Positions 1-60,759 of a stretch of DNA of 60,759 bases are shown piece by piece (within the stretch, counting starts at the first letter, position 1; each line of letters opens with the position of its first letter). The notes beneath the pieces are model-generated. The model worked only from the letters and a program-made list of their open reading frames with translations, had not been told where the DNA came from and did not search any database. The stretch comes from Chromobacterium piscinae (GTDB lineage Bacteria > Pseudomonadota > Gammaproteobacteria > Burkholderiales > Chromobacteriaceae), in the NCBI RefSeq assembly GCF_021129175.1, contig NZ_JAJOHV010000023.1:1-60759 (forward strand), given 5' to 3'. The position numbers were made by a program, and so were the translations under genes.

Positions 1-367
1 GCGCCAGGTAGTGCAGCAGCAGCGGCGCCGCCGCCATCGCCAGCGCCGCGGCAGTCCAGGTCCGCGGCCAGTCGTCCTGCAGCCGCCATTGGCACAAGGC
101 GAAACTGGCTCCGGCGATCAGCGCCGTCCAGGCGGCTCCGCGCCGCCGCCGCGACAGCCAGGGGGAGGCCAGCGCCAGCAGCGCCAGCGACAGCAGGCTG
201 CCCGGGATCAGCGCCAACGCCGATTGCAGCCAACGCCATAGCGGCTGCTCGGCCGTCAGCGCCAGCAGGCCGTCGGCGCACAGCAGCAGCGCCGGCAGCT
301 GCAGGATGCGCAGCATCACGCCGGGTTGGCGGAAATCCGGCAGCGGCGTCGGAATCGGGCGGGACAT
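1..367 (-). CDS. N-terminal part of a membrane sensor histidine kinase (AlgZ/LytS-like), truncated by window edge
   Basis: An open frame starts at the ATG complementary to 365-367 and runs off the left edge without a stop, giving about 122 residues. The protein begins MSRPIPTPLPDFRQPGVMLR and then shows four hydrophobic stretches (LQLPALLLCADGLLAL, LALIPGSLLSLALLALA, AAWTALIAGASFALCQW, AALAMAAAPLLLHYL). The opening resembles the N-terminus of AlgZ/FimS-type sensor kinases of the LytS family, where an LPDF-x-x-x-GVMLR stretch precedes the membrane helices. The kinase domain lies outside the window, so the function is inferred from this short stretch only. A GGAGA sequence precedes the start. 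Confidence 0.55.
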   Translation of the reverse strand, partial: MSRPIPTPLPDFRQPGVMLRILQLPALLLCADGLLALTAEQPLWRWLQSALALIPGSLLSLALLALASPWLSRRRRGAAWTALIAGASFALCQWRLQDDWPRTWTAAALAMAAAPLLLHYLA

Positions 368-872
368 GGCGGGTCTCCGGGGGCGATGCTGCGATGATAG
401 CGCCCGGCGATGGAAACCGCCGCCGTATATAAAGAAAAGCGAAGGCAGTCCGTTGCCCGCTCCGCCCTGGATGCACGCCGCGGCGTGATGCGCCGGAGCT
501 GATCTGGCGCAAACTTGCTCGCGAATGGCGGTTTTCCCCGCTTTACAAACCGGGCGCGCCGGCGCTAGTGTCAGTTTTCAGGAATATCAGATAAATCTAA
601 TTTGCATCGCTGCCTGATGGCCGGCGATCGACCCGCTTGTCGAATGGGCGGCGCATGGTTCCAACGACTGGATTTATTGCGCCGCGCAATGATTTTGACA
701 TGTCAGATTTCCCGGTTGAATCAAGCCTGTCAGACGATATACGGTAACCAATATATATCTTGCATAATGCGGCGCAGCATGCATTTAATGATTTCCAAAC
801 GATCGTTCCCGACCGCCGCGCACGATCGTTCCCGTTTCTGATTCCACCATCCACTTGCAGGAGATATCCGGT
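368..872. other. Intergenic region with likely promoters for the divergent kinase gene and the pnt operon
   Basis: These 505 bases hold no convincing gene. The half next to pntAA (about 580-840) is more AT-rich and contains several A/T steps such as CAATATATATC and a CATAAT hexamer near 762-767, so promoter elements for the transhydrogenase operon probably lie there. No well-spaced -35/-10 pair was clear enough to mark. Short open frames here have no ribosome site and no recognisable protein motif. Confidence 0.5.
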
Positions 873-2039
873 ATGAATATCGTCATTCCAGCCGAGCGGC
901 TGGCCGGCGAGCATCGTGTAGCGGCGACGCCGGACACGGTGAAGAAGCTGGTCGGCGCCGGTCACGCCGTCGCCGTGGAGCAGGGCGCCGGCCTGGCAGC
1001 CGCGCTGCCCGACGCCGCCTTTGTGGCCGCCGGGGCGACCATCGCCGAGCGGCGGCAGGAGATGCTGGCCGCGGCCGACATCGTGCTGGCAGTGCGCATG
1101 CCCGAGGCCGCCGACGTCGCCGCGCTGAAGCCCGGCGCGGTGCTGGTCGGCATGCTGGCGCCGTACCAAAACCCGCTGCTGCCGCAGTTGGCGGCGCAGC
1201 GCGTGTCGGCTTTCGCGCTGGAGCTGCTGCCGCGCACCACCCGCGCCCAGAGCATGGATGTGCTGTCCAGCCAGAACAACATCGCCGGCTACAAGGCGGT
1301 GCTGCTGGCCGGCCAGTTCTACCCCCGCTTCATGCCGATGCTGATGACCGCCGCCGGCACGGTGAAGGCCGCCAAGGTGTTGGTGCTGGGCGTCGGCGTC
1401 GCCGGTTTGCAGGCCATTGCTACCGCCAAGCGGCTGGGCGCGGTGGTGGAGGCCTACGACGTGCGCCCCGCCACCCGCGAGCAGGTGGAATCGCTGGGCG
1501 CCAAGTTCGTCGAGATGCCGATGACTGATGAGGAGAAAGCCGCCAGCGGCGGCGTCTACGCCCGCGAGATGTCGGCCGAATTCCTGGCGCGGCAGAACGA
1601 ATTGCTGGCCAAGCGCGCCGCCGCCGCCGACATCGTCATCTCCACCGCGCTGATTCCCGGCAAGCCGGCGCCGCGGCTGCTGTCCGCCGACGCGGTGGCG
1701 GCGATGAAGCCGGGCTCGGTGATCGTCGACCTGGCGGCCGAAGCCGGCGGCAACTGCGAGCTGACCCGTCCCGGCGAAGCCTGGCTGTCCGATAACGGTG
1801 TGCATCTGGTGGGCCTGGCCAATCTGCCCGCGATGCTGGCGGCCGACGCCTCCAGCCTGTACGCGCGCAACCTTCATACCTTCCTCGGCCTGCTGCTGGG
1901 AGAGGGCGGCCTGACGCTGGATCTCGACGACGAGCTGGTCGCCGCCACGCTGGTCACGCACCAGGGCGAGCAGCGCTTCGGCGCCGTCGCCCGTCCGGCG
2001 GAAGCCGCCAACCACGACAAGGAGCCGCACCATGGCTGA
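873..2039 (+). CDS. pntAA: NAD(P) transhydrogenase subunit alpha, part 1
   Basis: This 388-aa protein is the NAD(H)-binding domain (dI) of the proton-translocating transhydrogenase, which uses the proton motive force to transfer hydride from NADH to NADP+ at the inner membrane. It opens with [20 protein letters not shown], typical of the AlaDH/PNT N-terminal domain, and carries the Rossmann segment [23 protein letters not shown] near the middle. The start was placed at 873 because CAGGAGATATCCGGT precedes it; an upstream ATG at 855 lacks such a site. It is the first gene of pntAA-pntAB-pntB and overlaps pntAB by 8 nt. The length fits split alpha subunits. Confidence 0.95.
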
Positions 2040-2331
2040 TCCCTTCATCACCAGCTTCACCATTTTCGTGCTGGCGGTGTTCGTCGGCTACCACGTGGTG
2101 TGGAACGTTACCCCGGCGCTGCACACGCCGCTGATGGCGGTCACCAACGCCATCTCCGGCATCATCGTCGTCGGCGCCATGCTGCAGGTGGTGGATATCA
2201 ACGGCCAGGAGATCACCGTCACCTCGGTGCTGGGCGCCGTCGCCATCTTCCTCGCCAGCATCAATATCTTCGGCGGTTTCCTGGTCACCCAGCGCATGCT
2301 GGACATGTTCAAGAAGAAAAACAGGGGATGA
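2032..2331 (+). CDS. pntAB: NAD(P) transhydrogenase subunit alpha, part 2
   Basis: This 99-aa membrane protein supplies the alpha-subunit transmembrane helices that form part of the proton channel. Three hydrophobic helices are visible ([49 protein letters not shown]), and the segment [19 protein letters not shown] is characteristic of PntAB. The gene starts inside the last codons of pntAA and its TGA abuts the pntB start region, so the three genes are translationally coupled. The split arrangement is common in proteobacteria other than enterics, where the alpha subunit is one chain. Confidence 0.94.
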
Positions 2332-2333
2332 CG

Positions 2334-3707
2334 ATGCAGAATGTTTCGGCTGTTCTTTATCTGGTCGCCGCGGTGCTGTTTGTCCTGGCGCTGAAGGGCT
2401 TGTCCAGCCCGGCTTCGGCGCGGCGCGGCAATCTGTACGGCATCGTCGGCATGGCGATCGCGGTGCTGACCACGCTGCTGATCATCGACAAGCCGGTGCT
2501 GGCGCTGATCGCCGGGGCCATTGCCGCCGGCGCGGTCGTCGGCGCCTGGAAGGCGCGCACGGTGGAGATGACCGGCATGCCGGAGCTGGTGGCGGCGATG
2601 CACTCGCTGGTGGGCCTGTCCGCGGTGCTGATCGCGGTGGCGGCCATCTTCCACGGCGGCGTCGAGCACACGCCGGTGCAAAAGGTGGAGCTGTTCATCG
2701 GCGCCTTCATCGGCGCCATCACCTTCACCGCCTCGGTGGTCGCCTATGGCAAGCTGTCCGGCCGCTTCGGCGCCAAGGCGATCAGCTTCGCCGGCCAGCA
2801 TCCGCTCAATCTGCTGCTGGCGCTGGCCATGGTCGGTTTCGGCGCGGCCTATTTCTTCACCGACAGCCAGGCCGCTTTCCTCGCCATGGTGGCGGTGGCG
2901 CTGGCTCTGGGGGTGACGCTGATCATCCCGATCGGCGGCGCCGACATGCCGGTGGTGGTGTCGATGCTGAACAGCTACTCGGGCTGGGCGGCGGCCGGCA
3001 TAGGCTTCACGCTGAACAACCCGGTGCTGATCATCGCCGGCGCCTGCGTCGGCTCGTCCGGCGCCATCCTGTCCTACATCATGTGCAAGGCGATGAACCG
3101 CTCCATCGTCAGCGTGCTGCTGGGCGGCTTCGGCGCGGAGACCGTCGCCGGTCCGGCCGGCGACGCGGGGCCGGCCAAGGCCTACAAGGCCGGCAGCGCG
3201 GAGGACGCCGCCTTCCTGATGGCCAACGCCGACCAGGTGGTGATCGTGCCCGGCTACGGCCTGGCGGTGTCGCGCGCGCAGCATGCCTTGCAGGAATTCG
3301 CCGAACTGCTGCACGAGCAGGGCGTCGGCGTCCGCTACGCCATCCACCCGGTGGCGGGCCGGATGCCGGGCCACATGAATGTGTTGCTGGCCGAGGCTGA
3401 GGTGCCGTACGAGCAGGTGCTGGAGATGGAGGAGATCAACGCCGATTTCTCCACCACCGACGTGGTGCTGGTGATCGGCGCCAACGACGTGGTCAATCCG
3501 GCCGCGCAGAAGGATAAGCAAAGCCCCATCTACGGCATGCCCATTCTGGAGGCGCACAAGGCGCGCAATGTCATCGTGGTCAAGCGTTCCATGAACGCGG
3601 GATACGCGGGGCTGGACAACGAGCTGTTTTACATGGATAAAACCATGATGGTGTTCGGCGATGCCAAGAAAGTGGTGGAAGACCTGCTCAAGAACGCTGT
3701 GCACTGA
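2334..3707 (+). CDS. pntB: NAD(P) transhydrogenase subunit beta
   Basis: This 457-aa inner-membrane protein combines about nine transmembrane helices with a C-terminal NADP(H)-binding domain (dIII). The latter is marked by VVIVPGYGLAVSRAQH, HPVAGRMPGHMNVLLAEA and VVLVIGANDVVNPAA, all standard PntB motifs. Two ATGs are possible: 2328, overlapping the pntAB stop as ATGA, and 2334. AGGGG lies six bases before 2334, so the second was preferred. It is the last gene of the operon and is followed by a strong terminator at 3728-3751. With PntAA and PntAB it forms the complete proton-coupled enzyme that supplies NADPH. Confidence 0.95.
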   Translation: MQNVSAVLYLVAAVLFVLALKGLSSPASARRGNLYGIVGMAIAVLTTLLIIDKPVLALIAGAIAAGAVVGAWKARTVEMTGMPELVAAMHSLVGLSAVLIAVAAIFHGGVEHTPVQKVELFIGAFIGAITFTASVVAYGKLSGRFGAKAISFAGQHPLNLLLALAMVGFGAAYFFTDSQAAFLAMVAVALALGVTLIIPIGGADMPVVVSMLNSYSGWAAAGIGFTLNNPVLIIAGACVGSSGAILSYIMCKAMNRSIVSVLLGGFGAETVAGPAGDAGPAKAYKAGSAEDAAFLMANADQVVIVPGYGLAVSRAQHALQEFAELLHEQGVGVRYAIHPVAGRMPGHMNVLLAEAEVPYEQVLEMEEINADFSTTDVVLVIGANDVVNPAAQKDKQSPIYGMPILEAHKARNVIVVKRSMNAGYAGLDNELFYMDKTMMVFGDAKKVVEDLLKNAVH

Positions 3708-3727
3708 GCGCTCGTCCGCCGTCCCGA

Positions 3728-3751
3728 ACGCCCGCCATTGGCGGGCGTTTT
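3728..3751 (+). terminator. Rho-independent terminator of the pnt operon
   Basis: ACGCCCGCC, loop ATT, GGCGGGCGT form a perfect 9-bp stem followed by TTT, starting 20 bases after the pntB stop. Confidence 0.85.
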
Positions 3752-3782
3752 GCCGTCCGCAGTCATGGAAAAGGAAACCCGC

Positions 3783-4436
3783 ATGCCTTCTCTCGGCGCC
3801 CTGTTGATCAGCGGCAGCATGATGCTGCCGACTCAAGCCCTGCCCGATCTGCAACACACCGAATGGCGGCTCCAGTCGCCGGCCCAACCGGCGCCGCAGC
3901 CTACCCTGAGCATCTCCGACAGCCGCATCAGCGGCTTCGCCGGCTGCAACCGCTTCACGCTGGGCATAGACGAAGAAGGCCGCCACCAGGTTTCCACCAC
4001 TCGCATGGCGTGCGCGCTGGAGGCGATGGCGCGCGAGCAGGCCTTGCTGAAACTGTTGGGCGCGCCGTTCCGCCTGCTGCCGTCTTCCGATGGCCGCTAT
4101 CTGACGCTGGCGGCCGGCAAGACCGTCTACCGCTTTGCGAAAGCGGACGCCGCCCAGGCGGCTTTGGTTTCGCCACAGGCGGCATGGCGGCCGCGGGCGG
4201 GCGAGCAATACTGGTACGCGACGCGCGGCGATTGCGCGGACGGCGTCTGCCTGCGGCTGCGCGGCAATGAGGGCGAGCCGTGGCGCGATTACCACGGCGA
4301 GATCGCCGGCTTCACTCCCGAGGCTGGCCGCAGCTACTACCTGAAGCTGCAAGGCGAGCCGGAACGCGGCGGCGGCACCGCGCTGCAATTGGTGAAAGTG
4401 ATCTACCAGGAGACGGTGACGTCGGTTGTCGATTGA
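3783..4436 (+). CDS. META (HslJ-like) plus DUF4377 domain protein
   Basis: The 217-aa product has a META/HslJ-type domain, with ISDSRISGFAGCNRFTLGI as its GCN-containing core, and then a DUF4377-like C-terminal domain (DCADGVCLRLR, WRDYHGEIAGFTPEAG). META proteins are small envelope or heat-shock-associated beta proteins whose biochemical role is unsettled. AAGGAAAC eight bases upstream selects the ATG at 3783 rather than the ATGs at 3738 or 3765, which lie within or close to the preceding terminator. The N-terminus is mildly hydrophobic but not a clear signal peptide. The next gene encodes a lipoprotein with the same domain order, so the two look like a tandem duplication. Confidence 0.75.
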   Translation: MPSLGALLISGSMMLPTQALPDLQHTEWRLQSPAQPAPQPTLSISDSRISGFAGCNRFTLGIDEEGRHQVSTTRMACALEAMAREQALLKLLGAPFRLLPSSDGRYLTLAAGKTVYRFAKADAAQAALVSPQAAWRPRAGEQYWYATRGDCADGVCLRLRGNEGEPWRDYHGEIAGFTPEAGRSYYLKLQGEPERGGGTALQLVKVIYQETVTSVVD

Positions 4437-4491
4437 CGGAACCTGTGAGCTCCTCAGGCGTCATAGTCTGTTTCTTGTTCAGGATATCGCG

Positions 4492-5160
4492 ATGTCTTAC
4501 CGACTGACCCTGCTGGCGCTCGGCGCCGCTCTGCTGGCGGGCTGCGCCAGCCCCACCGCTCCGGTTCGCCAGGGCCCCGCGCCGACGATGGAGCAACTGC
4601 AAGGCGAGTGGAAGCAGACCGGCGCCGGCGACAAGGGCATCCTGCTGCGCATCGACCAGCAGCGGCTGTTCGCCAAGGCCGGCTGCAACGGCATGTTCGG
4701 CCCGGCCGCGATCGACGGCGGCAAGCTGCGCGCCGAGCGCCTGGCCTCGACGCTGATGATGTGCCCGCCGGAGGCGATGCAGCGCGACGCCAAGCTGTCG
4801 CGCCAGCTGGAGGCCGGCATGGATGTCAGCCTGGACGGCGAGCGTCTGAAGCTGTCCGACGGCAAGGACGCGCTCACCTTCGAACGCCAGCCGCAGGGCG
4901 AGATCAAGTTCATCTACGTCGCCGCCGAGCGCAAGGCTTGTACCGGAGTGGCGCCGATGCAGTGCTTGCAGGTGCGCGCGGACAAGTCCAAGCCCTGGGA
5001 GCTGCATTACGGCGAGATCGAGGGCTTCCAGCCCGAGCCCGGCGTCGCTTACCGGCTGCGGATCAAGGAAGTGAAGGTGGACAATCCGCCGGCCGACGCA
5101 TCTTCCATCCGCTGGATTCTGGATCTGGTGGTTGAGCAGGAAGTGGTGAAGAAGCCTTGA
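4492..5160 (+). CDS. META/DUF4377 domain lipoprotein
   Basis: This 222-aa protein starts MSYRLTLLALGAALLAGCAS, a lipoprotein signal with lipobox LAGC, so it should be lipidated and anchored in the envelope. A META/HslJ-like core follows (FAKAGCNGMFGPAAIDGG, LASTLMMCPPEAM), then a DUF4377-like domain (CTGVAPMQCLQVRADKSKPW, HYGEIEGFQPEPG) that parallels the preceding gene. AGGATATCGCG precedes the ATG at 4492. It lies 55 nt after the upstream paralogue and is probably cotranscribed. A hairpin at 5242-5267 may end the transcript. The role is unknown; envelope stress or fitness is a family-based guess. Confidence 0.78.
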   Translation: MSYRLTLLALGAALLAGCASPTAPVRQGPAPTMEQLQGEWKQTGAGDKGILLRIDQQRLFAKAGCNGMFGPAAIDGGKLRAERLASTLMMCPPEAMQRDAKLSRQLEAGMDVSLDGERLKLSDGKDALTFERQPQGEIKFIYVAAERKACTGVAPMQCLQVRADKSKPWELHYGEIEGFQPEPGVAYRLRIKEVKVDNPPADASSIRWILDLVVEQEVVKKP

Positions 5161-5241
5161 GTGGCTGTTTCCGTGCGGCATGGAATTTGAATCCGCTGCG
5201 CGGATGATGGTTTGAGTGCCGGTTCCGCCCGGCGGACGGAC

Positions 5242-5267
5242 AAGGGGGCTGCGCGGCCAGCCCCCTT
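5242..5267 (+). terminator. Strong GC hairpin downstream of the META lipoprotein gene
   Basis: AAGGGGGCTG and CAGCCCCCTT pair perfectly over 10 bp around a 6-base loop. The downstream T-tract is minimal, so termination is plausible but not certain. Confidence 0.55.
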
Positions 5268-5522
5268 GCAACCCCAGGCCGCCCCTGCCGCCCGCGAAAC
5301 CCCGAGAAAAATGCGCCAGGCAAGGCGCCGCCGAAACTACATGCGTGCGAATCTTTGATTCGCTCAGCAGTACGCGCTACCGTCGCGCGGCGTCGAACAG
5401 ATCGGCGGCTTAAAACCTTGCCCGCCGCATTTTCCCCGGCGCGCGCAGAAGGGGGAGATGGGGCACGTCGCATACGTGTTTTCATCGTCTGGGAATACAC
5501 AGCCACGACATGGCCGTGGTTA

Positions 5523-5636
5523 AGAGCGGCTAACAAAATTCTGTTTCACGCCTGAGGCAAGGCGCGCCGACGTAGACAATACAAGCAGTACGGCAAGTCG
5601 GCGCAACGCAGCATCAGGATTTTTGTTAGCAGCTCT
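5523..5636. repeat. 114-bp MITE-like element with terminal and internal inverted repeats
   Basis: The left end AGAGCGGCTAACAAAATTC and the reverse complement of the right end, AGAGCTGCTAACAAAAATC, differ at only two positions over about 19 bases. Inside, GCGCCGAC (5564-5571) and GTCGGCGC (5597-5604) form a second, perfect inverted repeat. The nested dyads would fold into a long hairpin in RNA or a cruciform in DNA. It contains no open frame and ends about 40 bases upstream of the methyltransferase promoter. A miniature mobile element or REP-type repeat is the likely nature; no second copy was seen in this window. Confidence 0.6.
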
Positions 5637-5674
5637 AAAGCGTCTGTCTGTAAAACGGGCTATGACAGCCGCTC

Positions 5675-5683
5675 TGCTACAAT
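5675..5683 (+). promoter_or_regulatory. Extended -10 promoter element for the methyltransferase gene
   Basis: TGCTACAAT matches the TGnTATAAT extended -10 consensus and lies 28 bases before the ATG at 5712. No good -35 hexamer is present, which is usual for extended -10 promoters. Confidence 0.5.
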
Positions 5684-5711
5684 CGCGGCATTGAAATTGC
5701 AGGAGGCCGCC

Positions 5712-6533
5712 ATGAGCCTGATTCCCGAAATCAAACCGCAGCAATCGTTGGAATTGCTCAAAGAGCTGCACATCCTCACCCGCGACGGCAAGATCAACCA
5801 GGACACCCGCCGCAAGCTGAAGCAGGTTTACCACCTGTATCAGTTCATCGAGCCACTGATGGCCGACGTGCTGGACAAGAAAGGCGCGATGACGCTGGCC
5901 GACCACGGCGCCGGCAAGTCCTACCTCGGCTTCATCCTGTACGACCTGTTCCTGAAGGACAAAGGCGCCGGGCATGTCTACGGCGTGGAGACGCGGCAGG
6001 AACTGGTGGACAAGTCGCGCGAGCTGGCTGAGCGCCTGGGTTTCGATCGCATGGGCTTTCTCAACCTGACGGTGGAGCAGTCGATCACCTCGACCGAGCT
6101 GCCGGAACAGGTGGACGTCATCACCGCGCTGCACGCCTGCAACACCGCCACCGACGACGCCATCCGCTTCGCGCTGGCCAAGAACGCCCAGTACATCGTG
6201 CTGGTGCCGTGCTGCCAGGCCGAGGTGGCGTCGGCGCTGCGGCAGAAGAAGAACGAGACCTTCGGCAAGACGCCGCTGTCCGAGCTGTGGCGCCATCCCA
6301 TCCACACCCGCGAGTTCGGCAGCCAGCTGACCAATGTGCTGCGCTGCCTGCAGCTGGAGGCGCGCGGCTACCAGCTGACCGTCACCGAGCTGGTCGGCTG
6401 GGAGCACTCGATGAAGAACGAGCTGATCATCGCCAAGAAGACCGGCAAGGGCAAAAACAGCGCCCGCGAGCGCCAGCTGGCCATCCTGGACGAACTGAAC
6501 CTGATGGATCTGCGCGAACGCTTCGCCTATTGA
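5712..6533 (+). CDS. Class I SAM-dependent methyltransferase-like protein
   Basis: The 273-aa protein contains a methyltransferase fold: LADHGAGKSYLGFILYDLF as the glycine-rich motif I, GVETRQELVDKSRELAERLGF around the SAM ribose-binding acidic residue, DVITALHACNTATDDAIRFAL as motif IV, and VLVPCCQAEVAS. The HACNTATDD and VPCCQ segments recall the METTL25/GSTCD-like group (Methyltransf_32), whose substrates are mostly unknown. CAGGAGG directly before 5712 selects this start over an ATG 21 bases upstream. It stands alone, with its own extended -10 promoter, and is convergent with the GH16 gene. Confidence 0.8.
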   Translation: MSLIPEIKPQQSLELLKELHILTRDGKINQDTRRKLKQVYHLYQFIEPLMADVLDKKGAMTLADHGAGKSYLGFILYDLFLKDKGAGHVYGVETRQELVDKSRELAERLGFDRMGFLNLTVEQSITSTELPEQVDVITALHACNTATDDAIRFALAKNAQYIVLVPCCQAEVASALRQKKNETFGKTPLSELWRHPIHTREFGSQLTNVLRCLQLEARGYQLTVTELVGWEHSMKNELIIAKKTGKGKNSARERQLAILDELNLMDLRERFAY

Positions 6534-6581
6534 TGGCGGAGCGATGCGGCGGGATGTACGTTCCGCCGCCCGTCTTTCGTC

Positions 6582-7322
6582 TTAGCGCGCCGCCGCCGGG
6601 ATGAACTTGAACTCCTGTATCACCACTTCCACTTCCTTGCCGTCCGCCGGCGGCTTGCCCTGGAACAACCACAGGTTCAGATGCACCGGCAGCGGCTGCT
6701 GCGGCACGCGCTGCGCCGTGTCGACCGGGTTGAAGCGCCAATGGGCGATCGGATAACGGTCGCCGTCCTGGAAGCCGTGCAGCGACTGGTATTCCACCGC
6801 GGCCGCGCTCCAGTCGAAGCGGTGGGTGCTGTAATCGCCGCCCAGCGCGAAATCGAAGGTGTAGGAGGTGGGGGCCGGGCCCGGCCGCGCCGGGTAGACG
6901 GTGTAGTTGCCCATCGGATTGGCCGGGCTGCCCCAGCGCGAGAACTCGATGTCGATCTCGTTGCTGCCGTCGGGGCCGACGTCCGGCGTCGGGTAGTTGA
7001 ACAGGCCCAGCACTACATTAGGGTCGAAACGGTCCGGGCGGCCGATCAGCTTGAACTGGTAGCGGCCGAAACCCAGCCGTTGCGGCAGATAGAGTTCGGC
7101 GGCGGTCCATTGGCTGCCGCGCTTGGCGATTTTCAGATGCAGCCGGCCCTGGGCGTCCAGCCAGACGTTGTTCTCGTCCCAGATATTGGGGCCCGGGCCG
7201 CTGCTGCCCTGGTTGCGCACTTCCCAGTCGTAGCCGGAGAAGCGGAGGGTCTTGGCGGCGGCGGGCTGGGCGAAGGCCAGCGCGGCCGATAGCGCGCAGC
7301 CGAGCGCGAACGCGGTTTTCAT
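6582..7322 (-). CDS. Secreted glycoside hydrolase family 16-like protein
   Basis: A 246-aa protein with a clear Sec signal (MKTAFALGCALSAALAFA, cleavage near A23) and a concanavalin-like body. The sequence NEIDIEF at residues 121-127 matches the GH16 catalytic motif ExDxE, with E122 as probable nucleophile and E126 as acid/base, so the active site looks intact. GH16 enzymes cut beta-1,3 or mixed beta-glucans and related polysaccharides; the substrate cannot be told from sequence alone. The ATG at 7322 was chosen because it begins the signal peptide and follows AGGAA; an ATG 39 bases upstream adds residues in front of the signal. Confidence 0.8.
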   Translation of the reverse strand: MKTAFALGCALSAALAFAQPAAAKTLRFSGYDWEVRNQGSSGPGPNIWDENNVWLDAQGRLHLKIAKRGSQWTAAELYLPQRLGFGRYQFKLIGRPDRFDPNVVLGLFNYPTPDVGPDGSNEIDIEFSRWGSPANPMGNYTVYPARPGPAPTSYTFDFALGGDYSTHRFDWSAAAVEYQSLHGFQDGDRYPIAHWRFNPVDTAQRVPQQPLPVHLNLWLFQGKPPADGKEVEVVIQEFKFIPAAAR

Positions 7323-7420
7323 GACGGCGGTTCCTGTGGGGGAAAACCGCCATGTTGCCACGGGCCGCGCCCGGCGGGGGGCCTCCAGTCCGTCAGGACA
7401 GTCCAGCTGAGAACTTTTTC

Positions 7421-9049
7421 CTACAGGCGGAAGCGCGCGGTGACGTTCTGCAGATTGTGGGACAGCGCGTTCAGCTCGCTGGAGGTGGTGGCCAGCTCCT
7501 CCACGGTAGCGCTATTGGATTCGGCCATCTGCGACACCTGCTCCATGCTCTGCGCTAGGCTGAGGCTGGCGGTGCGCTGCTCGCCCAAGGCGCTGGTGAT
7601 GTTGCCTATGGTGCCGACGATGTCGCGGGTGCTGCCTTCTATCTCCTCCATCGAGTCGCTGGCCTCGCGCGCGCTGCCGGAGACGGCGTCCACGCTGGAC
7701 AGGCTCTGGTCCATGCTGCCCACCACTTTTTCCACGCCCTGCTGGATCGCGTGGATCATCTGGGTGATTTCCTGCGCCGAGCTGGCGGTGCGCTCGGCCA
7801 GCTTGCGCACCTCGTCGGCCACCACGGCGAAGCCGCGCCCCATCTCGCCGGCGCGCGCCGCCTCGATCGCCGCGTTCAGCGCCAACAGGTTGGTCTGGTC
7901 GGCCACGTCGCGGATCACGGTGACGATGTTGCCGATGCGCTGCACCTCGCCGGTCAGAGTGCGCATCTCTTCCGAGGTGGCGGCCACCGCGGTGCTGACC
8001 GACTGGATCTTGCCGACCGAGGCCTGCACCGCGTGGCCGCCGCGGCCGGCCAGGTCGCCGGCGTCGCGCGCCTGGCGCGAGGCCTGGTCGGAGTTGTCGG
8101 CGACGTGATTGATGCTGACGGTCAGCTGCTCGATGGTGGCGGCGGCTTCGGAGGTGGCTTCGGATTGCCGCTGCGCGCTGGTGGCCACTTGCTGCGCCAT
8201 GCTGGATAGTTGGTGCGCGGAATCGGACACCTGATTGGCGTTGTCCTGGATGCTGGCCACCACTTCGCGCAGTCCCTGGCGCATGTTCTGGACGTTGCGG
8301 GCGATCTCCATCGCCTCGTCGCGCGACACCGGCAGCGCCTCATCGGGGCCGGACAGGTCGCCCTGCTGGATATTGCGCACCAGCGTCACCGATTTTTTCA
8401 GCGGGGTGGTCACTAGGTTGGAGATGAACAGCGCCACCGCCACCGACAGCAGCAGCGCCGCGGCGGCTGATCCCAGCAGAATGACTATGGTTTGCCGGTA
8501 CGCGCTCTTGCTGTCTTCCACCGCTTGCCGCACCCGATCGTTCTGGTAGGCGGTCAGTTCGGTCAGCGTTTTCATGAAGCCTTCGTTGGCGGGTACGAAA
8601 TGCTGTTTGAGAAAGGCCTGGGCCTCGGCGTCCTTGTTGGCGCGCGTCAGCGCGTACAAGGGCGCGTATTGTGCGGACAGCGTTTCCCGCGCCTGCAGCG
8701 CCCGGGTCAGGATCTCGCGGCCCTTGGGCGAGACCAGTGTCCGATCCAGTTCCTTCAGGTAATCAGTGTTCTGCGCGCGCAGCGTCTCGATCTTGGCGAT
8801 GACGGCGTCGACTTCCTGAGGGCTGCTGGCCATGATGGCGTCGCGCACCTTGCGCGCCACGTCATAGCTGACCAGCACGATCTTGTTCGCCAGCTCGGCC
8901 TTCGGGTAGCGGTTCTCGGTGATATCCTGGATCTGAGCTTCTATGATGTTGAGCTTGGAGATCGAGGACAGCACGATGGCGGCCAGGATCACGATCAGCA
9001 GGCCGTAGCCGGCCAGGAGCTTCTGTTTGACGGAAAGCTGGGACAGCAT
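7421..9049 (-). CDS. Methyl-accepting chemotaxis protein with four-helix-bundle sensor
   Basis: The 542-aa product is a transmembrane chemoreceptor. Helix TM1 ([20 protein letters not shown]) is followed by a periplasmic all-helical 4HB_MCP-type sensor domain, TM2 ([20 protein letters not shown]), a HAMP linker and the MCP signalling domain with the conserved hairpin tip [20 protein letters not shown]. It would control CheA kinase activity; the ligand is unknown. GGGAGAAT precedes the ATG at 9049. The HDOD gene diverges from it. It ends with ...TARFRL and lacks the NWETF-like CheR/CheB tether. Confidence 0.93.
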
Positions 9050-9272
9050 GGGATTCTCCCGGTAAAGGCGCTGCGCCGGGCGGATTCGATGTCCCGATGG
9101 TTCAACCGCTTGCCTACGCGCTGCATGAATGAAAAATAGCCGCTGCGGCGCGGCTAGGCAAAACTCATTCTTGTTTGGCCGTCCAACAGGCTTACCGGAG
9201 CGGGCGGCGGCTTTCTCTTCCCGTTGCCATTGCCTAAGCTCAAACCTGCTAAACCGGCAAAGGGGCGCGTCG

Positions 9273-10094
9273 ATGCAGGTGGGCGAGATTTTCGAAAAGG
9301 CCTCGGGCAAGCTGCCCATGGTTCCCAAGGTGGTGCAGGAGCTGGTGGCCAGCTTCCATCGTTCCGACGTCAACATCAACGATGTCACTGACAAGGTGAT
9401 GCACGATCAGGTGCTGAGCGCGCGGGTGCTGCGGCTGGCCAACAGCGCGCGTTTCGGCAGCAGCCGCCGGGTTGGCTCGCTGGACGACGCGGTGATCCTG
9501 CTGGGCTTCGACAACCTGCGGGTGCTGGTGATCGCCTCCGGCGTCACCGGCGCCACGCTGGGCATCAGCGGCTTCGACATGAAGGCGTTCTGGCAACGCA
9601 GCTTCGCGATGGCCAACACCGCCAAGCTGCTGGCCAGGCTGGCCGGGCTGGAGCCGCAGCTGGGCTATACCTGCGGCCTGCTGGCCAATATCGGCGAGCT
9701 GGTGTTGTACGTCGCGGTGCCGGAGCAGGCGCAGCAGATAGACCGCATCGTCGCCGGCGGCGCCGAGCGCATCGCCACCGAACGCATGCTGCTGGGCCTG
9801 GATTTGACCGAGCTGGGCGCTGAGCTGGCGCGGCGCTGGAATTTCCCCGATGAAATCCAGGGGGCGATCTACCGCCAGCACGACCTCTTGAACGACGAGG
9901 CCTCCCCGTACGCGCTGCTGATCGGCCTGACCTCCTTCGTGGTGTCCGGCTTCCGCCATGGCATGAGCGCCGAGGACATGCTGGCCGGCCTGCCCGAAGG
10001 CGTGCTGGAGCGGCTGGGGCTGGACCGCGACCGCGTCGCCGCCTCGATCGAGCCGCTGCAGCAGTCCAGCACCCTGGTCGACGACCTGTTCTAG
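9273..10094 (+). CDS. HDOD domain protein
   Basis: The 273-aa protein is almost entirely one HDOD domain: [59 protein letters not shown] and [16 protein letters not shown] are the usual blocks. HDOD proteins are HD-related but lack the metal-binding HD pair and act as signalling scaffolds, often tied to chemotaxis, motility or cyclic-di-GMP networks. AAGGGG eight bases upstream fixes the start at 9273; the open frame extends further upstream without a ribosome site. It diverges from a chemoreceptor gene, consistent with a motility-related role, although the partner is unknown. Confidence 0.9.
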
Positions 10095-10105
10095 CGCCGG
10101 CCGTC

Positions 10106-11767
10106 TCAGGTGGGCTGGCCGCTGCGCAATTCGCGGCGCAGTATCTTGCCGACGTTGGACTTGGGCAGCTCGTCGCGGAACTCGACGTGGCGCGGCACCT
10201 TGTAGGCGGTCATATTGTCGCGGCAGTGGCGCAGCAGCGCGTCGGCCGTCAGCGACGGATCCTTGCGCACCACCACGATCTTCACCGCCTCGCCGGTGCG
10301 CTCGTCCGGCACGCCGATGCAGGCCACCTCGCGCACGCCGGGATGCTGGGTCACCACGTCCTCCACTTCGTTCGGATACACGTTGAAGCCCGATACCAGC
10401 ACCATGTCCTTTTTGCGGTCCACCAGCTTGAGCAGGCCGTCGGCGGTGCGGACGCCGATATCGCCGGTGGCGAAGAAGCCGTCGGCGTGGAACACCTTGG
10501 CCGTCTCCTCCGGCCGTTGCCAGTAACCGGCCATCACCTGCGGCCCGCGCACGCAGACTTCGCCCGGCTCGCCGTCGGCGGCGGGCCGGCCTGCGTCGTC
10601 CCGCAGCTCCACCTCGGTGCCGGGCACCGGTATGCCGACGGTGCCGGTATAGCGTTCCACTGCCAGCGCGTTGACCGATACCAGAGGGGAGGCTTCGGTC
10701 AAGCCGTAGCCTTCCAGCAGCACGAGGCCGGTCGCGCGCTGCCAGGCTTCGGCCACCGCCTGTTGCACTGCCGCGCCGCCGCCTATCGTTACCCGCCAGC
10801 GGCTGAAGTCTAGCTTGGCGAAGCCGGCGTGGTGCGACAGCGCGTTGAACAGGGTGTTGACGCCGGTGAAGGCGTTGACCGGATGACGGGCCAGCTCGGC
10901 CACCAGACCGTCCAGATCGCGCGGATTGGTGATCAGCAGGCTGTTGCCGCCCAGCCGGGCGATCAGCAGGCAGTTGATGGTCAGCGCGAACACGTGGTAG
11001 AGCGGCAGCGGCGTGGCCACCACGGCCTGGCCTTCCCGCAGTGCGCCGCCCAGTACCAGCCGCGCCTGCTCGACGTTGGCCAGCAGGTTGCGGTGGCTGA
11101 GCATCGCGCCCTTGGCCAAGCCGGTGGTGCCGCCGGTGTATTGCAGGATGGCCAGCGTGTCTGGGGCCAGCTTGGCGTCGCGCCAGCGCCCGGCCTCGCC
11201 GCCAGCCAGCGCCCGGCGGAAGGGAACGGCGCCCGGCAAATGGTAGGGCGGCACCAGTTTTTTCACGTAGCGCACCGCCGCGTTGACCAGCCAGCGCTTG
11301 GGCGCCGGCAGCATGTCGCCGACGGCAGTGACGACCACATGTTGCAGCGAGGTGTCGGCGCGGGCTTCTTGCACCACCTGGGCGAAGTTCTCCAGCACCA
11401 CGATGGCGCGGGCCTGGGAGTCGGCCAGCTGGTGGCGCAGCTCGCGCGCGGTGTAAAGCGGATTGACGTTGACCGCCACTAGGCCGGCGCGCAACACCGC
11501 GTACAAGGCCACCGGATATTGCAGCAGATTGGGCATCATCAGCGCCACTCGCTCGCCGGCGCGCAGCCCTAGGCCGCGGGTCAGGTAATCGGCCAGTTGG
11601 GCGCTTTGCCGGTCCAGCTCGCGGTAGTTGAGGTCGCGGCCCATATTGTGGAAGGCGGTGTGGTTGGGATAGCGGGCGACGGTCTGCGCCAACATCTCTC
11701 CCAGCGAGGTGGCCGGCAAGGCGTCTATCCGGTCGGGAGTGGCCGGGTGGCGGGCGAAATCCTGCAT
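10106..11767 (-). CDS. fadD: Long-chain acyl-CoA synthetase (AMP-binding enzyme)
   Basis: A 553-aa ANL-superfamily enzyme that would activate fatty acids to acyl-CoA through an acyl-adenylate. Visible motifs are the phosphate loop LQYTGGTTGLAKGAMLSHRN, LLEGYGLTEASPLVSVN, the hinge ATGDIGVRTADGLLKLVDRK, and the C-terminal lysine region YKVPRHVEFRDELPKSNVGK. The start at 11767 follows a near-perfect AGGAGG; an in-frame ATG 75 bases upstream has none. It is convergent with the HDOD gene only 11 bases away. FadD is the best match by motif and length, but other medium- or long-chain ligases share them. Confidence 0.85.
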   Translation of the reverse strand: MQDFARHPATPDRIDALPATSLGEMLAQTVARYPNHTAFHNMGRDLNYRELDRQSAQLADYLTRGLGLRAGERVALMMPNLLQYPVALYAVLRAGLVAVNVNPLYTARELRHQLADSQARAIVVLENFAQVVQEARADTSLQHVVVTAVGDMLPAPKRWLVNAAVRYVKKLVPPYHLPGAVPFRRALAGGEAGRWRDAKLAPDTLAILQYTGGTTGLAKGAMLSHRNLLANVEQARLVLGGALREGQAVVATPLPLYHVFALTINCLLIARLGGNSLLITNPRDLDGLVAELARHPVNAFTGVNTLFNALSHHAGFAKLDFSRWRVTIGGGAAVQQAVAEAWQRATGLVLLEGYGLTEASPLVSVNALAVERYTGTVGIPVPGTEVELRDDAGRPAADGEPGEVCVRGPQVMAGYWQRPEETAKVFHADGFFATGDIGVRTADGLLKLVDRKKDMVLVSGFNVYPNEVEDVVTQHPGVREVACIGVPDERTGEAVKIVVVRKDPSLTADALLRHCRDNMTAYKVPRHVEFRDELPKSNVGKILRRELRSGQPT

Positions 11768-12005
11768 GTTTCCTCCTGTGCGCGCGGCGGGAAACCCTCC
11801 GCGGATGAATCTTGTTATCGTGGGATGCGGGTGATGCGACATGCGGCAAGACGGGATTGCACCCGGGACGTTAATCCAATGTCATTGCAATTTCAATCGA
11901 ACGTCCGCATGCGGGGGAGAAACCGGAAAAGTCCGCCGGCTGACGCGCGGATATAACAGGCGCGCGCCCGCCAGCCTTGAACAGGTTCTGGGGCGGACAA
12001 GCGCG

Positions 12006-12039
12006 AAAAAGCCGCCGGGCCTCGCGGCGCGGCGGCTTT
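12006..12039 (-). terminator. Terminator of the RNB exoribonuclease gene
   Basis: Read on the minus strand, AAAGCCGCCG pairs with CGGCGGCTTT around a 12-base GC-rich loop and ends in a T-run, just downstream of the stop at 12060. Confidence 0.8.
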
Positions 12040-12059
12040 CCATCAGGAGGGGAGAGCGC

Positions 12060-13934
12060 TCAGCTTTCCTCGTCCTCGCCGGCTTCTTCGACATGGTCGA
12101 GGCGGCCGGTGTAGCGTAGCTCCACGTCCTGGGTCAGCAGGTCCACTTTCACCACCGACAGCTGCACGCGGTCGCCGCGCGCCAGTTCCGGCAGGCCGGG
12201 GATGCGCAGCCTCAGCGGCAGGCCGTCGATGCGCACCAGATCTTCCTTGATCACGGACGCGGTCGGCTCGGTGATGTTTTCCTGCAGCAGGTACTTCAGG
12301 CACCAGTAGTGCTCCATCTTGTCCTGGAACGACAGGTAGGCGCCGTAAGTGGCGTCGAAGTCGCGCAAGATGGCGAACAGCATCGCGTCGCCCTGGGCGA
12401 ATTGCGGCTTCTCGCCGCGGATCATGGATGCCAGTTGGCGCTGGTTGATGAAGTCGCTGGCGCGGCGCAGCGGCGAGGTGCTCCACGCGTACTGGGCGAC
12501 GCCCAGGCCCATGTGCGGCTCGGGGCGGGTGGTCATCCGCACCTTGCCCATGCTTTGCGCGCGGTACATCGCCGGGATGTCGGCCTCGGCCAGCATCCTG
12601 CCCCACTCGCTATTGGCCAGGATCATCAATTCGGACACTAGTTTGTCCATCGGTGCGCCGCGCTTGCGGATGGTGATGGACACCTGGCCATCGACGACGT
12701 CGATGTTGTAGTCGTGCTGCGCCGGGCGGCTGGGGTCGTATTTGCCGCGGCGCTTCTCCAGCGCCTCGGCGAACTGCCACAGCCATACCAGTTCGCGCTT
12801 GAACGGGTAGTCGACGCCGGGGTCGTTGGCCAGCGTCTCTTCGTTGAACACCTGTTCCAGCTCGCCGTGGCGCAGGTTGGCTGCCACCGGCACCCGCTCG
12901 ATGCGGTTTTCGAAGGCAACCAGCTCGAACTCCGGCGTCACCTCTGCGTACAGCGAGAAGGCCGGGCAGTCGCGGCCTTCCTGCAGCGTGAACGCCTGCA
13001 CCACGTCGTCCGGCAGCATGGTGATCTTGTCGCCGGGGAAGTAGGCGGTGGACAGCCGCGACAGCACCATCTTCTCGATGTCGGAATCCAGCGGCACGCC
13101 CAGCGTCGGCGCGGCGATGTGGATGCCGACGCGCTTGTTGCCATTCGGCAGGTCTTCCACCGACAGCGCGTCGTCGATCTCGGTGGTGTTGGCGTCGTCG
13201 ATGGAGAAGGCGCGCACAGCGGCAACCGGCAGCTCCGGCTGATCGGCCGGCGGCGCGTATTTGCCGAAGCCGGCGCCCTTGGGGAAGTACTCCATCAGGA
13301 AACCGGCCATCAGGTAGTCGGGCACCGACGGAATTCCACCCACCTTGTGCGCCAAGCGCAGGGGCGGCAGGTTCTGTTCGCGGCTGGCCTGGTCGAAGGC
13401 CTTGAATTCCAGCGTGTTCTTGTCGGGCTTCCACAGCAGCTGCATCAACTGGGCGCGGATGGCTTCCGGCAGCGCGCCGGCCTTCAGCTCGCCCACCCAG
13501 CCGTCGATCTGTTCTTGCTCGCGCTTCTTGCGCTCGACGCCGGCCAGCGCGGCCTGCAGCGCGTCCTGCGGCGCTTTCTTGTAGCGGCCCTTGCCCTTCT
13601 TGTAGAAGTACATCGGCGCGCCGTGCAGCCGGCTGATCAGCGCGGCGGCCTCGATCGCGGATGGCTCGCGGCCGAAATAGTCTGCGGCCAGATCCTGGTA
13701 GCCGAACTCGTCGTCGGGACTGCATTCCCACAGGAAATCCAGGTCGATGTCCGTGGCCACGTTGTCGGCCGACGGCAGAAAATCCGCCAACGAGGAACTA
13801 AACTCCAGGAAGACGTTGGCGCTCTTGATCTTGGCGCGTTTGCCGTGCTGGGTGTCCACCTGCAGGCTGGCGTCGCTGCGCGACACGATGCTGCCGACTT
13901 TGAAACTACCGCTCTCTTCGTAAAAAACGTTCAT
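12060..13934 (-). CDS. RNB-domain exoribonuclease (RNase II/R family)
   Basis: The 624-aa protein carries a central RNB catalytic domain with the signature FSIDDANTTEIDDALSVEDL, whose aspartates bind the two metal ions used for 3'-to-5' RNA hydrolysis, and HIAAPTLGVPLDSDIEKMVLSR downstream. The C-terminus (LARGDRVQLSVVKVDLLTQDVELRY) looks like a reduced S1/OB domain. The N-terminal 200 residues lack the usual paired cold-shock domains and have a GRYKKAP-type basic patch, so it is a divergent family member, not canonical RNase R. The start at 13934 gives MNVFYEESGSFKVGSIV; a longer frame upstream lacks a ribosome site and runs into the GGDEF gene. Confidence 0.85.
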   Translation of the reverse strand: MNVFYEESGSFKVGSIVSRSDASLQVDTQHGKRAKIKSANVFLEFSSSLADFLPSADNVATDIDLDFLWECSPDDEFGYQDLAADYFGREPSAIEAAALISRLHGAPMYFYKKGKGRYKKAPQDALQAALAGVERKKREQEQIDGWVGELKAGALPEAIRAQLMQLLWKPDKNTLEFKAFDQASREQNLPPLRLAHKVGGIPSVPDYLMAGFLMEYFPKGAGFGKYAPPADQPELPVAAVRAFSIDDANTTEIDDALSVEDLPNGNKRVGIHIAAPTLGVPLDSDIEKMVLSRLSTAYFPGDKITMLPDDVVQAFTLQEGRDCPAFSLYAEVTPEFELVAFENRIERVPVAANLRHGELEQVFNEETLANDPGVDYPFKRELVWLWQFAEALEKRRGKYDPSRPAQHDYNIDVVDGQVSITIRKRGAPMDKLVSELMILANSEWGRMLAEADIPAMYRAQSMGKVRMTTRPEPHMGLGVAQYAWSTSPLRRASDFINQRQLASMIRGEKPQFAQGDAMLFAILRDFDATYGAYLSFQDKMEHYWCLKYLLQENITEPTASVIKEDLVRIDGLPLRLRIPGLPELARGDRVQLSVVKVDLLTQDVELRYTGRLDHVEEAGEDEES

Positions 13935-14051
13935 CAAAACTTGCCAGGCCGTTGAATTTAAGGGCGGATTATAGCAGTTCGCTCCGGCGGCATAGCCACA
14001 AACTTTGCCGCTTGGCCGGCCGGATCCAACAGAAAACGGAACCATCGCCCG

Positions 14052-15647
14052 ATGAAACAGGCCGCATCCATCCATCCGGGCCAGCGCATCCATCTGGCGC
14101 GGGAAATCGACCGTATTGGCTATATGCTGGTGTCGCGCTGGGAGCGGCCGCTGGCCGCGCATCTGCTATCGCTGGTGACGCGGATGGAAAACCTGGTGCG
14201 CGCCATCAGCCTGCTTGAGTTGGCCAAGGAGGCGCGCGCGTTGGCCGCGCTGCTGGAGCAGTGGCTGCAGCAGCCTGAGGCGGCGCCGTCGGAGCGGGTG
14301 CGCTACGGCCAGCTGCGCCATCATCTGGGCGTGGTTTGCCAGCTGGGGCTGATGGAGCGCCAGCAGAATCTGGGCAACCTGGACGGCTTGCTGCAGCCGG
14401 GCGCGGAGGACGCCACACTGTACATGTGGCTGCCGGCCGGCCTGGACGATGGCAGGCTGCAGCGCCAGCTGGCCTGCTTCGGTTTCGAGGTGACGGTGAT
14501 GTCGCAGGCGGCCAAGCTGGCCAAGGCGTTGCAGCGGCAGGCGCCGGCCGCGGTGGTGGCGTTCGCCGACTTCACCGACAACGATCCCATCCGGCAGCTG
14601 GCTTCGGCGATCAGCAGCAGCTGCCCGCTGGTGGTCACCTCGCCGCGGCGCGACTTTCCTGCCCGGCTGGAGGCGGTGCGGATGGGGGCCTGCGGCTTTC
14701 TCGACTGGCCGCTGCAGGTCAATCAGCTGGTGGACTTGCTCAGCTTCGGCGACATCGGCGAGCGGCGCGATCCGCTGCGGGTGCTGATCGTCGAGGATAT
14801 GGCGTCGCTGGCTGGGCTGTACTCGCGCGTGCTGGCGGCGCACGGGGTGGAGGCCGCCAGCGAGACCAATCCGGAGCGGGTGCCGGAGCGGATCCAGCAA
14901 TTCAATCCGGACTTGATCCTGATGGACATGTACATGCCGCAGAGCAACGGCATCGAACTGGCCAAGGTGATACGCCAGCAGCGGCTGCTGGACGGCATTC
15001 CCATCGTTTTCCTGTCGGTGGAAAAGCGCCAGACGGTGCAGTTGGACGCGCTGACGCTGGGAATAGACGGCTTCCTGACCAAGCCGGTGGCGCCGGAGGA
15101 ACTGGTGGTGACGGTGGTGAACCGAGCGCGCCGCTACCGCAAGCTGCGCTCCTACATCGTCAACGACAGCCTGACCGGCCTGCTCAACCACTCCCATCTG
15201 CACGGCCAACTGGACAGCGCCGTCGAGCGCGCCCGGCGCGCCGGGCAGCCGCTGTCGCTGGCGATGCTGGACCTCGACTATTTCAAGCAGGTGAACGACA
15301 ACTACGGCCATCAGGTCGGCGACGAAGTGTTGCTCAACCTGGCGCGTTTCCTGAAGGAGAGGCTGCGGCGCACCGACTTGGTGGGCCGCTACGGCGGCGA
15401 GGAGTTCGCCATCGTGTTGGCGGGCACGCCGGCGGACAAGGCGTGCAGGATGCTGGAAACGCTGCGGCAGGATTTCTGCCGGCTGGAGCAGCAGGTGGGC
15501 GAGCGGACCTTCCGCCAGACTTTCAGCGTCGGCGTCAGCTCGCTGGCCAGCGCCGAAGACGCCACCAGCCTGGTGCAGCAGGCCGACGAAACGCTGTACC
15601 GCGCCAAGGCGGCCGGCCGCAACCGGGTGGAATGCCACGGCGGCTAG
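14052..15647 (+). CDS. Diguanylate cyclase with tandem receiver-like domains (REC-GGDEF)
   Basis: The 531-aa protein has a helical N-terminus (residues 1-115), a degenerate receiver-like segment (LYMWLPAGLDDGRLQRQLACFG to about residue 230), a canonical receiver (LRVLIVEDMASLAGLY, LILMDMYMPQSNG with the phospho-acceptor Asp, FLTKPVAPEE) and a C-terminal GGDEF domain with active-site RYGGEEFAIVL. RRTD five residues before GGEEF matches the RxxD inhibitory site, so c-di-GMP product inhibition is likely. It would make cyclic-di-GMP in response to a kinase signal. It is a stand-alone gene with no adjacent histidine kinase. Confidence 0.92.
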   Translation: MKQAASIHPGQRIHLAREIDRIGYMLVSRWERPLAAHLLSLVTRMENLVRAISLLELAKEARALAALLEQWLQQPEAAPSERVRYGQLRHHLGVVCQLGLMERQQNLGNLDGLLQPGAEDATLYMWLPAGLDDGRLQRQLACFGFEVTVMSQAAKLAKALQRQAPAAVVAFADFTDNDPIRQLASAISSSCPLVVTSPRRDFPARLEAVRMGACGFLDWPLQVNQLVDLLSFGDIGERRDPLRVLIVEDMASLAGLYSRVLAAHGVEAASETNPERVPERIQQFNPDLILMDMYMPQSNGIELAKVIRQQRLLDGIPIVFLSVEKRQTVQLDALTLGIDGFLTKPVAPEELVVTVVNRARRYRKLRSYIVNDSLTGLLNHSHLHGQLDSAVERARRAGQPLSLAMLDLDYFKQVNDNYGHQVGDEVLLNLARFLKERLRRTDLVGRYGGEEFAIVLAGTPADKACRMLETLRQDFCRLEQQVGERTFRQTFSVGVSSLASAEDATSLVQQADETLYRAKAAGRNRVECHGG

Positions 15648-15651
15648 AAAA

Positions 15652-15674
15652 ACAAAACCCCCGCGAGGCGGGGG
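15652..15674 (-). terminator. Terminator for the Tsx-like gene, shared by convergent genes
   Basis: CCCCCGC, loop GAG, GCGGGGG form a perfect 7-bp stem. On the minus strand it is followed by TTTTG and further Ts, so it best serves the gene ending at 15733. Confidence 0.75.
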
Positions 15675-15732
15675 TGTGCAAGCGGCGGCCGGAGCCGCCG
15701 GTCCGTCCTGTGAGGGACGGGGAGTCCATCAA

Positions 15733-16524
15733 TTACTTGATGTTGTATTTGATCGAGTAGATCACGGCGTTCTGGTACGCGGTTTTGCCAAGCTTCTGGT
15801 CGGCGTAGCGGTACTGGATGCCGGTGGTGACCGCCTTGGTCGGGGTCCACCACAGCGCGACAGCGCCGTTCTGGCCTACGCGCGGACGGTCGCCGCTCTT
15901 GTATGCGCCGATGAACTTGTCTTGGCGGTTGAACTCGGTTTCATGCCATTGGGTGAGCATCAGGTTCTGGCCGAAAGCCTGGAACGGGTACAGCATCACG
16001 TAACCGGTCATGAAACCGTTGTAGCCGGATGCCGAGCCAGCAGGCATCAAGGCATCCATTTGGTTGTGGACACCGAAGAACGGTTTGATGCTCAATGCGC
16101 CGAAGCTCAGGTCGGTGCCCAGGCCCAGTACGCGGTTTTGGGTGAAGAAGTGGCGGTCGGCGGGGCCGTTGCCACGGGTGTCGTAGATGTGGCCGTACAG
16201 CTGCACCGGCACGCCGCCGACTTCAGCCAAGTTGTAACGGCCGACTACTTTGGTGGTGAAACGGCGGTCGCGGCCCTCGGTATTGCCATTGCCCTTGCCC
16301 GGATTCTCGATGTCGAAGAAGCCGTACAGTTCGCCCCACTTGGCGCCCAGGCCGCCTTCGGCTTCCAGGTAGCCAAAATCTTGTTTGCCGGATTGTTGGG
16401 TGGTGCGATCCGACCAGTCCAGCCAGTTGGCGCTGACGTTTGCGAAAGAGTATTCACCACCGGCGTGAGCCAGTGCGGAGGCGGCCAACAAGGACAGGGC
16501 CAGCAGCGACTTGCGAGTATTCAT
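15733..16524 (-). CDS. Tsx/OmpK-like nucleoside-specific outer membrane channel
   Basis: A 263-aa secreted beta-barrel protein with signal peptide MNTRKSLLALSLLAASALAHA. The body has the alternating aromatic pattern of an outer membrane barrel and Tsx/OmpK-like stretches: GGEYSFANVSANWLDWSD, YGFFDIENPGKGN and LMLTQWHETEFNRQDKF. It probably forms a 12-stranded nucleoside-permeable channel. The C-terminus ends YSIKYNIK, without a terminal Phe. An 18-bp palindrome 190 bases upstream could be an operator. Confidence 0.8.
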   Translation of the reverse strand: MNTRKSLLALSLLAASALAHAGGEYSFANVSANWLDWSDRTTQQSGKQDFGYLEAEGGLGAKWGELYGFFDIENPGKGNGNTEGRDRRFTTKVVGRYNLAEVGGVPVQLYGHIYDTRGNGPADRHFFTQNRVLGLGTDLSFGALSIKPFFGVHNQMDALMPAGSASGYNGFMTGYVMLYPFQAFGQNLMLTQWHETEFNRQDKFIGAYKSGDRPRVGQNGAVALWWTPTKAVTTGIQYRYADQKLGKTAYQNAVIYSIKYNIK

Positions 16525-16714
16525 TGTTTCACCAGACTATTTTCGTGTAGTAAGCATCCGACAAGGCGTCGGCGAGCGCGCGCAGATTAGACGCAGAACC
16601 GGACGTATGCAAACAATTTGTCATCTGTCTGTCGCTTTTCTGCAAAGAAACGTTGAGATGTTGTAGCAAAATGACATCAGAGTTACATCCTGTTGCCATA
16701 ATGCCACATGGAAA

Positions 16715-16732
16715 TATCTCCACGTGGAGATA
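16715..16732. promoter_or_regulatory. 18-bp perfect palindrome, candidate operator
   Basis: TATCTCCACGTGGAGATA reads identically on both strands. It lies between the alkyltransferase-like gene stop (16771) and the Tsx-like gene start (16524), in an AT-rich leader. With no loop and no T-run, a transcription factor site upstream of the Tsx-like gene is more likely than a terminator. The regulator is unknown; the TATCTC...GAGATA frame resembles MarR-type sites. Confidence 0.5.
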
Positions 16733-16770
16733 AGTATCTGAGCGCGCGCCGGTTTCTGGCTTGTTTCAGG

Positions 16771-17088
16771 TCAAACCATCTGGTCGGGCCAGCCGAAAAT
16801 CCTCAGGTCCACCTTGCCGCTGGCATTGAATTCCACGCCTTCCTCCTCCAGCTGCAGCCGCTGCCAGTCGGCGTGATGGCTGCCCGGGCGCGACAGCCTG
16901 CCGCCGGCGCCCAGCACCCGGTACCAGGGCGCAGCGACGCCCTCGGGCAGCTTGCCCAACAGATGGCCGACGTGGCGCGAGTGGCGCGGGTAGCCGGCCA
17001 GCTCGGCTAGCGTGCCGTAGGTGGTGACGCGGCCGGGCGGCACTTCGGCCAGCAGCGCCAGCACGCGGCGGGCGAATTCGGGCGGCAT
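16771..17088 (-). CDS. Alkyltransferase-like (ATL) DNA damage-recognition protein
   Basis: A 105-aa protein homologous to the DNA-binding domain of O6-alkylguanine-DNA alkyltransferase. It has VPPGRVTTYGTLAELAG (helix-turn-helix region with the Tyr and Arg finger area) and VGHLLGKLPEG. Where true methyltransferases have the acceptor motif PCHRV, this protein has PWYRV (residues 54-58), so Trp replaces the reactive Cys. ATL proteins bind O6-alkylguanine without repairing it and hand the lesion to nucleotide excision repair. The stop of the upstream metallo-hydrolase and this start share one base (TGATG), so the two genes are translationally coupled. Confidence 0.88.
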   Translation of the reverse strand: MPPEFARRVLALLAEVPPGRVTTYGTLAELAGYPRHSRHVGHLLGKLPEGVAAPWYRVLGAGGRLSRPGSHHADWQRLQLEEEGVEFNASGKVDLRIFGWPDQMV

Positions 17089-17738
17089 CAGCGGTAGCGC
17101 GGATTGGCGACGTAGGGATTGCCGCGCTTTTCCGCGCCTATGGTGGTGAACGGGCCGTGGCCGGGGATGACTACAGTGTCGTCCGGCAGGATGAACAGCT
17201 TTTGCTGGATCGCGTCTACCAGCTGCTGGTGGTTGCCCATCGGGAAGTCGGTGCGGCCGATCGAACCCTGGAACAGCACGTCGCCGGCCACCAGCACCTT
17301 GGCCGCCGGGCTGTGGAACACCACGTGGCCGGGGGTGTGGCCCGGGCAGTGGATCACGTTCAAGGTTTCCTCGCCGACGGTGACGGCGTCGCCCTCTTCC
17401 AGCCAGCGCTGCGGCGTCAGCGGCTCGCTGCGCGGGAAGCCGAACATCTGGCCCTGGGTGGGCAGCTGGTCCAGCCAGAAGCTTTCCGCGCGCTGGGGCC
17501 CTTCTATCTCCACCCCCAGCCGATCGGCCAGAACGGCGGCGCCGCCGGCGTGGTCGATGTGGCCGTGGGTCAGCAGCAGCTTTTCCACCGTCAGGCCCTG
17601 GCTGTCCACCCAGGCCTGGATGCGGTCGATGTCGCCGCCTGCGTCGACGATGGCGGCCTTGCGGCTGGCGTCGCACCACAGCACGCTGCAGTTCTGGGCG
17701 AACGGGGTGACCGGGATCACGTGGTATTTCAAGGCCAT
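17088..17738 (-). CDS. Metallo-beta-lactamase fold hydrolase (glyoxalase II-like, YcbL type)
   Basis: The 216-aa protein has the full MBL-fold metal motif THGHIDHAGG near residue 57, then HCPGHTPGHVVFH, VAGDVLFQGSIGRTD and VIPGHGPFTTIG, which supply the remaining His and Asp ligands for a binuclear site. Length and motifs fit the YcbL-type single-domain glyoxalase II relatives, which hydrolyse thioesters such as lactoylglutathione; the substrate is inferred. It is cytosolic, with no signal peptide. It is coupled to the ATL gene downstream and lies 67 bases after the radical SAM gene upstream. Confidence 0.88.
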   Translation of the reverse strand: MALKYHVIPVTPFAQNCSVLWCDASRKAAIVDAGGDIDRIQAWVDSQGLTVEKLLLTHGHIDHAGGAAVLADRLGVEIEGPQRAESFWLDQLPTQGQMFGFPRSEPLTPQRWLEEGDAVTVGEETLNVIHCPGHTPGHVVFHSPAAKVLVAGDVLFQGSIGRTDFPMGNHQQLVDAIQQKLFILPDDTVVIPGHGPFTTIGAEKRGNPYVANPRYR

Positions 17739-17784
17739 GGCATTGCTCGCGGCGGAGTCTCAATCCGCCATTTTGTCACGACCG

Positions 17785-17805
17785 GCGGCGCTTGGGGAGC
17801 GCCGC
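17785..17805 (-). terminator. GC hairpin directly after the radical SAM gene stop
   Basis: GCGGCGCT and AGCGCCGC pair over 8 bp around a 5-base loop, starting at the base after the stop at 17806. No T-run follows, so it may only partly terminate before the downstream MBL gene. Confidence 0.45.
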
Positions 17806-19716
17806 TTACTGGTACAGCGCGCGTTCGATGAAGTGGCGCGGCACCTTGGGCTTGGGCACCCGCACGTCGAACCAGCCGCGCACGTCGCCATCCAGGCCGA
17901 TGCCGTGCATGAAGTTGTACAGCGCCTTGTTCAGCGCCTTGCCCATCAGCTCGTGGTCGGTGCCGGTGGGGTCGATGAAGCCGACGTCGTTCTTGGCGAA
18001 GTCGCCTTTCGGCAGCGGCACCAGCTTGACGCCGTATTCTTCCGGATTCTGCCCCACCGGCGAATGCACGGTGCAGGCGAAGCGGTGGAAGAAGCCGGAC
18101 TGGATGCAGCCGTTGTCGAACAGCTGGCGCACGTATTCCAGCGCGTCCACCGTGTCTTGCTCGGTCTGGGTGGGAAAGCCGTACATCAGGTAGGCGTGCA
18201 CCAGCACGCCGGCCTCGGCGAAACCATGGGTGACGCGGGCCACCTGCTCCACCGACACGCCCTTCTTCATCAGCTTCAACAGCCGGTCCGACGCGACCTC
18301 CAAGCCGCCGGAGATGGCGATGCAGCCGGATTCCGCCAACAATTGGGCCAGTTCCGGCGTGAACGATTTTTCGAAGCGGATATTGCCCCACCAGGAGATG
18401 GACACCTTGCGCCGCAGCAACTCCTCGGCCAGCGCCTTCAGCATCTTGGGCGGCGCGGCCTCGTCGACGAAGTGGAAGCCGGTCTGGCCGGTTTCGGCGA
18501 TGATGGCCTCGATGCGGTCCACCAACAGCTCGGCCGACGCCGTCTCGTAGCGCGAGATGTAGTCCAGCGTCACGTCGCAGAAGCTGCACTTTTTCCAGTA
18601 ACAGCCGTGGGCGATGGTCAGCTTGTTCCAGCGGCCGTCGCTCCACAGCCGGTGCATCGGGTTCAGCATGTCCAAGAGCGACAGGTAGCGGTCTATCGGC
18701 AGGCCGTCCCAGGTGGGGGTGCCCACTTCGGAGAACGGCACGTCGGCTTCCTGCATGTTCACATAGCGCACCGCGCCGTCCTGGCGCAGGAAGGTGCGCA
18801 CCAGCCGGCTCGCGCCGCGCTTGCCCTCGATGTGCTCCATCAGCGCCAGCAGCGGCCGTTCGCCGTCGTCTAGCGTCACGTAGTCGAAGTAATCGAACAC
18901 CCGCGGCTCGGCCAGTTCGCGCAGCTCGGTGTTGGCGTAGCCGCCGCCGAGGCAGATCTTGATGTCCGGCCAGTGGCGCTTGATGGTCTGGGCGATGCGG
19001 AAGGCCGCGTACACCGCGCCGGGGAAAGGCACCGAGATCAGCACCAGTTGCGGCTGGTGCCGGTCGATCGCCTCGCGGGTCAGCGCGTCCAGCGTGTCGT
19101 CCACCCAGTTCGGCGCCGCGGCCAGCGCGCGCGCCAGCGGCTCGAAGCTGGGTTGCGACAGGGCCAGCGATTCGGCGTAGCGGACGAATTCGAAGCGCGG
19201 GTCCACCGCCTCGCGCAGCACGTCGGCGATGTCGTTCAGGTACAGCGTGGCCAGGTGGCGGGCGCGGTCCTGGGTGCCCAGCGCGCCGAAGGCCCAGGCC
19301 AGCGGATCGCCGCCGTCCGGATCGTCCGGGTCCACATACACGTCCAGCGAGGCGAAGCGCGGGCCTTCCGGCAGGTAGTTGCGGCCGGCGATGCGGTAGG
19401 ACAGCGTGGCGTCGCGGCCCTGCAGGAAGCCTATCGTCGCGTCCACCGTCGCGGCGTAGCGGTCGTAGGAAATGTCGAACTGCATCATGCAATCGCTGCG
19501 CTGGCGCATCGGGATGCGGTGCACGTGCTCGCGCAGCGTGGCCAGGCCTTGGCGGGAGAACAGCCGCAGCACCAGCGCCAGCGCCAGGTCCTCCTGGAAC
19601 GCCGCCACGCCGCGCGAGCGCAGGAAGCCGGTCAGATAGGCGGTGGACGGGTAGGGCGTGTTCAGCTGCGTCATCGGCGGGATGAGCGACAGCACGCGCA
19701 GAGAAGAGACAGACAT
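17806..19716 (-). CDS. B12-binding-type radical SAM protein with CX4CX2C cluster motif
   Basis: A 636-aa protein of the cobalamin-type radical SAM architecture. Residues about 222-290 form a Rossmann-like B12-binding domain (LVLISVPFPGAVYAAFRIAQ, ICLGGGYANTELREL) that lacks the DxHxxG cobalamin-ligand motif. The radical SAM domain follows, with CYWKKCSFC at residues 372-380: C372, C377, C380. This spacing is CX4CX2C instead of the usual CX3CX2C. Later blocks (GFHFVDEAAPPKML, ISWWGNIRFEKSFTPEL, YLMYGFPTQTEQDTVDAL) fit a TIM-barrel radical enzyme. The substrate is unknown. It is upstream of an MBL hydrolase and an ATL gene. Confidence 0.85.
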   Translation of the reverse strand: MSVSSLRVLSLIPPMTQLNTPYPSTAYLTGFLRSRGVAAFQEDLALALVLRLFSRQGLATLREHVHRIPMRQRSDCMMQFDISYDRYAATVDATIGFLQGRDATLSYRIAGRNYLPEGPRFASLDVYVDPDDPDGGDPLAWAFGALGTQDRARHLATLYLNDIADVLREAVDPRFEFVRYAESLALSQPSFEPLARALAAAPNWVDDTLDALTREAIDRHQPQLVLISVPFPGAVYAAFRIAQTIKRHWPDIKICLGGGYANTELRELAEPRVFDYFDYVTLDDGERPLLALMEHIEGKRGASRLVRTFLRQDGAVRYVNMQEADVPFSEVGTPTWDGLPIDRYLSLLDMLNPMHRLWSDGRWNKLTIAHGCYWKKCSFCDVTLDYISRYETASAELLVDRIEAIIAETGQTGFHFVDEAAPPKMLKALAEELLRRKVSISWWGNIRFEKSFTPELAQLLAESGCIAISGGLEVASDRLLKLMKKGVSVEQVARVTHGFAEAGVLVHAYLMYGFPTQTEQDTVDALEYVRQLFDNGCIQSGFFHRFACTVHSPVGQNPEEYGVKLVPLPKGDFAKNDVGFIDPTGTDHELMGKALNKALYNFMHGIGLDGDVRGWFDVRVPKPKVPRHFIERALYQ

Positions 19717-19816
19717 GATGCGTGAAATCCGGCGGGTGGTTCAAAAAGCATAGCCGGATCAAGAACCTGCTCATGACCCGGCTGCGCGTGATTGTCCCAC
19801 AGCGGACGATGCGAGA

Positions 19817-20173
19817 CTAGGCGGTTGTGGCGCTGAACTGCTCGAAGGCGGCCAAAGCGTGGGCGGAATACATCAATGACGGGCCGCCGCCCATGTAGAC
19901 GGCCATCGCCAGCGCCTCTTCAACTTCCGTCTTGCTGGCGCCCAGCTTGACCAATGCCTGGGCGTGGAAGCCCAGGCAGCCGTCGCAGCGCGCGGCCACG
20001 CCCAGCGCCAGCGCGATCAGCTCCTTGGTTTTCTTGTCCAGCGCGCCGTCGCGGGTGGCGGCGCGGGCCATGTCGTTGAAGCCCTGCATCACTTCGGGCA
20101 CGTCGGCGCGAAGCGTGGCCAGGTGCTTGGAAATGGCGTGGGTCAGTTCCGGGTAGTTGACTTCATTGCTCAT
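19817..20173 (-). CDS. AhpD-like carboxymuconolactone decarboxylase family protein
   Basis: The 118-aa all-helical protein contains RCDGCLGFHAQALVKLGASK, with C63, C66 and H70 forming the CxxC-x3-H redox motif of AhpD-like proteins. Such proteins act as thiol peroxidases or disulfide reductants for peroxidases. The start at 20173 gives MSNEVNYPELTHAIS and follows AGGGAG; an ATG 42 bases upstream is less likely. The gene is divergent from the BigR-like regulator across an AT-rich operator-like region, so it may be repressed by that regulator and take part in sulfide or persulfide defence. That last point is inference from position. Confidence 0.85.
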   Translation of the reverse strand: MSNEVNYPELTHAISKHLATLRADVPEVMQGFNDMARAATRDGALDKKTKELIALALGVAARCDGCLGFHAQALVKLGASKTEVEEALAMAVYMGGGPSLMYSAHALAAFEQFSATTA

Positions 20174-20213
20174 GCTCAGGACTCCCTGTTGTTGAAGATG
20201 GGCGGCGAACCGC

Positions 20214-20256
20214 ATATTGATATGTTGATTTATATAATATCAATTGATATATTGAA
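20214..20256. promoter_or_regulatory. AT-rich dyad-rich operator region between the AhpD-like gene and the BigR-like regulator
   Basis: This stretch contains ATATCAATTGATAT (20237-20250), a perfect 14-bp palindrome, and a second ATATTGATAT at 20214-20223 whose ATTGATAT arm also pairs with ATATCAAT. Its strong AT content contrasts with the surrounding GC-rich DNA. It is well placed to be the operator bound by the adjacent ArsR-family repressor and to control both divergent genes. Confidence 0.6.
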
Positions 20257-20284
20257 GTCAAGCCGTTACGCAAGAGAGTCCGTC

Positions 20285-20602
20285 ATGAATCAAGCTTCTC
20301 CCAATCTCGCCGACATGCGCGCCGCCGCCGGCCAAGCTTGCGGCCTGCTGCGCGCGCTGGCCAATGAAGACCGCCTGCTGCTGCTGTGCCAGCTCAGCCA
20401 GGGGGAGCGGTCGGTGAGCGAGCTGGAGGAGGCGGTGGGCATTCGTCAGCCAACCTTGTCGCAGCAACTGGGCGTGCTGCGCAAGGAGGGCCTGGTGGCC
20501 ACCCGCCGCGACGGCAAGCGCATCCATTATTCGGTGGCCGACGCCAACGCGCTGGCGGTGCTGGCCACGCTGTACCAACGCTTTTGTCCCAAGGAGGGGT
20601 GA
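20285..20602 (+). CDS. bigR: ArsR-family repressor with BigR/SqrR persulfide-sensor cysteines
   Basis: A 105-aa winged-helix repressor: LLRALANEDRLLLLCQLSQGERSV, RQPTLSQQLGVLRKEGLVATRRDGKRIHYSV. It has C35 and C101, 66 residues apart. BigR (C42/C108) and SqrR (C41/C107) have the same spacing and use these cysteines to form a tetrasulfide bond with persulfide, which releases DNA. The metal-binding CxC of ArsR or SmtB is absent. It is the first gene of a run with two YeeE-like sulfur transporter halves, whose first start overlaps its stop. Derepression by sulfide or persulfide is the inferred signal. Confidence 0.85.
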   Translation: MNQASPNLADMRAAAGQACGLLRALANEDRLLLLCQLSQGERSVSELEEAVGIRQPTLSQQLGVLRKEGLVATRRDGKRIHYSVADANALAVLATLYQRFCPKEG

Positions 20603-21030
20603 TGATGATCGACTGGAGCCATTTCACGCCGTGGAGCGTGCTGGCCGGCGGCGCGATGATCGGCCTTGCCGCCGCCTGGCTGATTTTGCTGAACGGCCGC
20701 GTGGCCGGCATCAGCGGCATCGTCGGCAATCTGCTGGCGCCGGGCGGCGACAAGGGCTGGCGGCTAGCCTTTGTCGCCGGCCTGGTGTTGTCGCCGTGGT
20801 TGTACCGGCTGTTCGCCGCGCCGCCGGACATCCGGCTGGACGACCGATGGTGGCTGTTGATCGCCGCCGGCCTGCTGGTCGGCTACGGCAGCCGGCTGGG
20901 TTCGGGCTGCACCAGTGGCCATGGCGTGTGCGGCTTGGCGCGGCTGTCGCCGCGTTCGCTGGCGGCGACGCTGGTCTTCATGGCCGCAGGCTTCGCCGCG
21001 GTGTGGCTGATGCGGCACTGGATCGGATAG
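20602..21030 (+). CDS. YeeE/YedE-like sulfur transporter, first half
   Basis: A 142-aa membrane protein with about four helices and the motif GYGSRLGSGCTSGHGVCGLA, which carries the conserved cysteines of the Sulf_transp (YeeE/YedE, PF04143) family. Members import thiosulfate or related sulfur species; many occur as two half-size proteins next to BigR-like regulators, as here. AAGGAGGGG precedes two tandem ATGs (20602 and 20605); the first overlaps the regulator stop as TGATG, and either is plausible. It is followed nine bases later by the second half. Confidence 0.88.
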   Translation: MMIDWSHFTPWSVLAGGAMIGLAAAWLILLNGRVAGISGIVGNLLAPGGDKGWRLAFVAGLVLSPWLYRLFAAPPDIRLDDRWWLLIAAGLLVGYGSRLGSGCTSGHGVCGLARLSPRSLAATLVFMAAGFAAVWLMRHWIG

Positions 21031-21039
21031 GAGGACAAG

Positions 21040-21447
21040 ATGAAGCTTGTCAGCGCTTTTCTGGCCGGGCTGGTGTTCGGCGTCGGCCTGATCGTTGCCG
21101 GCATGGCCAACCCGGCCAAGGTGTTGGGGTTCCTGGATATCGCCGGGAGCTGGGACCCATCGCTGGCGCTGGTGATGGCAGGCGCCGTCGTTGTGGCGCT
21201 GCCGGCGTTTGTTCTGGCGAAGCGGCGCGGCCGCGCGCTGCTGGGCGATGAAATGCAATTGCCGGCCACGCGGAGCGTGGATCGTCGCCTGCTGCTGGGC
21301 AGCCTGGTCTTCGGCGCGGGCTGGGGGCTGGCCGGCGTCTGTCCGGGGCCGGCGCTGGTGCTGGCGGGCAGCGGCTTGCCTTCCGGCCTGCTGTTTCTGG
21401 CGGCGATGCTGGCTGGGATGCGGCTCCAGCGCGCCCGCGCGGGGTGA
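21040..21447 (+). CDS. YeeE/YedE-like sulfur transporter, second half
   Basis: The 135-aa membrane protein pairs with the preceding half. It has MKLVSAFLAGLVFGVGLIVAG, ANPAKVLGFLDIAGSWDPSL and the signature FGAGWGLAGVCPGPALV, in which the Cys corresponds to the permeation-pathway cysteine of YeeE. About four helices are predicted. AGGAGGACAAG precedes the ATG. The BigR-like regulator plus two transporter halves form one compact operon that would move thiosulfate or persulfide-type sulfur across the inner membrane; direction and substrate are inferred from the family. Confidence 0.88.
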   Translation: MKLVSAFLAGLVFGVGLIVAGMANPAKVLGFLDIAGSWDPSLALVMAGAVVVALPAFVLAKRRGRALLGDEMQLPATRSVDRRLLLGSLVFGAGWGLAGVCPGPALVLAGSGLPSGLLFLAAMLAGMRLQRARAG

Positions 21448-21524
21448 GTGCCGCCGCAAAGGCATGGGCAGCGACGGGCGCGGCGATCTATATTCCTCTT
21501 CATGTCATTTGAATGGAGGCGGTC

Positions 21525-22118
21525 ATGAAGCGATGGATACTCGCCGCGCTGCTTGGATGGGGACTGCTGGCGGGCGCGCCGGCGCGGGCCGAACCGGCGC
21601 AGCTGGCCCGGCAGTTGTGCGCCAGTTGCCACGGCGCGGACGGCAACGGCCCGGGGCCGGCGCCGCGGCTGGCCGGCCAGCAGGCTGGCTATATCGAGCA
21701 GCAATGGCAGGCGTTCCGTCTGCATCAGCGCGCCGACGGTGGCGCCCACGGCGCGGCGATGGCGGCGTTGAAGAGCGAGGGGGACATCAAAGCGCTCGCC
21801 GCTTATTTCGCCGCGCAGCCGCCGGCTCCGGCGCGGTCCGCCGGCGGCGATCCGGCCTTGCTGGCCGCTGGCCGCAAGCTGTATGTGGAGGGCAATCTGG
21901 CGGTGGGCACGCCGCCGTGCTTTTCCTGTCACGGCGACCGTGGCGAGGGCGGCAGCGCCGCGCCCCGGCTGGCGGGCCAGCATGCTGCTTACCTGGCCCG
22001 GCGCATGCGGGTGTCGGACGCGCCGCAGCCGGATTCGGCGATGGAGATGCAGGAAATCCTGAAGACGATGAGCGCTGACGACATCAAGGCGCTGCTGGGC
22101 TATCTGGCCACGCTGTAG
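21525..22118 (+). CDS. Periplasmic diheme cytochrome c (c4-like)
   Basis: A 197-aa protein with a signal peptide (MKRWILAALLGWGLLAGAPARA) and two c-type heme motifs: CASCH at residues 32-36 and CFSCH at 132-136. The two halves repeat the same plan (HGADGNGPGPAPRLAGQQAGYI and HGDRGEGGSAAPRLAGQHAAYL), the hallmark of duplicated cytochrome c4. It would carry electrons in the periplasm towards a terminal oxidase. GGAGGCGGTC lies just upstream. Its position after the sulfur transporter genes suggests, but does not prove, a role in sulfur oxidation. Confidence 0.88.
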   Translation: MKRWILAALLGWGLLAGAPARAEPAQLARQLCASCHGADGNGPGPAPRLAGQQAGYIEQQWQAFRLHQRADGGAHGAAMAALKSEGDIKALAAYFAAQPPAPARSAGGDPALLAAGRKLYVEGNLAVGTPPCFSCHGDRGEGGSAAPRLAGQHAAYLARRMRVSDAPQPDSAMEMQEILKTMSADDIKALLGYLATL

Positions 22119-22198
22119 CCGGATAAAAGAAAAGGCCACGCAAGGTGGCCTCAAGTTTCGGAGAAAAAAGTCCGTCCGGCACGGCGGTCCGGATGGAC

Positions 22199-22224
22199 AC
22201 GGGCCGCGAGCGGCCCGTCTTTTT
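22199..22224 (+). terminator. Terminator between the cytochrome and prfA genes
   Basis: ACGGGCCGC and GCGGCCCGT pair over 9 bp with a two-base tip and are followed by CTTTTT. A second, weaker hairpin (AGGCCAC/GTGGCCT, 22133-22151) lies just upstream. Confidence 0.8.
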
Positions 22225-22267
22225 CAGGCAATGATTCTAACGCCGACGATGGCGCGCGGCAATCGTT

Positions 22268-23344
22268 TCAGTCGCCCAGCGCGGCCAGCAGCTCCGCCTG
22301 CTGTTCGGCGATCAGCGCGCTGGTCAGTTCGACCAGGTCGCCGTCCATCACCTGATCCAGCTTGTACAGCGTCAGGTTGATGCGATGGTCGGTGATGCGG
22401 CCTTGCGGATAGTTGTAGGTGCGGATGCGCTCGGAGCGGTCGCCGGAGCCGATCAGGCTCTTGCGCTCGGCGGCTTCCTTCTGGTTCTTTTCGCGCAGCT
22501 GGATGTCGTAGATGCGCGCCGCCAAAACTTGCATCGCGCTGGCCTTGTTGGCGTGCTGCGAGCGGCCGTCCTGACACTCCGCCACAATCCCCGTCGGCAG
22601 GTGGGTGATGCGCACCGCCGAGTCGGTCTTGTTGATGTGCTGGCCCCCGGCGCCGCTGGCTCTGAACGTATCGATGCGCAGGTCGGCCGGGTTCAGCACC
22701 ACCTCGGCGATCTCGTCGGCCTCGGCCATCACCGCCACCGTGCAGGCGCTGGTGTGGATGCGGCCCTGGGTTTCGGTGGCCGGCACGCGCTGCACGCGGT
22801 GGCCGCCGGATTCGAACTTCAGCCGCGAGTACGCGCCCTGGCCCACCAGGCGGACGATGGCTTCCTTGTAGCCGCCCAGATCGGACTCGCTGGCGGACAC
22901 GATCTCCACCTGCCAGCGGTTGCGCTCGGCGTAGCGGGTGTACATGCGCAGCAGGTCGGCCGCGAACAGCGCCGCCTCGTCGCCGCCGGTGCCGGCGCGG
23001 ATTTCCAGGAAGATGTTCTTGTCGTCGTTGGGATCCTTGGGCAGCAGCAGTTTCTGCAGCTCGAAGTCCAGCGCTTCCAGCCTGTCCTTGCCCTCGGCGA
23101 TTTCCGCCTGGGCGAATTCCTTCATTTCCGGATCGGCCAGCATGTCCTCGGCAGCGGCGATGTCGCCCTCGCACTGCCGGTAGGCGGCGAAGGTTTCCAC
23201 CACCGGCGTCAGCTCGGCGTGTTCGCGGGTGAGTTTGCGGAAGGCCTCCATGTCCTGGGTGGCCGTTTCGCTGGCAAGCAGGTGGGTTACCTCTTCCAGA
23301 CGGTCGGCCAGCTGGGCGAGCCTGGCCGCGATAGACGCTTTCAT
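22268..23344 (-). CDS. prfA: Peptide chain release factor 1
   Basis: A 358-aa class I release factor that reads UAA and UAG and triggers peptide release on the ribosome. The catalytic GGQ is at residues 233-235 in [17 protein letters not shown], and the stop-codon-reading PAT tripeptide is at 188-190 in [13 protein letters not shown]. Length and motifs match RF1 rather than RF2 (which has SPF). Its ATG shares one base with the hemA stop (TAATG), the conserved hemA-prfA arrangement seen in many proteobacteria, where prmC often follows; here it is followed by a convergent gene instead. Confidence 0.97.
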
Positions 23345-24597
23345 TACGACTCCGGGTGTAAACGGTAAAGCCGCGCGATGGCTTGCACCTGCGCGTCATG
23401 CTCCGCGCCGCTGCCCGAGGACAGGGCCTGGGTCGGCGGGTGCATCAGTTTGTTGGTCAGCTGGACGGACAGGGCCTCCAGCACTTTTTCCGGCGCGTCG
23501 CCGCGCGCCAGTTGCTTCATCGCGCCTTCCAGCGCGTGGCGCCGGGCGCGGTCGGCCTCGTCGCGCAAGGCGCGGATCAGCGGCACGGTTTCTCGTTTCT
23601 TCAGCCAGTCGGTGAACTCCGCCACCCGCGTCTGGATGATGGTTTCGGCCTCTTCGGCGGCGCTCTGCCGCGCCTCCTTGCCTACTTCGACGATGCCGGC
23701 GATGTCGTCGACGCTGTACAGGAACACGTCGTCCAGCTTGCCCACCTCCAGTTCGACGTCGCGCGGCACGGCGAGGTCCAGCATGAACATCGGCCGATGG
23801 CGGCGCGCCTTGATCGCCCGCTCCACCATGCCCTTGCCGATGATGGGCAACTGGCTGGCGGTGGAGGTCACCACCACGTCGTAGCGCGCCAGCGTTTCCG
23901 GCAGCTCGGCCAGCGTGACGGCATTGCCGCCGAACTGCTCGGCCAGCCGTTGCCCGCGCTCCAGCGTGCGGTTGGCCACGGTGATACAGGACGGGTTGCG
24001 GGCGGCGAAGTGGGTGGCCACCAGCTCGATCATCTCGCCGGCGCCGACGAACAGCACGTTCAGTTCGGCGATGGACGGAAAGATCTGCTCCGCCAGCTTC
24101 ACCGCCGCCGCCGACATCGACACCGAGCTGGAACCGACCGCGGTGTTGGACCGCACTTCCTTGGCCACCGCGAATGTGCGCTGGAACAGTCCGTTCAGCA
24201 GCGTGCCCAGGGTGCCGGCGTGTTCGGCGCTGCGCACCGCGTCCTTCAGCTGGCCCAGGATCTGCGTCTCGCCCAGCACCATCGAGTCCAGCCCCGACGC
24301 GACGCGGAAGGCGTGGCGCGCGGCCTGGGACGCTTCCAGCCGGTACAGATACGGCTCCAGCTCGGTCCGGTTCAGGCCGTGGAACTGGCACAGCCAGTCC
24401 AGCGCGGCGTGCGGATCCGGGCTGCTGCAGTAGATCTCGGTGCGGTTGCAGGTGGAGACGATGGCCGCCTCCCGCGCAGCCTGCGAGGCCAGCAGACTTT
24501 CCAGCGCGCGCGGCAGGGTTTCGGCCGGGAAGGCCAGCTTTTCCCGTATCGACAGCGGTGCGGTGTGATGGTTGAGTCCGAAGGCAAGCAGATGCAT
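23344..24597 (-). CDS. hemA: Glutamyl-tRNA reductase
   Basis: This 417-aa enzyme reduces glutamyl-tRNA to glutamate-1-semialdehyde with NADPH, the first committed step of C5-pathway heme synthesis. The catalytic Cys is C50 in [10 protein letters not shown], and other family blocks are [33 protein letters not shown] and [15 protein letters not shown] (the NADPH-binding fold). The start at 24597 ([11 protein letters not shown]) matches the family; an ATG 33 bases upstream is unsupported. It is coupled to prfA. The next pathway enzymes hemL, hemC and hemD also lie in this window but are scattered. Confidence 0.96.
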
Positions 24598-25002
24598 GGG
24601 CGGAAACGCCGCGGGACGAAAACAGGACATTTTAGCCTAAGTCGCCGATGCCGTCCCGCGAGGCGTGACGCGAGCATGGGTTTGGCTGGCCCGATGAGGC
24701 CGCCTGACCGGAATGATTGGGTGAAGAATGGGGATCATGACAACTTGTTGTTTTGTTGACACAGTCTTCGCGCTGAATATTGAGAGGTGTTAATGGAAAA
24801 ACACACTTTTCATCAATGGATTAACAAATGGGGACGCTGCTTCTCCGCTCTTTCTGGCGAGAGGCGGCAAGGCAAACCATTTGCCGTTGACATGTTTTGA
24901 TGCCATTTTCATTCCCTGCCGCCGTGTTGCAGCCATGTGACAACGACGGCATAGATTTGCGCCCACGCAGCGCAAACACCGTGATGAACAAAGGGAAACG
25001 AG
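24598..25002. promoter_or_regulatory. Divergent control region between hemA and the TonB receptor
   Basis: No gene is visible in these 405 bases. TTGACA hexamers occur at 24756-24761 and about 24889-24894 on the plus strand, each in an AT-richer context, and could be -35 elements for the receptor gene, although the matching -10 hexamers are weak. AAAGGGAAACGAG directly precedes the receptor ATG. No convincing Fur box was found. Confidence 0.4.
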
Positions 25003-27630
25003 ATGAGAGTCAAGACTCTTGCCCAGGCGATCGCCGCGATCGGCCTGCTGGGCAGCGGCTTTGCGCACGCCGCGGAAGACAGCCAACTGGAACGGGTGAC
25101 GATCACCGGTTCCAATATCAAGCGGATCGCCTCCCAAGGCGCGCTGCCGGTTGAAGTGCTGAAGAAAGAAGACATCGCCAAGACCGGTGCATCCACGGTT
25201 GTCCAGCTGCTGGAAACCTTGACTGCGGTGAATGGCGTCACTTCAGGCACTGACAGCAATAGTTTCGTGCCTGGCGCGGCCCACGCTGGCCTGCGTGGCA
25301 TGAACGACAAGTACACGCTGGTGCTGTTGAATGGCCGCCGGTTGGCGACTTACGCGCAGTTGGAAAGCGGTACTGACGCTTTCACGGATCTGAATACGCT
25401 GCCGCTGTCCGTCATCGAGTCGGTGGAAATCCTGCGCGATGGCGCGTCGGCGATTTATGGCTCCGATGCCGTGGCCGGCGTGATCAATTTCAAGACCAAG
25501 CGCAATTACCAAGGCGTTGATACCTATGCCCGCTATGGCCAGACGCAAGCAGGGGATGGCAAAGAACAGGCGGCAGGCGTTTCGGCGGGCGTAGGCGATC
25601 TGGACAAGGATGGCTACAACCTTATGGTGTCTTTCGACGCCTATCATCGCGAGCCCGTGTTCTACAGCAAGCATGAAGCGATCAAGACCCGCGATTTCCG
25701 TCGCTTCGGCGGCGCCGATAATCGCTATCTGAGCACGTGGGGCGGTTGGTCGACCGATCCGTCGTCCAAACCGTACTATGCGATGCCGTATTGCCAAAAA
25801 TCCTTGGTGACCAAGGGCAATGGCTCCACGATCTGCCCGATCGACTACGATCAGGAAGACGCTCAGGTTTCTCCTCGCACCAGCCGTTACGGTCTGTTGA
25901 CCACGCTGACCAGAAAGCTGGACGCCGATAGCCAGTTCTACATGGAGCTGGGCTTCAACCAGTCCAACACCGCTCTGCGCGGCGGCAACAATTTCCTCAA
26001 TGGCGTCAAGCTGAATCCGGGCGATGCGGCCTATCCGACGGATCCTAAGTTGATCTCCGCGTTGCAGGCTCAGCAGCCGTTCACGCCCGGCAAGGACAGC
26101 ATCACCGTCTACCGCGGCCTGAATGAGGGCTGGGGCCGGGACGTCGATTCGACCAGCAATACCTATCACGCCGTATTTGGTTATTCCACCTACTACAAGG
26201 ACTGGGATTACGACGCTTCCGTCAACTTCAGCGGCAACAATATCACCAATAAAAACCAGTCCTATCTGACCTCGCTGACGGATTCTCTGCAGACGGGCAA
26301 CCCCAGCGGCCCGACCTACAATCCGTTCATTCATGGCAATCCGGCCTCCAGCCTGACGCCTTACCAGGTGCTGACGACCGATACCGCCTCGACCAGCCTG
26401 CAAGCCTTGGAGCTGAAAGCATCCAAGAGCGAGCTGTTCCAGCTGCCGGGCGGCGCGGCCGGCTTCGCCGCAGGCATCCAATGGTGGCGCGAGACGCTGG
26501 AGAGCATACCCAGCGATTACTCGCAGCAAGGGCTAGTTCTGAATGCGGGACCGCAGTCCTACCTGAACGCCAGCCACAGCATTTTCGCGGCTTATAGCGA
26601 GCTGAACCTGCCGGTGGTCAAGAACCTGGAAGTGCAATTGGCGCTGCGCGCCGACCATTACAACGACTTCGGCAACACTATCAATCCGAAGATCGCCTTC
26701 ACGTATCGCCCCCTGAAGGAAGTGATGTTCCGCGGTTCCGCCACCTCGGGCTTCAAGGCGCCATCGTTCTCGCAACTGCGTCTGAACCGTACCGCTTATG
26801 ACTCGGTGACTGATCAGGCGCTGTGCGATCAACAGCATGTTTCCAATTGCACGCCCACCAGCACTCAAATCCGCAGTGGCGGCAACCCCAACCTGCAGCC
26901 GGAAACCAATGACAGCTTCAGCCTGGGCATGGTGCTGCAACCCATCAAGGATCTGTACGCCTCTGTCGACTTCTACCGGATCAACCAGAAGAATGTCATC
27001 AATGCGCTCGATACGGACGATGTGGTCAACAACCCGAGCAAGTACCCCGGCGCTATCGTGCGCAAACCGGCTCCTGCCGGCCAGTTGGGCGAAATCGACT
27101 ACATCAATACCCCGTACCAGAATGCGGGCGGCCTGACCACTTCCGGCCTGGACTTCGATTTGAGCTACAGCTGGTCTCTGGGTAGTTTCGGCAAGGTGAA
27201 GCTGGAAAACCAGCATAGCCGCCTGCTGAGCTACAAGGATCACAAGCTCGCATCCGATCCGTGGCTGGAAGAAGTGGATTATGCGATCCAACCGCGTTGG
27301 AAGAATGTGTTCACCGCCGAATACAGCATCAATAAGTTTTCGGCTGGCGTGACCGCTCGCAGCTATGCTGGTTATAAGGATCTGACGCAAGCCAGCAGCA
27401 GCCCTCGCTTGTTGAAGGGCAAACCGGCGCGGATACCGTCGTATACCGCTTTCGACGTTGACTTCAGCGTTTCACCGCTGAAAAAACTGACGGTGGGCGG
27501 CGGCATCAAGAACATCGGCAACCGCATTCCGCCGTACTTCATCAACGGCCAGACGCCGGGCACCTTCTCCGGCAGTTCGACCGATTTGTGGGGCCGAACC
27601 TACTATGTGAACGTCAACTACAAGTTCTGA
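25003..27630 (+). CDS. TonB-dependent outer membrane receptor
   Basis: An 875-aa protein with a signal peptide (MRVKTLAQAIAAIGLLGSGFAHA), a plug domain (LERVTITGSNIKRIASQGALP to about residue 170, including LRGMNDKYTLVLLNGRRLA and VESVEILRDGASAIYGSDAV) and a 22-strand barrel ending TYYVNVNYKF with the terminal aromatic residue. The GSNIKR and IYGSDAVAGVINFKTK blocks are typical of the large carbohydrate- or peptide-type TonB receptors of proteobacteria, and no siderophore-specific marker is seen, so the ligand is unknown. It stands alone, with a terminator just downstream. Confidence 0.9.
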   Translation: MRVKTLAQAIAAIGLLGSGFAHAAEDSQLERVTITGSNIKRIASQGALPVEVLKKEDIAKTGASTVVQLLETLTAVNGVTSGTDSNSFVPGAAHAGLRGMNDKYTLVLLNGRRLATYAQLESGTDAFTDLNTLPLSVIESVEILRDGASAIYGSDAVAGVINFKTKRNYQGVDTYARYGQTQAGDGKEQAAGVSAGVGDLDKDGYNLMVSFDAYHREPVFYSKHEAIKTRDFRRFGGADNRYLSTWGGWSTDPSSKPYYAMPYCQKSLVTKGNGSTICPIDYDQEDAQVSPRTSRYGLLTTLTRKLDADSQFYMELGFNQSNTALRGGNNFLNGVKLNPGDAAYPTDPKLISALQAQQPFTPGKDSITVYRGLNEGWGRDVDSTSNTYHAVFGYSTYYKDWDYDASVNFSGNNITNKNQSYLTSLTDSLQTGNPSGPTYNPFIHGNPASSLTPYQVLTTDTASTSLQALELKASKSELFQLPGGAAGFAAGIQWWRETLESIPSDYSQQGLVLNAGPQSYLNASHSIFAAYSELNLPVVKNLEVQLALRADHYNDFGNTINPKIAFTYRPLKEVMFRGSATSGFKAPSFSQLRLNRTAYDSVTDQALCDQQHVSNCTPTSTQIRSGGNPNLQPETNDSFSLGMVLQPIKDLYASVDFYRINQKNVINALDTDDVVNNPSKYPGAIVRKPAPAGQLGEIDYINTPYQNAGGLTTSGLDFDLSYSWSLGSFGKVKLENQHSRLLSYKDHKLASDPWLEEVDYAIQPRWKNVFTAEYSINKFSAGVTARSYAGYKDLTQASSSPRLLKGKPARIPSYTAFDVDFSVSPLKKLTVGGGIKNIGNRIPPYFINGQTPGTFSGSSTDLWGRTYYVNVNYKF

Positions 27631-27647
27631 TAGTTCCGTTCTGCCAG

Positions 27648-27669
27648 ACAGCCACCTCCGGGTGGCTGT
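27648..27669 (+). terminator. Terminator of the TonB receptor gene
   Basis: ACAGCCACC and GGTGGCTGT pair perfectly over 9 bp around a 4-base loop, followed by TTGCGTTTT, 18 bases after the stop. Confidence 0.8.
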
Positions 27670-27682
27670 TTGCGTTTTCGCC

Positions 27683-28144
27683 TCAGTCTACCCGCCTCAT
27701 GTCCACATGCAGAATCCCGCCGTCGTCGTATGGCTCCGAAACCTGCTGGAAGCCGAATGACGCGTAGAGCGCGCTGGCGTCCACCTGGGCCGACAGCATG
27801 ACGGGCGCATCCGGGAAGTGGGCCTGGCACTGCGCCACAGCCTGCTCCATCAGCGCCTTGCCCAGGCCTCGGCCGCGCGCTTCCGGCGCCACCACCACCC
27901 GGCCGATGGCCGCCGCGTCCGGGTATTTTTCGCCCGGGGCGATCAAGCGCGCGTAGGCGAGCAGCCGGCCGGCGTCGTCGCGGCCGGACAGGTGCAGGCA
28001 GCGGGTGTCCACGCCGTCCACGTCGCCGTAGATCGACTGCTGCTCCACCACGAACACTTGGTCGCGCAGTTGCAGCGCCTGGTACAGCGCGAGCGGCGTG
28101 AAGCCGTCGAAACCGTGGCAGTGCCACGCTATCTTGTTTGCCAT
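27683..28144 (-). CDS. elaA: ElaA-type GNAT N-acetyltransferase
   Basis: A 153-aa acetyltransferase of the GNAT fold. LYQALQLRDQVFVVEQQSIYGDVDGVD is the ElaA signature, and IGRVVVAPEARGRGLGKALME is the acetyl-CoA pyrophosphate-binding motif. The C-terminal ALYASFGFQQVSEPYDDGGILHVDM is also as in ElaA. The substrate is unknown; the family is a general small-molecule or protein acetylase. It is convergent with the TonB receptor gene and divergent from parC. Confidence 0.88.
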   Translation of the reverse strand: MANKIAWHCHGFDGFTPLALYQALQLRDQVFVVEQQSIYGDVDGVDTRCLHLSGRDDAGRLLAYARLIAPGEKYPDAAAIGRVVVAPEARGRGLGKALMEQAVAQCQAHFPDAPVMLSAQVDASALYASFGFQQVSEPYDDGGILHVDMRRVD

Positions 28145-28242
28145 AGTAGAATCCCCTCATCCCGGTAACGGTCGCCCTCGATGTTATGCCATCCGGCGCG
28201 GCCATATGCCCTTATCCAGATCAAGACACCAACATCAAGAAT

Positions 28243-30594
28243 ATGAACGACCACGATCTCTTCGCCCAGCCGGACGCTGCCGGCGATAACCTGCCGCCGC
28301 CGCCCGCCGCGCCGGATACCGTCGGCGGCGACTGGATTCCGCTCGACCTCTACGCCGAGCGCGCCTATCTGGAATACGCGATGAGCGTGGTCAAGGGCCG
28401 CGCGCTGCCGGAGGTGGCCGACGGCCAGAAGCCGGTGCAGCGCCGCATCCTGTACGCGATGCGCGACATGGGCCTGGTCCACGGCGCCAAGCCGGTGAAG
28501 TCGGCCCGCGTGGTGGGCGAAATCCTGGGTAAATACCACCCGCACGGCGACAGCTCGGCTTATGAGGCGCTGGTGCGGATGGCGCAGGACTTCACGCTGC
28601 GCTATCCGCTGATCGACGGCCAGGGCAACTTCGGTTCCCGCGACGGCGACGGCGCGGCGGCGATGCGTTACACCGAGGCGCGGCTGACGCCGATTGCCGA
28701 GCTCTTGTTGTCCGAGATCGACATGGGCACGGTGGACTTCGTCCCCAATTATGACGGCGCCTTCGAAGAGCCGTCGCTGCTGCCGGCCCGGCTGCCGATG
28801 GTGCTGCTCAACGGCGCCTCCGGCATCGCCGTCGGCATGGCGACGGAAATCCCGCCGCACAATCTGACCGAGGTGGCCGCCGCCTGCGTGGCGTTGCTGG
28901 ACGATCCGACGCTCGATACCGCGGCGTTGATGCAATACGTGCCGGGCCCGGACTTTCCCGGCGGCGGCCAGATCATCACCCCGGCCGCCGACATCCTGGC
29001 CGCCTACGAAACCGGCAGGGGCAGCGTGCGGGTGCGCGCCAAGTGGGAAATCGACAAGCTGGCGCGCGGCCAGTGGCGCGCCATCGTCACCGAATTGCCG
29101 CCCGGCTCGTCGGCGCAGAAGGTGCTGGCGGAGATTGAGGAAGCGACCAATCCCAAGCTGAAGGCCGGCAAGAAGCAGCTATCGCAGGATCAGCAGAACC
29201 TGAAGAAGCTGATGCTGGACCTGCTGGACCGCGTCCGCGACGAGTCCGACAGCCAAAGCCCGGTGCGGCTGGTGTTCGAGCCCAAGTCCAGCCGCCAGGA
29301 CCCGGACGAATTCATGAACATCCTGCTGGCGCAAACCAGCCTGGAAGGCAACGCCTCGATGAACCTGGTGATGATAGGCCTGGATGGCCGGCCGGGGCAG
29401 AAGGGCCTGAAGCCGATTCTTACCGAGTGGATAGACTTCCGCCGCGCCACGGTCACCCGTCGGCTGGCGCACCGCCTGGCCCAGGTGGACAAGCGCATCC
29501 ACATCCTGGAAGGCCGGATGGTCGCCTTCATCCACATCGATGAAGTGATCCGGGTGATCCGCGAGTCGGACGAGCCCAAGCCTGACCTGATCAAGGCCTT
29601 CGGCCTCACCGAGATCCAGGCCGAGGACATCCTGGAAATCCGCCTGCGCCAATTGGCGCGGCTGGAAGGCTTCAAGCTGGAGAAGGAACTGTCCGATCTG
29701 CGCGAGGAGCGTGAGGGCCTGCGCCACATCTTGGACACCCCGGACGCGCTGACCCGCCTGATCCGAGACGAAATCCAGGCCGACGCCGCCAAGTACGGCG
29801 ACAAGCGCCGCAGCGAGATCAAGGCCGCCGAGCGCGCGGTGCTGACCCAGACCACCGCCGACGAGCCGGTGACGCTGATCCTGTCGCAGAAGGGCTGGAT
29901 CCGCGCCCGCGTCGGCCACAACGTGGAGCTGGAAACGCTGAGCTTCAAGGATGGCGACGAGCTGGCGGCGGTGGTGGAGACGCGCACGGTGTGGAACGCC
30001 ATCGTGCTCGACCACAACGGCCGCGCCTACACCATCGATCCGGCCACGGTGCCGACCGGCCGCGGCGACGGCGTGCCGGTGGCGTCCTTGGTGGACCTGC
30101 AGGACGGCGCCAAGCCGGCGCAGCTGATTTCCGGCCGCGACGAGGATAAGTTCGTGGTGGCCGGCAGCGGCGGCTACGGCTTCATCGCCAAGATCGGCGA
30201 CATGGCCGGACGGGTGAAGGCCGGCAAGGCCTTCATCACGCTGGACGACAAGGAAACGGTGCTGGCGCCGGTGAGGCTGCCCGCCGCGCCGCTGGAGCAA
30301 CTGCAACTGGTGGCCGCCAGCGACAGCGGCCGCCTGCTGGCCTTCCCCGCGGCCGAGCTGAAAGAGCTGGCCAAGGGCCGCGGCCTGATGCTGATGGCGC
30401 TGGACGACGGCGCGGCGATGACCGCGGTCGGCCTGGTGGCCGGCGACAAGGCGTTGCTGTCCACCACCTCCGTCCGCGGCAAAGCGGCCGACGAGAAGCT
30501 GGCGCTGGAGGAGTTCGTCGGCAAGCGCGCCAAGAAAGGCAAGCTGATGCCCAAGAAGTGGCTGGTGGGCGCGATCCGGGAGCTGCCGATGTGA
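28243..30594 (+). CDS. parC: DNA topoisomerase IV subunit A
   Basis: The 783-aa protein is the DNA-cleaving subunit of topoisomerase IV, which decatenates daughter chromosomes. The catalytic Tyr is Y143 in [11 protein letters not shown]. The quinolone-determining region [20 protein letters not shown] has Ser104 and Glu108 at the positions equivalent to E. coli S80 and E84, so no classical fluoroquinolone-resistance change is present. The C-terminal half holds beta-pinwheel repeats. MNDHDLFAQ at 28243 was chosen as start, although a weak ribosome site leaves an ATG 57 bases upstream possible. Its stop overlaps the pilS start (TGATG). parE is not in the window. Confidence 0.95.
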
Positions 30595-32150
30595 TGTTCA
30601 GGACAGCCCAGCCGCAAACGCTCAGTCCCCGCGCCGCCTTGTTGTTCGTCAACGGCTTCCGCGCGTTGCTGCTGCTGGTGCTGTTCACGCTGTCGCTGCT
30701 GCCCGGCAGCGACGGCCAGTCGCTGATCGAGGGCAGCCGGCAGTTCTACGCCTGGTCCGGCATCTACCTGTTGCTGATCGGCATCTGGTATCTGTTGCGC
30801 GAAGGCAAGTTGGGCCACACGCTGCAGCTGACGTTGGCCATCGCTGCCGACATCGCGATGATGGTATGGTTGATGGCGATGAACGACGGCATCCACGGCG
30901 GCTTTGGCCTGCTGCTGCTGCCCTACCTCGCCGCCGCCGGTCTGTTGTCCACTGGCCGCTATGCGTTGTTCTACGCCGCGATCGCCACGCTGGCGCTGTT
31001 CAGCTATTCCGGTTTTGAGCACTGGCTGGGCTTGGCCCGCCAGTTTGACTTGTCCTACAGCGCGCTGCTGGCTTCCGCCTGCTTCGTCACCGCCATCGCC
31101 ACCTGGCGACTGGGCCGGATGGCGCGGGCGTCGGAGGAACTGGCGGCGCAGCGCGGCGGCGAGATCGCCAACCTCCACCACCTGAACGAACTGATCCTGC
31201 AAAGCCAGCGCGACGCGGTGGTGGTGCTGGACGAGGACGGCCACCTGCGCCAGTTCAACCTGCAGGCGGAACGCTATTTCAACCGGCTGCAGCGCGGCCA
31301 GCTGTTGCCCGAGCTGCTGCCGCTGGTGAGCCGCTGGCGCGACGACGGCTCGCCGGCGCTGTCCACCTTCGTCGAGCACAGCGCGCGCGGCCGCCAGCTG
31401 GTGGGGCGGCTGGTGCCGGTGCCGGTGCCTGAAGGCCAGATGCGCGGCGTAGTGCTGTTCATGCGCGACATGGCCGACATGGCCGAGGAAGCCAAGCGGG
31501 TGAAGCTGGCGGCGCTGGGCCGCCTCACCGCCAATATCGCGCATGAGATCCGCAATCCGCTGTCCGCCATCAGCCATGCCGGCGACCTGCTGGCCGAGGA
31601 TGAGACCGACCCGGCGCGGCAGCGCCTGCTGCGCATCGTCCAGGACAACGCCCGCCGCATCAACGGCATGGTGGAGGATGTGCTGACGCTGGGCCGGCGA
31701 GACCGCGTCCGCCGCGAACCGATAGAACTCGCCCCCTTCGTCGTCCAGCAGCTCGAGCATTTCTCGATGTCGCAGCCTGAAGCTGCCGGCGCCGTGCGCT
31801 GCGAGTTGGCCGACGATTGCCGGTTGAGCTTCGACCGCGGCCATCTGGCCCAGATACTGGGCAATCTGCTGGCCAACGCCTGGCGCCACGGCAGCCGCCG
31901 GCCCGGCTCGGTGCGGCTGCAGGCCGGCGTCGCCGAAAACCACCTGATCCTGCGCGTGATCGACGACGGCCCCGGCGTGGCCGAAGCCGACCAGGCGCGG
32001 CTGTTCGAACCCTTTTTCACCACGGAAAGCGCCGGCAGCGGCCTGGGTCTGTACATCGCCCGCGAGTTGGCCGAGGCCAACGGCGCGCGGCTGGACTACA
32101 GCCCGCCCGGCGGCGTTTTCCGGCTGATCTGTCACCTGGCCCATGACTAA
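30594..32150 (+). CDS. pilS: Sensor histidine kinase PilS
   Basis: A 518-aa inner-membrane kinase with six hydrophobic segments in the first 180 residues (for example ALLLLVLFTLSLLPG, YLLLIGIWYLL, ALLASACFVTAIATW), then a PAS domain (DAVVVLDEDGHLRQFN), a HisKA domain with phospho-acceptor His in ANIAHEIRNPLSAISHAG, and an ATPase domain (GNLLANAWRHG, DDGPGVAEADQARLFEPFFT, GSGLGLYIARELAEANG). The six-helix input and the HEIRNPLSAISHA block are typical of PilS, which senses pilin levels and controls type IV pilus genes. It overlaps pilR by 8 nt and is coupled to parC upstream. Confidence 0.92.
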   Translation: MFRTAQPQTLSPRAALLFVNGFRALLLLVLFTLSLLPGSDGQSLIEGSRQFYAWSGIYLLLIGIWYLLREGKLGHTLQLTLAIAADIAMMVWLMAMNDGIHGGFGLLLLPYLAAAGLLSTGRYALFYAAIATLALFSYSGFEHWLGLARQFDLSYSALLASACFVTAIATWRLGRMARASEELAAQRGGEIANLHHLNELILQSQRDAVVVLDEDGHLRQFNLQAERYFNRLQRGQLLPELLPLVSRWRDDGSPALSTFVEHSARGRQLVGRLVPVPVPEGQMRGVVLFMRDMADMAEEAKRVKLAALGRLTANIAHEIRNPLSAISHAGDLLAEDETDPARQRLLRIVQDNARRINGMVEDVLTLGRRDRVRREPIELAPFVVQQLEHFSMSQPEAAGAVRCELADDCRLSFDRGHLAQILGNLLANAWRHGSRRPGSVRLQAGVAENHLILRVIDDGPGVAEADQARLFEPFFTTESAGSGLGLYIARELAEANGARLDYSPPGGVFRLICHLAHD

Positions 32151-33459
32151 GACACTGCGCGTATTGATCGTCGACGACGAGCCGGACATCCGGGAGCTGC
32201 TGGAGCTGACCTTGCTGAAAATGGGCCTCGCGCCGGCATGCGCCGGCAGCGTGGCCGAAGCGCGCGCCGCGCTGGACGCCGGCGGCTTCGATCTGGCGCT
32301 GACCGATATGCGGCTGCCGGACGGCGAGGGATTGGACGTGGTCAACCACATCGGCGAGGCCGGGCTGGACGTGCCCATCGCCGTGATCACCGCCTACGGC
32401 AGCGCCGACAACGCGGTTCGGGCGATGAAGGCCGGCGCGTTCGACTATTTGCAGAAGCCAGTCAGCCTGGCGCAGCTGCGCAGTCTGGTGAAGACCGCGT
32501 TGAAGGTGGAAACGCCGGTCGCCAAGGCGGTTGCGCAGCAAAGGCTGCTCGGCGAGTCGCCGGCGATCCAGGAGGCGCTGCGGCTGGCGGACAAGCTGTC
32601 GCGCAGCCAGGCTGCGGTGTATATCGGCGGCGAGTCCGGCACCGGCAAGGAACAGGCGGCGCGCCTGATCCACGAACTGGGGCCGCGCGCGGACAAGCCC
32701 TTCGTCGCCGTCAACTGCGGCGCGATTCCGGAAGCCTTGATGGAGAGCGAATTCTTCGGCTGCCGCAAGGGCGCCTTCACCGGCGCCGACGCCGACCGCG
32801 ACGGCTTTTTCCAGCAGGCCCAGGGCGGCACGCTGTTCCTGGACGAAGTGGCGGAGCTGCCGCTAGCGATGCAGGTGAAGCTGCTGCGCGCGATCCAGGA
32901 AAAGACGGTGCGCAAGCTGGGCGCCAGCCAGGAAGAGGCCTTGGACGTCCGCATCATCTGCGCCACCCACCGCGATCTGGCGGCGCGGGTGGACTCGGGG
33001 CAGTTCCGCCAGGATCTGTATTACCGTCTCAATGTCCTGCCGCTGAAGATGCCGCCATTGCGGGAGCTGCGCGACGACATTCCCTTGTTCGCCGACAGGC
33101 TGCTGCAGCGCTTCGGCGGCCCGGCCGCGCCGCAGTTGTCGGCAGACGCGCGCCGCGCGCTGCTGGACTATGCCTACCCAGGCAACTTCCGCGAACTGGA
33201 AAACATTCTGGAGCGGGCGGTGGCCCTGGCCGCCGGCCACACGCTGTCCCGCGCCGACCTGCAGCTGACTCCTTGCGCCGACTATGCGCCGGAGCTCGGC
33301 AGCGACGAGCCGCTGCAGGACTATCTGGATCGAGTCGAGCGAGAAGCCATCGTCAAGGCGCTGGAAGGCACCCGCTACAACCGTACCCAGGCCGCGAAAA
33401 AACTGGGCGTCACTTTCCGCTCATTGCGCTACCGGATGGAGAGGCTGGGGGTGAAGTAG
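32143..33459 (+). CDS. pilR: Sigma-54-dependent response regulator PilR
   Basis: A 438-aa NtrC-type activator with a receiver domain (VLIVDDEPDIRELL, phospho-acceptor D55 in LALTDMRLP, YLQKPVSL), an AAA+ domain with Walker A GESGTGKEQ, the sigma-54-contacting GAFTGA loop and FLDEVAELPLAMQ, and a C-terminal Fis-type helix-turn-helix (KALEGTRYNRTQAAKKLGVTFRSLRYRMERLGV). With PilS it would activate pilin transcription from sigma-54 promoters; the target genes lie outside this window. The overlap with pilS shows cotranscription. It ends 52 bases before the convergent radical SAM gene. Confidence 0.93.
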   Translation: MTKTLRVLIVDDEPDIRELLELTLLKMGLAPACAGSVAEARAALDAGGFDLALTDMRLPDGEGLDVVNHIGEAGLDVPIAVITAYGSADNAVRAMKAGAFDYLQKPVSLAQLRSLVKTALKVETPVAKAVAQQRLLGESPAIQEALRLADKLSRSQAAVYIGGESGTGKEQAARLIHELGPRADKPFVAVNCGAIPEALMESEFFGCRKGAFTGADADRDGFFQQAQGGTLFLDEVAELPLAMQVKLLRAIQEKTVRKLGASQEEALDVRIICATHRDLAARVDSGQFRQDLYYRLNVLPLKMPPLRELRDDIPLFADRLLQRFGGPAAPQLSADARRALLDYAYPGNFRELENILERAVALAAGHTLSRADLQLTPCADYAPELGSDEPLQDYLDRVEREAIVKALEGTRYNRTQAAKKLGVTFRSLRYRMERLGVK

Positions 33460-33510
33460 GCGCGGTCGCATAGGGATGCGTAGGATGGCCGCTCTTCTTT
33501 CCCGTCGAGC

Positions 33511-34896
33511 CTAGACGGCTGCCGGCGCCGGCTCGGCAGCTTGCCGGCGCTTCCGCTTGCGCATCCAGTAATCCAGCACCAGCCGCTCGGGAAGGTTCAA
33601 TTTGAACGATGGGCAGCCAGTTTCGCCGTTGTACCACAGCTTGGCGCAGCCGCCGCCGCATACCGGAAACAGCGGGCAGCGGGGACAGGGCGATAGGCCA
33701 GTCTGGATGTCGGCGTACCATTCGCGGGTAACGGCCTTATCGTTGCGCGCCTGGTCTATGGTGCGGATGTGGCCGATCTTGTATTTGGGCGCATCGTATT
33801 TGGGCGTATACGGAAACTCGTAGCAGGGGTAGATATTGCCGTAGGCGTCATAGACCTCGGCGTCGGGCATCACCACCATGCAGGGCGCGATGGAGCGGGC
33901 CGGCAGGATGCGGTCGAATTCAAAACCCCGCCGGATCGCATGCGCCGTCCAGTCTATTTCCCGCGCGGCGAAGTCCGCCGCCGCCAGGCTGTCGCGGTCG
34001 GCCTGGTTGCCGCCCCAATCCACCACCGGGCGAAAATCCAGCCCCACATTGCGCGCCGCCAGCCCCCGATCGGCCAGCAGGTCTATCAGATCGGCAACCT
34101 TGTCCTGGTTGTGGCGGTTGATATTGATGCGGATTGTGACGCCGCTGCGATTGGCGCTGAATTCGGGCATGCCGGTCACGTCGACCAGATTTTGCAGGAT
34201 GATGTCGAAACTGCCGCCGCCGGCCTTGACCGGCCGCATCAGGTCGTGGGTGTGGCCGATGCCGTCCAGCGTGATCTGGAAGCTGTTGACGCGTTGTCGC
34301 TGCAGGCGCAGATACACGTCGGGTTTGAAGCTGAGCCCGTTGGTGACCATGGAGGCGAAGAAATGGACGCCGGCCGGCCCGCATTGTTCAATCAACTGGC
34401 CGCTGATGTCCTCTATCTGCTTCAGCGCCAGAATGGGTTCGCCGCCATACCAGTTGATCGCCAGCCTGGTGTAGGACTTGCGCCGCAGCGTGTCCATGAT
34501 GCGGGCGACGATGCGGGCGGAGGTGTCGTTATCCAGGTTCTTTTTGACGTGCTGCTGGCCGCAGTATCCGCAGCCCAGCTGGCAATTGGCTGTAGGCTGC
34601 AATGTCAGGCTGAGGGTATGGGTTTCGCGTATGCCGCGCTGGTTCTTTTCCAGCAGGTCCAGGAATTCGTCGCTGGTGGGCGGGACCAGCACCTCGTCGG
34701 CCCGCAATTGCAGCAGCGTCGCCTGATCGATGCGGTCGAACTCGCCGGCGAGCAGGCTGCGATAGATCCTTTCCTTGACCAGCAGCGACTTGCCGGTCCG
34801 GCTGGCGAACAGCAGGCGGGAAGGATCGGGATGGTGGGCCGGACTGACGATGTCCGAGGCGATCAGGTATCGGGACAGAACGTATTCGCCATGCAT
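33511..34896 (-). CDS. Radical SAM/SPASM peptide maturase of the RiPP locus
   Basis: This 461-aa enzyme has CQLGCGYC at residues 105-112 (C105, C109, C112, canonical CX3CX2C for the SAM-bound cluster) and NWYGGEPIL as the GGEP motif. A complete SPASM domain follows: C339, GNIYPC with C358, then CPRCPLFPVCGGGC with C404, C407, C413 and C417, and C428. That set provides ligands for two auxiliary 4Fe-4S clusters, as in peptide-modifying maturases. Residues 1-95 could form a leader-recognition region. It lies 188 bases downstream of precursor A, which is its most likely substrate. The crosslink or modification made cannot be predicted from sequence. GGGAGAGCC precedes the start. Confidence 0.9.
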   Translation of the reverse strand: MHGEYVLSRYLIASDIVSPAHHPDPSRLLFASRTGKSLLVKERIYRSLLAGEFDRIDQATLLQLRADEVLVPPTSDEFLDLLEKNQRGIRETHTLSLTLQPTANCQLGCGYCGQQHVKKNLDNDTSARIVARIMDTLRRKSYTRLAINWYGGEPILALKQIEDISGQLIEQCGPAGVHFFASMVTNGLSFKPDVYLRLQRQRVNSFQITLDGIGHTHDLMRPVKAGGGSFDIILQNLVDVTGMPEFSANRSGVTIRININRHNQDKVADLIDLLADRGLAARNVGLDFRPVVDWGGNQADRDSLAAADFAAREIDWTAHAIRRGFEFDRILPARSIAPCMVVMPDAEVYDAYGNIYPCYEFPYTPKYDAPKYKIGHIRTIDQARNDKAVTREWYADIQTGLSPCPRCPLFPVCGGGCAKLWYNGETGCPSFKLNLPERLVLDYWMRKRKRRQAAEPAPAAV

Positions 34897-34943
34897 GCTG
34901 GCTCTCCCAGGTCATCGGAACGGCAAGGCCATGCGGGCGACGC

Positions 34944-34983
34944 AGGCGGCCCGGCCACTGCCATGGCCTGGGGCGGGCCGCCT
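34944..34983 (-). promoter_or_regulatory. Hairpin between precursor A and the radical SAM gene
   Basis: AGGCGGCCCG (34944-34953) and CGGGCCGCCT (34974-34983) are perfectly complementary over 10 bp with a 20-base loop. No T-run follows on the minus strand, so a processing or stabilising hairpin, or partial attenuation, is more likely than full termination. Confidence 0.55.
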
Positions 34984-35084
34984 TTGTCGTTTCGGAGCGG
35001 CGGGCTGAAGGGCGCATCGCGTATTTCCCCGCTTCGCGCGGCGCGCCGAATCCGGCCCTCCACAGTCAGCCGGCTGGGACTGCC

Positions 35085-35258
35085 TTAGCCGGAGAAGCCC
35101 TTGTCACACCTGACATAACCCGAGTCGCATTGCGTCGGATCCTCTTCCATTTCGCCGCCGGAAACGAATTCCAGGTCCTGGTCGGCGATTTCGTGCATGG
35201 TCGACGACGATTCTTCGCCCAGCTCGTCCAGCATGGTTTGCAAGCTCTGATTCTTCAT
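35085..35258 (-). CDS. RiPP precursor peptide A with Gly-Gly leader and two-Cys core
   Basis: A 57-codon gene with a good ribosome site (AGGAG, seven bases upstream). The leader begins MKNQSLQTMLDELGEE and ends DLEFVSGG, with G34-G35 as the double-glycine site and Leu at -7 and Val at -4 as in bacteriocin-type leaders. Cleavage would release residues 36-57: EMEEDPTQ followed by CDSGYVRCDKGFSG. The core has C44 and C51, one Tyr and one Phe, and is acidic at its front. The gene lies directly upstream of the radical SAM/SPASM gene and downstream of two oxygenase-like genes. It is too short for default gene finders. Precursor status is inferred from leader, context and size. Confidence 0.85.
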   Translation of the reverse strand: MKNQSLQTMLDELGEESSSTMHEIADQDLEFVSGGEMEEDPTQCDSGYVRCDKGFSG

Positions 35259-35349
35259 ATGCGTCTCCTAAGTGGCTCAGGCTGCTAGTTTTGCGACATC
35301 AAGCCCGGATCGGTCGCATGGCAAAGGATGTGCCGGAATCGGTCCGCGA

Positions 35350-36651
35350 TCAGTCCGGCGTGACGGCGATGCCGCGATAACGGTGCAGCAGGCCGAGCAG
35401 GTAGTGGACTTTCTTTTCGGCCAGCGGGTCGTCGACCATCGCGACGATGTCTGCGACGGCGAGTTTGCCGCCGCCGTTCAACCTGTCGACGATGCCCTCC
35501 AGCCCCGGGAAGCTGCCGAGCGAGATCTTGGTGCCGCGCACATAGAGCTCCAGCCGGCCGGCCTTCGGCGCCGGGCGGCACAGCATCCGGTACGGCGGTT
35601 CGATGGCGATGCGGCTGTCGGCATGCATCGCGGGTTTGTCCTCGCGCGGCACCGGGCTGTTGCGGTAGCCGCCATTGCTGAACAGCGAGTAGCGCAGGTC
35701 GCGATAGACATCGCGCATCAGCGCGCGCAGATCGCCGTCGCTCGGCAGCGCCAGCAGCGACAGCGCGGATTCGACGGTGCCGATATCGTCTATCGGCCGC
35801 CGGTCGGCCTTCAGCATGATCCCGGATGGCCGCAGATGGGCTTCCCGGACGCGGTGCAGCAGTTCACAGGCGAAGTCGTGATCGGAGCGGTTGTAGAACC
35901 AGCAGGCGATGCTGATGGACAGCTGGTCCTGAGTGCCCAGGTGGAACATGTTTTCCGGCATGAAGTAGAGCTGGCCCTCGCCGAAGGTGTGGCGGACTGC
36001 GCTGGGCAGGTGCGGCGCGATGTCCCGATTGTTGTGGCGCTTCTGGCCGGGCGCGGTGACATAGTCGTCGTCGCGCCAGGTGTACATGGTTTTAGGGCCT
36101 GGTCCGAGGTGGAAGTGGATCACGCTCTTGCCGGGCGAGTCTTTGTGTATGCCCAGCGGCGTCATGTCGTAATTGCCGATGAACACGGTGAACAGGATGC
36201 CTTCGGTCGGCATGCCTATCGTCTTCAGCGCCGGTTCCAGAATGTGCGCGATCGCCTGGGACAGGCCGGGGCTGAACTTCTCGCCGCGGTTCAGAATGAT
36301 GCCGAACTTGCGTTCGCCGAAGGCGCGGCCCACCCAGTCTTCCACATTCTCGTGCGGCAGCGGATGCAGGGCGAAGTGCGCGTCGAGTTCATCGACCTTC
36401 AGACCGTCCAGCCACAGGCGGTAACCGTATTTCGCCTTGTGCACCTGGCCGAGCTCGGCCAGGATGTCCAGCACCTGGCGGCGCATGGCGCGGGCCTGGC
36501 AGGCGTCCAGCGCGTCATCGAAGACGCAGGGCTGGCTCATCTGCTCGGTTCGGGCTAGGAAGCCGCTCCACCAGCCGGCGTCGAATTGCTGCCGCAGCCG
36601 GGCGGGTGAAAGGCTGTTGTCCATCGTTTCGTTCTCGCTGGGATGGTTCAT
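35350..36651 (-). CDS. JmjC/cupin-like putative Fe(II)/2-oxoglutarate oxygenase 1
   Basis: A 433-aa protein whose residues 150-250 form a JmjC-like double-stranded beta-helix. LGIHKDSPGKSVIHFHLGPG supplies H169 and D171, and YFMPENMFHLGTQ supplies H237, the expected HxD...H iron triad; GPKTMYTW follows the first strand as in ribosomal oxygenases. The C-terminal part (PYRMLCRPAPKAGRLELYVRG, LNGGGKLAVADIVAMVDD) resembles a winged-helix tail. Known relatives hydroxylate His, Arg or Asp in proteins, so peptide hydroxylation is the inferred role. The start at 36651 follows AGGGA; a longer frame overlaps the next gene. It is 34 bases downstream of a paralogue. Confidence 0.8.
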   Translation of the reverse strand: MNHPSENETMDNSLSPARLRQQFDAGWWSGFLARTEQMSQPCVFDDALDACQARAMRRQVLDILAELGQVHKAKYGYRLWLDGLKVDELDAHFALHPLPHENVEDWVGRAFGERKFGIILNRGEKFSPGLSQAIAHILEPALKTIGMPTEGILFTVFIGNYDMTPLGIHKDSPGKSVIHFHLGPGPKTMYTWRDDDYVTAPGQKRHNNRDIAPHLPSAVRHTFGEGQLYFMPENMFHLGTQDQLSISIACWFYNRSDHDFACELLHRVREAHLRPSGIMLKADRRPIDDIGTVESALSLLALPSDGDLRALMRDVYRDLRYSLFSNGGYRNSPVPREDKPAMHADSRIAIEPPYRMLCRPAPKAGRLELYVRGTKISLGSFPGLEGIVDRLNGGGKLAVADIVAMVDDPLAEKKVHYLLGLLHRYRGIAVTPD

Positions 36652-36685
36652 GTTCGGGTCCCTGGCGCGGATGTGGAGACGGAAG

Positions 36686-37963
36686 TCAGCCCGTTGGCGC
36701 ATCCAGCTGGCGGATGCCGCGCCAATGGAGCAGCTCGCCCAGCAGATGCAAGCCAACCTTGGCCGGCCAGCGCGGGTCCAGCAGGCCCAGCAGTTCGGCC
36801 ACGGCGCAGGCCTGGCCCTGGTTCAGCCGGTCCAGCATCGCGATCAGGCCGGGGTGGCGGTTCATTTCCAGCTTGTTGCCGCGCACGTAGACGGCCATCC
36901 GTCCCGGCGTCGTGTCGCGCGTCAGCATCCGGTACGGCGTTTCCGCCTGTACCCGGTCGTCAGGCGCCAGGCTGGCCTTGTCTTCCCGTGGAAACGGCGG
37001 GCTGCGGTAGCCGGCGTTGCTGGCCAGACAGTGGCGCCAGTCCAGATAAGCCAGGCGCAGCAACTGGTCGTAGTCCCGCCCGCGGTATTCCTCCGGCAGC
37101 CGCCGCTTGGCGAGGATGGCGTCCAGCGCTCGGGCGTCGTCCGGCGGTGAAGGATCGTGGACAATGGCGTCGTCCGCTTCGCCATCCAGCTGTTTGAGCA
37201 GAAAGGCGTGCAGGTTCTTTGCCATCGCCTGGTTGGTGTGGGTGTATTGCCAGACGGTGATGCCGATGGACAGCTCGCTCTGCTCGCCGATGTGGAAGGT
37301 GCCTTCCGGCATGAAGAACAGGTCGCCGGCTTCGAAGTGGAAGGTTCTGGCATAGGGTTTGAGCGCGGCGAAGTCGCGTTTGGCTAACCCCTCTTCCTCC
37401 GTCAGCTGGCGGTAGCGCTCCGGCTCCCATAGATACATGGTCTTGGCGCCGGGGCCGACGTGGAAGTGGATGACGTTCTCTCCGCGCAGGTCCTGGTGTA
37501 CGCCGAGCGGGGTTTTGTCGTAATCGCCGATGAAGATGCTGAACTGGACGCCGTCCCGCGGCAGGCCGATTTTCTGGAATAACGGCGCCAGCAGCAGCGC
37601 GATCTCGCGCGAGAGTTGATGGTGGAATTTCTCCCCGGCATTGAGAATGATGCCGTACGGCATGCCGGGAAACGCCCGCCCGCCCCATGCTTCCAGGCTT
37701 TCTCCCGGCAGAGGCGGGCAGTCATAGAAACGCTCCAGCTCATCGCGGTTCAACAGCCGTCCGGCGGCGTAAACGCGAAGGCCGTAGGGACGTTCGCGCA
37801 GGGCGGCCCGCGTGGCCAGAAGTTCCAGCACCGCTTGCCGGAAGGCGGCGACCCGGCCGTCGTCGAGCGCGCCTTTGAATACGACCGGATTACTCAGTTG
37901 CCGGGACTCGTGCAGGAAGTCCTCCCACCATGCGTCGCTGAAGCTTGCGGTGTGCTTGTCCAT
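36686..37963 (-). CDS. JmjC/cupin-like putative Fe(II)/2-oxoglutarate oxygenase 2
   Basis: A 425-aa paralogue of the downstream gene. It has LGVHQDLRGENVIHFHVGPG (H156, D158) and FFMPEGTFHIGEQ (H224), so the iron-binding triad is complete. Shared blocks include YGIILNAGEKF, PLGVHQD, GPGAKTMYLW and the C-terminal PYRMLTRDTTPGRMAVYVRG. The two proteins align along their full length, pointing to tandem duplication within the locus with possible specialisation on different residues or precursors. GGAGAG precedes the ATG. It begins 107 bases after precursor B, whose His-rich core is a candidate substrate; that pairing is inference. Confidence 0.8.
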   Translation of the reverse strand: MDKHTASFSDAWWEDFLHESRQLSNPVVFKGALDDGRVAAFRQAVLELLATRAALRERPYGLRVYAAGRLLNRDELERFYDCPPLPGESLEAWGGRAFPGMPYGIILNAGEKFHHQLSREIALLLAPLFQKIGLPRDGVQFSIFIGDYDKTPLGVHQDLRGENVIHFHVGPGAKTMYLWEPERYRQLTEEEGLAKRDFAALKPYARTFHFEAGDLFFMPEGTFHIGEQSELSIGITVWQYTHTNQAMAKNLHAFLLKQLDGEADDAIVHDPSPPDDARALDAILAKRRLPEEYRGRDYDQLLRLAYLDWRHCLASNAGYRSPPFPREDKASLAPDDRVQAETPYRMLTRDTTPGRMAVYVRGNKLEMNRHPGLIAMLDRLNQGQACAVAELLGLLDPRWPAKVGLHLLGELLHWRGIRQLDAPTG

Positions 37964-38012
37964 TGAGCGGGCTCTCCGAAATGGTCGTTGGCGTGCGGCG
38001 CGGAAGTGGCAC

Positions 38013-38037
38013 GCCCGGTCTCCAGGGGGAGCCGGGC
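38013..38037 (-). promoter_or_regulatory. Hairpin between precursor B and oxygenase 2
   Basis: GCCCGG-T-CTCC (38013-38023) and GGAGCCGGGC (38028-38037) pair over 10 bp with one bulged base and a four-base loop. It lies just after the precursor stop and has no T-run, the same arrangement as at precursor A. Confidence 0.55.
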
Positions 38038-38070
38038 GGCTGACGCTGGCTCAGGGGTAGCCGGGCCGGT

Positions 38071-38241
38071 CTAGCTGGCGCTCGGGTGGACGTGGACGTG
38101 GTCCTCGTCGGTGTGGACGGGTTCCAGGCCGCCGCTGACCGCGCCTTCCTCCAGCGGGGACAGGACGGTGATGCCGAGGATGTCGGCGATTTCCTGGTCC
38201 TGATCCAGTTCGGTCTGCTCCACTTGCTTGTCGGTTTGCAT
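38071..38241 (-). CDS. RiPP precursor peptide B with Gly-Gly leader and His-rich core
   Basis: A 56-codon gene with AAGGAG eight bases before the ATG. The leader ends LSPLEEGAVSGG, which fits the double-glycine consensus well: L at -12, S at -11, E at -8, V at -4, GG at -2/-1 (G37, G38). The predicted core is LEPVHTDEDHVHVHPSAS, 18 residues with four His, three of them alternating as HVHVH, and three acidic residues. It has no Cys. It is the first gene of the minus-strand operon and shares EIAD and VSGG elements with precursor A. Precursor status is inferred from leader, operon position and the nearby C39 exporter. Confidence 0.85.
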   Translation of the reverse strand: MQTDKQVEQTELDQDQEIADILGITVLSPLEEGAVSGGLEPVHTDEDHVHVHPSAS

Positions 38242-38699
38242 GGTGCTTCTCCTTTGCGTGTGTGGGGGTCGACAGGGGTCGGCCCGAACGCGTCATCATA
38301 TGGATCCCGCGGCCTGGCGATGGCCGATGGGAGAAGAGGTATGGATCATTCCATTGATGACAGTGAACTATTGGACGGCCCCGATGGGGGAGCAACCCGG
38401 GCGATTACGGATGCGTGGCAACGGCGGAACCGGGGCGGCTTGTCTGCATCGCGCAACAGATCAGTAATCCTTGCCCAGCATGGTTATTGCGGATGGAGAA
38501 GGCGGAACTTGTTCGAAATGATGGTTATCGGCCAGTCCTAATGGACAGTGTGGCGCGCATGTAGTCCGTTATGAGAATTTAAAGAAGAAGACCAAGTCGC
38601 CGCGGCGGCCGTCCAAACGTTATGGAGTTGGAGTGCCAGGCTGCGTTTCTTGCCGCTTAAAATGCCAATGGAATTGATGATAGAGTTTCGAATCTCCGC
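38242..38699. promoter_or_regulatory. Divergent promoter region of the RiPP locus
   Basis: This 458-base gap separates the minus-strand precursor-enzyme operon from the plus-strand export genes. TATGAT (minus strand, complement of 38295-38300) lies about 55 bases before the precursor B start and could be a -10 element, though no matching -35 is clear. The part nearest the exporter genes (about 38500-38700) is AT-richer. No regulator gene is encoded nearby, so control may be exerted from elsewhere. A weakly supported small open frame (38341-38541) is listed separately. Confidence 0.45.
38341..38541 (+). CDS. Doubtful 66-aa open frame inside the divergent region
   Basis: The ATG at 38341 follows GGGAGAAGAGGT, a possible ribosome site, and the frame encodes MDHSIDDSELLDGPDGG and then an Arg-rich tail ending at TAA 38541. 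The DGG at residues 15-17 resembles a double-glycine site only loosely: the -4 position is Pro and the -7/-8 pattern is absent. It points towards the export genes. Composition and lack of any family resemblance make a chance frame likely; it is recorded because it sits in a RiPP locus. Confidence 0.2.
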   Translation: MDHSIDDSELLDGPDGGATRAITDAWQRRNRGGLSASRNRSVILAQHGYCGWRRRNLFEMMVIGQS

Positions 38700-39989
38700 A
38701 TGCCGCGGCGCGGCATGCCTACCAAAGGCGTCCTATCCGTGCCACTTTTTCGTTCCGCCGCTCTCAGCCACGCCTCAGACCGGCGCTATGGTCGCATCGT
38801 GCTGCTGCGTCCCGCCAGCTTCGCTTGGCTGACCGGCGTGTTCGCGCTGATCGCCATCGCCATCGTCCTGTTCTTTTCCCTGGCCAGCTATACCCGCAAG
38901 GCGCAGGTGCCGGGCGTGCTGCTGCCCAGCCTGGGTCTGATCCGGCTGCAGCCGGCTCAGTCCGGCGTGGTGGCCGAGGTGAAGGTGCGCGAGGGCCAGC
39001 AAGTGCGGGCCGGCGACGTGCTGTTCGTGCTCGGCAACGAGCGCGAGAGCGCCACCCGCGGCGACGCCGGGCGCGAGATCACCGCGCTGCTGCAATCGCG
39101 GCGCGACAGCCTGGCCGGGGACCAGGCGATGCTGCGCATGCAGGCCAGGCAAAAACAGGAGACGTTGCGGCGCAAGGCGGACGACCTGGCGCGCGAATTG
39201 CAGCGGATGGACGAACAGATCGGCCTGCAGCGGCGGCGGGTGGCGCTGGCCGAGGACACGCTGCAGCGCAACCGCAAGCTGCTGGCGTCGCAGTTCATCT
39301 CCGCCGCCGCGCTGCAGGACAAGCAGGCGGAAGTGATAGACCAGCAGACCAAGCTGGCCGACCTCCAGCGCAGCCGCGCCGCCCTGCAGAGCGAGCATGA
39401 CGCGGCCTTGTCCGATCTGGGCGACCTGCAGCTGCAAGCCAAACGCGACGAGGCGGCGGCGCAGCGCGGCATGGCGGAGCTGGAGCAGGATCTGACCGAG
39501 AACGAAGCCAAGCGCAAATTGCTGGTGCGCGCGCCGCAGGCCGGCATGGTCAGCGGCATCGCCGCCCAGGCCGGGCAGACCGTGGCGTCCGGACAGACGC
39601 TGGCGAATCTGTCGCCGGCCGGCTCGCCGCTGGAGGCGGAACTGTACGCGCCGTCGCGCGCCGCCGGTTTCGTCAAGCCTGGCATGGCGGTGCTGATCCG
39701 CTACCAGGCTTATCCCTACCAGAAGTTCGGCCAGTTCAAGGGCACGGTGCGCGAAGTGTCGCGCAGCGCGCTGCGGCCGGAGGAGCTGTACCTGCCCGGG
39801 GGCCAGGGTGGCTCCGGCGAGCAGCTGTACCGGGTGCGGGTGAGGCTGGAGCGCCAGAGCGTCATCACCTATGGCCAGAACCAGTCGTTGAAGGCCGGCA
39901 TGGCGCTGGACGCCAGCGTGCTGCTGGAGCGGCGCAAGCTGTACGAATGGGTGCTGGAGCCGCTCTACAGCATCAGCGGAAAGGTGTGA
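38700..39989 (+). CDS. HlyD-family periplasmic adaptor of the peptide exporter
   Basis: A 429-aa membrane fusion protein. One N-terminal transmembrane helix (FAWLTGVFALIAIAIVLFFSLA) is followed by a lipoyl/barrel-sandwich half (GVVAEVKVREGQQVRAGDVLFVLG), a long coiled-coil hairpin rich in Gln, Arg and Leu (residues about 130-260), the second lipoyl half (RAPQAGMVSGIAAQAGQTVASGQTL) and beta-barrel domains. It would link the inner-membrane C39 transporter to an outer membrane TolC-like channel, which is not encoded here. No strong ribosome site marks the ATG at 38700, so the start is tentative (Met-6 at 38715 is an alternative). One base separates its stop from the transporter start. Confidence 0.92.
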   Translation: MPRRGMPTKGVLSVPLFRSAALSHASDRRYGRIVLLRPASFAWLTGVFALIAIAIVLFFSLASYTRKAQVPGVLLPSLGLIRLQPAQSGVVAEVKVREGQQVRAGDVLFVLGNERESATRGDAGREITALLQSRRDSLAGDQAMLRMQARQKQETLRRKADDLARELQRMDEQIGLQRRRVALAEDTLQRNRKLLASQFISAAALQDKQAEVIDQQTKLADLQRSRAALQSEHDAALSDLGDLQLQAKRDEAAAQRGMAELEQDLTENEAKRKLLVRAPQAGMVSGIAAQAGQTVASGQTLANLSPAGSPLEAELYAPSRAAGFVKPGMAVLIRYQAYPYQKFGQFKGTVREVSRSALRPEELYLPGGQGGSGEQLYRVRVRLERQSVITYGQNQSLKAGMALDASVLLERRKLYEWVLEPLYSISGKV

Positions 39990-39990
39990 G

Positions 39991-42174
39991 ATGAGCTATC
40001 AGCAACCGACCTTGCGATTCTGGGGCCGCCGCCGGCTGCCGCTGCTGCTGCAGACCGAGGCCGCCGAATGCGGCCTGGCCAGCCTGGCGATGGTGGCCGG
40101 CTATTGGGGGCATCGCATCGATCTGGCAAATATGCGCCGCCGTTTCTCGGTGTCGCTGAAGGGCAGCACGCTGAAGAGCCTGATCGCGATGGCCCAGGGG
40201 CTGGGCTTGGCGTCGCGGCCGCTGAAGCTGGACCTGCAGCATCTGCCGCAGTTGAAGCTGCCCTGCGTGCTGCATTGGGACATGAACCATTTCGTGGTGT
40301 TGAAACAGGTGTCGGCGCGCCACATCGTCATCCACGATCCGGGAGTGGGCGAGCGCAAGCTGAGCCTGGACGAGGCGTCCAAGCATTTCACCGGGGTGGC
40401 GCTGGAGTTGACGCCGGACACCTCGTTCCGCAAGACCGAGGAGAAGCTGCAGTTCAGCCTGCTGTCGCTGATGGGCCGGGTGGACGGCCTGGGCGGCGGC
40501 TTGCTCCAGTTGCTGTTGCTGGGCCTGGCGCTGCAGGTATGCGCGCTGGCCGCGCCGTTCTATTTGCAGTGGGTGGTGGACGAGGCGCTGGTGGCGGCCG
40601 ACCGCGACCTGATCACCGTGCTGGGCATCGGCTTCCTGCTGCTGGTGCTGTTGCAGACCGCGATCGGCGCGGTGCGCTCCTGGGCGACCACGGCGCTGGC
40701 CACCAGCCTCAATTTCCAGTGGCTGGGCAACGCCTTCGCCCACCTGATGCGTTTGCCGCTGCCGTGGTTCGAGAAGCGCCATCTGGGCGACATCACCTCG
40801 CGTTTCGGCTCGATCCAGACCATACAGAAAAGCCTGACCACCCAGTTCGTGGAAGGGGTGATCGATGGTTTGCTGGTGATCGCCACGCTGATCGTGATGC
40901 TGCTGTACAGCGCGTCGCTGGCCATGGTGAGCCTGATCGCGGTGGCGCTGTACGCGCTGCTGCGCTGGAGCATCTTCCGCGCGCTGCGCGAGGCCACCGC
41001 CGAGCAGATCATCCACGCGTCGCGGCAGAACACCCATTTCATCGAGTCGGCGCGCGGCGCGCAGAGCGTGCGGCTGTTCGGCCGCCAGGAGGAGCGGCGC
41101 ATAGGCTGGATGAACGCGTTGGCCGAGCAGTTCAACGCCGATTTGCGCATCGCCCGGCTCAGCCTGTCGTTCCAGACCGCCAATGCGCTGCTGTTCAACG
41201 CCGAGCGGGTGATCGTGGTGTGGCTGGCGGCGCTGGCGGTGATGGATGGCCGCTTCTCGGCGGGCATGCTGTTCGCCTTCCTCAGCTACAAGGACCAGTT
41301 CAGCCAGCGCATCGCCGCGCTGATAGACAAGTTGTTCGAGCTGCGCATGCTGCGGCTGCACGGCGAACGCGTCGCCGACATCCTGCTGACCGAGCCGGAG
41401 CCGGAACTGAACGATGTCGAGATCGATCCGGCCCATGTCCAGGCGGCGATCGAACTGCGCAATGTTTCCTTCCGCTATTCCGACAGCGAGCCCTATGTGC
41501 TGCGCGAGCTGAGCCTGGCGATTCCGGCCGGCCAGTGCCTGGCCGTCACCGGCGCCTCCGGCTGCGGCAAGACCACGCTGCTGAAGCTGGTCCTCGGCCT
41601 GATGGAGCCGACCGAGGGCGAGGTGCTGGTGGGCGGCGTGCCGCTCAGGCAGCTGGGCCTGGGCAATTATCGCCAGATGCTGGGCACGGTGATGCAGGAC
41701 GATCTGCTGTTTTCCGGCTCCATCGCCGACAACATCTGCTTTTTCGATCCGCAACCTGATCAGGAGCGCATCCGCCGTTGCGCCGGTTTCGCCGCCATCC
41801 ACGACGAAATCATGGCGATGCCGATGAACTACAACACCCTGGTCGGCGACATCGGCTCCGGCCTGTCCGGCGGCCAGAAACAGCGCGTGCTGCTGGCACG
41901 GGCGCTGTACAAGCAGCCGCGGCTGTTGGTGCTGGACGAGGCCACCAGCCATCTGGACGTATGGAACGAGCAGCTGGTCAACGCCGCGGTGCGGGATATC
42001 GACATGACGCGCATTCTGGTCGCCCACCGGCCGGAAACCATCGCCATGGCCGAGCGGGTGGTGGTGTTGGAACAGGGGCGCATCGTGCAGGATTCTCCGG
42101 CGGCGGCCGCGGCAGAACAGCGGAGGGCGAGGGCCGGCGGCGGTCCCGGGCGGGCCGGCGATCATGTAGAATGA
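39991..42174 (+). CDS. Peptidase-containing ABC exporter (C39) for double-glycine peptides
   Basis: The 727-aa exporter has an N-terminal C39 peptidase domain with the full triad: C27 in [21 protein letters not shown]100 in [10 protein letters not shown]116 in HDPGVGE. It therefore should cut leaders after Gly-Gly, unlike the degenerate C39-like domains of RTX toxin exporters. Six membrane helices follow (residues about 160-430), then an ATPase domain with Walker [10 protein letters not shown], signature LSGGQKQR and Walker [10 protein letters not shown]. It forms the export unit with the HlyD-type gene just upstream. The two Gly-Gly precursors on the other strand are the obvious substrates. 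The last 20 residues are Gly/Arg-rich and unconserved-looking. Confidence 0.95.
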
Positions 42175-42259
42175 TCGCGCCCGGCGGCACCCGCAGACGC
42201 TCCGCCGCGCATCCCCATATTCCGCGGCGCGGCCCGCGCCGCCAGACAAGGAAAACCTC

Positions 42260-43537
42260 ATGTCCCGCAATCTGGAACTGTTCGAACGTGGCAAGCAAGT
42301 GATCCCCGGCGGCGTCAATTCGCCGGTGCGCGCCTTTGGCCAAGTCGGCGGCACGCCGCGTTTCGTCGCCCGCGCCGAGGGCGCCTATTTCTGGGACGCC
42401 GACGGCAAACAGTATCTGGATTATGTCGGCTCCTGGGGACCCGCCATCGTCGGCCACGCTCATCCCGAGGTGGTGAAGGCGGTGCAGGACGCCGCCGTCG
42501 GCGGCCTGTCGTTCGGCGCGCCGACCGAGGGCGAGGTGGTGATCGCCGAGGAAATCTGCAAGCTGCTGCCGTCGGTCGAGCAGGTGCGCCTGGTGTCGTC
42601 CGGCACCGAGGCGACCATGACCGCGATCCGCCTGGCGCGTGGCTTCACCGGCCGCGACCTGATCGTCAAGTTCGAGGGCTGCTATCACGGCCATTCCGAC
42701 AGCCTGCTGGTCAAGGCCGGCTCCGGCCTGCTGACCTTCGGCAACCCGTCGTCAGGCGGCGTACCGGCCGACTTCACCAAGCACACCCTGGTGCTGCAGT
42801 ACAACGACGTAGAGCAGTTGGCGCGCACCTTCTCCGAAATCGGCGACAAGATCGCCTGCGTGATCCTGGAGCCGATCGCCGGCAATATGAATCTGATCCA
42901 GCCGTCGCGTGAATTCGTCCAGGCGCTGCGCAGCCTGACCGAACAGCACGGCGCGGTGCTGATCTACGACGAAGTGATGACCGGCTTCCGCGTGGCCAAA
43001 GGCTGCGCCCAGGGCCTGCACGGCGTCACGCCGGATCTGACCACGCTGGGCAAGGTGGTGGGCGGCGGCATGCCGCTGGCGGCTTTCGGCGGCCGCGCCG
43101 ACATCATGGGCAAGATCGCGCCGCTGGGCACCGTCTACCAGGCCGGCACCCTGTCCGGCAACCCGCTGTCCGTCGCCGCCGGCCTCGCCACGTTGAAGCT
43201 GATCCAGCAGCCCGGATTCTATGAAACGCTGGGCAGCCGCACCGCCCGCCTGGCCCAGGGTCTGGCGGAGGAAGCCAGGAAGGCCGGCGTCACGCTGTCC
43301 ACCGACAGCGTCGGCGGCATGTTCGGCTTCTATTTCAGCGACAAGGCACCCAAGTCCTACGCCGAAGCCACCGGCTGCGACATCGAGCGCTTCAAGCGCT
43401 TCTTCCACGCGATGCTGGACGAGGGCATCTACTTCGCGCCGTCAGCCTACGAGGCCGGCTTCGTCTCCGCCGCGCATAGCGATGAAATGATCGAGCAAAC
43501 CCTCGCCGCCGCCGGCAGGGCTTTCGCGAGCATCTGA
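42260..43537 (+). CDS. hemL: Glutamate-1-semialdehyde 2,1-aminomutase
   Basis: A 425-aa PLP enzyme that converts glutamate-1-semialdehyde to 5-aminolevulinate, the step after HemA. K265 in [18 protein letters not shown] is the PLP-binding lysine, at the same residue number as in E. coli. Other blocks are [36 protein letters not shown] and [23 protein letters not shown] precedes the ATG. It follows the peptide exporter by 85 bases on the same strand and ends in a strong terminator. It is probably unrelated to the RiPP locus and marks its right border. Confidence 0.96.
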
Positions 43538-43561
43538 ATAATCAGCGGCAGGTAAAGAACC

Positions 43562-43584
43562 AGGGAGCTTCGGCTCCCTTTTTT
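43562..43584 (+). terminator. Terminator of hemL
   Basis: AGGGAGC, loop TTCG, GCTCCCT form a perfect stem with a stable UUCG tetraloop, followed by a run of T. Confidence 0.9.
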
Positions 43585-43601
43585 CATTGCGCTGGAAAAA
43601 A

Positions 43602-43659
43602 CGGGGCGAATTGGTAATATTGCCCCGAATGAAAAAAATATACGGACCCGCTGGGTCCG
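43602..43659. promoter_or_regulatory. Two inverted repeats upstream of the anchored unknown protein
   Basis: CGGGGC (43602-43607) and GCCCCG (43622-43627) flank a 14-base AT-rich core containing TAATAT, which could be a -10 element inside an operator. CGGACCC/GGGTCCG (43643-43659) forms a second perfect 7-bp hairpin in the leader. Both lie within 90 bases of the start at 43691. Confidence 0.35.
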
Positions 43660-43690
43660 CGGGACATTAGTGGCAGTGAAGGGGATGTGG

Positions 43691-44980
43691 ATGGAAAGGA
43701 AGACCAGGCTGCGCCTGGCCGCCGGTGGTGTCGTGCTGGCGGTTGCGATCCTGGCCGGAGGCGTGCTGCTGCGAGGCGGCGATCAGGTCAAAGTGGAGAG
43801 GTTGGCGCTGGCCGACGCATCCGCGCGCGGGCTGGCGGCGGCCATTATGAACCGCGCTTACGGCAGCGAGCAGCGCGATCCGCAGCGGGACTGCTGGCAT
43901 TATCTGCGCGAGGACGGCGGCGATTACTGCCTGCGGCCAGTGGCGCTGGATCGCGTCGCCGCCGGCCGCGAGCGGAGGCTGTATTTGTTGGCCAGCGGCG
44001 CCAAGGACGGCGCGGGCGACGAAGACCTGAGCGGTCTGGTCGGCGCCTTCGTCGCCGACGCCGATACCTTGGCGCCTATCGCCGGCAGCCGCGAGCTGGA
44101 TTTCCTCAATCGCCGCGCCGCCGGCCCCGACCAGGCGCAATTGCTGCGTTTGTCCCGTGACGGCTATATGGGCTGGTTCGCCGCCGGAAGCGACGCATCC
44201 GAGGATTTCCCGCAGTTTTACGCGCCCAAAGACGATAAGGTGGTGGCAATCGGCGGCGACGTGTTCGGCCGCGACGCCGATACCGTCGCCGGGATGAAGT
44301 TCGCCTACCAGCTCGACAGCGGCCGGGGCGAGGCCGCGGCCTATCCCTTGTCGGCGATTGTCCGCGACGGCAAAGGCAAGCAGCTGGCCAGTTTCGATTT
44401 CCGCTTCGACCGCCGCCGTTGGGAATATGTCTGCGCCGATGTCGATTGCCGGGTGCGCGCCGGCCTGCCGACGCGGCCGGAGCGCGAGGCGCAGGCCCAG
44501 GAGCCGGCCATGCTGGCGGCCGATGCCAACGAGGCTTTATTCGGCAAGGGGCGCAAGTTGTCTGAGATCGATTTGCAAGATGTATTGGCGCAGCTGGACA
44601 TGCGCTACGTCTCTGAGGATGGCGAGGCGGGATTCGTCGGCGCGAACGGTTGCGACGATCCTTACCCGTTGAATGGCCATTTCGAACGCGACGGCGGACA
44701 AGAGCAATTATGGGTGCGCGGCGGCAATGGCTGCACCTCGGGCGCGGCCGGCGCTTCCGTCTGGGTTTTCGTCCGCGATGGCGGGGGGCGCCTGCGCGCC
44801 AATCTGGGCATGCCGGCCGCCCAGGTGCGCCGCACCCGGGATGTGTCGGCGGGCGTGCATGATCTGCGCGTGGGCTCGGCGGGCTTTTGCGACCGCTTGT
44901 GGCGCTGGAACGGCAAGGCCTTCATCCATCTGCTGAACATCCCCACCCAGGCCGGCGGCTGCGACGGCGGCAGCGCGTAG
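43691..44980 (+). CDS. Uncharacterised membrane-anchored or secreted protein
   Basis: The 429-aa product starts MERKTRLRLAAGGVVLAVAILAGGVLL, a signal anchor or uncleaved signal, and is otherwise hydrophilic. It has eight Cys outside the signal (for example DCWHYLREDGGDYCLRP, YVCADVDCRVRAG, NGCDDPYPL, NGCTSGAAG, GFCDRLWRWNG), which would suit disulfides in the periplasm. I do not recognise a family. AAGGGG six bases upstream favours the ATG at 43691; a GTG at 43670 and an ATG at 43685 are alternatives. It is monocistronic between terminators, with possible operator sequences upstream. Codon use matches the neighbouring genes. Confidence 0.75.
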   Translation: MERKTRLRLAAGGVVLAVAILAGGVLLRGGDQVKVERLALADASARGLAAAIMNRAYGSEQRDPQRDCWHYLREDGGDYCLRPVALDRVAAGRERRLYLLASGAKDGAGDEDLSGLVGAFVADADTLAPIAGSRELDFLNRRAAGPDQAQLLRLSRDGYMGWFAAGSDASEDFPQFYAPKDDKVVAIGGDVFGRDADTVAGMKFAYQLDSGRGEAAAYPLSAIVRDGKGKQLASFDFRFDRRRWEYVCADVDCRVRAGLPTRPEREAQAQEPAMLAADANEALFGKGRKLSEIDLQDVLAQLDMRYVSEDGEAGFVGANGCDDPYPLNGHFERDGGQEQLWVRGGNGCTSGAAGASVWVFVRDGGGRLRANLGMPAAQVRRTRDVSAGVHDLRVGSAGFCDRLWRWNGKAFIHLLNIPTQAGGCDGGSA

Positions 44981-45020
44981 CGAATGGAAACGGCGGCTGA
45001 GTCCGCCGTTTTCGCATTCG
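44981..45020 (+). terminator. Long hairpin terminator after the anchored protein gene
   Basis: CGAATG...CATTCG forms an outer stem and AAACGGCGG/CCGCCGTTT an inner stem with a 6-base loop, with TTTTCG on the right arm. It begins directly after the stop at 44980. Confidence 0.7.
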
Positions 45021-45080
45021 CCTTTGCAGCTCGCCCCGAATCCGGCAACATCGGCCCCACCTCTCGTTTCTCGATGCGTA

Positions 45081-47813
45081 ATGACCGAACCGCAACCCTC
45101 TTCCCGCTTGATCTGGCGCTTGCGCCTGGCCGACTCCGGCGCCCAGTTGCAGCCCTTGCTGCAAACCGCCGGCCCCGATGGCTGGAGCCGCGGCCGCGCC
45201 TGTGCGCTGTCCGGCTTGCTGCAAGACCAGGCCGAGGTGGTGCGGCCGCACGACCTGCCGTTGTTGCGCCAGTTACTGGCGCTGCTGGAGCGGCACGACG
45301 GCGACGCCGGCCTGATCGACGCCGCGCCATTGCTGCCGGCGCTGGTCGACCATCCGCTACTGTTCGATGCCGACGCGCCGGCGCGGCGCATCCGCGTCGA
45401 GGCCGGCCAGGCGGCGCTGCAGATGGAGCGGGTGGGCGCGGAGCTGCGCTTGAAGCTGTTGCCGGATGGCCTGGCCGGCTGCGGCGGCGCGCTGTGGCAG
45501 CGGCCGCAGCCGGAGCGGCTGCTGGTCTACCAGCTGACCGACGAGCTGAAGGCGCTGGCCGATTTGGTCGGCCATGGCCTGACCGTGCCGTGGCAGGCGC
45601 GGCAGCGGGTGCTGGAGGCGATACGCGATGTCGCGCCTGGGCTGCCCTTGGTGGATGCCAGCCCGGCTTTCGATCCGGCGCTGCCCAGTGAGGCGGCAGA
45701 TCCGACTTTGTTCGCCTTGCTGACCCGGCAACCGGAGGGCTTGCGTTTGCAGTTGAAGGTCAAGCCGCATCCAGCCGCCGCCTGGAGCGCGCCGGGCCGC
45801 GGCGCGGCCGGATTGGTGCTGGATGTCGATGGGGCGTACCGCCAATTCATCCGCGACTTGGCCGCGGAGGCCGCCCGGCTGCGCGCGCTGCGCGAGGCCT
45901 GCCCGGCGATAGGACGCGGCCAGCGCGACGGCGACGGCTGGCTGTTCGCAGACCAGCATTCGGCCCTGTCGCTATTGTCGCAATTGCAGGAGGCCGGCGA
46001 GGCGCGCGTCGTCTGCCTGTGGCCGCAGGGCGACAAGATCCGCCTGGCCGCCGCCGACGGTATGCCGCAGCTGAAACTGAAAGTGAAGCGGCGCGGCGGC
46101 TGGCTGCAGGCCGACGGCGAACTGGAGCTGGACGATGGCCGCATCCTGACGCTGCGCCATCTGCTGGCGGCGCTGGCCAACCAAAAGGGCAAGTATCTGC
46201 AGCTGTCCGACGGCGACTGGCTGGCCTTGTCCGGCAGCCTGGGCGAGCGCCTGGGCGAATTGGCGCGGATGGTGGACCACGCCGGGCCGGACGGGCTGGC
46301 GATCAGCCCCTTGGCCGGCCCGCGCTTGCAGGCGCTGGGCGAGGAGGCCGGCCAGTTCGACGGCGACGATGGCTGGCGACAGCAGGCTGCGCGCTGGCGC
46401 GAGGCGGCGGCGTTCGAGCCGCGGGTGCCGCCAAACCTTAACGCCACGTTGCGGCCTTACCAGCTGCAAGGTTTCGCCTGGATGGCGCGGCTGGCGCACT
46501 GGGGTATGGGGGCCTGCCTCGCCGACGACATGGGGCTGGGCAAGACGGTGCAGACGCTGTCGCTGTTGCTGACCCGCGCCCATCTGGGCCCGCAGCTGGC
46601 GGTGGCGCCGACCTCGGTGGCGTTGAACTGGCTGGCCGAGGCTGCCCGCTTCGCGCCCAGCCTGCGCTTGCGCGCCTACCACCAGCAGCGCAGGCTGGAC
46701 GACGTCGGGCCGGGCGATCTGGTGATCGTCAGCTATGGCCTGCTGCAGCGGGAGGCCGAGGCGTTCGGTGACGTGCATTGGGCGTCGGTGGTGCTGGACG
46801 AAGCCCAGGCGATCAAGAACCCGCAAAGCCAGCGCGCCCAGGTGGCGCAAAGCCTGCGCGCCGATTTCCGCCTGGCCGCCAGCGGCACCCCGGTGGAGAA
46901 TCACCTGGGCGAGCTGTGGAGCCTGTTCCGTTTCATCGCGCCGGGCCTGCTCGGCAATCTGGCGCAGTTCGAGCAGCGCTACGCCCAGCCGATCGCCGAC
47001 GGCGACGAAACCGCGCGCGCGCAGCTGAAAGCCTTGATCCAGCCTTATTTGCTCAGGCGGACCAAGCGCGAGGTGCTGACCGAATTGCCTCCCAAGACCG
47101 AGACCACGCGCTTGATCGAATTGTCCGAGCAAGAACGCCACGTCTACGAAGCGATGCGGCAGGAAGCGCTGGCGCGGGTGGCGGAGGCCGATCCGGCCGC
47201 CGGCGGCCAGAGCATGCAGGCGCTGGCGGAACTGACCCGGCTGCGGCGCTTTTGCTGCCATCCCAGGCTCACCCAGCCCGACAGCGCGCTGCCGGCCAGC
47301 AAGCTGGCGGCTTTCGCCGAGATTTGCGAGGAACTGCTGGACAATGGGCACAAGGCGCTGGTGTTCAGCCAGTTCGTCGACCACCTGGCGCTGGCGGCCG
47401 AGCACCTGAAGCAGCAAGGCATCCGCTTCCATTATCTGGACGGCGGCACGCCGACCAAGCAGCGCAAGGCCAGCATGGACGCGTTCCAGGCCGGCGACGG
47501 CGACATGTTCCTGATCAGCCTGAAGGCCGGCGGTACCGGCCTCAACCTTACCGCCGCCGACTACGTGATCCATCTGGACCCGTGGTGGAACCCGGCGGTG
47601 GAAGACCAGGCGTCCGACCGCGCCTACCGCATGGGCCAGCAGCGGCCGGTGACGGTGTACCGGCTGGTGGCTGCCGGCACCATCGAAGAAAAGATTGTCG
47701 AGCTGCACCGCGACAAGCGCGCGCTGGCCGACAGCCTGCTGGCTGGCGGCGACGCCAGCGCCAGGCTGGACGGCGAGGCCTTGCTGGCCTTGCTGCGCGG
47801 CGATGTCCGGTAA
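45081..47813 (+). CDS. SNF2-family DEAD/DEAH-box helicase-like ATPase
   Basis: A 910-aa protein. The N-terminal half is family-specific and unannotated. The C-terminal half is a Swi2/Snf2 motor: LRPYQLQGFAWMARLAHWGMG, Walker A ADDMGLGKTVQTLSLLL, DEAQ box VLDEAQAIKNPQSQRA, GTPVENHLGELWSLF, and helicase C blocks ALVFSQFVDHLALAAEHLK and ISLKAGGTGLNLTAADYVIH with WWNPAVEDQASDRAYRMGQ. Such bacterial proteins translocate on double-stranded DNA and may remodel protein-DNA complexes (RapA-like). MTEPQPSSRLIW at 45081 was taken as start; an upstream ATG at 45024 is less likely. It has no partner methylase or nuclease nearby. Confidence 0.9.
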   Translation: MTEPQPSSRLIWRLRLADSGAQLQPLLQTAGPDGWSRGRACALSGLLQDQAEVVRPHDLPLLRQLLALLERHDGDAGLIDAAPLLPALVDHPLLFDADAPARRIRVEAGQAALQMERVGAELRLKLLPDGLAGCGGALWQRPQPERLLVYQLTDELKALADLVGHGLTVPWQARQRVLEAIRDVAPGLPLVDASPAFDPALPSEAADPTLFALLTRQPEGLRLQLKVKPHPAAAWSAPGRGAAGLVLDVDGAYRQFIRDLAAEAARLRALREACPAIGRGQRDGDGWLFADQHSALSLLSQLQEAGEARVVCLWPQGDKIRLAAADGMPQLKLKVKRRGGWLQADGELELDDGRILTLRHLLAALANQKGKYLQLSDGDWLALSGSLGERLGELARMVDHAGPDGLAISPLAGPRLQALGEEAGQFDGDDGWRQQAARWREAAAFEPRVPPNLNATLRPYQLQGFAWMARLAHWGMGACLADDMGLGKTVQTLSLLLTRAHLGPQLAVAPTSVALNWLAEAARFAPSLRLRAYHQQRRLDDVGPGDLVIVSYGLLQREAEAFGDVHWASVVLDEAQAIKNPQSQRAQVAQSLRADFRLAASGTPVENHLGELWSLFRFIAPGLLGNLAQFEQRYAQPIADGDETARAQLKALIQPYLLRRTKREVLTELPPKTETTRLIELSEQERHVYEAMRQEALARVAEADPAAGGQSMQALAELTRLRRFCCHPRLTQPDSALPASKLAAFAEICEELLDNGHKALVFSQFVDHLALAAEHLKQQGIRFHYLDGGTPTKQRKASMDAFQAGDGDMFLISLKAGGTGLNLTAADYVIHLDPWWNPAVEDQASDRAYRMGQQRPVTVYRLVAAGTIEEKIVELHRDKRALADSLLAGGDASARLDGEALLALLRGDVR

Positions 47814-47882
47814 TGGGACAATTGCCTGTTTACAATTGAATTGGCATGATGGCAGCCATCTTCATGACACCAAGGTTGCATC

Positions 47883-48347
47883 ATGTCGCGTTACTCCCTG
47901 TTGGCCGGCGCTGTGCTGCTGGCCGCTTCCTGGCCCGCGTTGGCGGATCCCTCCATCGGCAATAACGGCTCGCAAACCATAGGCATGGGGGCCTTGTCCA
48001 TCCTGGCCGCGCCTGTGGTGAGCGTGGGCGGCGCGTCGCAGGGCCATGGCGAATCGGCATTGGGCCCGGTGCTGGCGGTGACCGGCAGTGCCTATGTGAT
48101 CGCCGGCATCGTCCAGGGCGTGGGCGACGTGGCCGAGCTGACGCTGGAATCGGTGCAGGGCGGCGCCAAGCTGCTGGTCAAGGTTTCCGGCTCCGCGGTG
48201 AAGGCGTCCGGCGCCGCCGTCGGCGCTTCGGTGCAGGTGACCGCCACCGCCAGCGGCACGCTGCTGGTGGCCTCGGGCAAGGTGCTGGCCTTCATCCCCA
48301 ACAAGGTGGGCGAGGCGCTGCTGGAACATTCGAGGATTCCGGGATGA
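47883..48347 (+). CDS. Small secreted protein of unknown function
   Basis: The 154-aa product has a Sec signal (MSRYSLLAGAVLLAASWPALA) and an unusual mature part dominated by Ala, Gly, Ser and Val with repeated small-residue strands (VVSVGGASQGHGES, VSGSAVKASGAAVGASVQVTATASG), which may form membrane-inserting helices or a beta structure. I do not recognise a family by name. AAGG precedes the ATG. Its stop overlaps the start of the DUF2145 gene (ATGA), so the two are cotranscribed and translationally coupled, and probably work together. Confidence 0.75.
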   Translation: MSRYSLLAGAVLLAASWPALADPSIGNNGSQTIGMGALSILAAPVVSVGGASQGHGESALGPVLAVTGSAYVIAGIVQGVGDVAELTLESVQGGAKLLVKVSGSAVKASGAAVGASVQVTATASGTLLVASGKVLAFIPNKVGEALLEHSRIPG

Positions 48348-49150
48348 GGCCGGCGCGCTTGCTTGCCGCGCTCGCGCTGATGCTGCCGGCATTGGCCGTC
48401 GCCGGTCAGAGCTGCGAGGAAAAGCCGCTGACGCCGGAGACTTTCCGCATGGCGATGCAGACCGCGCAGAAAGTGCAGCAGCGGCTGGACCAGCTGGGCA
48501 GCGACGTAGTGGTGCTGGGCCGGATGGGCCAGGACCTCAGCCAGTACAATCTGCGCTACACCCACGCCGGCATCGTCTATCGCGCCGAGCCGGACCGTCG
48601 CTGGCGGGTGGCGCATTTGCTGAACGACTGCGGCACCGACCATTCCGAGCTGTGGTACGAGGGTCTGGGAAATTTCTTCCTCGACGACATGTTCCGCTTC
48701 GACTCGGTGGCATTGGTGCCGCCGCCCCAGGTCGCGTCGCGCTTGCTGGCGCGGCTGAACCAGCCGGCCAAGCTGCGCGAGCTGCACACCGCGAAGTACA
48801 ACCTGCTGGCCTATCCGTTCTCCACCCGTTACGAGAATTCCAACGTCTGGGTGCTGGAGCAGCTGGTGGCGGCGGAAAGCCATGAGACGGCGATACGCAG
48901 CCGCGAGCAGGCGCAGATGTGGCTGAAGCTGAACGGTTACCAGCCCACCGAGCTGAAGCTGGGGCCGATGACCCGGCTGGGCGGCCGCATGTTCAAGGCC
49001 AACGTCGCCTTCGACGACCACCCCAACGAACTGCGTTTCGCCGATCGCATCCAGACGGTGTCGGTCGATTCCATCATCCAGTTCCTCGACGCGCGCGAGG
49101 AAGGCTGGAAGGTGGAGGAGATCGCCGGGGCGCAGCCGCGCCGCTACTGA
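48344..49150 (+). CDS. DUF2145 family periplasmic protein
   Basis: A 268-aa protein with a signal peptide (MRPARLLAALALMLPALAVA) and blocks typical of DUF2145: VVVLGRMGQDLSQYNLRYTH, AGIVYRAEPDRRWRVAHLLN, DCGTDHSELWYEGLGNFFLD and LLAYPFSTRYENSNVWVLEQ. The conserved His, Cys, Asp and Asn suggest a papain-like or NlpC-like hydrolase fold, but no activity is established for the family. It is coupled to the preceding small secreted protein through a four-base overlap and followed by a terminator, giving a two-gene operon. Confidence 0.78.
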   Translation: MRPARLLAALALMLPALAVAGQSCEEKPLTPETFRMAMQTAQKVQQRLDQLGSDVVVLGRMGQDLSQYNLRYTHAGIVYRAEPDRRWRVAHLLNDCGTDHSELWYEGLGNFFLDDMFRFDSVALVPPPQVASRLLARLNQPAKLRELHTAKYNLLAYPFSTRYENSNVWVLEQLVAAESHETAIRSREQAQMWLKLNGYQPTELKLGPMTRLGGRMFKANVAFDDHPNELRFADRIQTVSVDSIIQFLDAREEGWKVEEIAGAQPRRY

Positions 49151-49173
49151 GACTTTCCTGGCTACCAGAGCTG

Positions 49174-49195
49174 AACGGCCCCGCGGGGCCGTTTT
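49174..49195 (+). terminator. Terminator after the DUF2145 gene
   Basis: AACGGCCCC and GGGGCCGTT pair over 9 bp around a two-base tip and continue into TTCGCGTTT. Confidence 0.75.
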
Positions 49196-49224
49196 CGCGT
49201 TTGGCCGCATCATGAGCGTGGTGT

Positions 49225-50139
49225 TTAGGCCTTGCTCGCGGCGGGCGCGGGAATTGGCTGAGACGCTGCCTTTTGTTCCCGCGCCGCCAGCCATGCCCCC
49301 AGGCTGACGCTGCCGAGGCCCGCCGCCAAGCTGGTTGTCAGGGGCTCTCCCAGCAAGGGCGCGGCCAACAGGCCGGCCAGAATCGGAATCAGCGCGAACA
49401 GCACGCCCATCTTCACCGCGCCCAGCACGGCCGCCGCCCGCAGGTAGAACAGCATCGCCAGGATCGCCGCGCCCACGCCCTGGTACAGCGCCTGGAAGGC
49501 CAGCATGCCCCAGGAGGCTTCCGCCAGATGCTTGGGCAGCCACAGCAGATAGACCGGCAGGTAGAGCAGCGCGGCCATGATGGTGATCGCGCGTGTCAGC
49601 GGCCAGGCTGCGAAACTCCAGCGCCGGGCCAGCACGCCGAACACCGCCCAGCTGACCGAAGCGGCGAGCAACATCAGATCGCCTATCCAGGCCTGGCCGG
49701 CATCGTGTCCGCCCAACTGCGGCAGCGCGCTCAGCAGCAAGCCCAGCGCGATCAGCGCATAGCCGGGCAGCTTGTGTTTTTGCGGCGTCTCCCCCAGCAG
49801 CGGCCAGGCGGCCAGCGCCACTAAGAAGGGCTGCAGGCCGGGCAGCAACAGGCCGCCGTGCGCCGCCGGCGCGAATTTGAACGCGCAATAGGCGAAGATG
49901 CTGACGCCGAGGCCGCCGAGCAAGGTCAGCAGCCACAGCCGGGCGTCGCGCAGCGCGCCGCGCGGCAGGCCGCCGCAGGCCAGCAGGATCAACGCGGCGG
50001 TGCCGACGCGCAGCGCCAGGATGTCGGCGCCGGCCAGCGCGCTCTTGCCGGCCAGCCGCGACACGATGTTGAAGCCTGTCCAGATGGCGACGGCTCCGGC
50101 CGCCGCCAGATAGCCTTGCTTGATGCTTGGTGAGGTCAT
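49225..50139 (-). CDS. EamA/DMT-family transporter
   Basis: A 304-aa inner-membrane protein with ten predicted helices arranged as two EamA repeats (GYLAAAGAVAIWTGFNIVSR ... LPGLQPFLVALAAWPLLGET; LMLLAASVSWAVFGVLARRW ... LFALIPILAGLLAAPLLGEP). The LLGE endings are the usual EamA repeat signature. Members export metabolites such as amino acids or import purines; the substrate here is unknown. It is divergent from a LysR-type regulator across an AT-rich 91-base gap, the common arrangement in which the regulator controls the exporter. Confidence 0.9.
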   Translation of the reverse strand: MTSPSIKQGYLAAAGAVAIWTGFNIVSRLAGKSALAGADILALRVGTAALILLACGGLPRGALRDARLWLLTLLGGLGVSIFAYCAFKFAPAAHGGLLLPGLQPFLVALAAWPLLGETPQKHKLPGYALIALGLLLSALPQLGGHDAGQAWIGDLMLLAASVSWAVFGVLARRWSFAAWPLTRAITIMAALLYLPVYLLWLPKHLAEASWGMLAFQALYQGVGAAILAMLFYLRAAAVLGAVKMGVLFALIPILAGLLAAPLLGEPLTTSLAAGLGSVSLGAWLAAREQKAASQPIPAPAASKA

Positions 50140-50230
50140 GATGATTCTCCAGAAGGGTTTCCCGCATCCTAGACCGCTTCATTATTCTTAAAAAATGAAT
50201 TATTGTGATTGAAATAATCTCAAGGAAAGA
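50140..50230. promoter_or_regulatory. AT-rich divergent promoter between the EamA and LysR genes
   Basis: The segment 50178-50220 is strongly AT-rich, with ATTATTC and GAATTAT as a dyad around TTAAAAAAT, plus ATTGTGATTGAAATAAT. This suits a LysR-type T-N11-A binding site and overlapping promoters. Confidence 0.5.
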
Positions 50231-51130
50231 ATGATGGAGCTGGACGAGCTGAGAATCTTCCAGGCGGTGCTGCAGGAGGACGGCATCACCCGCGCCGCGC
50301 AGCGGCTGCACCGGGTGCAGTCCAACGTCACCACCCGCTTGCGCCAGCTGGAGGACAAGCTGGGCGTGGCGCTGTTTCTGCGCGAGGGCAAGCGGCTGGT
50401 ACCCACCGCCGCTGCCTGGCGGCTCAACGATTACGCCCAGCGGCTGCTGGACCTGGCCGAGGAGGCCAGGCTGGCGATGGCGGACGCCGCGCCCAGCGGA
50501 CGGCTGCGGCTGGGCGCGATGGAGAGCACGGCGGCGGCCAGGTTGGCGCCGGTACTGGCCGATTATCACGCGCGCTATCCGGCGGTGCAGCTGGAGTTGC
50601 AGACCGGGGAGTCGCGGACGCTGACCGCCGCGGTGCTGGACGGACGGTTGGACGCGGCGCTGGCCAGCGGGCCGCTGGACGACGACAGGCTGGAGCAGAC
50701 CGTGGTGGCGGTGGAGGATATCGTGCTGGTGGCCGCCGCGGCGCGGGGCGCGCCGTCGCTGGAAGAACTGGCCGATTCCACCTTGCTGACCTTCGGCAGC
50801 GGTTGCTCGTACCGCCAGCGGCTGGAGGCTTGGCTGCGGCGCCAGGGCGTGCAGCCGCGGCGCATCGTCGAGTTGGGCTCCTACCATGCGATGCTCAGCT
50901 GCGTGGCTTGCGGCATGGGCCTGGCCTTGCTGCCCCAAGCTTTGTTGGACAGCATGCCGCAGATGGCGGCGCAGGTGTCGACGCACGCGCTGCCGGACGA
51001 CCTGTCCCGCGCGCCGACCTTGCTGATCCGCCGCCGGCAGACTTGTCTGCCGGCCTTGCACGCTTTGGAAACAATGCTGATTAAGCGCGCTTGGGCGGGA
51101 AGCGGGCTAGGCGATTCCACAAATGATTGA
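50231..51130 (+). CDS. LysR-family transcriptional regulator
   Basis: A 299-aa regulator with an N-terminal winged helix-turn-helix (ELDELRIFQAVLQEDGITRAAQRLHRVQSNVTTRLRQLEDKLG) and a substrate-binding domain (GRLRLGAMESTAAARLAPVL to the end). AAGGA precedes two tandem ATGs at 50231 and 50234; the first is used here. The divergent EamA transporter is the probable target, and the co-inducer would be the transported metabolite. The helix-turn-helix RVQSNVTTRLRQLE resembles the PtrR/YneJ group. Its own promoter must lie in the shared gap. Confidence 0.92.
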   Translation: MMELDELRIFQAVLQEDGITRAAQRLHRVQSNVTTRLRQLEDKLGVALFLREGKRLVPTAAAWRLNDYAQRLLDLAEEARLAMADAAPSGRLRLGAMESTAAARLAPVLADYHARYPAVQLELQTGESRTLTAAVLDGRLDAALASGPLDDDRLEQTVVAVEDIVLVAAAARGAPSLEELADSTLLTFGSGCSYRQRLEAWLRRQGVQPRRIVELGSYHAMLSCVACGMGLALLPQALLDSMPQMAAQVSTHALPDDLSRAPTLLIRRRQTCLPALHALETMLIKRAWAGSGLGDSTND

Positions 51131-51134
51131 TTTG

Positions 51135-51189
51135 AAATATTTTCATGCTGAAAAATAAATCATCAAATTAGTTCGATGTGAAAATATTT
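51135..51189. promoter_or_regulatory. 11-bp inverted repeat in the AT-rich leader of the S1/P1 nuclease gene
   Basis: AAATATTTTCA (51135-51145) and TGAAAATATTT (51179-51189) are exact inverted copies separated by 33 AT-rich bases, starting just after the LysR gene stop. They could be a pair of operator half-sites or a weak terminator for the LysR gene. Confidence 0.45.
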
Positions 51190-51275
51190 ATCTGTTTTTC
51201 ATATTTGTCCCGTATGATGCGCCGCGCTGGCATTCCGCCGGCCACCAAAACAAAAGCAATCATCCGGGAGAGAAC

Positions 51276-52100
51276 ATGAAGAAAGCACTCGCACTGCTGT
51301 TGTCCGCCGCGTTCGCCGCCAGCAGCGCCCAGGCGCTGGCCTGGGGCCAGGAAGGCCACCGCATCACCGGCTACATCGCCCAGCAACTGTTGAGCGCCAA
51401 GGCCAAGGCCGAAGTGGCCAAGCTGGTTCCCAACGCCGATTTCGCCCAGCTGGCGCTGTATATGGACCAGCACAAGCAGGATCTGAAGCAGACCCTGCCG
51501 GGCTCCGACCAATGGCATTACAACGACGAGCCGGTCTGCAGCGGCGTGACCGAGGACGAGTGCCCGGACGGCAACTGCGCGTCCAACCAGATCGACCATT
51601 ACCGCAAGGTGCTGGCCGACCGCGCCGCTAGCAAGGCTGACCGCGCGCAGGCGCTGACCTTCCTGATCCACATGGTCGGCGACATCCACCAGCCGCTGCA
51701 TGCGGCAGACAACCTGGACCGCGGCGGCAACGACTTCAAGGTGCAGCTGCCGGGCAGCAAGAAGGTCAGCAATCTGCACTCGGTGTGGGATACCGCGCTG
51801 GTGCAGCAGGAGCTGAACGGCGCCAACGAGAAGACCTGGGCCGCCAGCGATCTGCAGCAGTACCAGCGCAACGTCGCCGGCTGGCAAAGCGGCAGCGTGA
51901 TGGACTGGGTGCATGAGTCCAACCAGTACGCGCGCGCCGATGTTTACGGCCCGCTGGCCGGCTTCAGCTGCGGCGCATCGCCGTCCACGCCGGTCTATCT
52001 GGACAACACCTATCTGCGCGCCGGCGGCTTGCTGGTGGACCAACAGCTGGCCAAGGCCGGCGCCCGCATCGCGGCGGTGATCAACCAGGCGCTGAACTAA
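51276..52100 (+). CDS. Secreted S1/P1-type single-strand nuclease
   Basis: The 274-aa precursor has a signal peptide (MKKALALLLSAAFAASSAQALA) whose cleavage would leave W23 as the new N-terminus, as required in P1 nuclease, where the N-terminal Trp ligates zinc. WGQEGHRITGYIAQQLL, DQWHYNDEP, TFLIHMVGDIHQPLHAADNLDRGGND and NLHSVWDTAL carry the His and Asp residues for the trinuclear zinc site. Such enzymes degrade single-stranded DNA and RNA, often with 3'-nucleotidase activity. Nutrient scavenging or degradation of extracellular DNA is the probable role. It is monocistronic, with a hairpin at 52115-52143 after it. Confidence 0.92.
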   Translation: MKKALALLLSAAFAASSAQALAWGQEGHRITGYIAQQLLSAKAKAEVAKLVPNADFAQLALYMDQHKQDLKQTLPGSDQWHYNDEPVCSGVTEDECPDGNCASNQIDHYRKVLADRAASKADRAQALTFLIHMVGDIHQPLHAADNLDRGGNDFKVQLPGSKKVSNLHSVWDTALVQQELNGANEKTWAASDLQQYQRNVAGWQSGSVMDWVHESNQYARADVYGPLAGFSCGASPSTPVYLDNTYLRAGGLLVDQQLAKAGARIAAVINQALN

Positions 52101-52114
52101 GCGCCGCGCCGGTT

Positions 52115-52143
52115 CAGGTTCCGCCTGTCGCGGGCGGAACCTG
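52115..52143 (+). terminator. Hairpin after the S1/P1 nuclease gene
   Basis: CAGGTTCCGCC and GGCGGAACCTG are perfectly complementary over 11 bp with a 7-base loop, 15 bases after the stop. No T-run follows. Confidence 0.6.
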
Positions 52144-52201
52144 ATCGCGCGCATTTCCGGCGCGGCCGCGTTCGACTAAGATGGACGGCCAAGGAGGAAA
52201 C

Positions 52202-52843
52202 ATGTCGCTGAACCTTGCCGATATCCGTCTGGAATACTCGAAGAAAGAATTGTCGCCGGAAGATTGCCTGCCCGACGCGGCGGCGCAGTTCGAAGTCTGG
52301 CTGAACGAGGCGATCGCCGCGCAGGTGCCGGAGCCGACGGCGATGAACCTCGCCGCGGTCGGCGCCGATGGCCGGCCGTCGTCCCGCATCGTCTTGCTCA
52401 AGGGCGTGGAGGATGGCCAGCTGCTGTTCTACACCAACTACCACAGCCGCAAGGGGCAGGCGCTGGAAGCCAATCCTTATGTCGCCTTGAATTTCTTTTG
52501 GCCGGAGTTGGAGCGCCAGGTGAGGGTGGAGGGCAAGGCCGCGCGCGTGGCGCCGGAGGTGTCGGACGCCTATTTCGCCAGCCGTCCGTATACCAGCCGC
52601 CTAGGCGCCTGGGCCAGCGAGCAGAGCAGCGAGATCGCGTCCAAGGCCGTGCTGGTGACGCGCGCCGCGATGTTCGGCGCCCGGCACCCTATCAATGTGC
52701 CGCGCCCGCCGCATTGGGGCGGCTACGCGGTGGTGCCGGAGCGGGTCGAGTTTTGGCAGGGCCGCCCCAGCCGCCTGCACGACCGGGTGTTGTACACGCT
52801 GCAGCCTGACGGCCTCTGGCGCCGCTCCCGCCTCGCGCCCTGA
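52202..52843 (+). CDS. pdxH: Pyridoxine/pyridoxamine 5'-phosphate oxidase
   Basis: A 213-aa FMN enzyme that oxidises pyridoxine or pyridoxamine phosphate to pyridoxal phosphate. It shows [63 protein letters not shown], and the C-terminal signature [36 protein letters not shown] directly before 52202 selects this start over an ATG 21 bases upstream. The length equals the typical family size (about 210-220). Its product PLP is the cofactor of HemL, also in this window, although the genes are not linked in an operon. Confidence 0.96.
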
Positions 52844-52896
52844 CCCCTGGCCCTCCGGGCTGGGTTCGCGGTCCGCTTCTCTCTCCCTGTCATTGA

Positions 52897-52920
52897 AAAG
52901 GCCCGGTCAACCGGGCCTTT
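52897..52920 (+). terminator. Terminator of pdxH
   Basis: AAAGGCCCGG, loop TCAA, CCGGGCCTTT form a perfect 10-bp stem that could terminate in both directions. Confidence 0.85.
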
Positions 52921-54978
<2,058 letters not shown>

Positions 54979-55025
54979 GCCATCATTGCCAACGCGGCCC
55001 CGTCCGGGGTCGCATCTGACTGCCC

Positions 55026-55049
55026 GGCCGGCGCTGTGAGGCGCCGGCC
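55026..55049 (+). terminator. Hairpin between the two exoprotease genes
   Basis: GGCCGGCGC and GCGCCGGCC pair over 9 bp around a 6-base loop with only TT after it, 20 bases before the M28 start. Partial termination or mRNA protection are both possible. Confidence 0.5.
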
Positions 55050-55069
55050 TTCGCTCGGGAGTCCCTCAT

Positions 55070-56317
55070 ATGTTGAAACTGCGTCAAAGCGCCCTGCTGG
55101 TCCTGTTGGGCCTGGCCGGTGTCGCCCAGGCCCAGCCGGTCTGGATTTCGGTAGGCGATCAGGGCTACCAGCTGCTGCGCAAGCTCGATGCCGGCGCCAA
55201 GAGCCGGGAAAGCCGCCAGCTGGCGGCGGACGGCCGTCTCGCCAAAGGAGCCGTCGGAGAAACCGTGCATCTGGTTCAGGTGGACGAGGCCTTGCTGCCC
55301 AAGCTGTCCGACTCCATCCATGAAAACCTGCGCCATTGCGGCGGCTTCATCGTCCATCGCGACCTGAAGGAGGCCCAGGCCGCGCTGAAAGGCGCGGCCG
55401 CGCCGCTGGCCGGCCTCGTCGCGCCCAGCTACGCGATAGACAATCAGGCCGCGGTCAACCAGCTGCTGCCGCAACTGCAGGACAGCAACATCCTCGGCAC
55501 CATCCAGTCGCTGTCCAACTATCAGAACCGCTTCTACACCACCAGCCACGGCGTCAACGCGTCCAACTGGATCGCCGCCCAATGGAAGCAGCTCGCTGGC
55601 AACCGCGGCGACGTCACCGTCGAGCAGTTCGCCCACGCCAGCTGGCCGCAGAAATCGGTGATCCTGACCATCAAGGGCACCGACAACTCGGCCGAGACCA
55701 TCGTGCTGGGCGGCCATCTGGACTCCACCGTCGGCAGCGGCACCGGCGAGAGCAGCCGCGCGCCGGGCGCCGACGACGACGCTTCCGGCGTCGCCAGCCT
55801 GACCGAGGTGATCCGCGTGTTGCTGGCCGGCAACTACCAGCCGCGCCGCACCATCAAGTTCATGGCGTACTCGGCGGAAGAAGTGGGCCTGCGCGGCTCG
55901 GCCGACATCGCCAAGCGCTTCAAGCAGCAGCAGGCCAAGGTGGTGGGTGCGCTGCAGCTGGACATGACCAACTATCAGGGCGACGCGCAGGACATCTTCC
56001 TGTTCACCGACTACACCAACGCCGCGCAGAACACCTTCCTGGCCAATCTGGCCAAGGTCTACCTGCCCAGCCTGAAAGTCGGCTACAGCCAGTGCGGCTA
56101 CGCTTGCTCCGACCACGCTTCGTGGAACGCGCAGGGCTATGCGGCATCGTTCCCGTTCGAGTCCAGCTTCAACAACTCCAATCCCTACATCCATAGCCGC
56201 AACGATACGCTGGCGAGCTCGGGCAACCAGGCCAAGCATGCGCTGAAATTCTCGCAGCTGGCGCTGGCCTACGCGGTTGAGCTGGGCAGCGACGGCCCGG
56301 CGGCCAAGTTGCGCTGA
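55070..56317 (+). CDS. Secreted M28-family leucyl aminopeptidase
   Basis: A 415-aa protein with signal peptide MLKLRQSALLVLLGLAGVAQA, a propeptide-like region (residues about 23-125) and an M28 catalytic domain with two zinc sites: H216 and D218 in LGGHLDST, Asp in GADDDASGVA, E270/E271 in AYSAEEVGLRGS, Asp in LQLDMTN and His in YIHSRNDT. This is the plan of the Vibrio proteolytica aminopeptidase. It would trim peptides released by the adjacent M4 protease. A C-terminal PPC domain, common in this family, is absent. It lies 91 bases downstream of the M4 gene and a strong terminator follows. Confidence 0.94.
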   Translation: MLKLRQSALLVLLGLAGVAQAQPVWISVGDQGYQLLRKLDAGAKSRESRQLAADGRLAKGAVGETVHLVQVDEALLPKLSDSIHENLRHCGGFIVHRDLKEAQAALKGAAAPLAGLVAPSYAIDNQAAVNQLLPQLQDSNILGTIQSLSNYQNRFYTTSHGVNASNWIAAQWKQLAGNRGDVTVEQFAHASWPQKSVILTIKGTDNSAETIVLGGHLDSTVGSGTGESSRAPGADDDASGVASLTEVIRVLLAGNYQPRRTIKFMAYSAEEVGLRGSADIAKRFKQQQAKVVGALQLDMTNYQGDAQDIFLFTDYTNAAQNTFLANLAKVYLPSLKVGYSQCGYACSDHASWNAQGYAASFPFESSFNNSNPYIHSRNDTLASSGNQAKHALKFSQLALAYAVELGSDGPAAKLR

Positions 56318-56362
56318 GTCTGTTTTCGCCGCGGCGGCGCTCCTGCCGCGGCGGTTGCCGCG

Positions 56363-56398
56363 ACGCGGAGCCGGTTTTGCCGGCCCCGCGTTCTTTTT
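56363..56398 (+). terminator. Terminator after the M28 aminopeptidase gene
   Basis: ACGCGG-A-GCCGG and CCGGC-C-CCGCGT pair around a T-rich loop with one internal mismatch, followed by TCTTTTT. Confidence 0.85.
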
Positions 56399-56475
56399 GT
56401 CGGCAACCACCCGCCGGTTCGCGGCGGGCCTCCAGACGAATCGCCAGGAAGCTTGATGCCGCGCCTGGCGGACGC

Positions 56476-59172
56476 TCAGCCGGTGTTGCGCAGGCCGGCC
56501 GAGGTGCCGTTGATGGTCAGGTGGATCGCGTACAGCGTGTCCTCGTCCTCCGGCTCGGCGCGCAGCCTGGCCAGCAAGTCGGCTTGCAGCAGGCCCAGCG
56601 CGTCGAGGAAGGGCAGCCGCGTTTCCAGGCTGCGGCGCAGCGTCGGGTTGCTTTCCAGCAGCTCGGCCTGTCCGGTGATGGCGAAGAAGGCGTCGTGGGT
56701 CTTGCGCCATTCGGCCTCGATCGCGTCGAACAGCCGCGCCGCCAGCTCGCGGTCGTCCACCAGCTCGGAGAAGCGGCGGGCGATGCCCAGGTCGGCCTTG
56801 GCCAGTACCTGCTCCATATTGGACAGCACCACCTGGAAGAACGGCGAATGGCGGTACAGATGCTGCAGCTTGGCCAGGCCGGCGTCGCCGTGCTTCTGCA
56901 CATAGGCGGCCACCGCCGAGCCGACGCCGAACCAGCCCGGCAGCATCAGCCGCGACTGCGACCACGAGAACACCCACGGTATCGCCCGCAGGTCGCCGAT
57001 GGACGACAGGCTCTTGCGCGAGGCCGGCCGGCTGCCGATGTTGAGCCGGGCGATCGCGGTCACCGGCGTCGCCTCCAGGAAGTACTGCATGAAGCCCGGC
57101 GTTTCCACCAGCGCGCGGTAGGCGGAGAAGGCGCTGGCCGACAGCTCGTCGAACAGCGCGGTGTCCACCTCGCCGCCCGGGATGTTGCCCAGGCTGGCCT
57201 CCAGCGTTGCCGCCACCAGCGCCTCCAGATTGCGGCCGGCGATGGCCGGATCGGAATACTTGGCGGTGATCACCTCGCCCTGCTCGGTGATGCGGATGCG
57301 GCCGGCGACGCTGCCTGCCGGCTGGGCGACGATGGCCTCGTACGACGGGCCGCCGCCGCGGCCGACCGAGCCGCCGCGGCCGTGGAACAGCTGCAGCCGC
57401 GCGCCGGCGTCGGCGAATACCCGCACCAGCCGCGTCTCCGCCTGCCACAGCTGCCACTGGCTGGTCAGATAGCCGCCGTCCTTGTTGCTGTCGGAATAGC
57501 CGAGCATCACTTCCTGCACCCGCTCGCGGCTGTCCAAAAGCTGCTTGTACCAAGGCAGCGCGAACAGCGCGCGCATCACCGTTTCGCTGTTTTCCAGGTC
57601 GGCGATGGTTTCGAACAGCGGCACCAGGTTGACGCTGGCGCGCGGCTGGCCGTCTTCCAGACGGATCAGGCCGGCTTCCTTGCACAGCAGCGCCAGCGCC
57701 AGGATGTCGCTGACGCTGGCGCAGTTGGAGATGATGCATTGGCCGATGGCCTCGACGCCGAAATCGCGCTGGATCGCCGCCGCTTCTCGGAAAATCGCCA
57801 GTTCTTTTTCGGCCTGCTCGCCGTAGCGCAGGTAGGGCGAGAACAGCAACCGCGGCGTCGCCAGCTCGCGGGTCAGCACCCGCACCCGCGCCGCTTCGTC
57901 CAGCGCGCGGTATTCCTCCAGGCCGGCGGCGCTGAACAGCTCGGCCACCACGCCCTCGTGTACCGCCGCGTGCTGGCGCAGGTCCAGCGGCATCAGGAAG
58001 AAGCCGAACACATCAACGCTGCGGATCAGCCGCGATAGCCGGCCGTCGGCCAGCAGCGCGCTGCCGTGGGCGCGCAGCGAGGCGGACAGGCTGGCCAGAT
58101 CCTGGATCAGCTCGCGGTGGTCGCGGTAGGGCGCGCGCTCGTCCCAGCGGCAGGCCAGCTCGACGCCGCGCAGTCGGGCCGTGGCGCGCAGCTTGCCCTG
58201 CATCGTCGCCAGCGCGCGGCGGTACGGTTCTTCGCCGCGGCTGACCGCCTGGTCCGGCGAGCGCTCGGCCAGCGCCAGAACCTCGGTGCCGGCATCCACC
58301 AGCCGCGACGACAGCGACAGCTCGCGGTACAGGCTCTTCAGCTCCTGCAGATAGTGTTCGAACGCCTGCTGCGACTGGCGCGTCACCGCGTGGCGCAGCA
58401 GGCCGGCGTCGACATTGGGGTTGCCGTCGCGGTCGCCGCCTATCCAGCTGCCGACGCGGATGAACGACGGCAGCCGCGCCTCCTCGCCCCACAATTGGCC
58501 GATTTCGCGCTCCAGCCGGCGGTATAGCGCCGGCAGCGCCTCGAAGAAGGCCAGCGGGTGGTAGGCGACGCCATTGGTGATCTCGTCGCGCACCGTCATC
58601 TTGAAGTGGCGGATCTCGGAGGTCTGCCACAGGGCCAGGATGGCCCGTTTCAGCTTGGCTTCCAGCTCCTCGCGCTCCTCGGGTGTCAGGTCCGCCGCGT
58701 TCAGCTGCGACAGGAAACGGCGCACTGCGCGGTGGCCGTCCAGCACGCTCTGGCGCTGCACCTCGGTCGGGTGGGCGGTGAGAATGGCGCCCACTCTGGC
58801 ATGGCTGAGCAACTGGTGCAGCGCGTGGAAGCTGACGCCGTCCTGGCGCAGCCGCTGCAGCGCTCGCGGCAGGCTGCCCTGCTGCGGCGCGGAGCCCGCC
58901 AGCTGGTGGGCGCGGCGGCGGCGATTGTGGTGCAGGTCTTCGGCGATGTTGAACAGCTGCGCGTACAGGCCGCAGGCGCGCAGCAGCGAAGCCGCCGCCT
59001 CCGGGGCCAACTGCGGCAGCGGATGGCTGCGCTCGTCGCCGCGCCGCAGCGCGATCGCCTGCACCGCGCCGGACACCACCGCGCCCTCTTGTTCGCCCAC
59101 CACTTCCGACAGCAGCCGGTCCAGGCAGGCCAGGTCTGCCCGCAGGGGCAGGTCCTTGTCGTGATCGCTCAT
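56476..59172 (-). CDS. ppc: Phosphoenolpyruvate carboxylase
   Basis: An 898-aa enzyme that carboxylates phosphoenolpyruvate to oxaloacetate to refill the TCA cycle. Visible signatures are ILTAHPTEVQRQSVLDGHR (catalytic His), RVGSWIGGDRDGNPNVD, VMLGYSDSNKDGGYLTSQW (catalytic Lys) and LFHGRGGSVGRGGGPSY, with the C-terminal RNTG that is conserved in all PEPCs. Length matches the family (about 880-930). It is divergent from hemC across 236 bases that carry the promoters for both. Confidence 0.97.
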   Translation of the reverse strand: MSDHDKDLPLRADLACLDRLLSEVVGEQEGAVVSGAVQAIALRRGDERSHPLPQLAPEAAASLLRACGLYAQLFNIAEDLHHNRRRRAHQLAGSAPQQGSLPRALQRLRQDGVSFHALHQLLSHARVGAILTAHPTEVQRQSVLDGHRAVRRFLSQLNAADLTPEEREELEAKLKRAILALWQTSEIRHFKMTVRDEITNGVAYHPLAFFEALPALYRRLEREIGQLWGEEARLPSFIRVGSWIGGDRDGNPNVDAGLLRHAVTRQSQQAFEHYLQELKSLYRELSLSSRLVDAGTEVLALAERSPDQAVSRGEEPYRRALATMQGKLRATARLRGVELACRWDERAPYRDHRELIQDLASLSASLRAHGSALLADGRLSRLIRSVDVFGFFLMPLDLRQHAAVHEGVVAELFSAAGLEEYRALDEAARVRVLTRELATPRLLFSPYLRYGEQAEKELAIFREAAAIQRDFGVEAIGQCIISNCASVSDILALALLCKEAGLIRLEDGQPRASVNLVPLFETIADLENSETVMRALFALPWYKQLLDSRERVQEVMLGYSDSNKDGGYLTSQWQLWQAETRLVRVFADAGARLQLFHGRGGSVGRGGGPSYEAIVAQPAGSVAGRIRITEQGEVITAKYSDPAIAGRNLEALVAATLEASLGNIPGGEVDTALFDELSASAFSAYRALVETPGFMQYFLEATPVTAIARLNIGSRPASRKSLSSIGDLRAIPWVFSWSQSRLMLPGWFGVGSAVAAYVQKHGDAGLAKLQHLYRHSPFFQVVLSNMEQVLAKADLGIARRFSELVDDRELAARLFDAIEAEWRKTHDAFFAITGQAELLESNPTLRRSLETRLPFLDALGLLQADLLARLRAEPEDEDTLYAIHLTINGTSAGLRNTG

Positions 59173-59408
59173 ATTCTTGTTCCCGTGTTCGACTCGTCAG
59201 GCATGGCCACGGCCTCCATGGCCATGCCTCACCAGCCGCGGGCAAACATTCATCATAAGCAGCTTCCGCGCCGTAGTGGACACGCTACGGCATTTTTCCG
59301 TGTCTTGCCTTGATCTTGCTGCGTCGCAGCAACAACCGGGCCAAGCCCATGACGGCAGCGTGGTAGAATCCTGAGCTGATTACACCCTCTCTATTGGGAT
59401 CCGGTTTC

Positions 59409-60338
59409 ATGGACAAGATCGTCATCGCCAGCCGCGAAAGCCGGCTGGCCATGTGGCAGGCCGAGCATATCCAGGCCCGGCTGCAAGCGCTGTACCCGCA
59501 CCTGGCAGTGGAAATCCTGGGCATGACCACCCAGGGCGACCAGATTCTGGACAAGACGCTGTCCAAGATCGGCGGCAAGGGGCTGTTCGTCAAAGAGCTG
59601 GAGCAGGCGCTGCTGGAGGGCCGCGCCGACTTGGCCGTGCATTCGCTGAAGGATGTGCCGATGACGCTGCCGGACGGCTTCGTCCTGGCAGCGGTGTGCG
59701 AGCGCGAAGACCCGCGCGACGCCTTCGTCTCCAACCGCTACCAGAGCCTGTCCGAGCTGCCGGCCGGCAGCGTGGTCGGCACCTCCAGCCTGCGGCGGGA
59801 GGCCCAGCTGCGCGCCCGCTTCCCGCAATTGGCGGTGAAGCCGCTGCGCGGCAATGTGCAGACCCGGTTGAGGAAGCTGGACGACGGCGAGTTCGACGCC
59901 ATCATCCTGGCCGCCGCCGGCCTGAAGCGCCTGGGCCTGGCCGAGCGCATCAAGGGCGAGCTCGCGCCGTCGGAAAGCCTGCCCGCCGCAGGACAGGGCG
60001 CGCTGGGCATCGAGATCCGCGAAGGCCGCGCCGACCTGCTGGCGCTGCTGGCGCCGCTGAACCACCCGGACACCCGCGCCTGTACCGCCGCCGAGCGCGC
60101 GCTGGCCAAGGAGCTGGGCGGCAGCTGCCAGGTGCCGTTGGGCGCGTTCGCCACGCTGGCCGACGGCGCGCTGACCCTGGGCGGACTGGTCGCCCATCCT
60201 GATGGCTCGGTGGTGCTGACCGCCAGCGCCAGCGCGCCGGCCGACTATGCCGAAGCACTGGGCCGCGCGGTGGCGAAGAAGCTGATCGACGCCGGCGCCC
60301 GTCCGCTGATAGACGCGGTGCTGGCCGAGCCGCGCTAA
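59409..60338 (+). CDS. hemC: Porphobilinogen deaminase (hydroxymethylbilane synthase)
   Basis: A 309-aa enzyme that polymerises four porphobilinogens to hydroxymethylbilane. D82 in HSLKDVPM is the catalytic Asp, and C240 in [13 protein letters not shown] carries the dipyrromethane cofactor. The N-terminal [21 protein letters not shown] and [16 protein letters not shown] also fit. The ATG at 59409 was chosen; a TTG at 59394 could add five residues. It lies 7 bases upstream of hemD, the standard hemCD operon. Confidence 0.97.
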
Positions 60339-60345
60339 GCCGGCG

Positions 60346-60759
60346 ATGACACGCGTACTCGCTGCCCGTCCGCTGGCGCAGTGCGCCGGTCTGCTCGGGA
60401 AATTGCGCGCCGAGGGCTGGCAGGCAGAGCATCTGCCGCTGATGGAAATCGAGCCGTTGCCCGCCGCCCTGGCCACGTTGCCGGCGCGGGCAGTGCAAGC
60501 CGATACGCTGTTCTGGGTCAGCCCCAGTGCGATAGACACGGCATGGCCGGTGTTGGCGGGCCTGGATCTGTCCGGCAAGCGCCTGGCCTGCGTCGGAGCG
60601 GCCAGCGCGAAGCGGCTGGCCGATCTTTCCGGCCAGACTGTGTTGCATCCGGCCGCGGGCAGCGACAGCGAGGCGCTGTTGGCGCTGCCGGAGCTGGCCG
60701 ACGCGTCCGGCCAGCGCTGGCTGATCATCCGCGGCGAGGGCGGCCGCGCGCTGCTGGCG
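60346..60759 (+). CDS. hemD: Uroporphyrinogen-III synthase, truncated by window edge
   Basis: The frame opens at 60346 (MTRVLAARPLAQCAGLLGKL) and stays open to the window end, giving 138 of an expected 250 residues. FWVSPSAIDTAWPVL, LACVGAASAKRLAD and LIIRGEGGRALLA are the usual weakly conserved HemD blocks (the SxxA and VGxxTA-like regions). The enzyme inverts ring D and cyclises hydroxymethylbilane to uroporphyrinogen III. Position directly after hemC supports the call strongly. Confidence 0.92.
   Translation, partial: MTRVLAARPLAQCAGLLGKLRAEGWQAEHLPLMEIEPLPAALATLPARAVQADTLFWVSPSAIDTAWPVLAGLDLSGKRLACVGAASAKRLADLSGQTVLHPAAGSDSEALLALPELADASGQRWLIIRGEGGRALLA

Follow-up and report, generated by a model that had tools for sequence, protein, structure and literature searches.

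The seven-gene island in the window (the whole 60,759-nucleotide stretch of Chromobacterium piscinae DNA analysed here) is probably a modular export locus, in which one HlyD and C39-ABC pair would serve two separate precursor-maturase modules and in which module B would apply a ROX-type oxygenase to repetitive cores. All seven genes of the original prediction were found in place (Table 1), and the two small ones, preA and preB, are not chance open reading frames, since other Chromobacterium genomes keep them as genes. The CX3CX2C motif and the seven SPASM cysteines claimed for the radical SAM protein (rSAM) can be read directly in its translation, and the HxD...H iron triads claimed for the JmjC proteins (H156, D158 and H224 in jmjB numbering) are invariant in all 15 rows of the JmjC alignment. 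The proposal of an undescribed RiPP-like system stands for the combination of a GG precursor, JmjC oxygenases and a C39 exporter, which is conserved well beyond the source genome. Scans of 10 precursors against NCBIfam and Pfam returned no curated family, and a consensus promoter scan found no promoter. A viral origin of the island was discarded, the scan of viral contigs having returned no relative.

Table 1. Genes of the island, with their positions in the window and the evidence for each.
Feature	Coordinates	Strand	Evidence
Radical SAM/SPASM maturase (rSAM), module A	33511-34896	-	Pfam, NCBIfam and translation
preA, precursor peptide of module A	35085-35258	-	Conserved beside rSAM in G027, G018 and G028
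jmjA, ROX-like JmjC oxygenase (predicted), second of tandem pair	35350-36627	-	HxD...H; beside jmjB
jmjB, ROX-like JmjC oxygenase (predicted), first gene after preB	36686-37963	-	
preB, precursor peptide of module B	38071-38241	-	Leader HMM match; relatives with the same leader motif
HlyD-type periplasmic adaptor, shared exporter	38700-39989	+	HlyD_3, E 4.7e-19
C39 peptidase/ABC exporter (C39-ABC)	39991-42174	+	Pfam Peptidase_C39, E 4.8e-35; ABC_membrane; ABC_tran

The label JmjC-like, also part of the original prediction, is apt though weak by sequence and is settled for jmjB by the predicted fold. This protein scores 15.4 bits against Pfam JmjC_2 (PF08007; gathering cut-off 22) and 20.7 against Cupin_8 (cut-off 27.4), jmjA has no Pfam match at E values up to 1, and PF08007 matches nine of the 15 JmjC members at E values up to 0.1 (best E 0.00058). 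The predicted structure of jmjB follows the ROX fold through the C-terminal domain, with 12-16% identity to the ROX chains YcfD, NO66 and MINA53 in the structural alignment. LuxR/SmcR-type regulators, the sole PDB matches of the JmjC profile in the sequence search, had E values of 0.18 or worse and were taken as chance. The jmjA gene stands beside jmjB in the source genome, in G017, G018, G019, G021, G025 and G027, and in Paucibacter, and the jmjA rows form one clade in the tree (support 99/100).

The leader of preB reads ...DILGITVLSPLEEGAVSGG and its core is LEPVHTDEDHVHVHPSAS; the conserved leader stretch of the module B family is LxxxxLSPLExxx[VIL]xGG. A leader HMM trained on 15 rows, the window preB leader among them, matches 111 bases upstream of the jmjB match at the window locus. 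Our main set comprises 35 genomes whose JmjC relative scores 380 bits or more, and in 33 of them, from two phyla, the JmjC gene lies downstream of a precursor, on the same strand and within 1 kb; these adjacent proteins are putative core-modifying oxygenases. The family spans Betaproteobacteria and Bacteroidota. The leader match is absent in two genomes of the set, G659, where the JmjC gene sits at a contig edge, and G1150, where merely weak GG open reading frames occur (E 0.67 and 2.2). The leader motif was found at none of seven control loci without JmjC genes. This type of precursor is absent at seven of eight loci whose JmjC match is weaker or broken (G023, G316, G189, G1418, G1168, G1260 and Massilia, the last with merely a 10-bit leader match on the opposite strand), so that merely having a JmjC relative does not imply having this precursor. 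Module B is a candidate RiPP system, with a conserved leader, a variable core and a precursor next to a candidate modifying enzyme.

The relatives of preB retain the leader motif and differ in their cores, whose repeats are of the polyGln, (VT)n, HVHVH and VVRQ kinds. Betaproteobacterial preB cores are rich in His and Asp (e.g. HEDHDHVHKAQ, VHTDEDHVHVH), and most Bacteroidota cores, like the third units of G021 and G027, consist of polyGln, (VT)n or Val/Arg/Gln without His. No residue type is shared by every core, and three sister JmjC proteins (G026_C, G027_C and G021_C) are paired with cores of the Q/E-rich and (VT)n kinds, a pattern hard to reconcile with a single fixed target residue. The divergence of the JmjC proteins tracks core composition, in a correlation that ignores shared ancestry and drops to 0.30 for pairs below 60% identity. 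Hydrophobic/polar alternation, tested over all cores, gave a negative result (318 vs 312.6, p 0.33), and the idea that all cores form amphipathic strands was abandoned. Polytheonamide-type proteusins, which have alternating cores, were also rejected, the rSAM-less loci having neither an epimerase-like rSAM match to the window enzyme nor such a leader.

In the mechanism that we propose, a YcfD/NO66/MINA53-like Fe(II)/2-oxoglutarate oxygenase would bind the short module B precursor and hydroxylate side chains in its low-complexity core. The beta carbon is the most likely site, and several of the repeated positions the most likely targets. The C39 domain would then cut behind GG and the core would be exported. 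Module A would work alone, its rSAM/SPASM enzyme modifying the two-Cys core of preA, perhaps by cross-linking. The C39-ABC exporter presumably cuts the leaders of both preA and preB, and the product of module B may be secreted for competition or signalling. A further point against the proposed module B mechanism is that PMC9994133, in the part considered here, describes MINA53 and NO66 as narrow and discusses peptides containing Gln as inhibitors or competitors.

The original prediction had instead placed rSAM and the JmjC proteins in one pathway; on this reading, rSAM and both JmjC enzymes would modify both peptides to give one doubly modified product. The source genome, G027 and G018 do hold all genes together, and jmjA adjoins preA. 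In addition, these three genomes, all with JmjC genes, share one and the same preA core, in which Asp follows each Cys, whereas G028, which lacks JmjC, carries Gln and Gly at these positions; this single contrast hints that JmjC might also touch preA. However, the phyletic pattern led us to reject this reading, which we hold to be quite improbable. When co-occurrence was followed across genomes, the set of precursor, JmjC and exporter proved conserved and the pair of rSAM and JmjC did not, a close rSAM being found in the fetched neighbourhood of only 3 of the 35 genomes. G028 keeps preA, rSAM and the exporter (C39-ABC 96% identical), lacks preB at the locus and has no JmjC match genome-wide; conversely, G017, G019 and G021 keep preB, jmjB, jmjA and the exporter, with no rSAM match genome-wide. 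Paucibacter has preB, jmjB and jmjA with rSAM missing at the locus, and in G025 preA and rSAM are decayed while preB and the jmj genes are intact. The preB cores are alike in loci with and without rSAM, that of the rSAM-less G021 being the window core minus two end residues. The occurrence of the modules apart, together with this near-identical core, argues for two cargo modules served by one exporter, and the HlyD adaptor accompanies each of the two modules as well as other cargo.

The peptides might also be plain class II microcin-like products exported unmodified, the JmjC proteins acting elsewhere to protect the producer or to modify the ribosome or the exporter. Class II microcins combine a GG leader, an HlyD adaptor and a C39-ABC exporter, all of which the island has, and the exporter of G023 accompanies two GG peptides with no maturase among the open reading frames read there. 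ROX enzymes are, moreover, best known for ribosomal proteins, according to the part of PMC9994133 considered. We nevertheless judge this reading unlikely, given the same-strand placement of JmjC genes behind precursors in two phyla, the restriction of the leader motif to loci with JmjC genes in the control comparison, and the parallel divergence of JmjC proteins and cores. The His- and Asp-rich Betaproteobacterial cores would suit a secreted metal ligand formed through beta-hydroxy-Asp or beta-hydroxy-His, but none of the seven island genes is evidently one for metal uptake, and beyond the HVHVH group the core lacks His in most relatives; we rejected this as a general function and give it little credence for the preB product itself.

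Modification by a ROX-type oxygenase remains our preferred reading of module B, and its neighbourhood differs from class II microcin loci by the adjacent oxygenase, the low-complexity cores and a conserved stretch of the leader that precedes the GG region on its N-terminal side. A survey of peptide-modifying dioxygenases by Iyer et al. in 2010 reportedly exists and may hold an earlier notice of the JmjC-precursor neighbourhood. YcfD, NO66 and MINA53 differ from the module B enzyme in that the latter is encoded beside a secreted precursor and is not known to act on a ribosomal protein. A close parallel is offered by BipG and PbsQ of the biphenomycin(-like) RiPP pathways, ornithine hydroxylases of JmjC or cupin-like type that modify a side chain in a ribosomal precursor and whose clusters contain a radical SAM enzyme as well (PMC12707348, PMC12257519). 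As described there, that pathway uses one step on one Orn residue, along with an MNIO, a B12-dependent rSAM, arginase activity and a TldD-type protease; Pfam and NCBIfam detected none of these four among the seven island proteins, which sets the island apart from the biphenomycin type as far as this gene list goes. By the same descriptions, the module B JmjC differs in being often the sole evident maturase, sometimes duplicated, and in occurring together with repetitive cores, a C39 exporter and a leader of the GG type. PF08007-RRE fusions from fish and algae have their closest bacterial homologues, about 30% identical, in RiPP-like contexts, the cited section naming no precursor or class (PMC12710340). 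For comparison, the predicted C-terminal domain of jmjB, seen in the model of the whole protein, has strands followed by three helices and aligns with the C-terminal part of the ROX chains; we took beta3-alpha3 as the mark of an RRE.

Tentatively, and with somewhat less than even confidence, we propose a new RiPP class in which a ROX-type JmjC enzyme has moved from the hydroxylation of ribosomal proteins to the role of dedicated maturase for short secreted tandem-repeat peptides, hydroxylating many positions of the repeat. If so, bacteria would export oxidised polyglutamine peptides, one enzyme fold would tolerate His, Gln, Val/Thr and Lys/Arg repeats, and enzyme and core would be exchanged jointly between strains. 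PolyGln and (VT)n peptides secreted by bacteria would be remarkable as a kind of product. An extensive oxygenase superfamily, familiar chiefly from studies of ribosomes and chromatin, would be linked to a defined family of encoded small substrates in two phyla, and the precursors are short and easily expressed, so that it becomes possible to test which residues and positions ROX-type enzymes select. A shared exporter with swappable cargo modules also shows a possible route of locus diversification.

For module A, rSAM matches Pfam Radical_SAM (E 5.6e-11); its SPASM domain passes the cut-off of NCBIfam TIGR04085 (44.3 vs 27) and falls under that of the Pfam SPASM model (14.1 vs 21.5). The closest equivalog is TIGR04463 (214.7 bits vs a cut-off of 525); like this family and the Clo7bot, CefB and geopeptide maturases, rSAM combines Radical SAM with SPASM and adjoins a Cys-containing GG precursor, but it lies far under the cut-offs of the other listed maturase equivalogs too. 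Its relatives in G027, G018 and G028 are 97.6, 88 and 84% identical, and a weak preA match (34%, E 9e-6) adjoins a 53% rSAM in G024. The preA leader ends in ...DLEFVSGG and the core is EMEEDPTQCDSGYVRCDKGFSG; both core Cys and the motif CxSGYVxCxxG[FY] are retained in the G028 copy. These two Cys are candidate sites for a thioether of the sactipeptide or ranthipeptide kind, as made by rSAM/SPASM enzymes. In NCBIfam, the plantaricin C family weakly matches the preA leader (16.7 bits vs a cut-off of 29, E 0.0078).

Matches to jmjB on plasmids are distant (21.1-33.9% identity) in the 19 of 20 records that are not from Bergeyella (Streptomyces, Nostoc, Pantoea, Klebsiella), and the two neighbourhoods opened, one from Streptomyces and one from Pantoea, name no annotated C39 exporter. 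The Bergeyella plasmid carries a precursor, a broken JmjC gene and C39-ABC pieces. Some Bacteroidota loci include an outer-membrane barrel gene.

All seven genes of the island were found as originally predicted, between pilR (ending at 33459) and hemL (starting at 42260), and family scans bore out the assignments of the radical SAM protein (rSAM; Radical_SAM with a SPASM-type domain) and of the exporter (HlyD, and Peptidase_C39 with ABC domains). The same scans returned no match above the cut-off for the two JmjC-like proteins and the two small genes, and ten precursors of the JmjC-linked family matched no curated Pfam or NCBIfam family. Elsewhere in the window, the start of one gene resembles a TonB-dependent receptor, in surroundings of lower G+C (about 0.60).

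The proposal that rSAM and both JmjC-like enzymes act on ribosomal peptides in one pathway was not supported, since G028 carries module A (the double-glycine, GG, precursor preA with rSAM) without JmjC, and G017, G019 and G021 carry module B (preB, jmjB and jmjA) without rSAM. Because gene content differs locus by locus in the genus and some loci combine the exporter with different cargo, the rSAM and JmjC enzymes are separable cargo modules served by one exporter. Relatives of jmjB occur in 9 of 61 family genomes, all among the 19 of the genus (one, G023, with distant copies only), and close rSAM relatives (at least 84% identity) in four, all of this genus; any rSAM match at E ≤1e-3 is found in 30/61, mostly weak. 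JmjC or rSAM genes of these kinds lie within 1.5 kb of pilR in 9/19 genus genomes, including G012, whose rSAM is a different one (28% identity). In G012 this rSAM gene occupies the same pilR slot beside the same exporter, together with two GG precursors distinct from preA and preB (cores FLDIRCQTVNECKPTLQAQSDN and FMDYECKTTNKCQIQQEPQ). G023 has the exporter and two GG peptides, with no maturase among the ORFs read, and G021 and G027 have an additional precursor and a third JmjC, the copy nearest pilR in both. The JmjC island of G025 is not at pilR and adjoins apparent integrase remnants and repeated fragments. G024 holds two rSAM relatives (53% and 41%); after the latter come three small genes whose short cores resemble one another (HNCIFQFIFER, GFICLIQVIYTF and HNCLFQFIFEK). 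The preA cores are identical in three JmjC-bearing genomes and that of G028 differs just after the cysteines, a sequence difference hinting at rSAM/JmjC cross-talk. On a Bergeyella porcorum plasmid, a remnant C-terminal SPASM-like piece lies between a broken JmjC gene and C39-ABC, a hint that this cluster may once have held an rSAM too.

Gene content of the genus loci and coordinates of individual features (local to each fetched locus, except in the window)
Locus or genome	Coordinates	Content or feature
Own, G027, G018		both modules
G017, G019, G021		preB, jmjB, jmjA and exporter; no rSAM or preA
G025		JmjC set, decayed preA, rSAM fragment
G026		preB-like gene, one JmjC; exporter on same contig, about 10 kb off
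G028		preA, rSAM and exporter; no JmjC or preB
Window	25003-27630	receptor-like gene
L163 (G012)	5514-6956	rSAM locus
L041 (G025)	6000-7600	JmjC island surroundings
L050 (G024)	7472-9672	rSAM relative and small genes
L051 (B. porcorum)	9009-9410	SPASM-like piece
L062 (Massilia sp. H-1)	6804-9223	JmjC fragments
L053 (Pantoea ananatis)	4626-7868	arginase and cupin genes
L132 (G1502)	4747-4920	third GG ORF
L060	7549-7980	small protein between polyGln precursor and JmjC gene
L102	6283-6660	same
L130	4674-5048	same

A leader HMM trained on 15 leaders of JmjC-linked precursors was run on the fetched loci. A JmjC domain scoring 380 bits or more is present in 35 genomes, and 33 of these have a leader match no more than 1 kb upstream of it in the same orientation (distance 66 to 516 bases, apart from a single case of 925). 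For the 15 genomes that supplied the training leaders a match is built in; of the remaining 20, 18 match, several of them closely related to training rows. No match came from G659, whose JmjC lies at the end of its contig, or from G1150, where the GG ORFs are all weak (E 0.67 and 2.2). The window's C39-ABC has a match in the fetched stretch of 34/35, the exception being a 4.8-kb contig (G683). Leaders were found in none of seven control loci without JmjC and in one of eight additional loci whose JmjC matches are weaker or broken (the Bergeyella plasmid), the broken-JmjC locus of Massilia giving only a 10-bit match on the opposite strand. In the 29 leaders typed, with three further leaders or weak ORFs left out, L-17, [ED]-8 and GG are invariant, and L-12 and P-10 occur in 27.

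The distribution of JmjC relatives, counted at E ≤1e-20 in the profile searches, is thin and patchy: 3/369 genomes of the class sample (our own and two distant ones, with neither precursor nor C39-ABC nearby), 21/320 in the Chryseobacterium family, 1/399 in the Paucibacter family (Paucibacter itself), 8/397 in the Aquimarina family (three distant, without the set) and 2/296 in the phylum sample, both already found by other searches. A genome-contig scan gave nine loci, including ones in Paucibacter, Riemerella, Chryseobacterium and Aquimarina, plus a broken copy in Massilia. Massilia sp. H-1 has two fragmented JmjC copies, with no exporter match and no precursor in the fetched stretch.

The 39 precursors comprise 34 distinct cores. 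Those of Chromobacterium are of HVHVH or HEDHDHVH type, and Paucibacter has VHIHQGSQHVDV; further types are VVRQVRQVVQVVQ, KTVRTVKTVVDVVTTV and (VT)n, the last seen in G614 and again in the additional unit of Chromobacterium G021. The longest Gln runs measure 7 residues (Riemerella), 13 (Chryseobacterium and G611), 15 (G707), 18 (Bergeyella) and, in the Aquimarina family, 17 (G1161), 12 (G1502) and 10, masked beyond that (G1392). Mixed CAA/CAG codons in the Gln runs listed and mixed VT codons in G021 argue against recent DNA slippage alone; the VT codons of G614 are nearly uniform (mostly GTT ACA), which leaves slippage a possible source there. Same-residue matches at lags 1-4 number 180, 216, 190 and 181 versus 134.6, 128.9, 122.5 and 116.7 in shuffles (each 0/2000), the excess being strongest at lag 2, and simple hydrophobic/polar alternation was not above shuffles (p 0.33). 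Near the polyGln precursors of G1502, a third GG ORF encodes a core with Cys (AGCSPMCDNPTTQCQCQGQQQQ) that differs from the family's other cores.

JmjC distance correlates with core-composition distance (r 0.43, 22 enzyme-core pairs, 0/5000 permutations), also within 14 Bacteroidota (r 0.63, 0/5000), with r falling to 0.30 among comparisons below 60% identity, all three values being uncorrected for shared ancestry. In a 31-protein tree, the JmjCs sampled from polyGln loci (Riemerella, Chryseobacterium, G1161 and G1502) form one clade spanning two families (support 97/98), but three sister JmjCs from Chromobacterium pair with Q/E-rich and VT cores.

What is shown are the gene-level facts and a predicted fold; beyond these, module B most likely works as follows: the leader would be bound by the JmjC enzyme, perhaps via its C-terminal domain, core side chains would be hydroxylated in an oxygen- and 2OG-dependent reaction, and C39 would cut after GG, with export via HlyD. 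In Bacteroidota, OMP_b-brl_3 or TonB-like barrels make up 7/9 neighbour proteins scanned (picked by eye, from seven loci), and other loci have no evident barrel gene. At some loci a small protein is encoded between the precursor and JmjC genes; two of the three tabulated have starts resembling secreted proteins, and the one from Chryseobacterium gives a weak DUF6705 match that stays under the cut-off (E 0.0023).

Two papers place JmjC enzymes in RiPP pathways, namely the ornithine hydroxylases BipG/PbsQ and relatives (PMC12707348, PMC12257519), and a third notes PF08007-RRE fusions and bacterial homologues in RiPP-like contexts (PMC12710340). The literature matches listed, mostly excluding subscription papers, contain no description of the JmjC-linked precursor family, and there is a fair chance that module B is a RiPP class of its own. 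On a Pantoea ananatis plasmid, an arginase-family gene adjoins a pair of genes with cupin domains; the first of the pair matches jmjB distantly, and the arrangement resembles the arginase and cupin pair of biphenomycin-like clusters.
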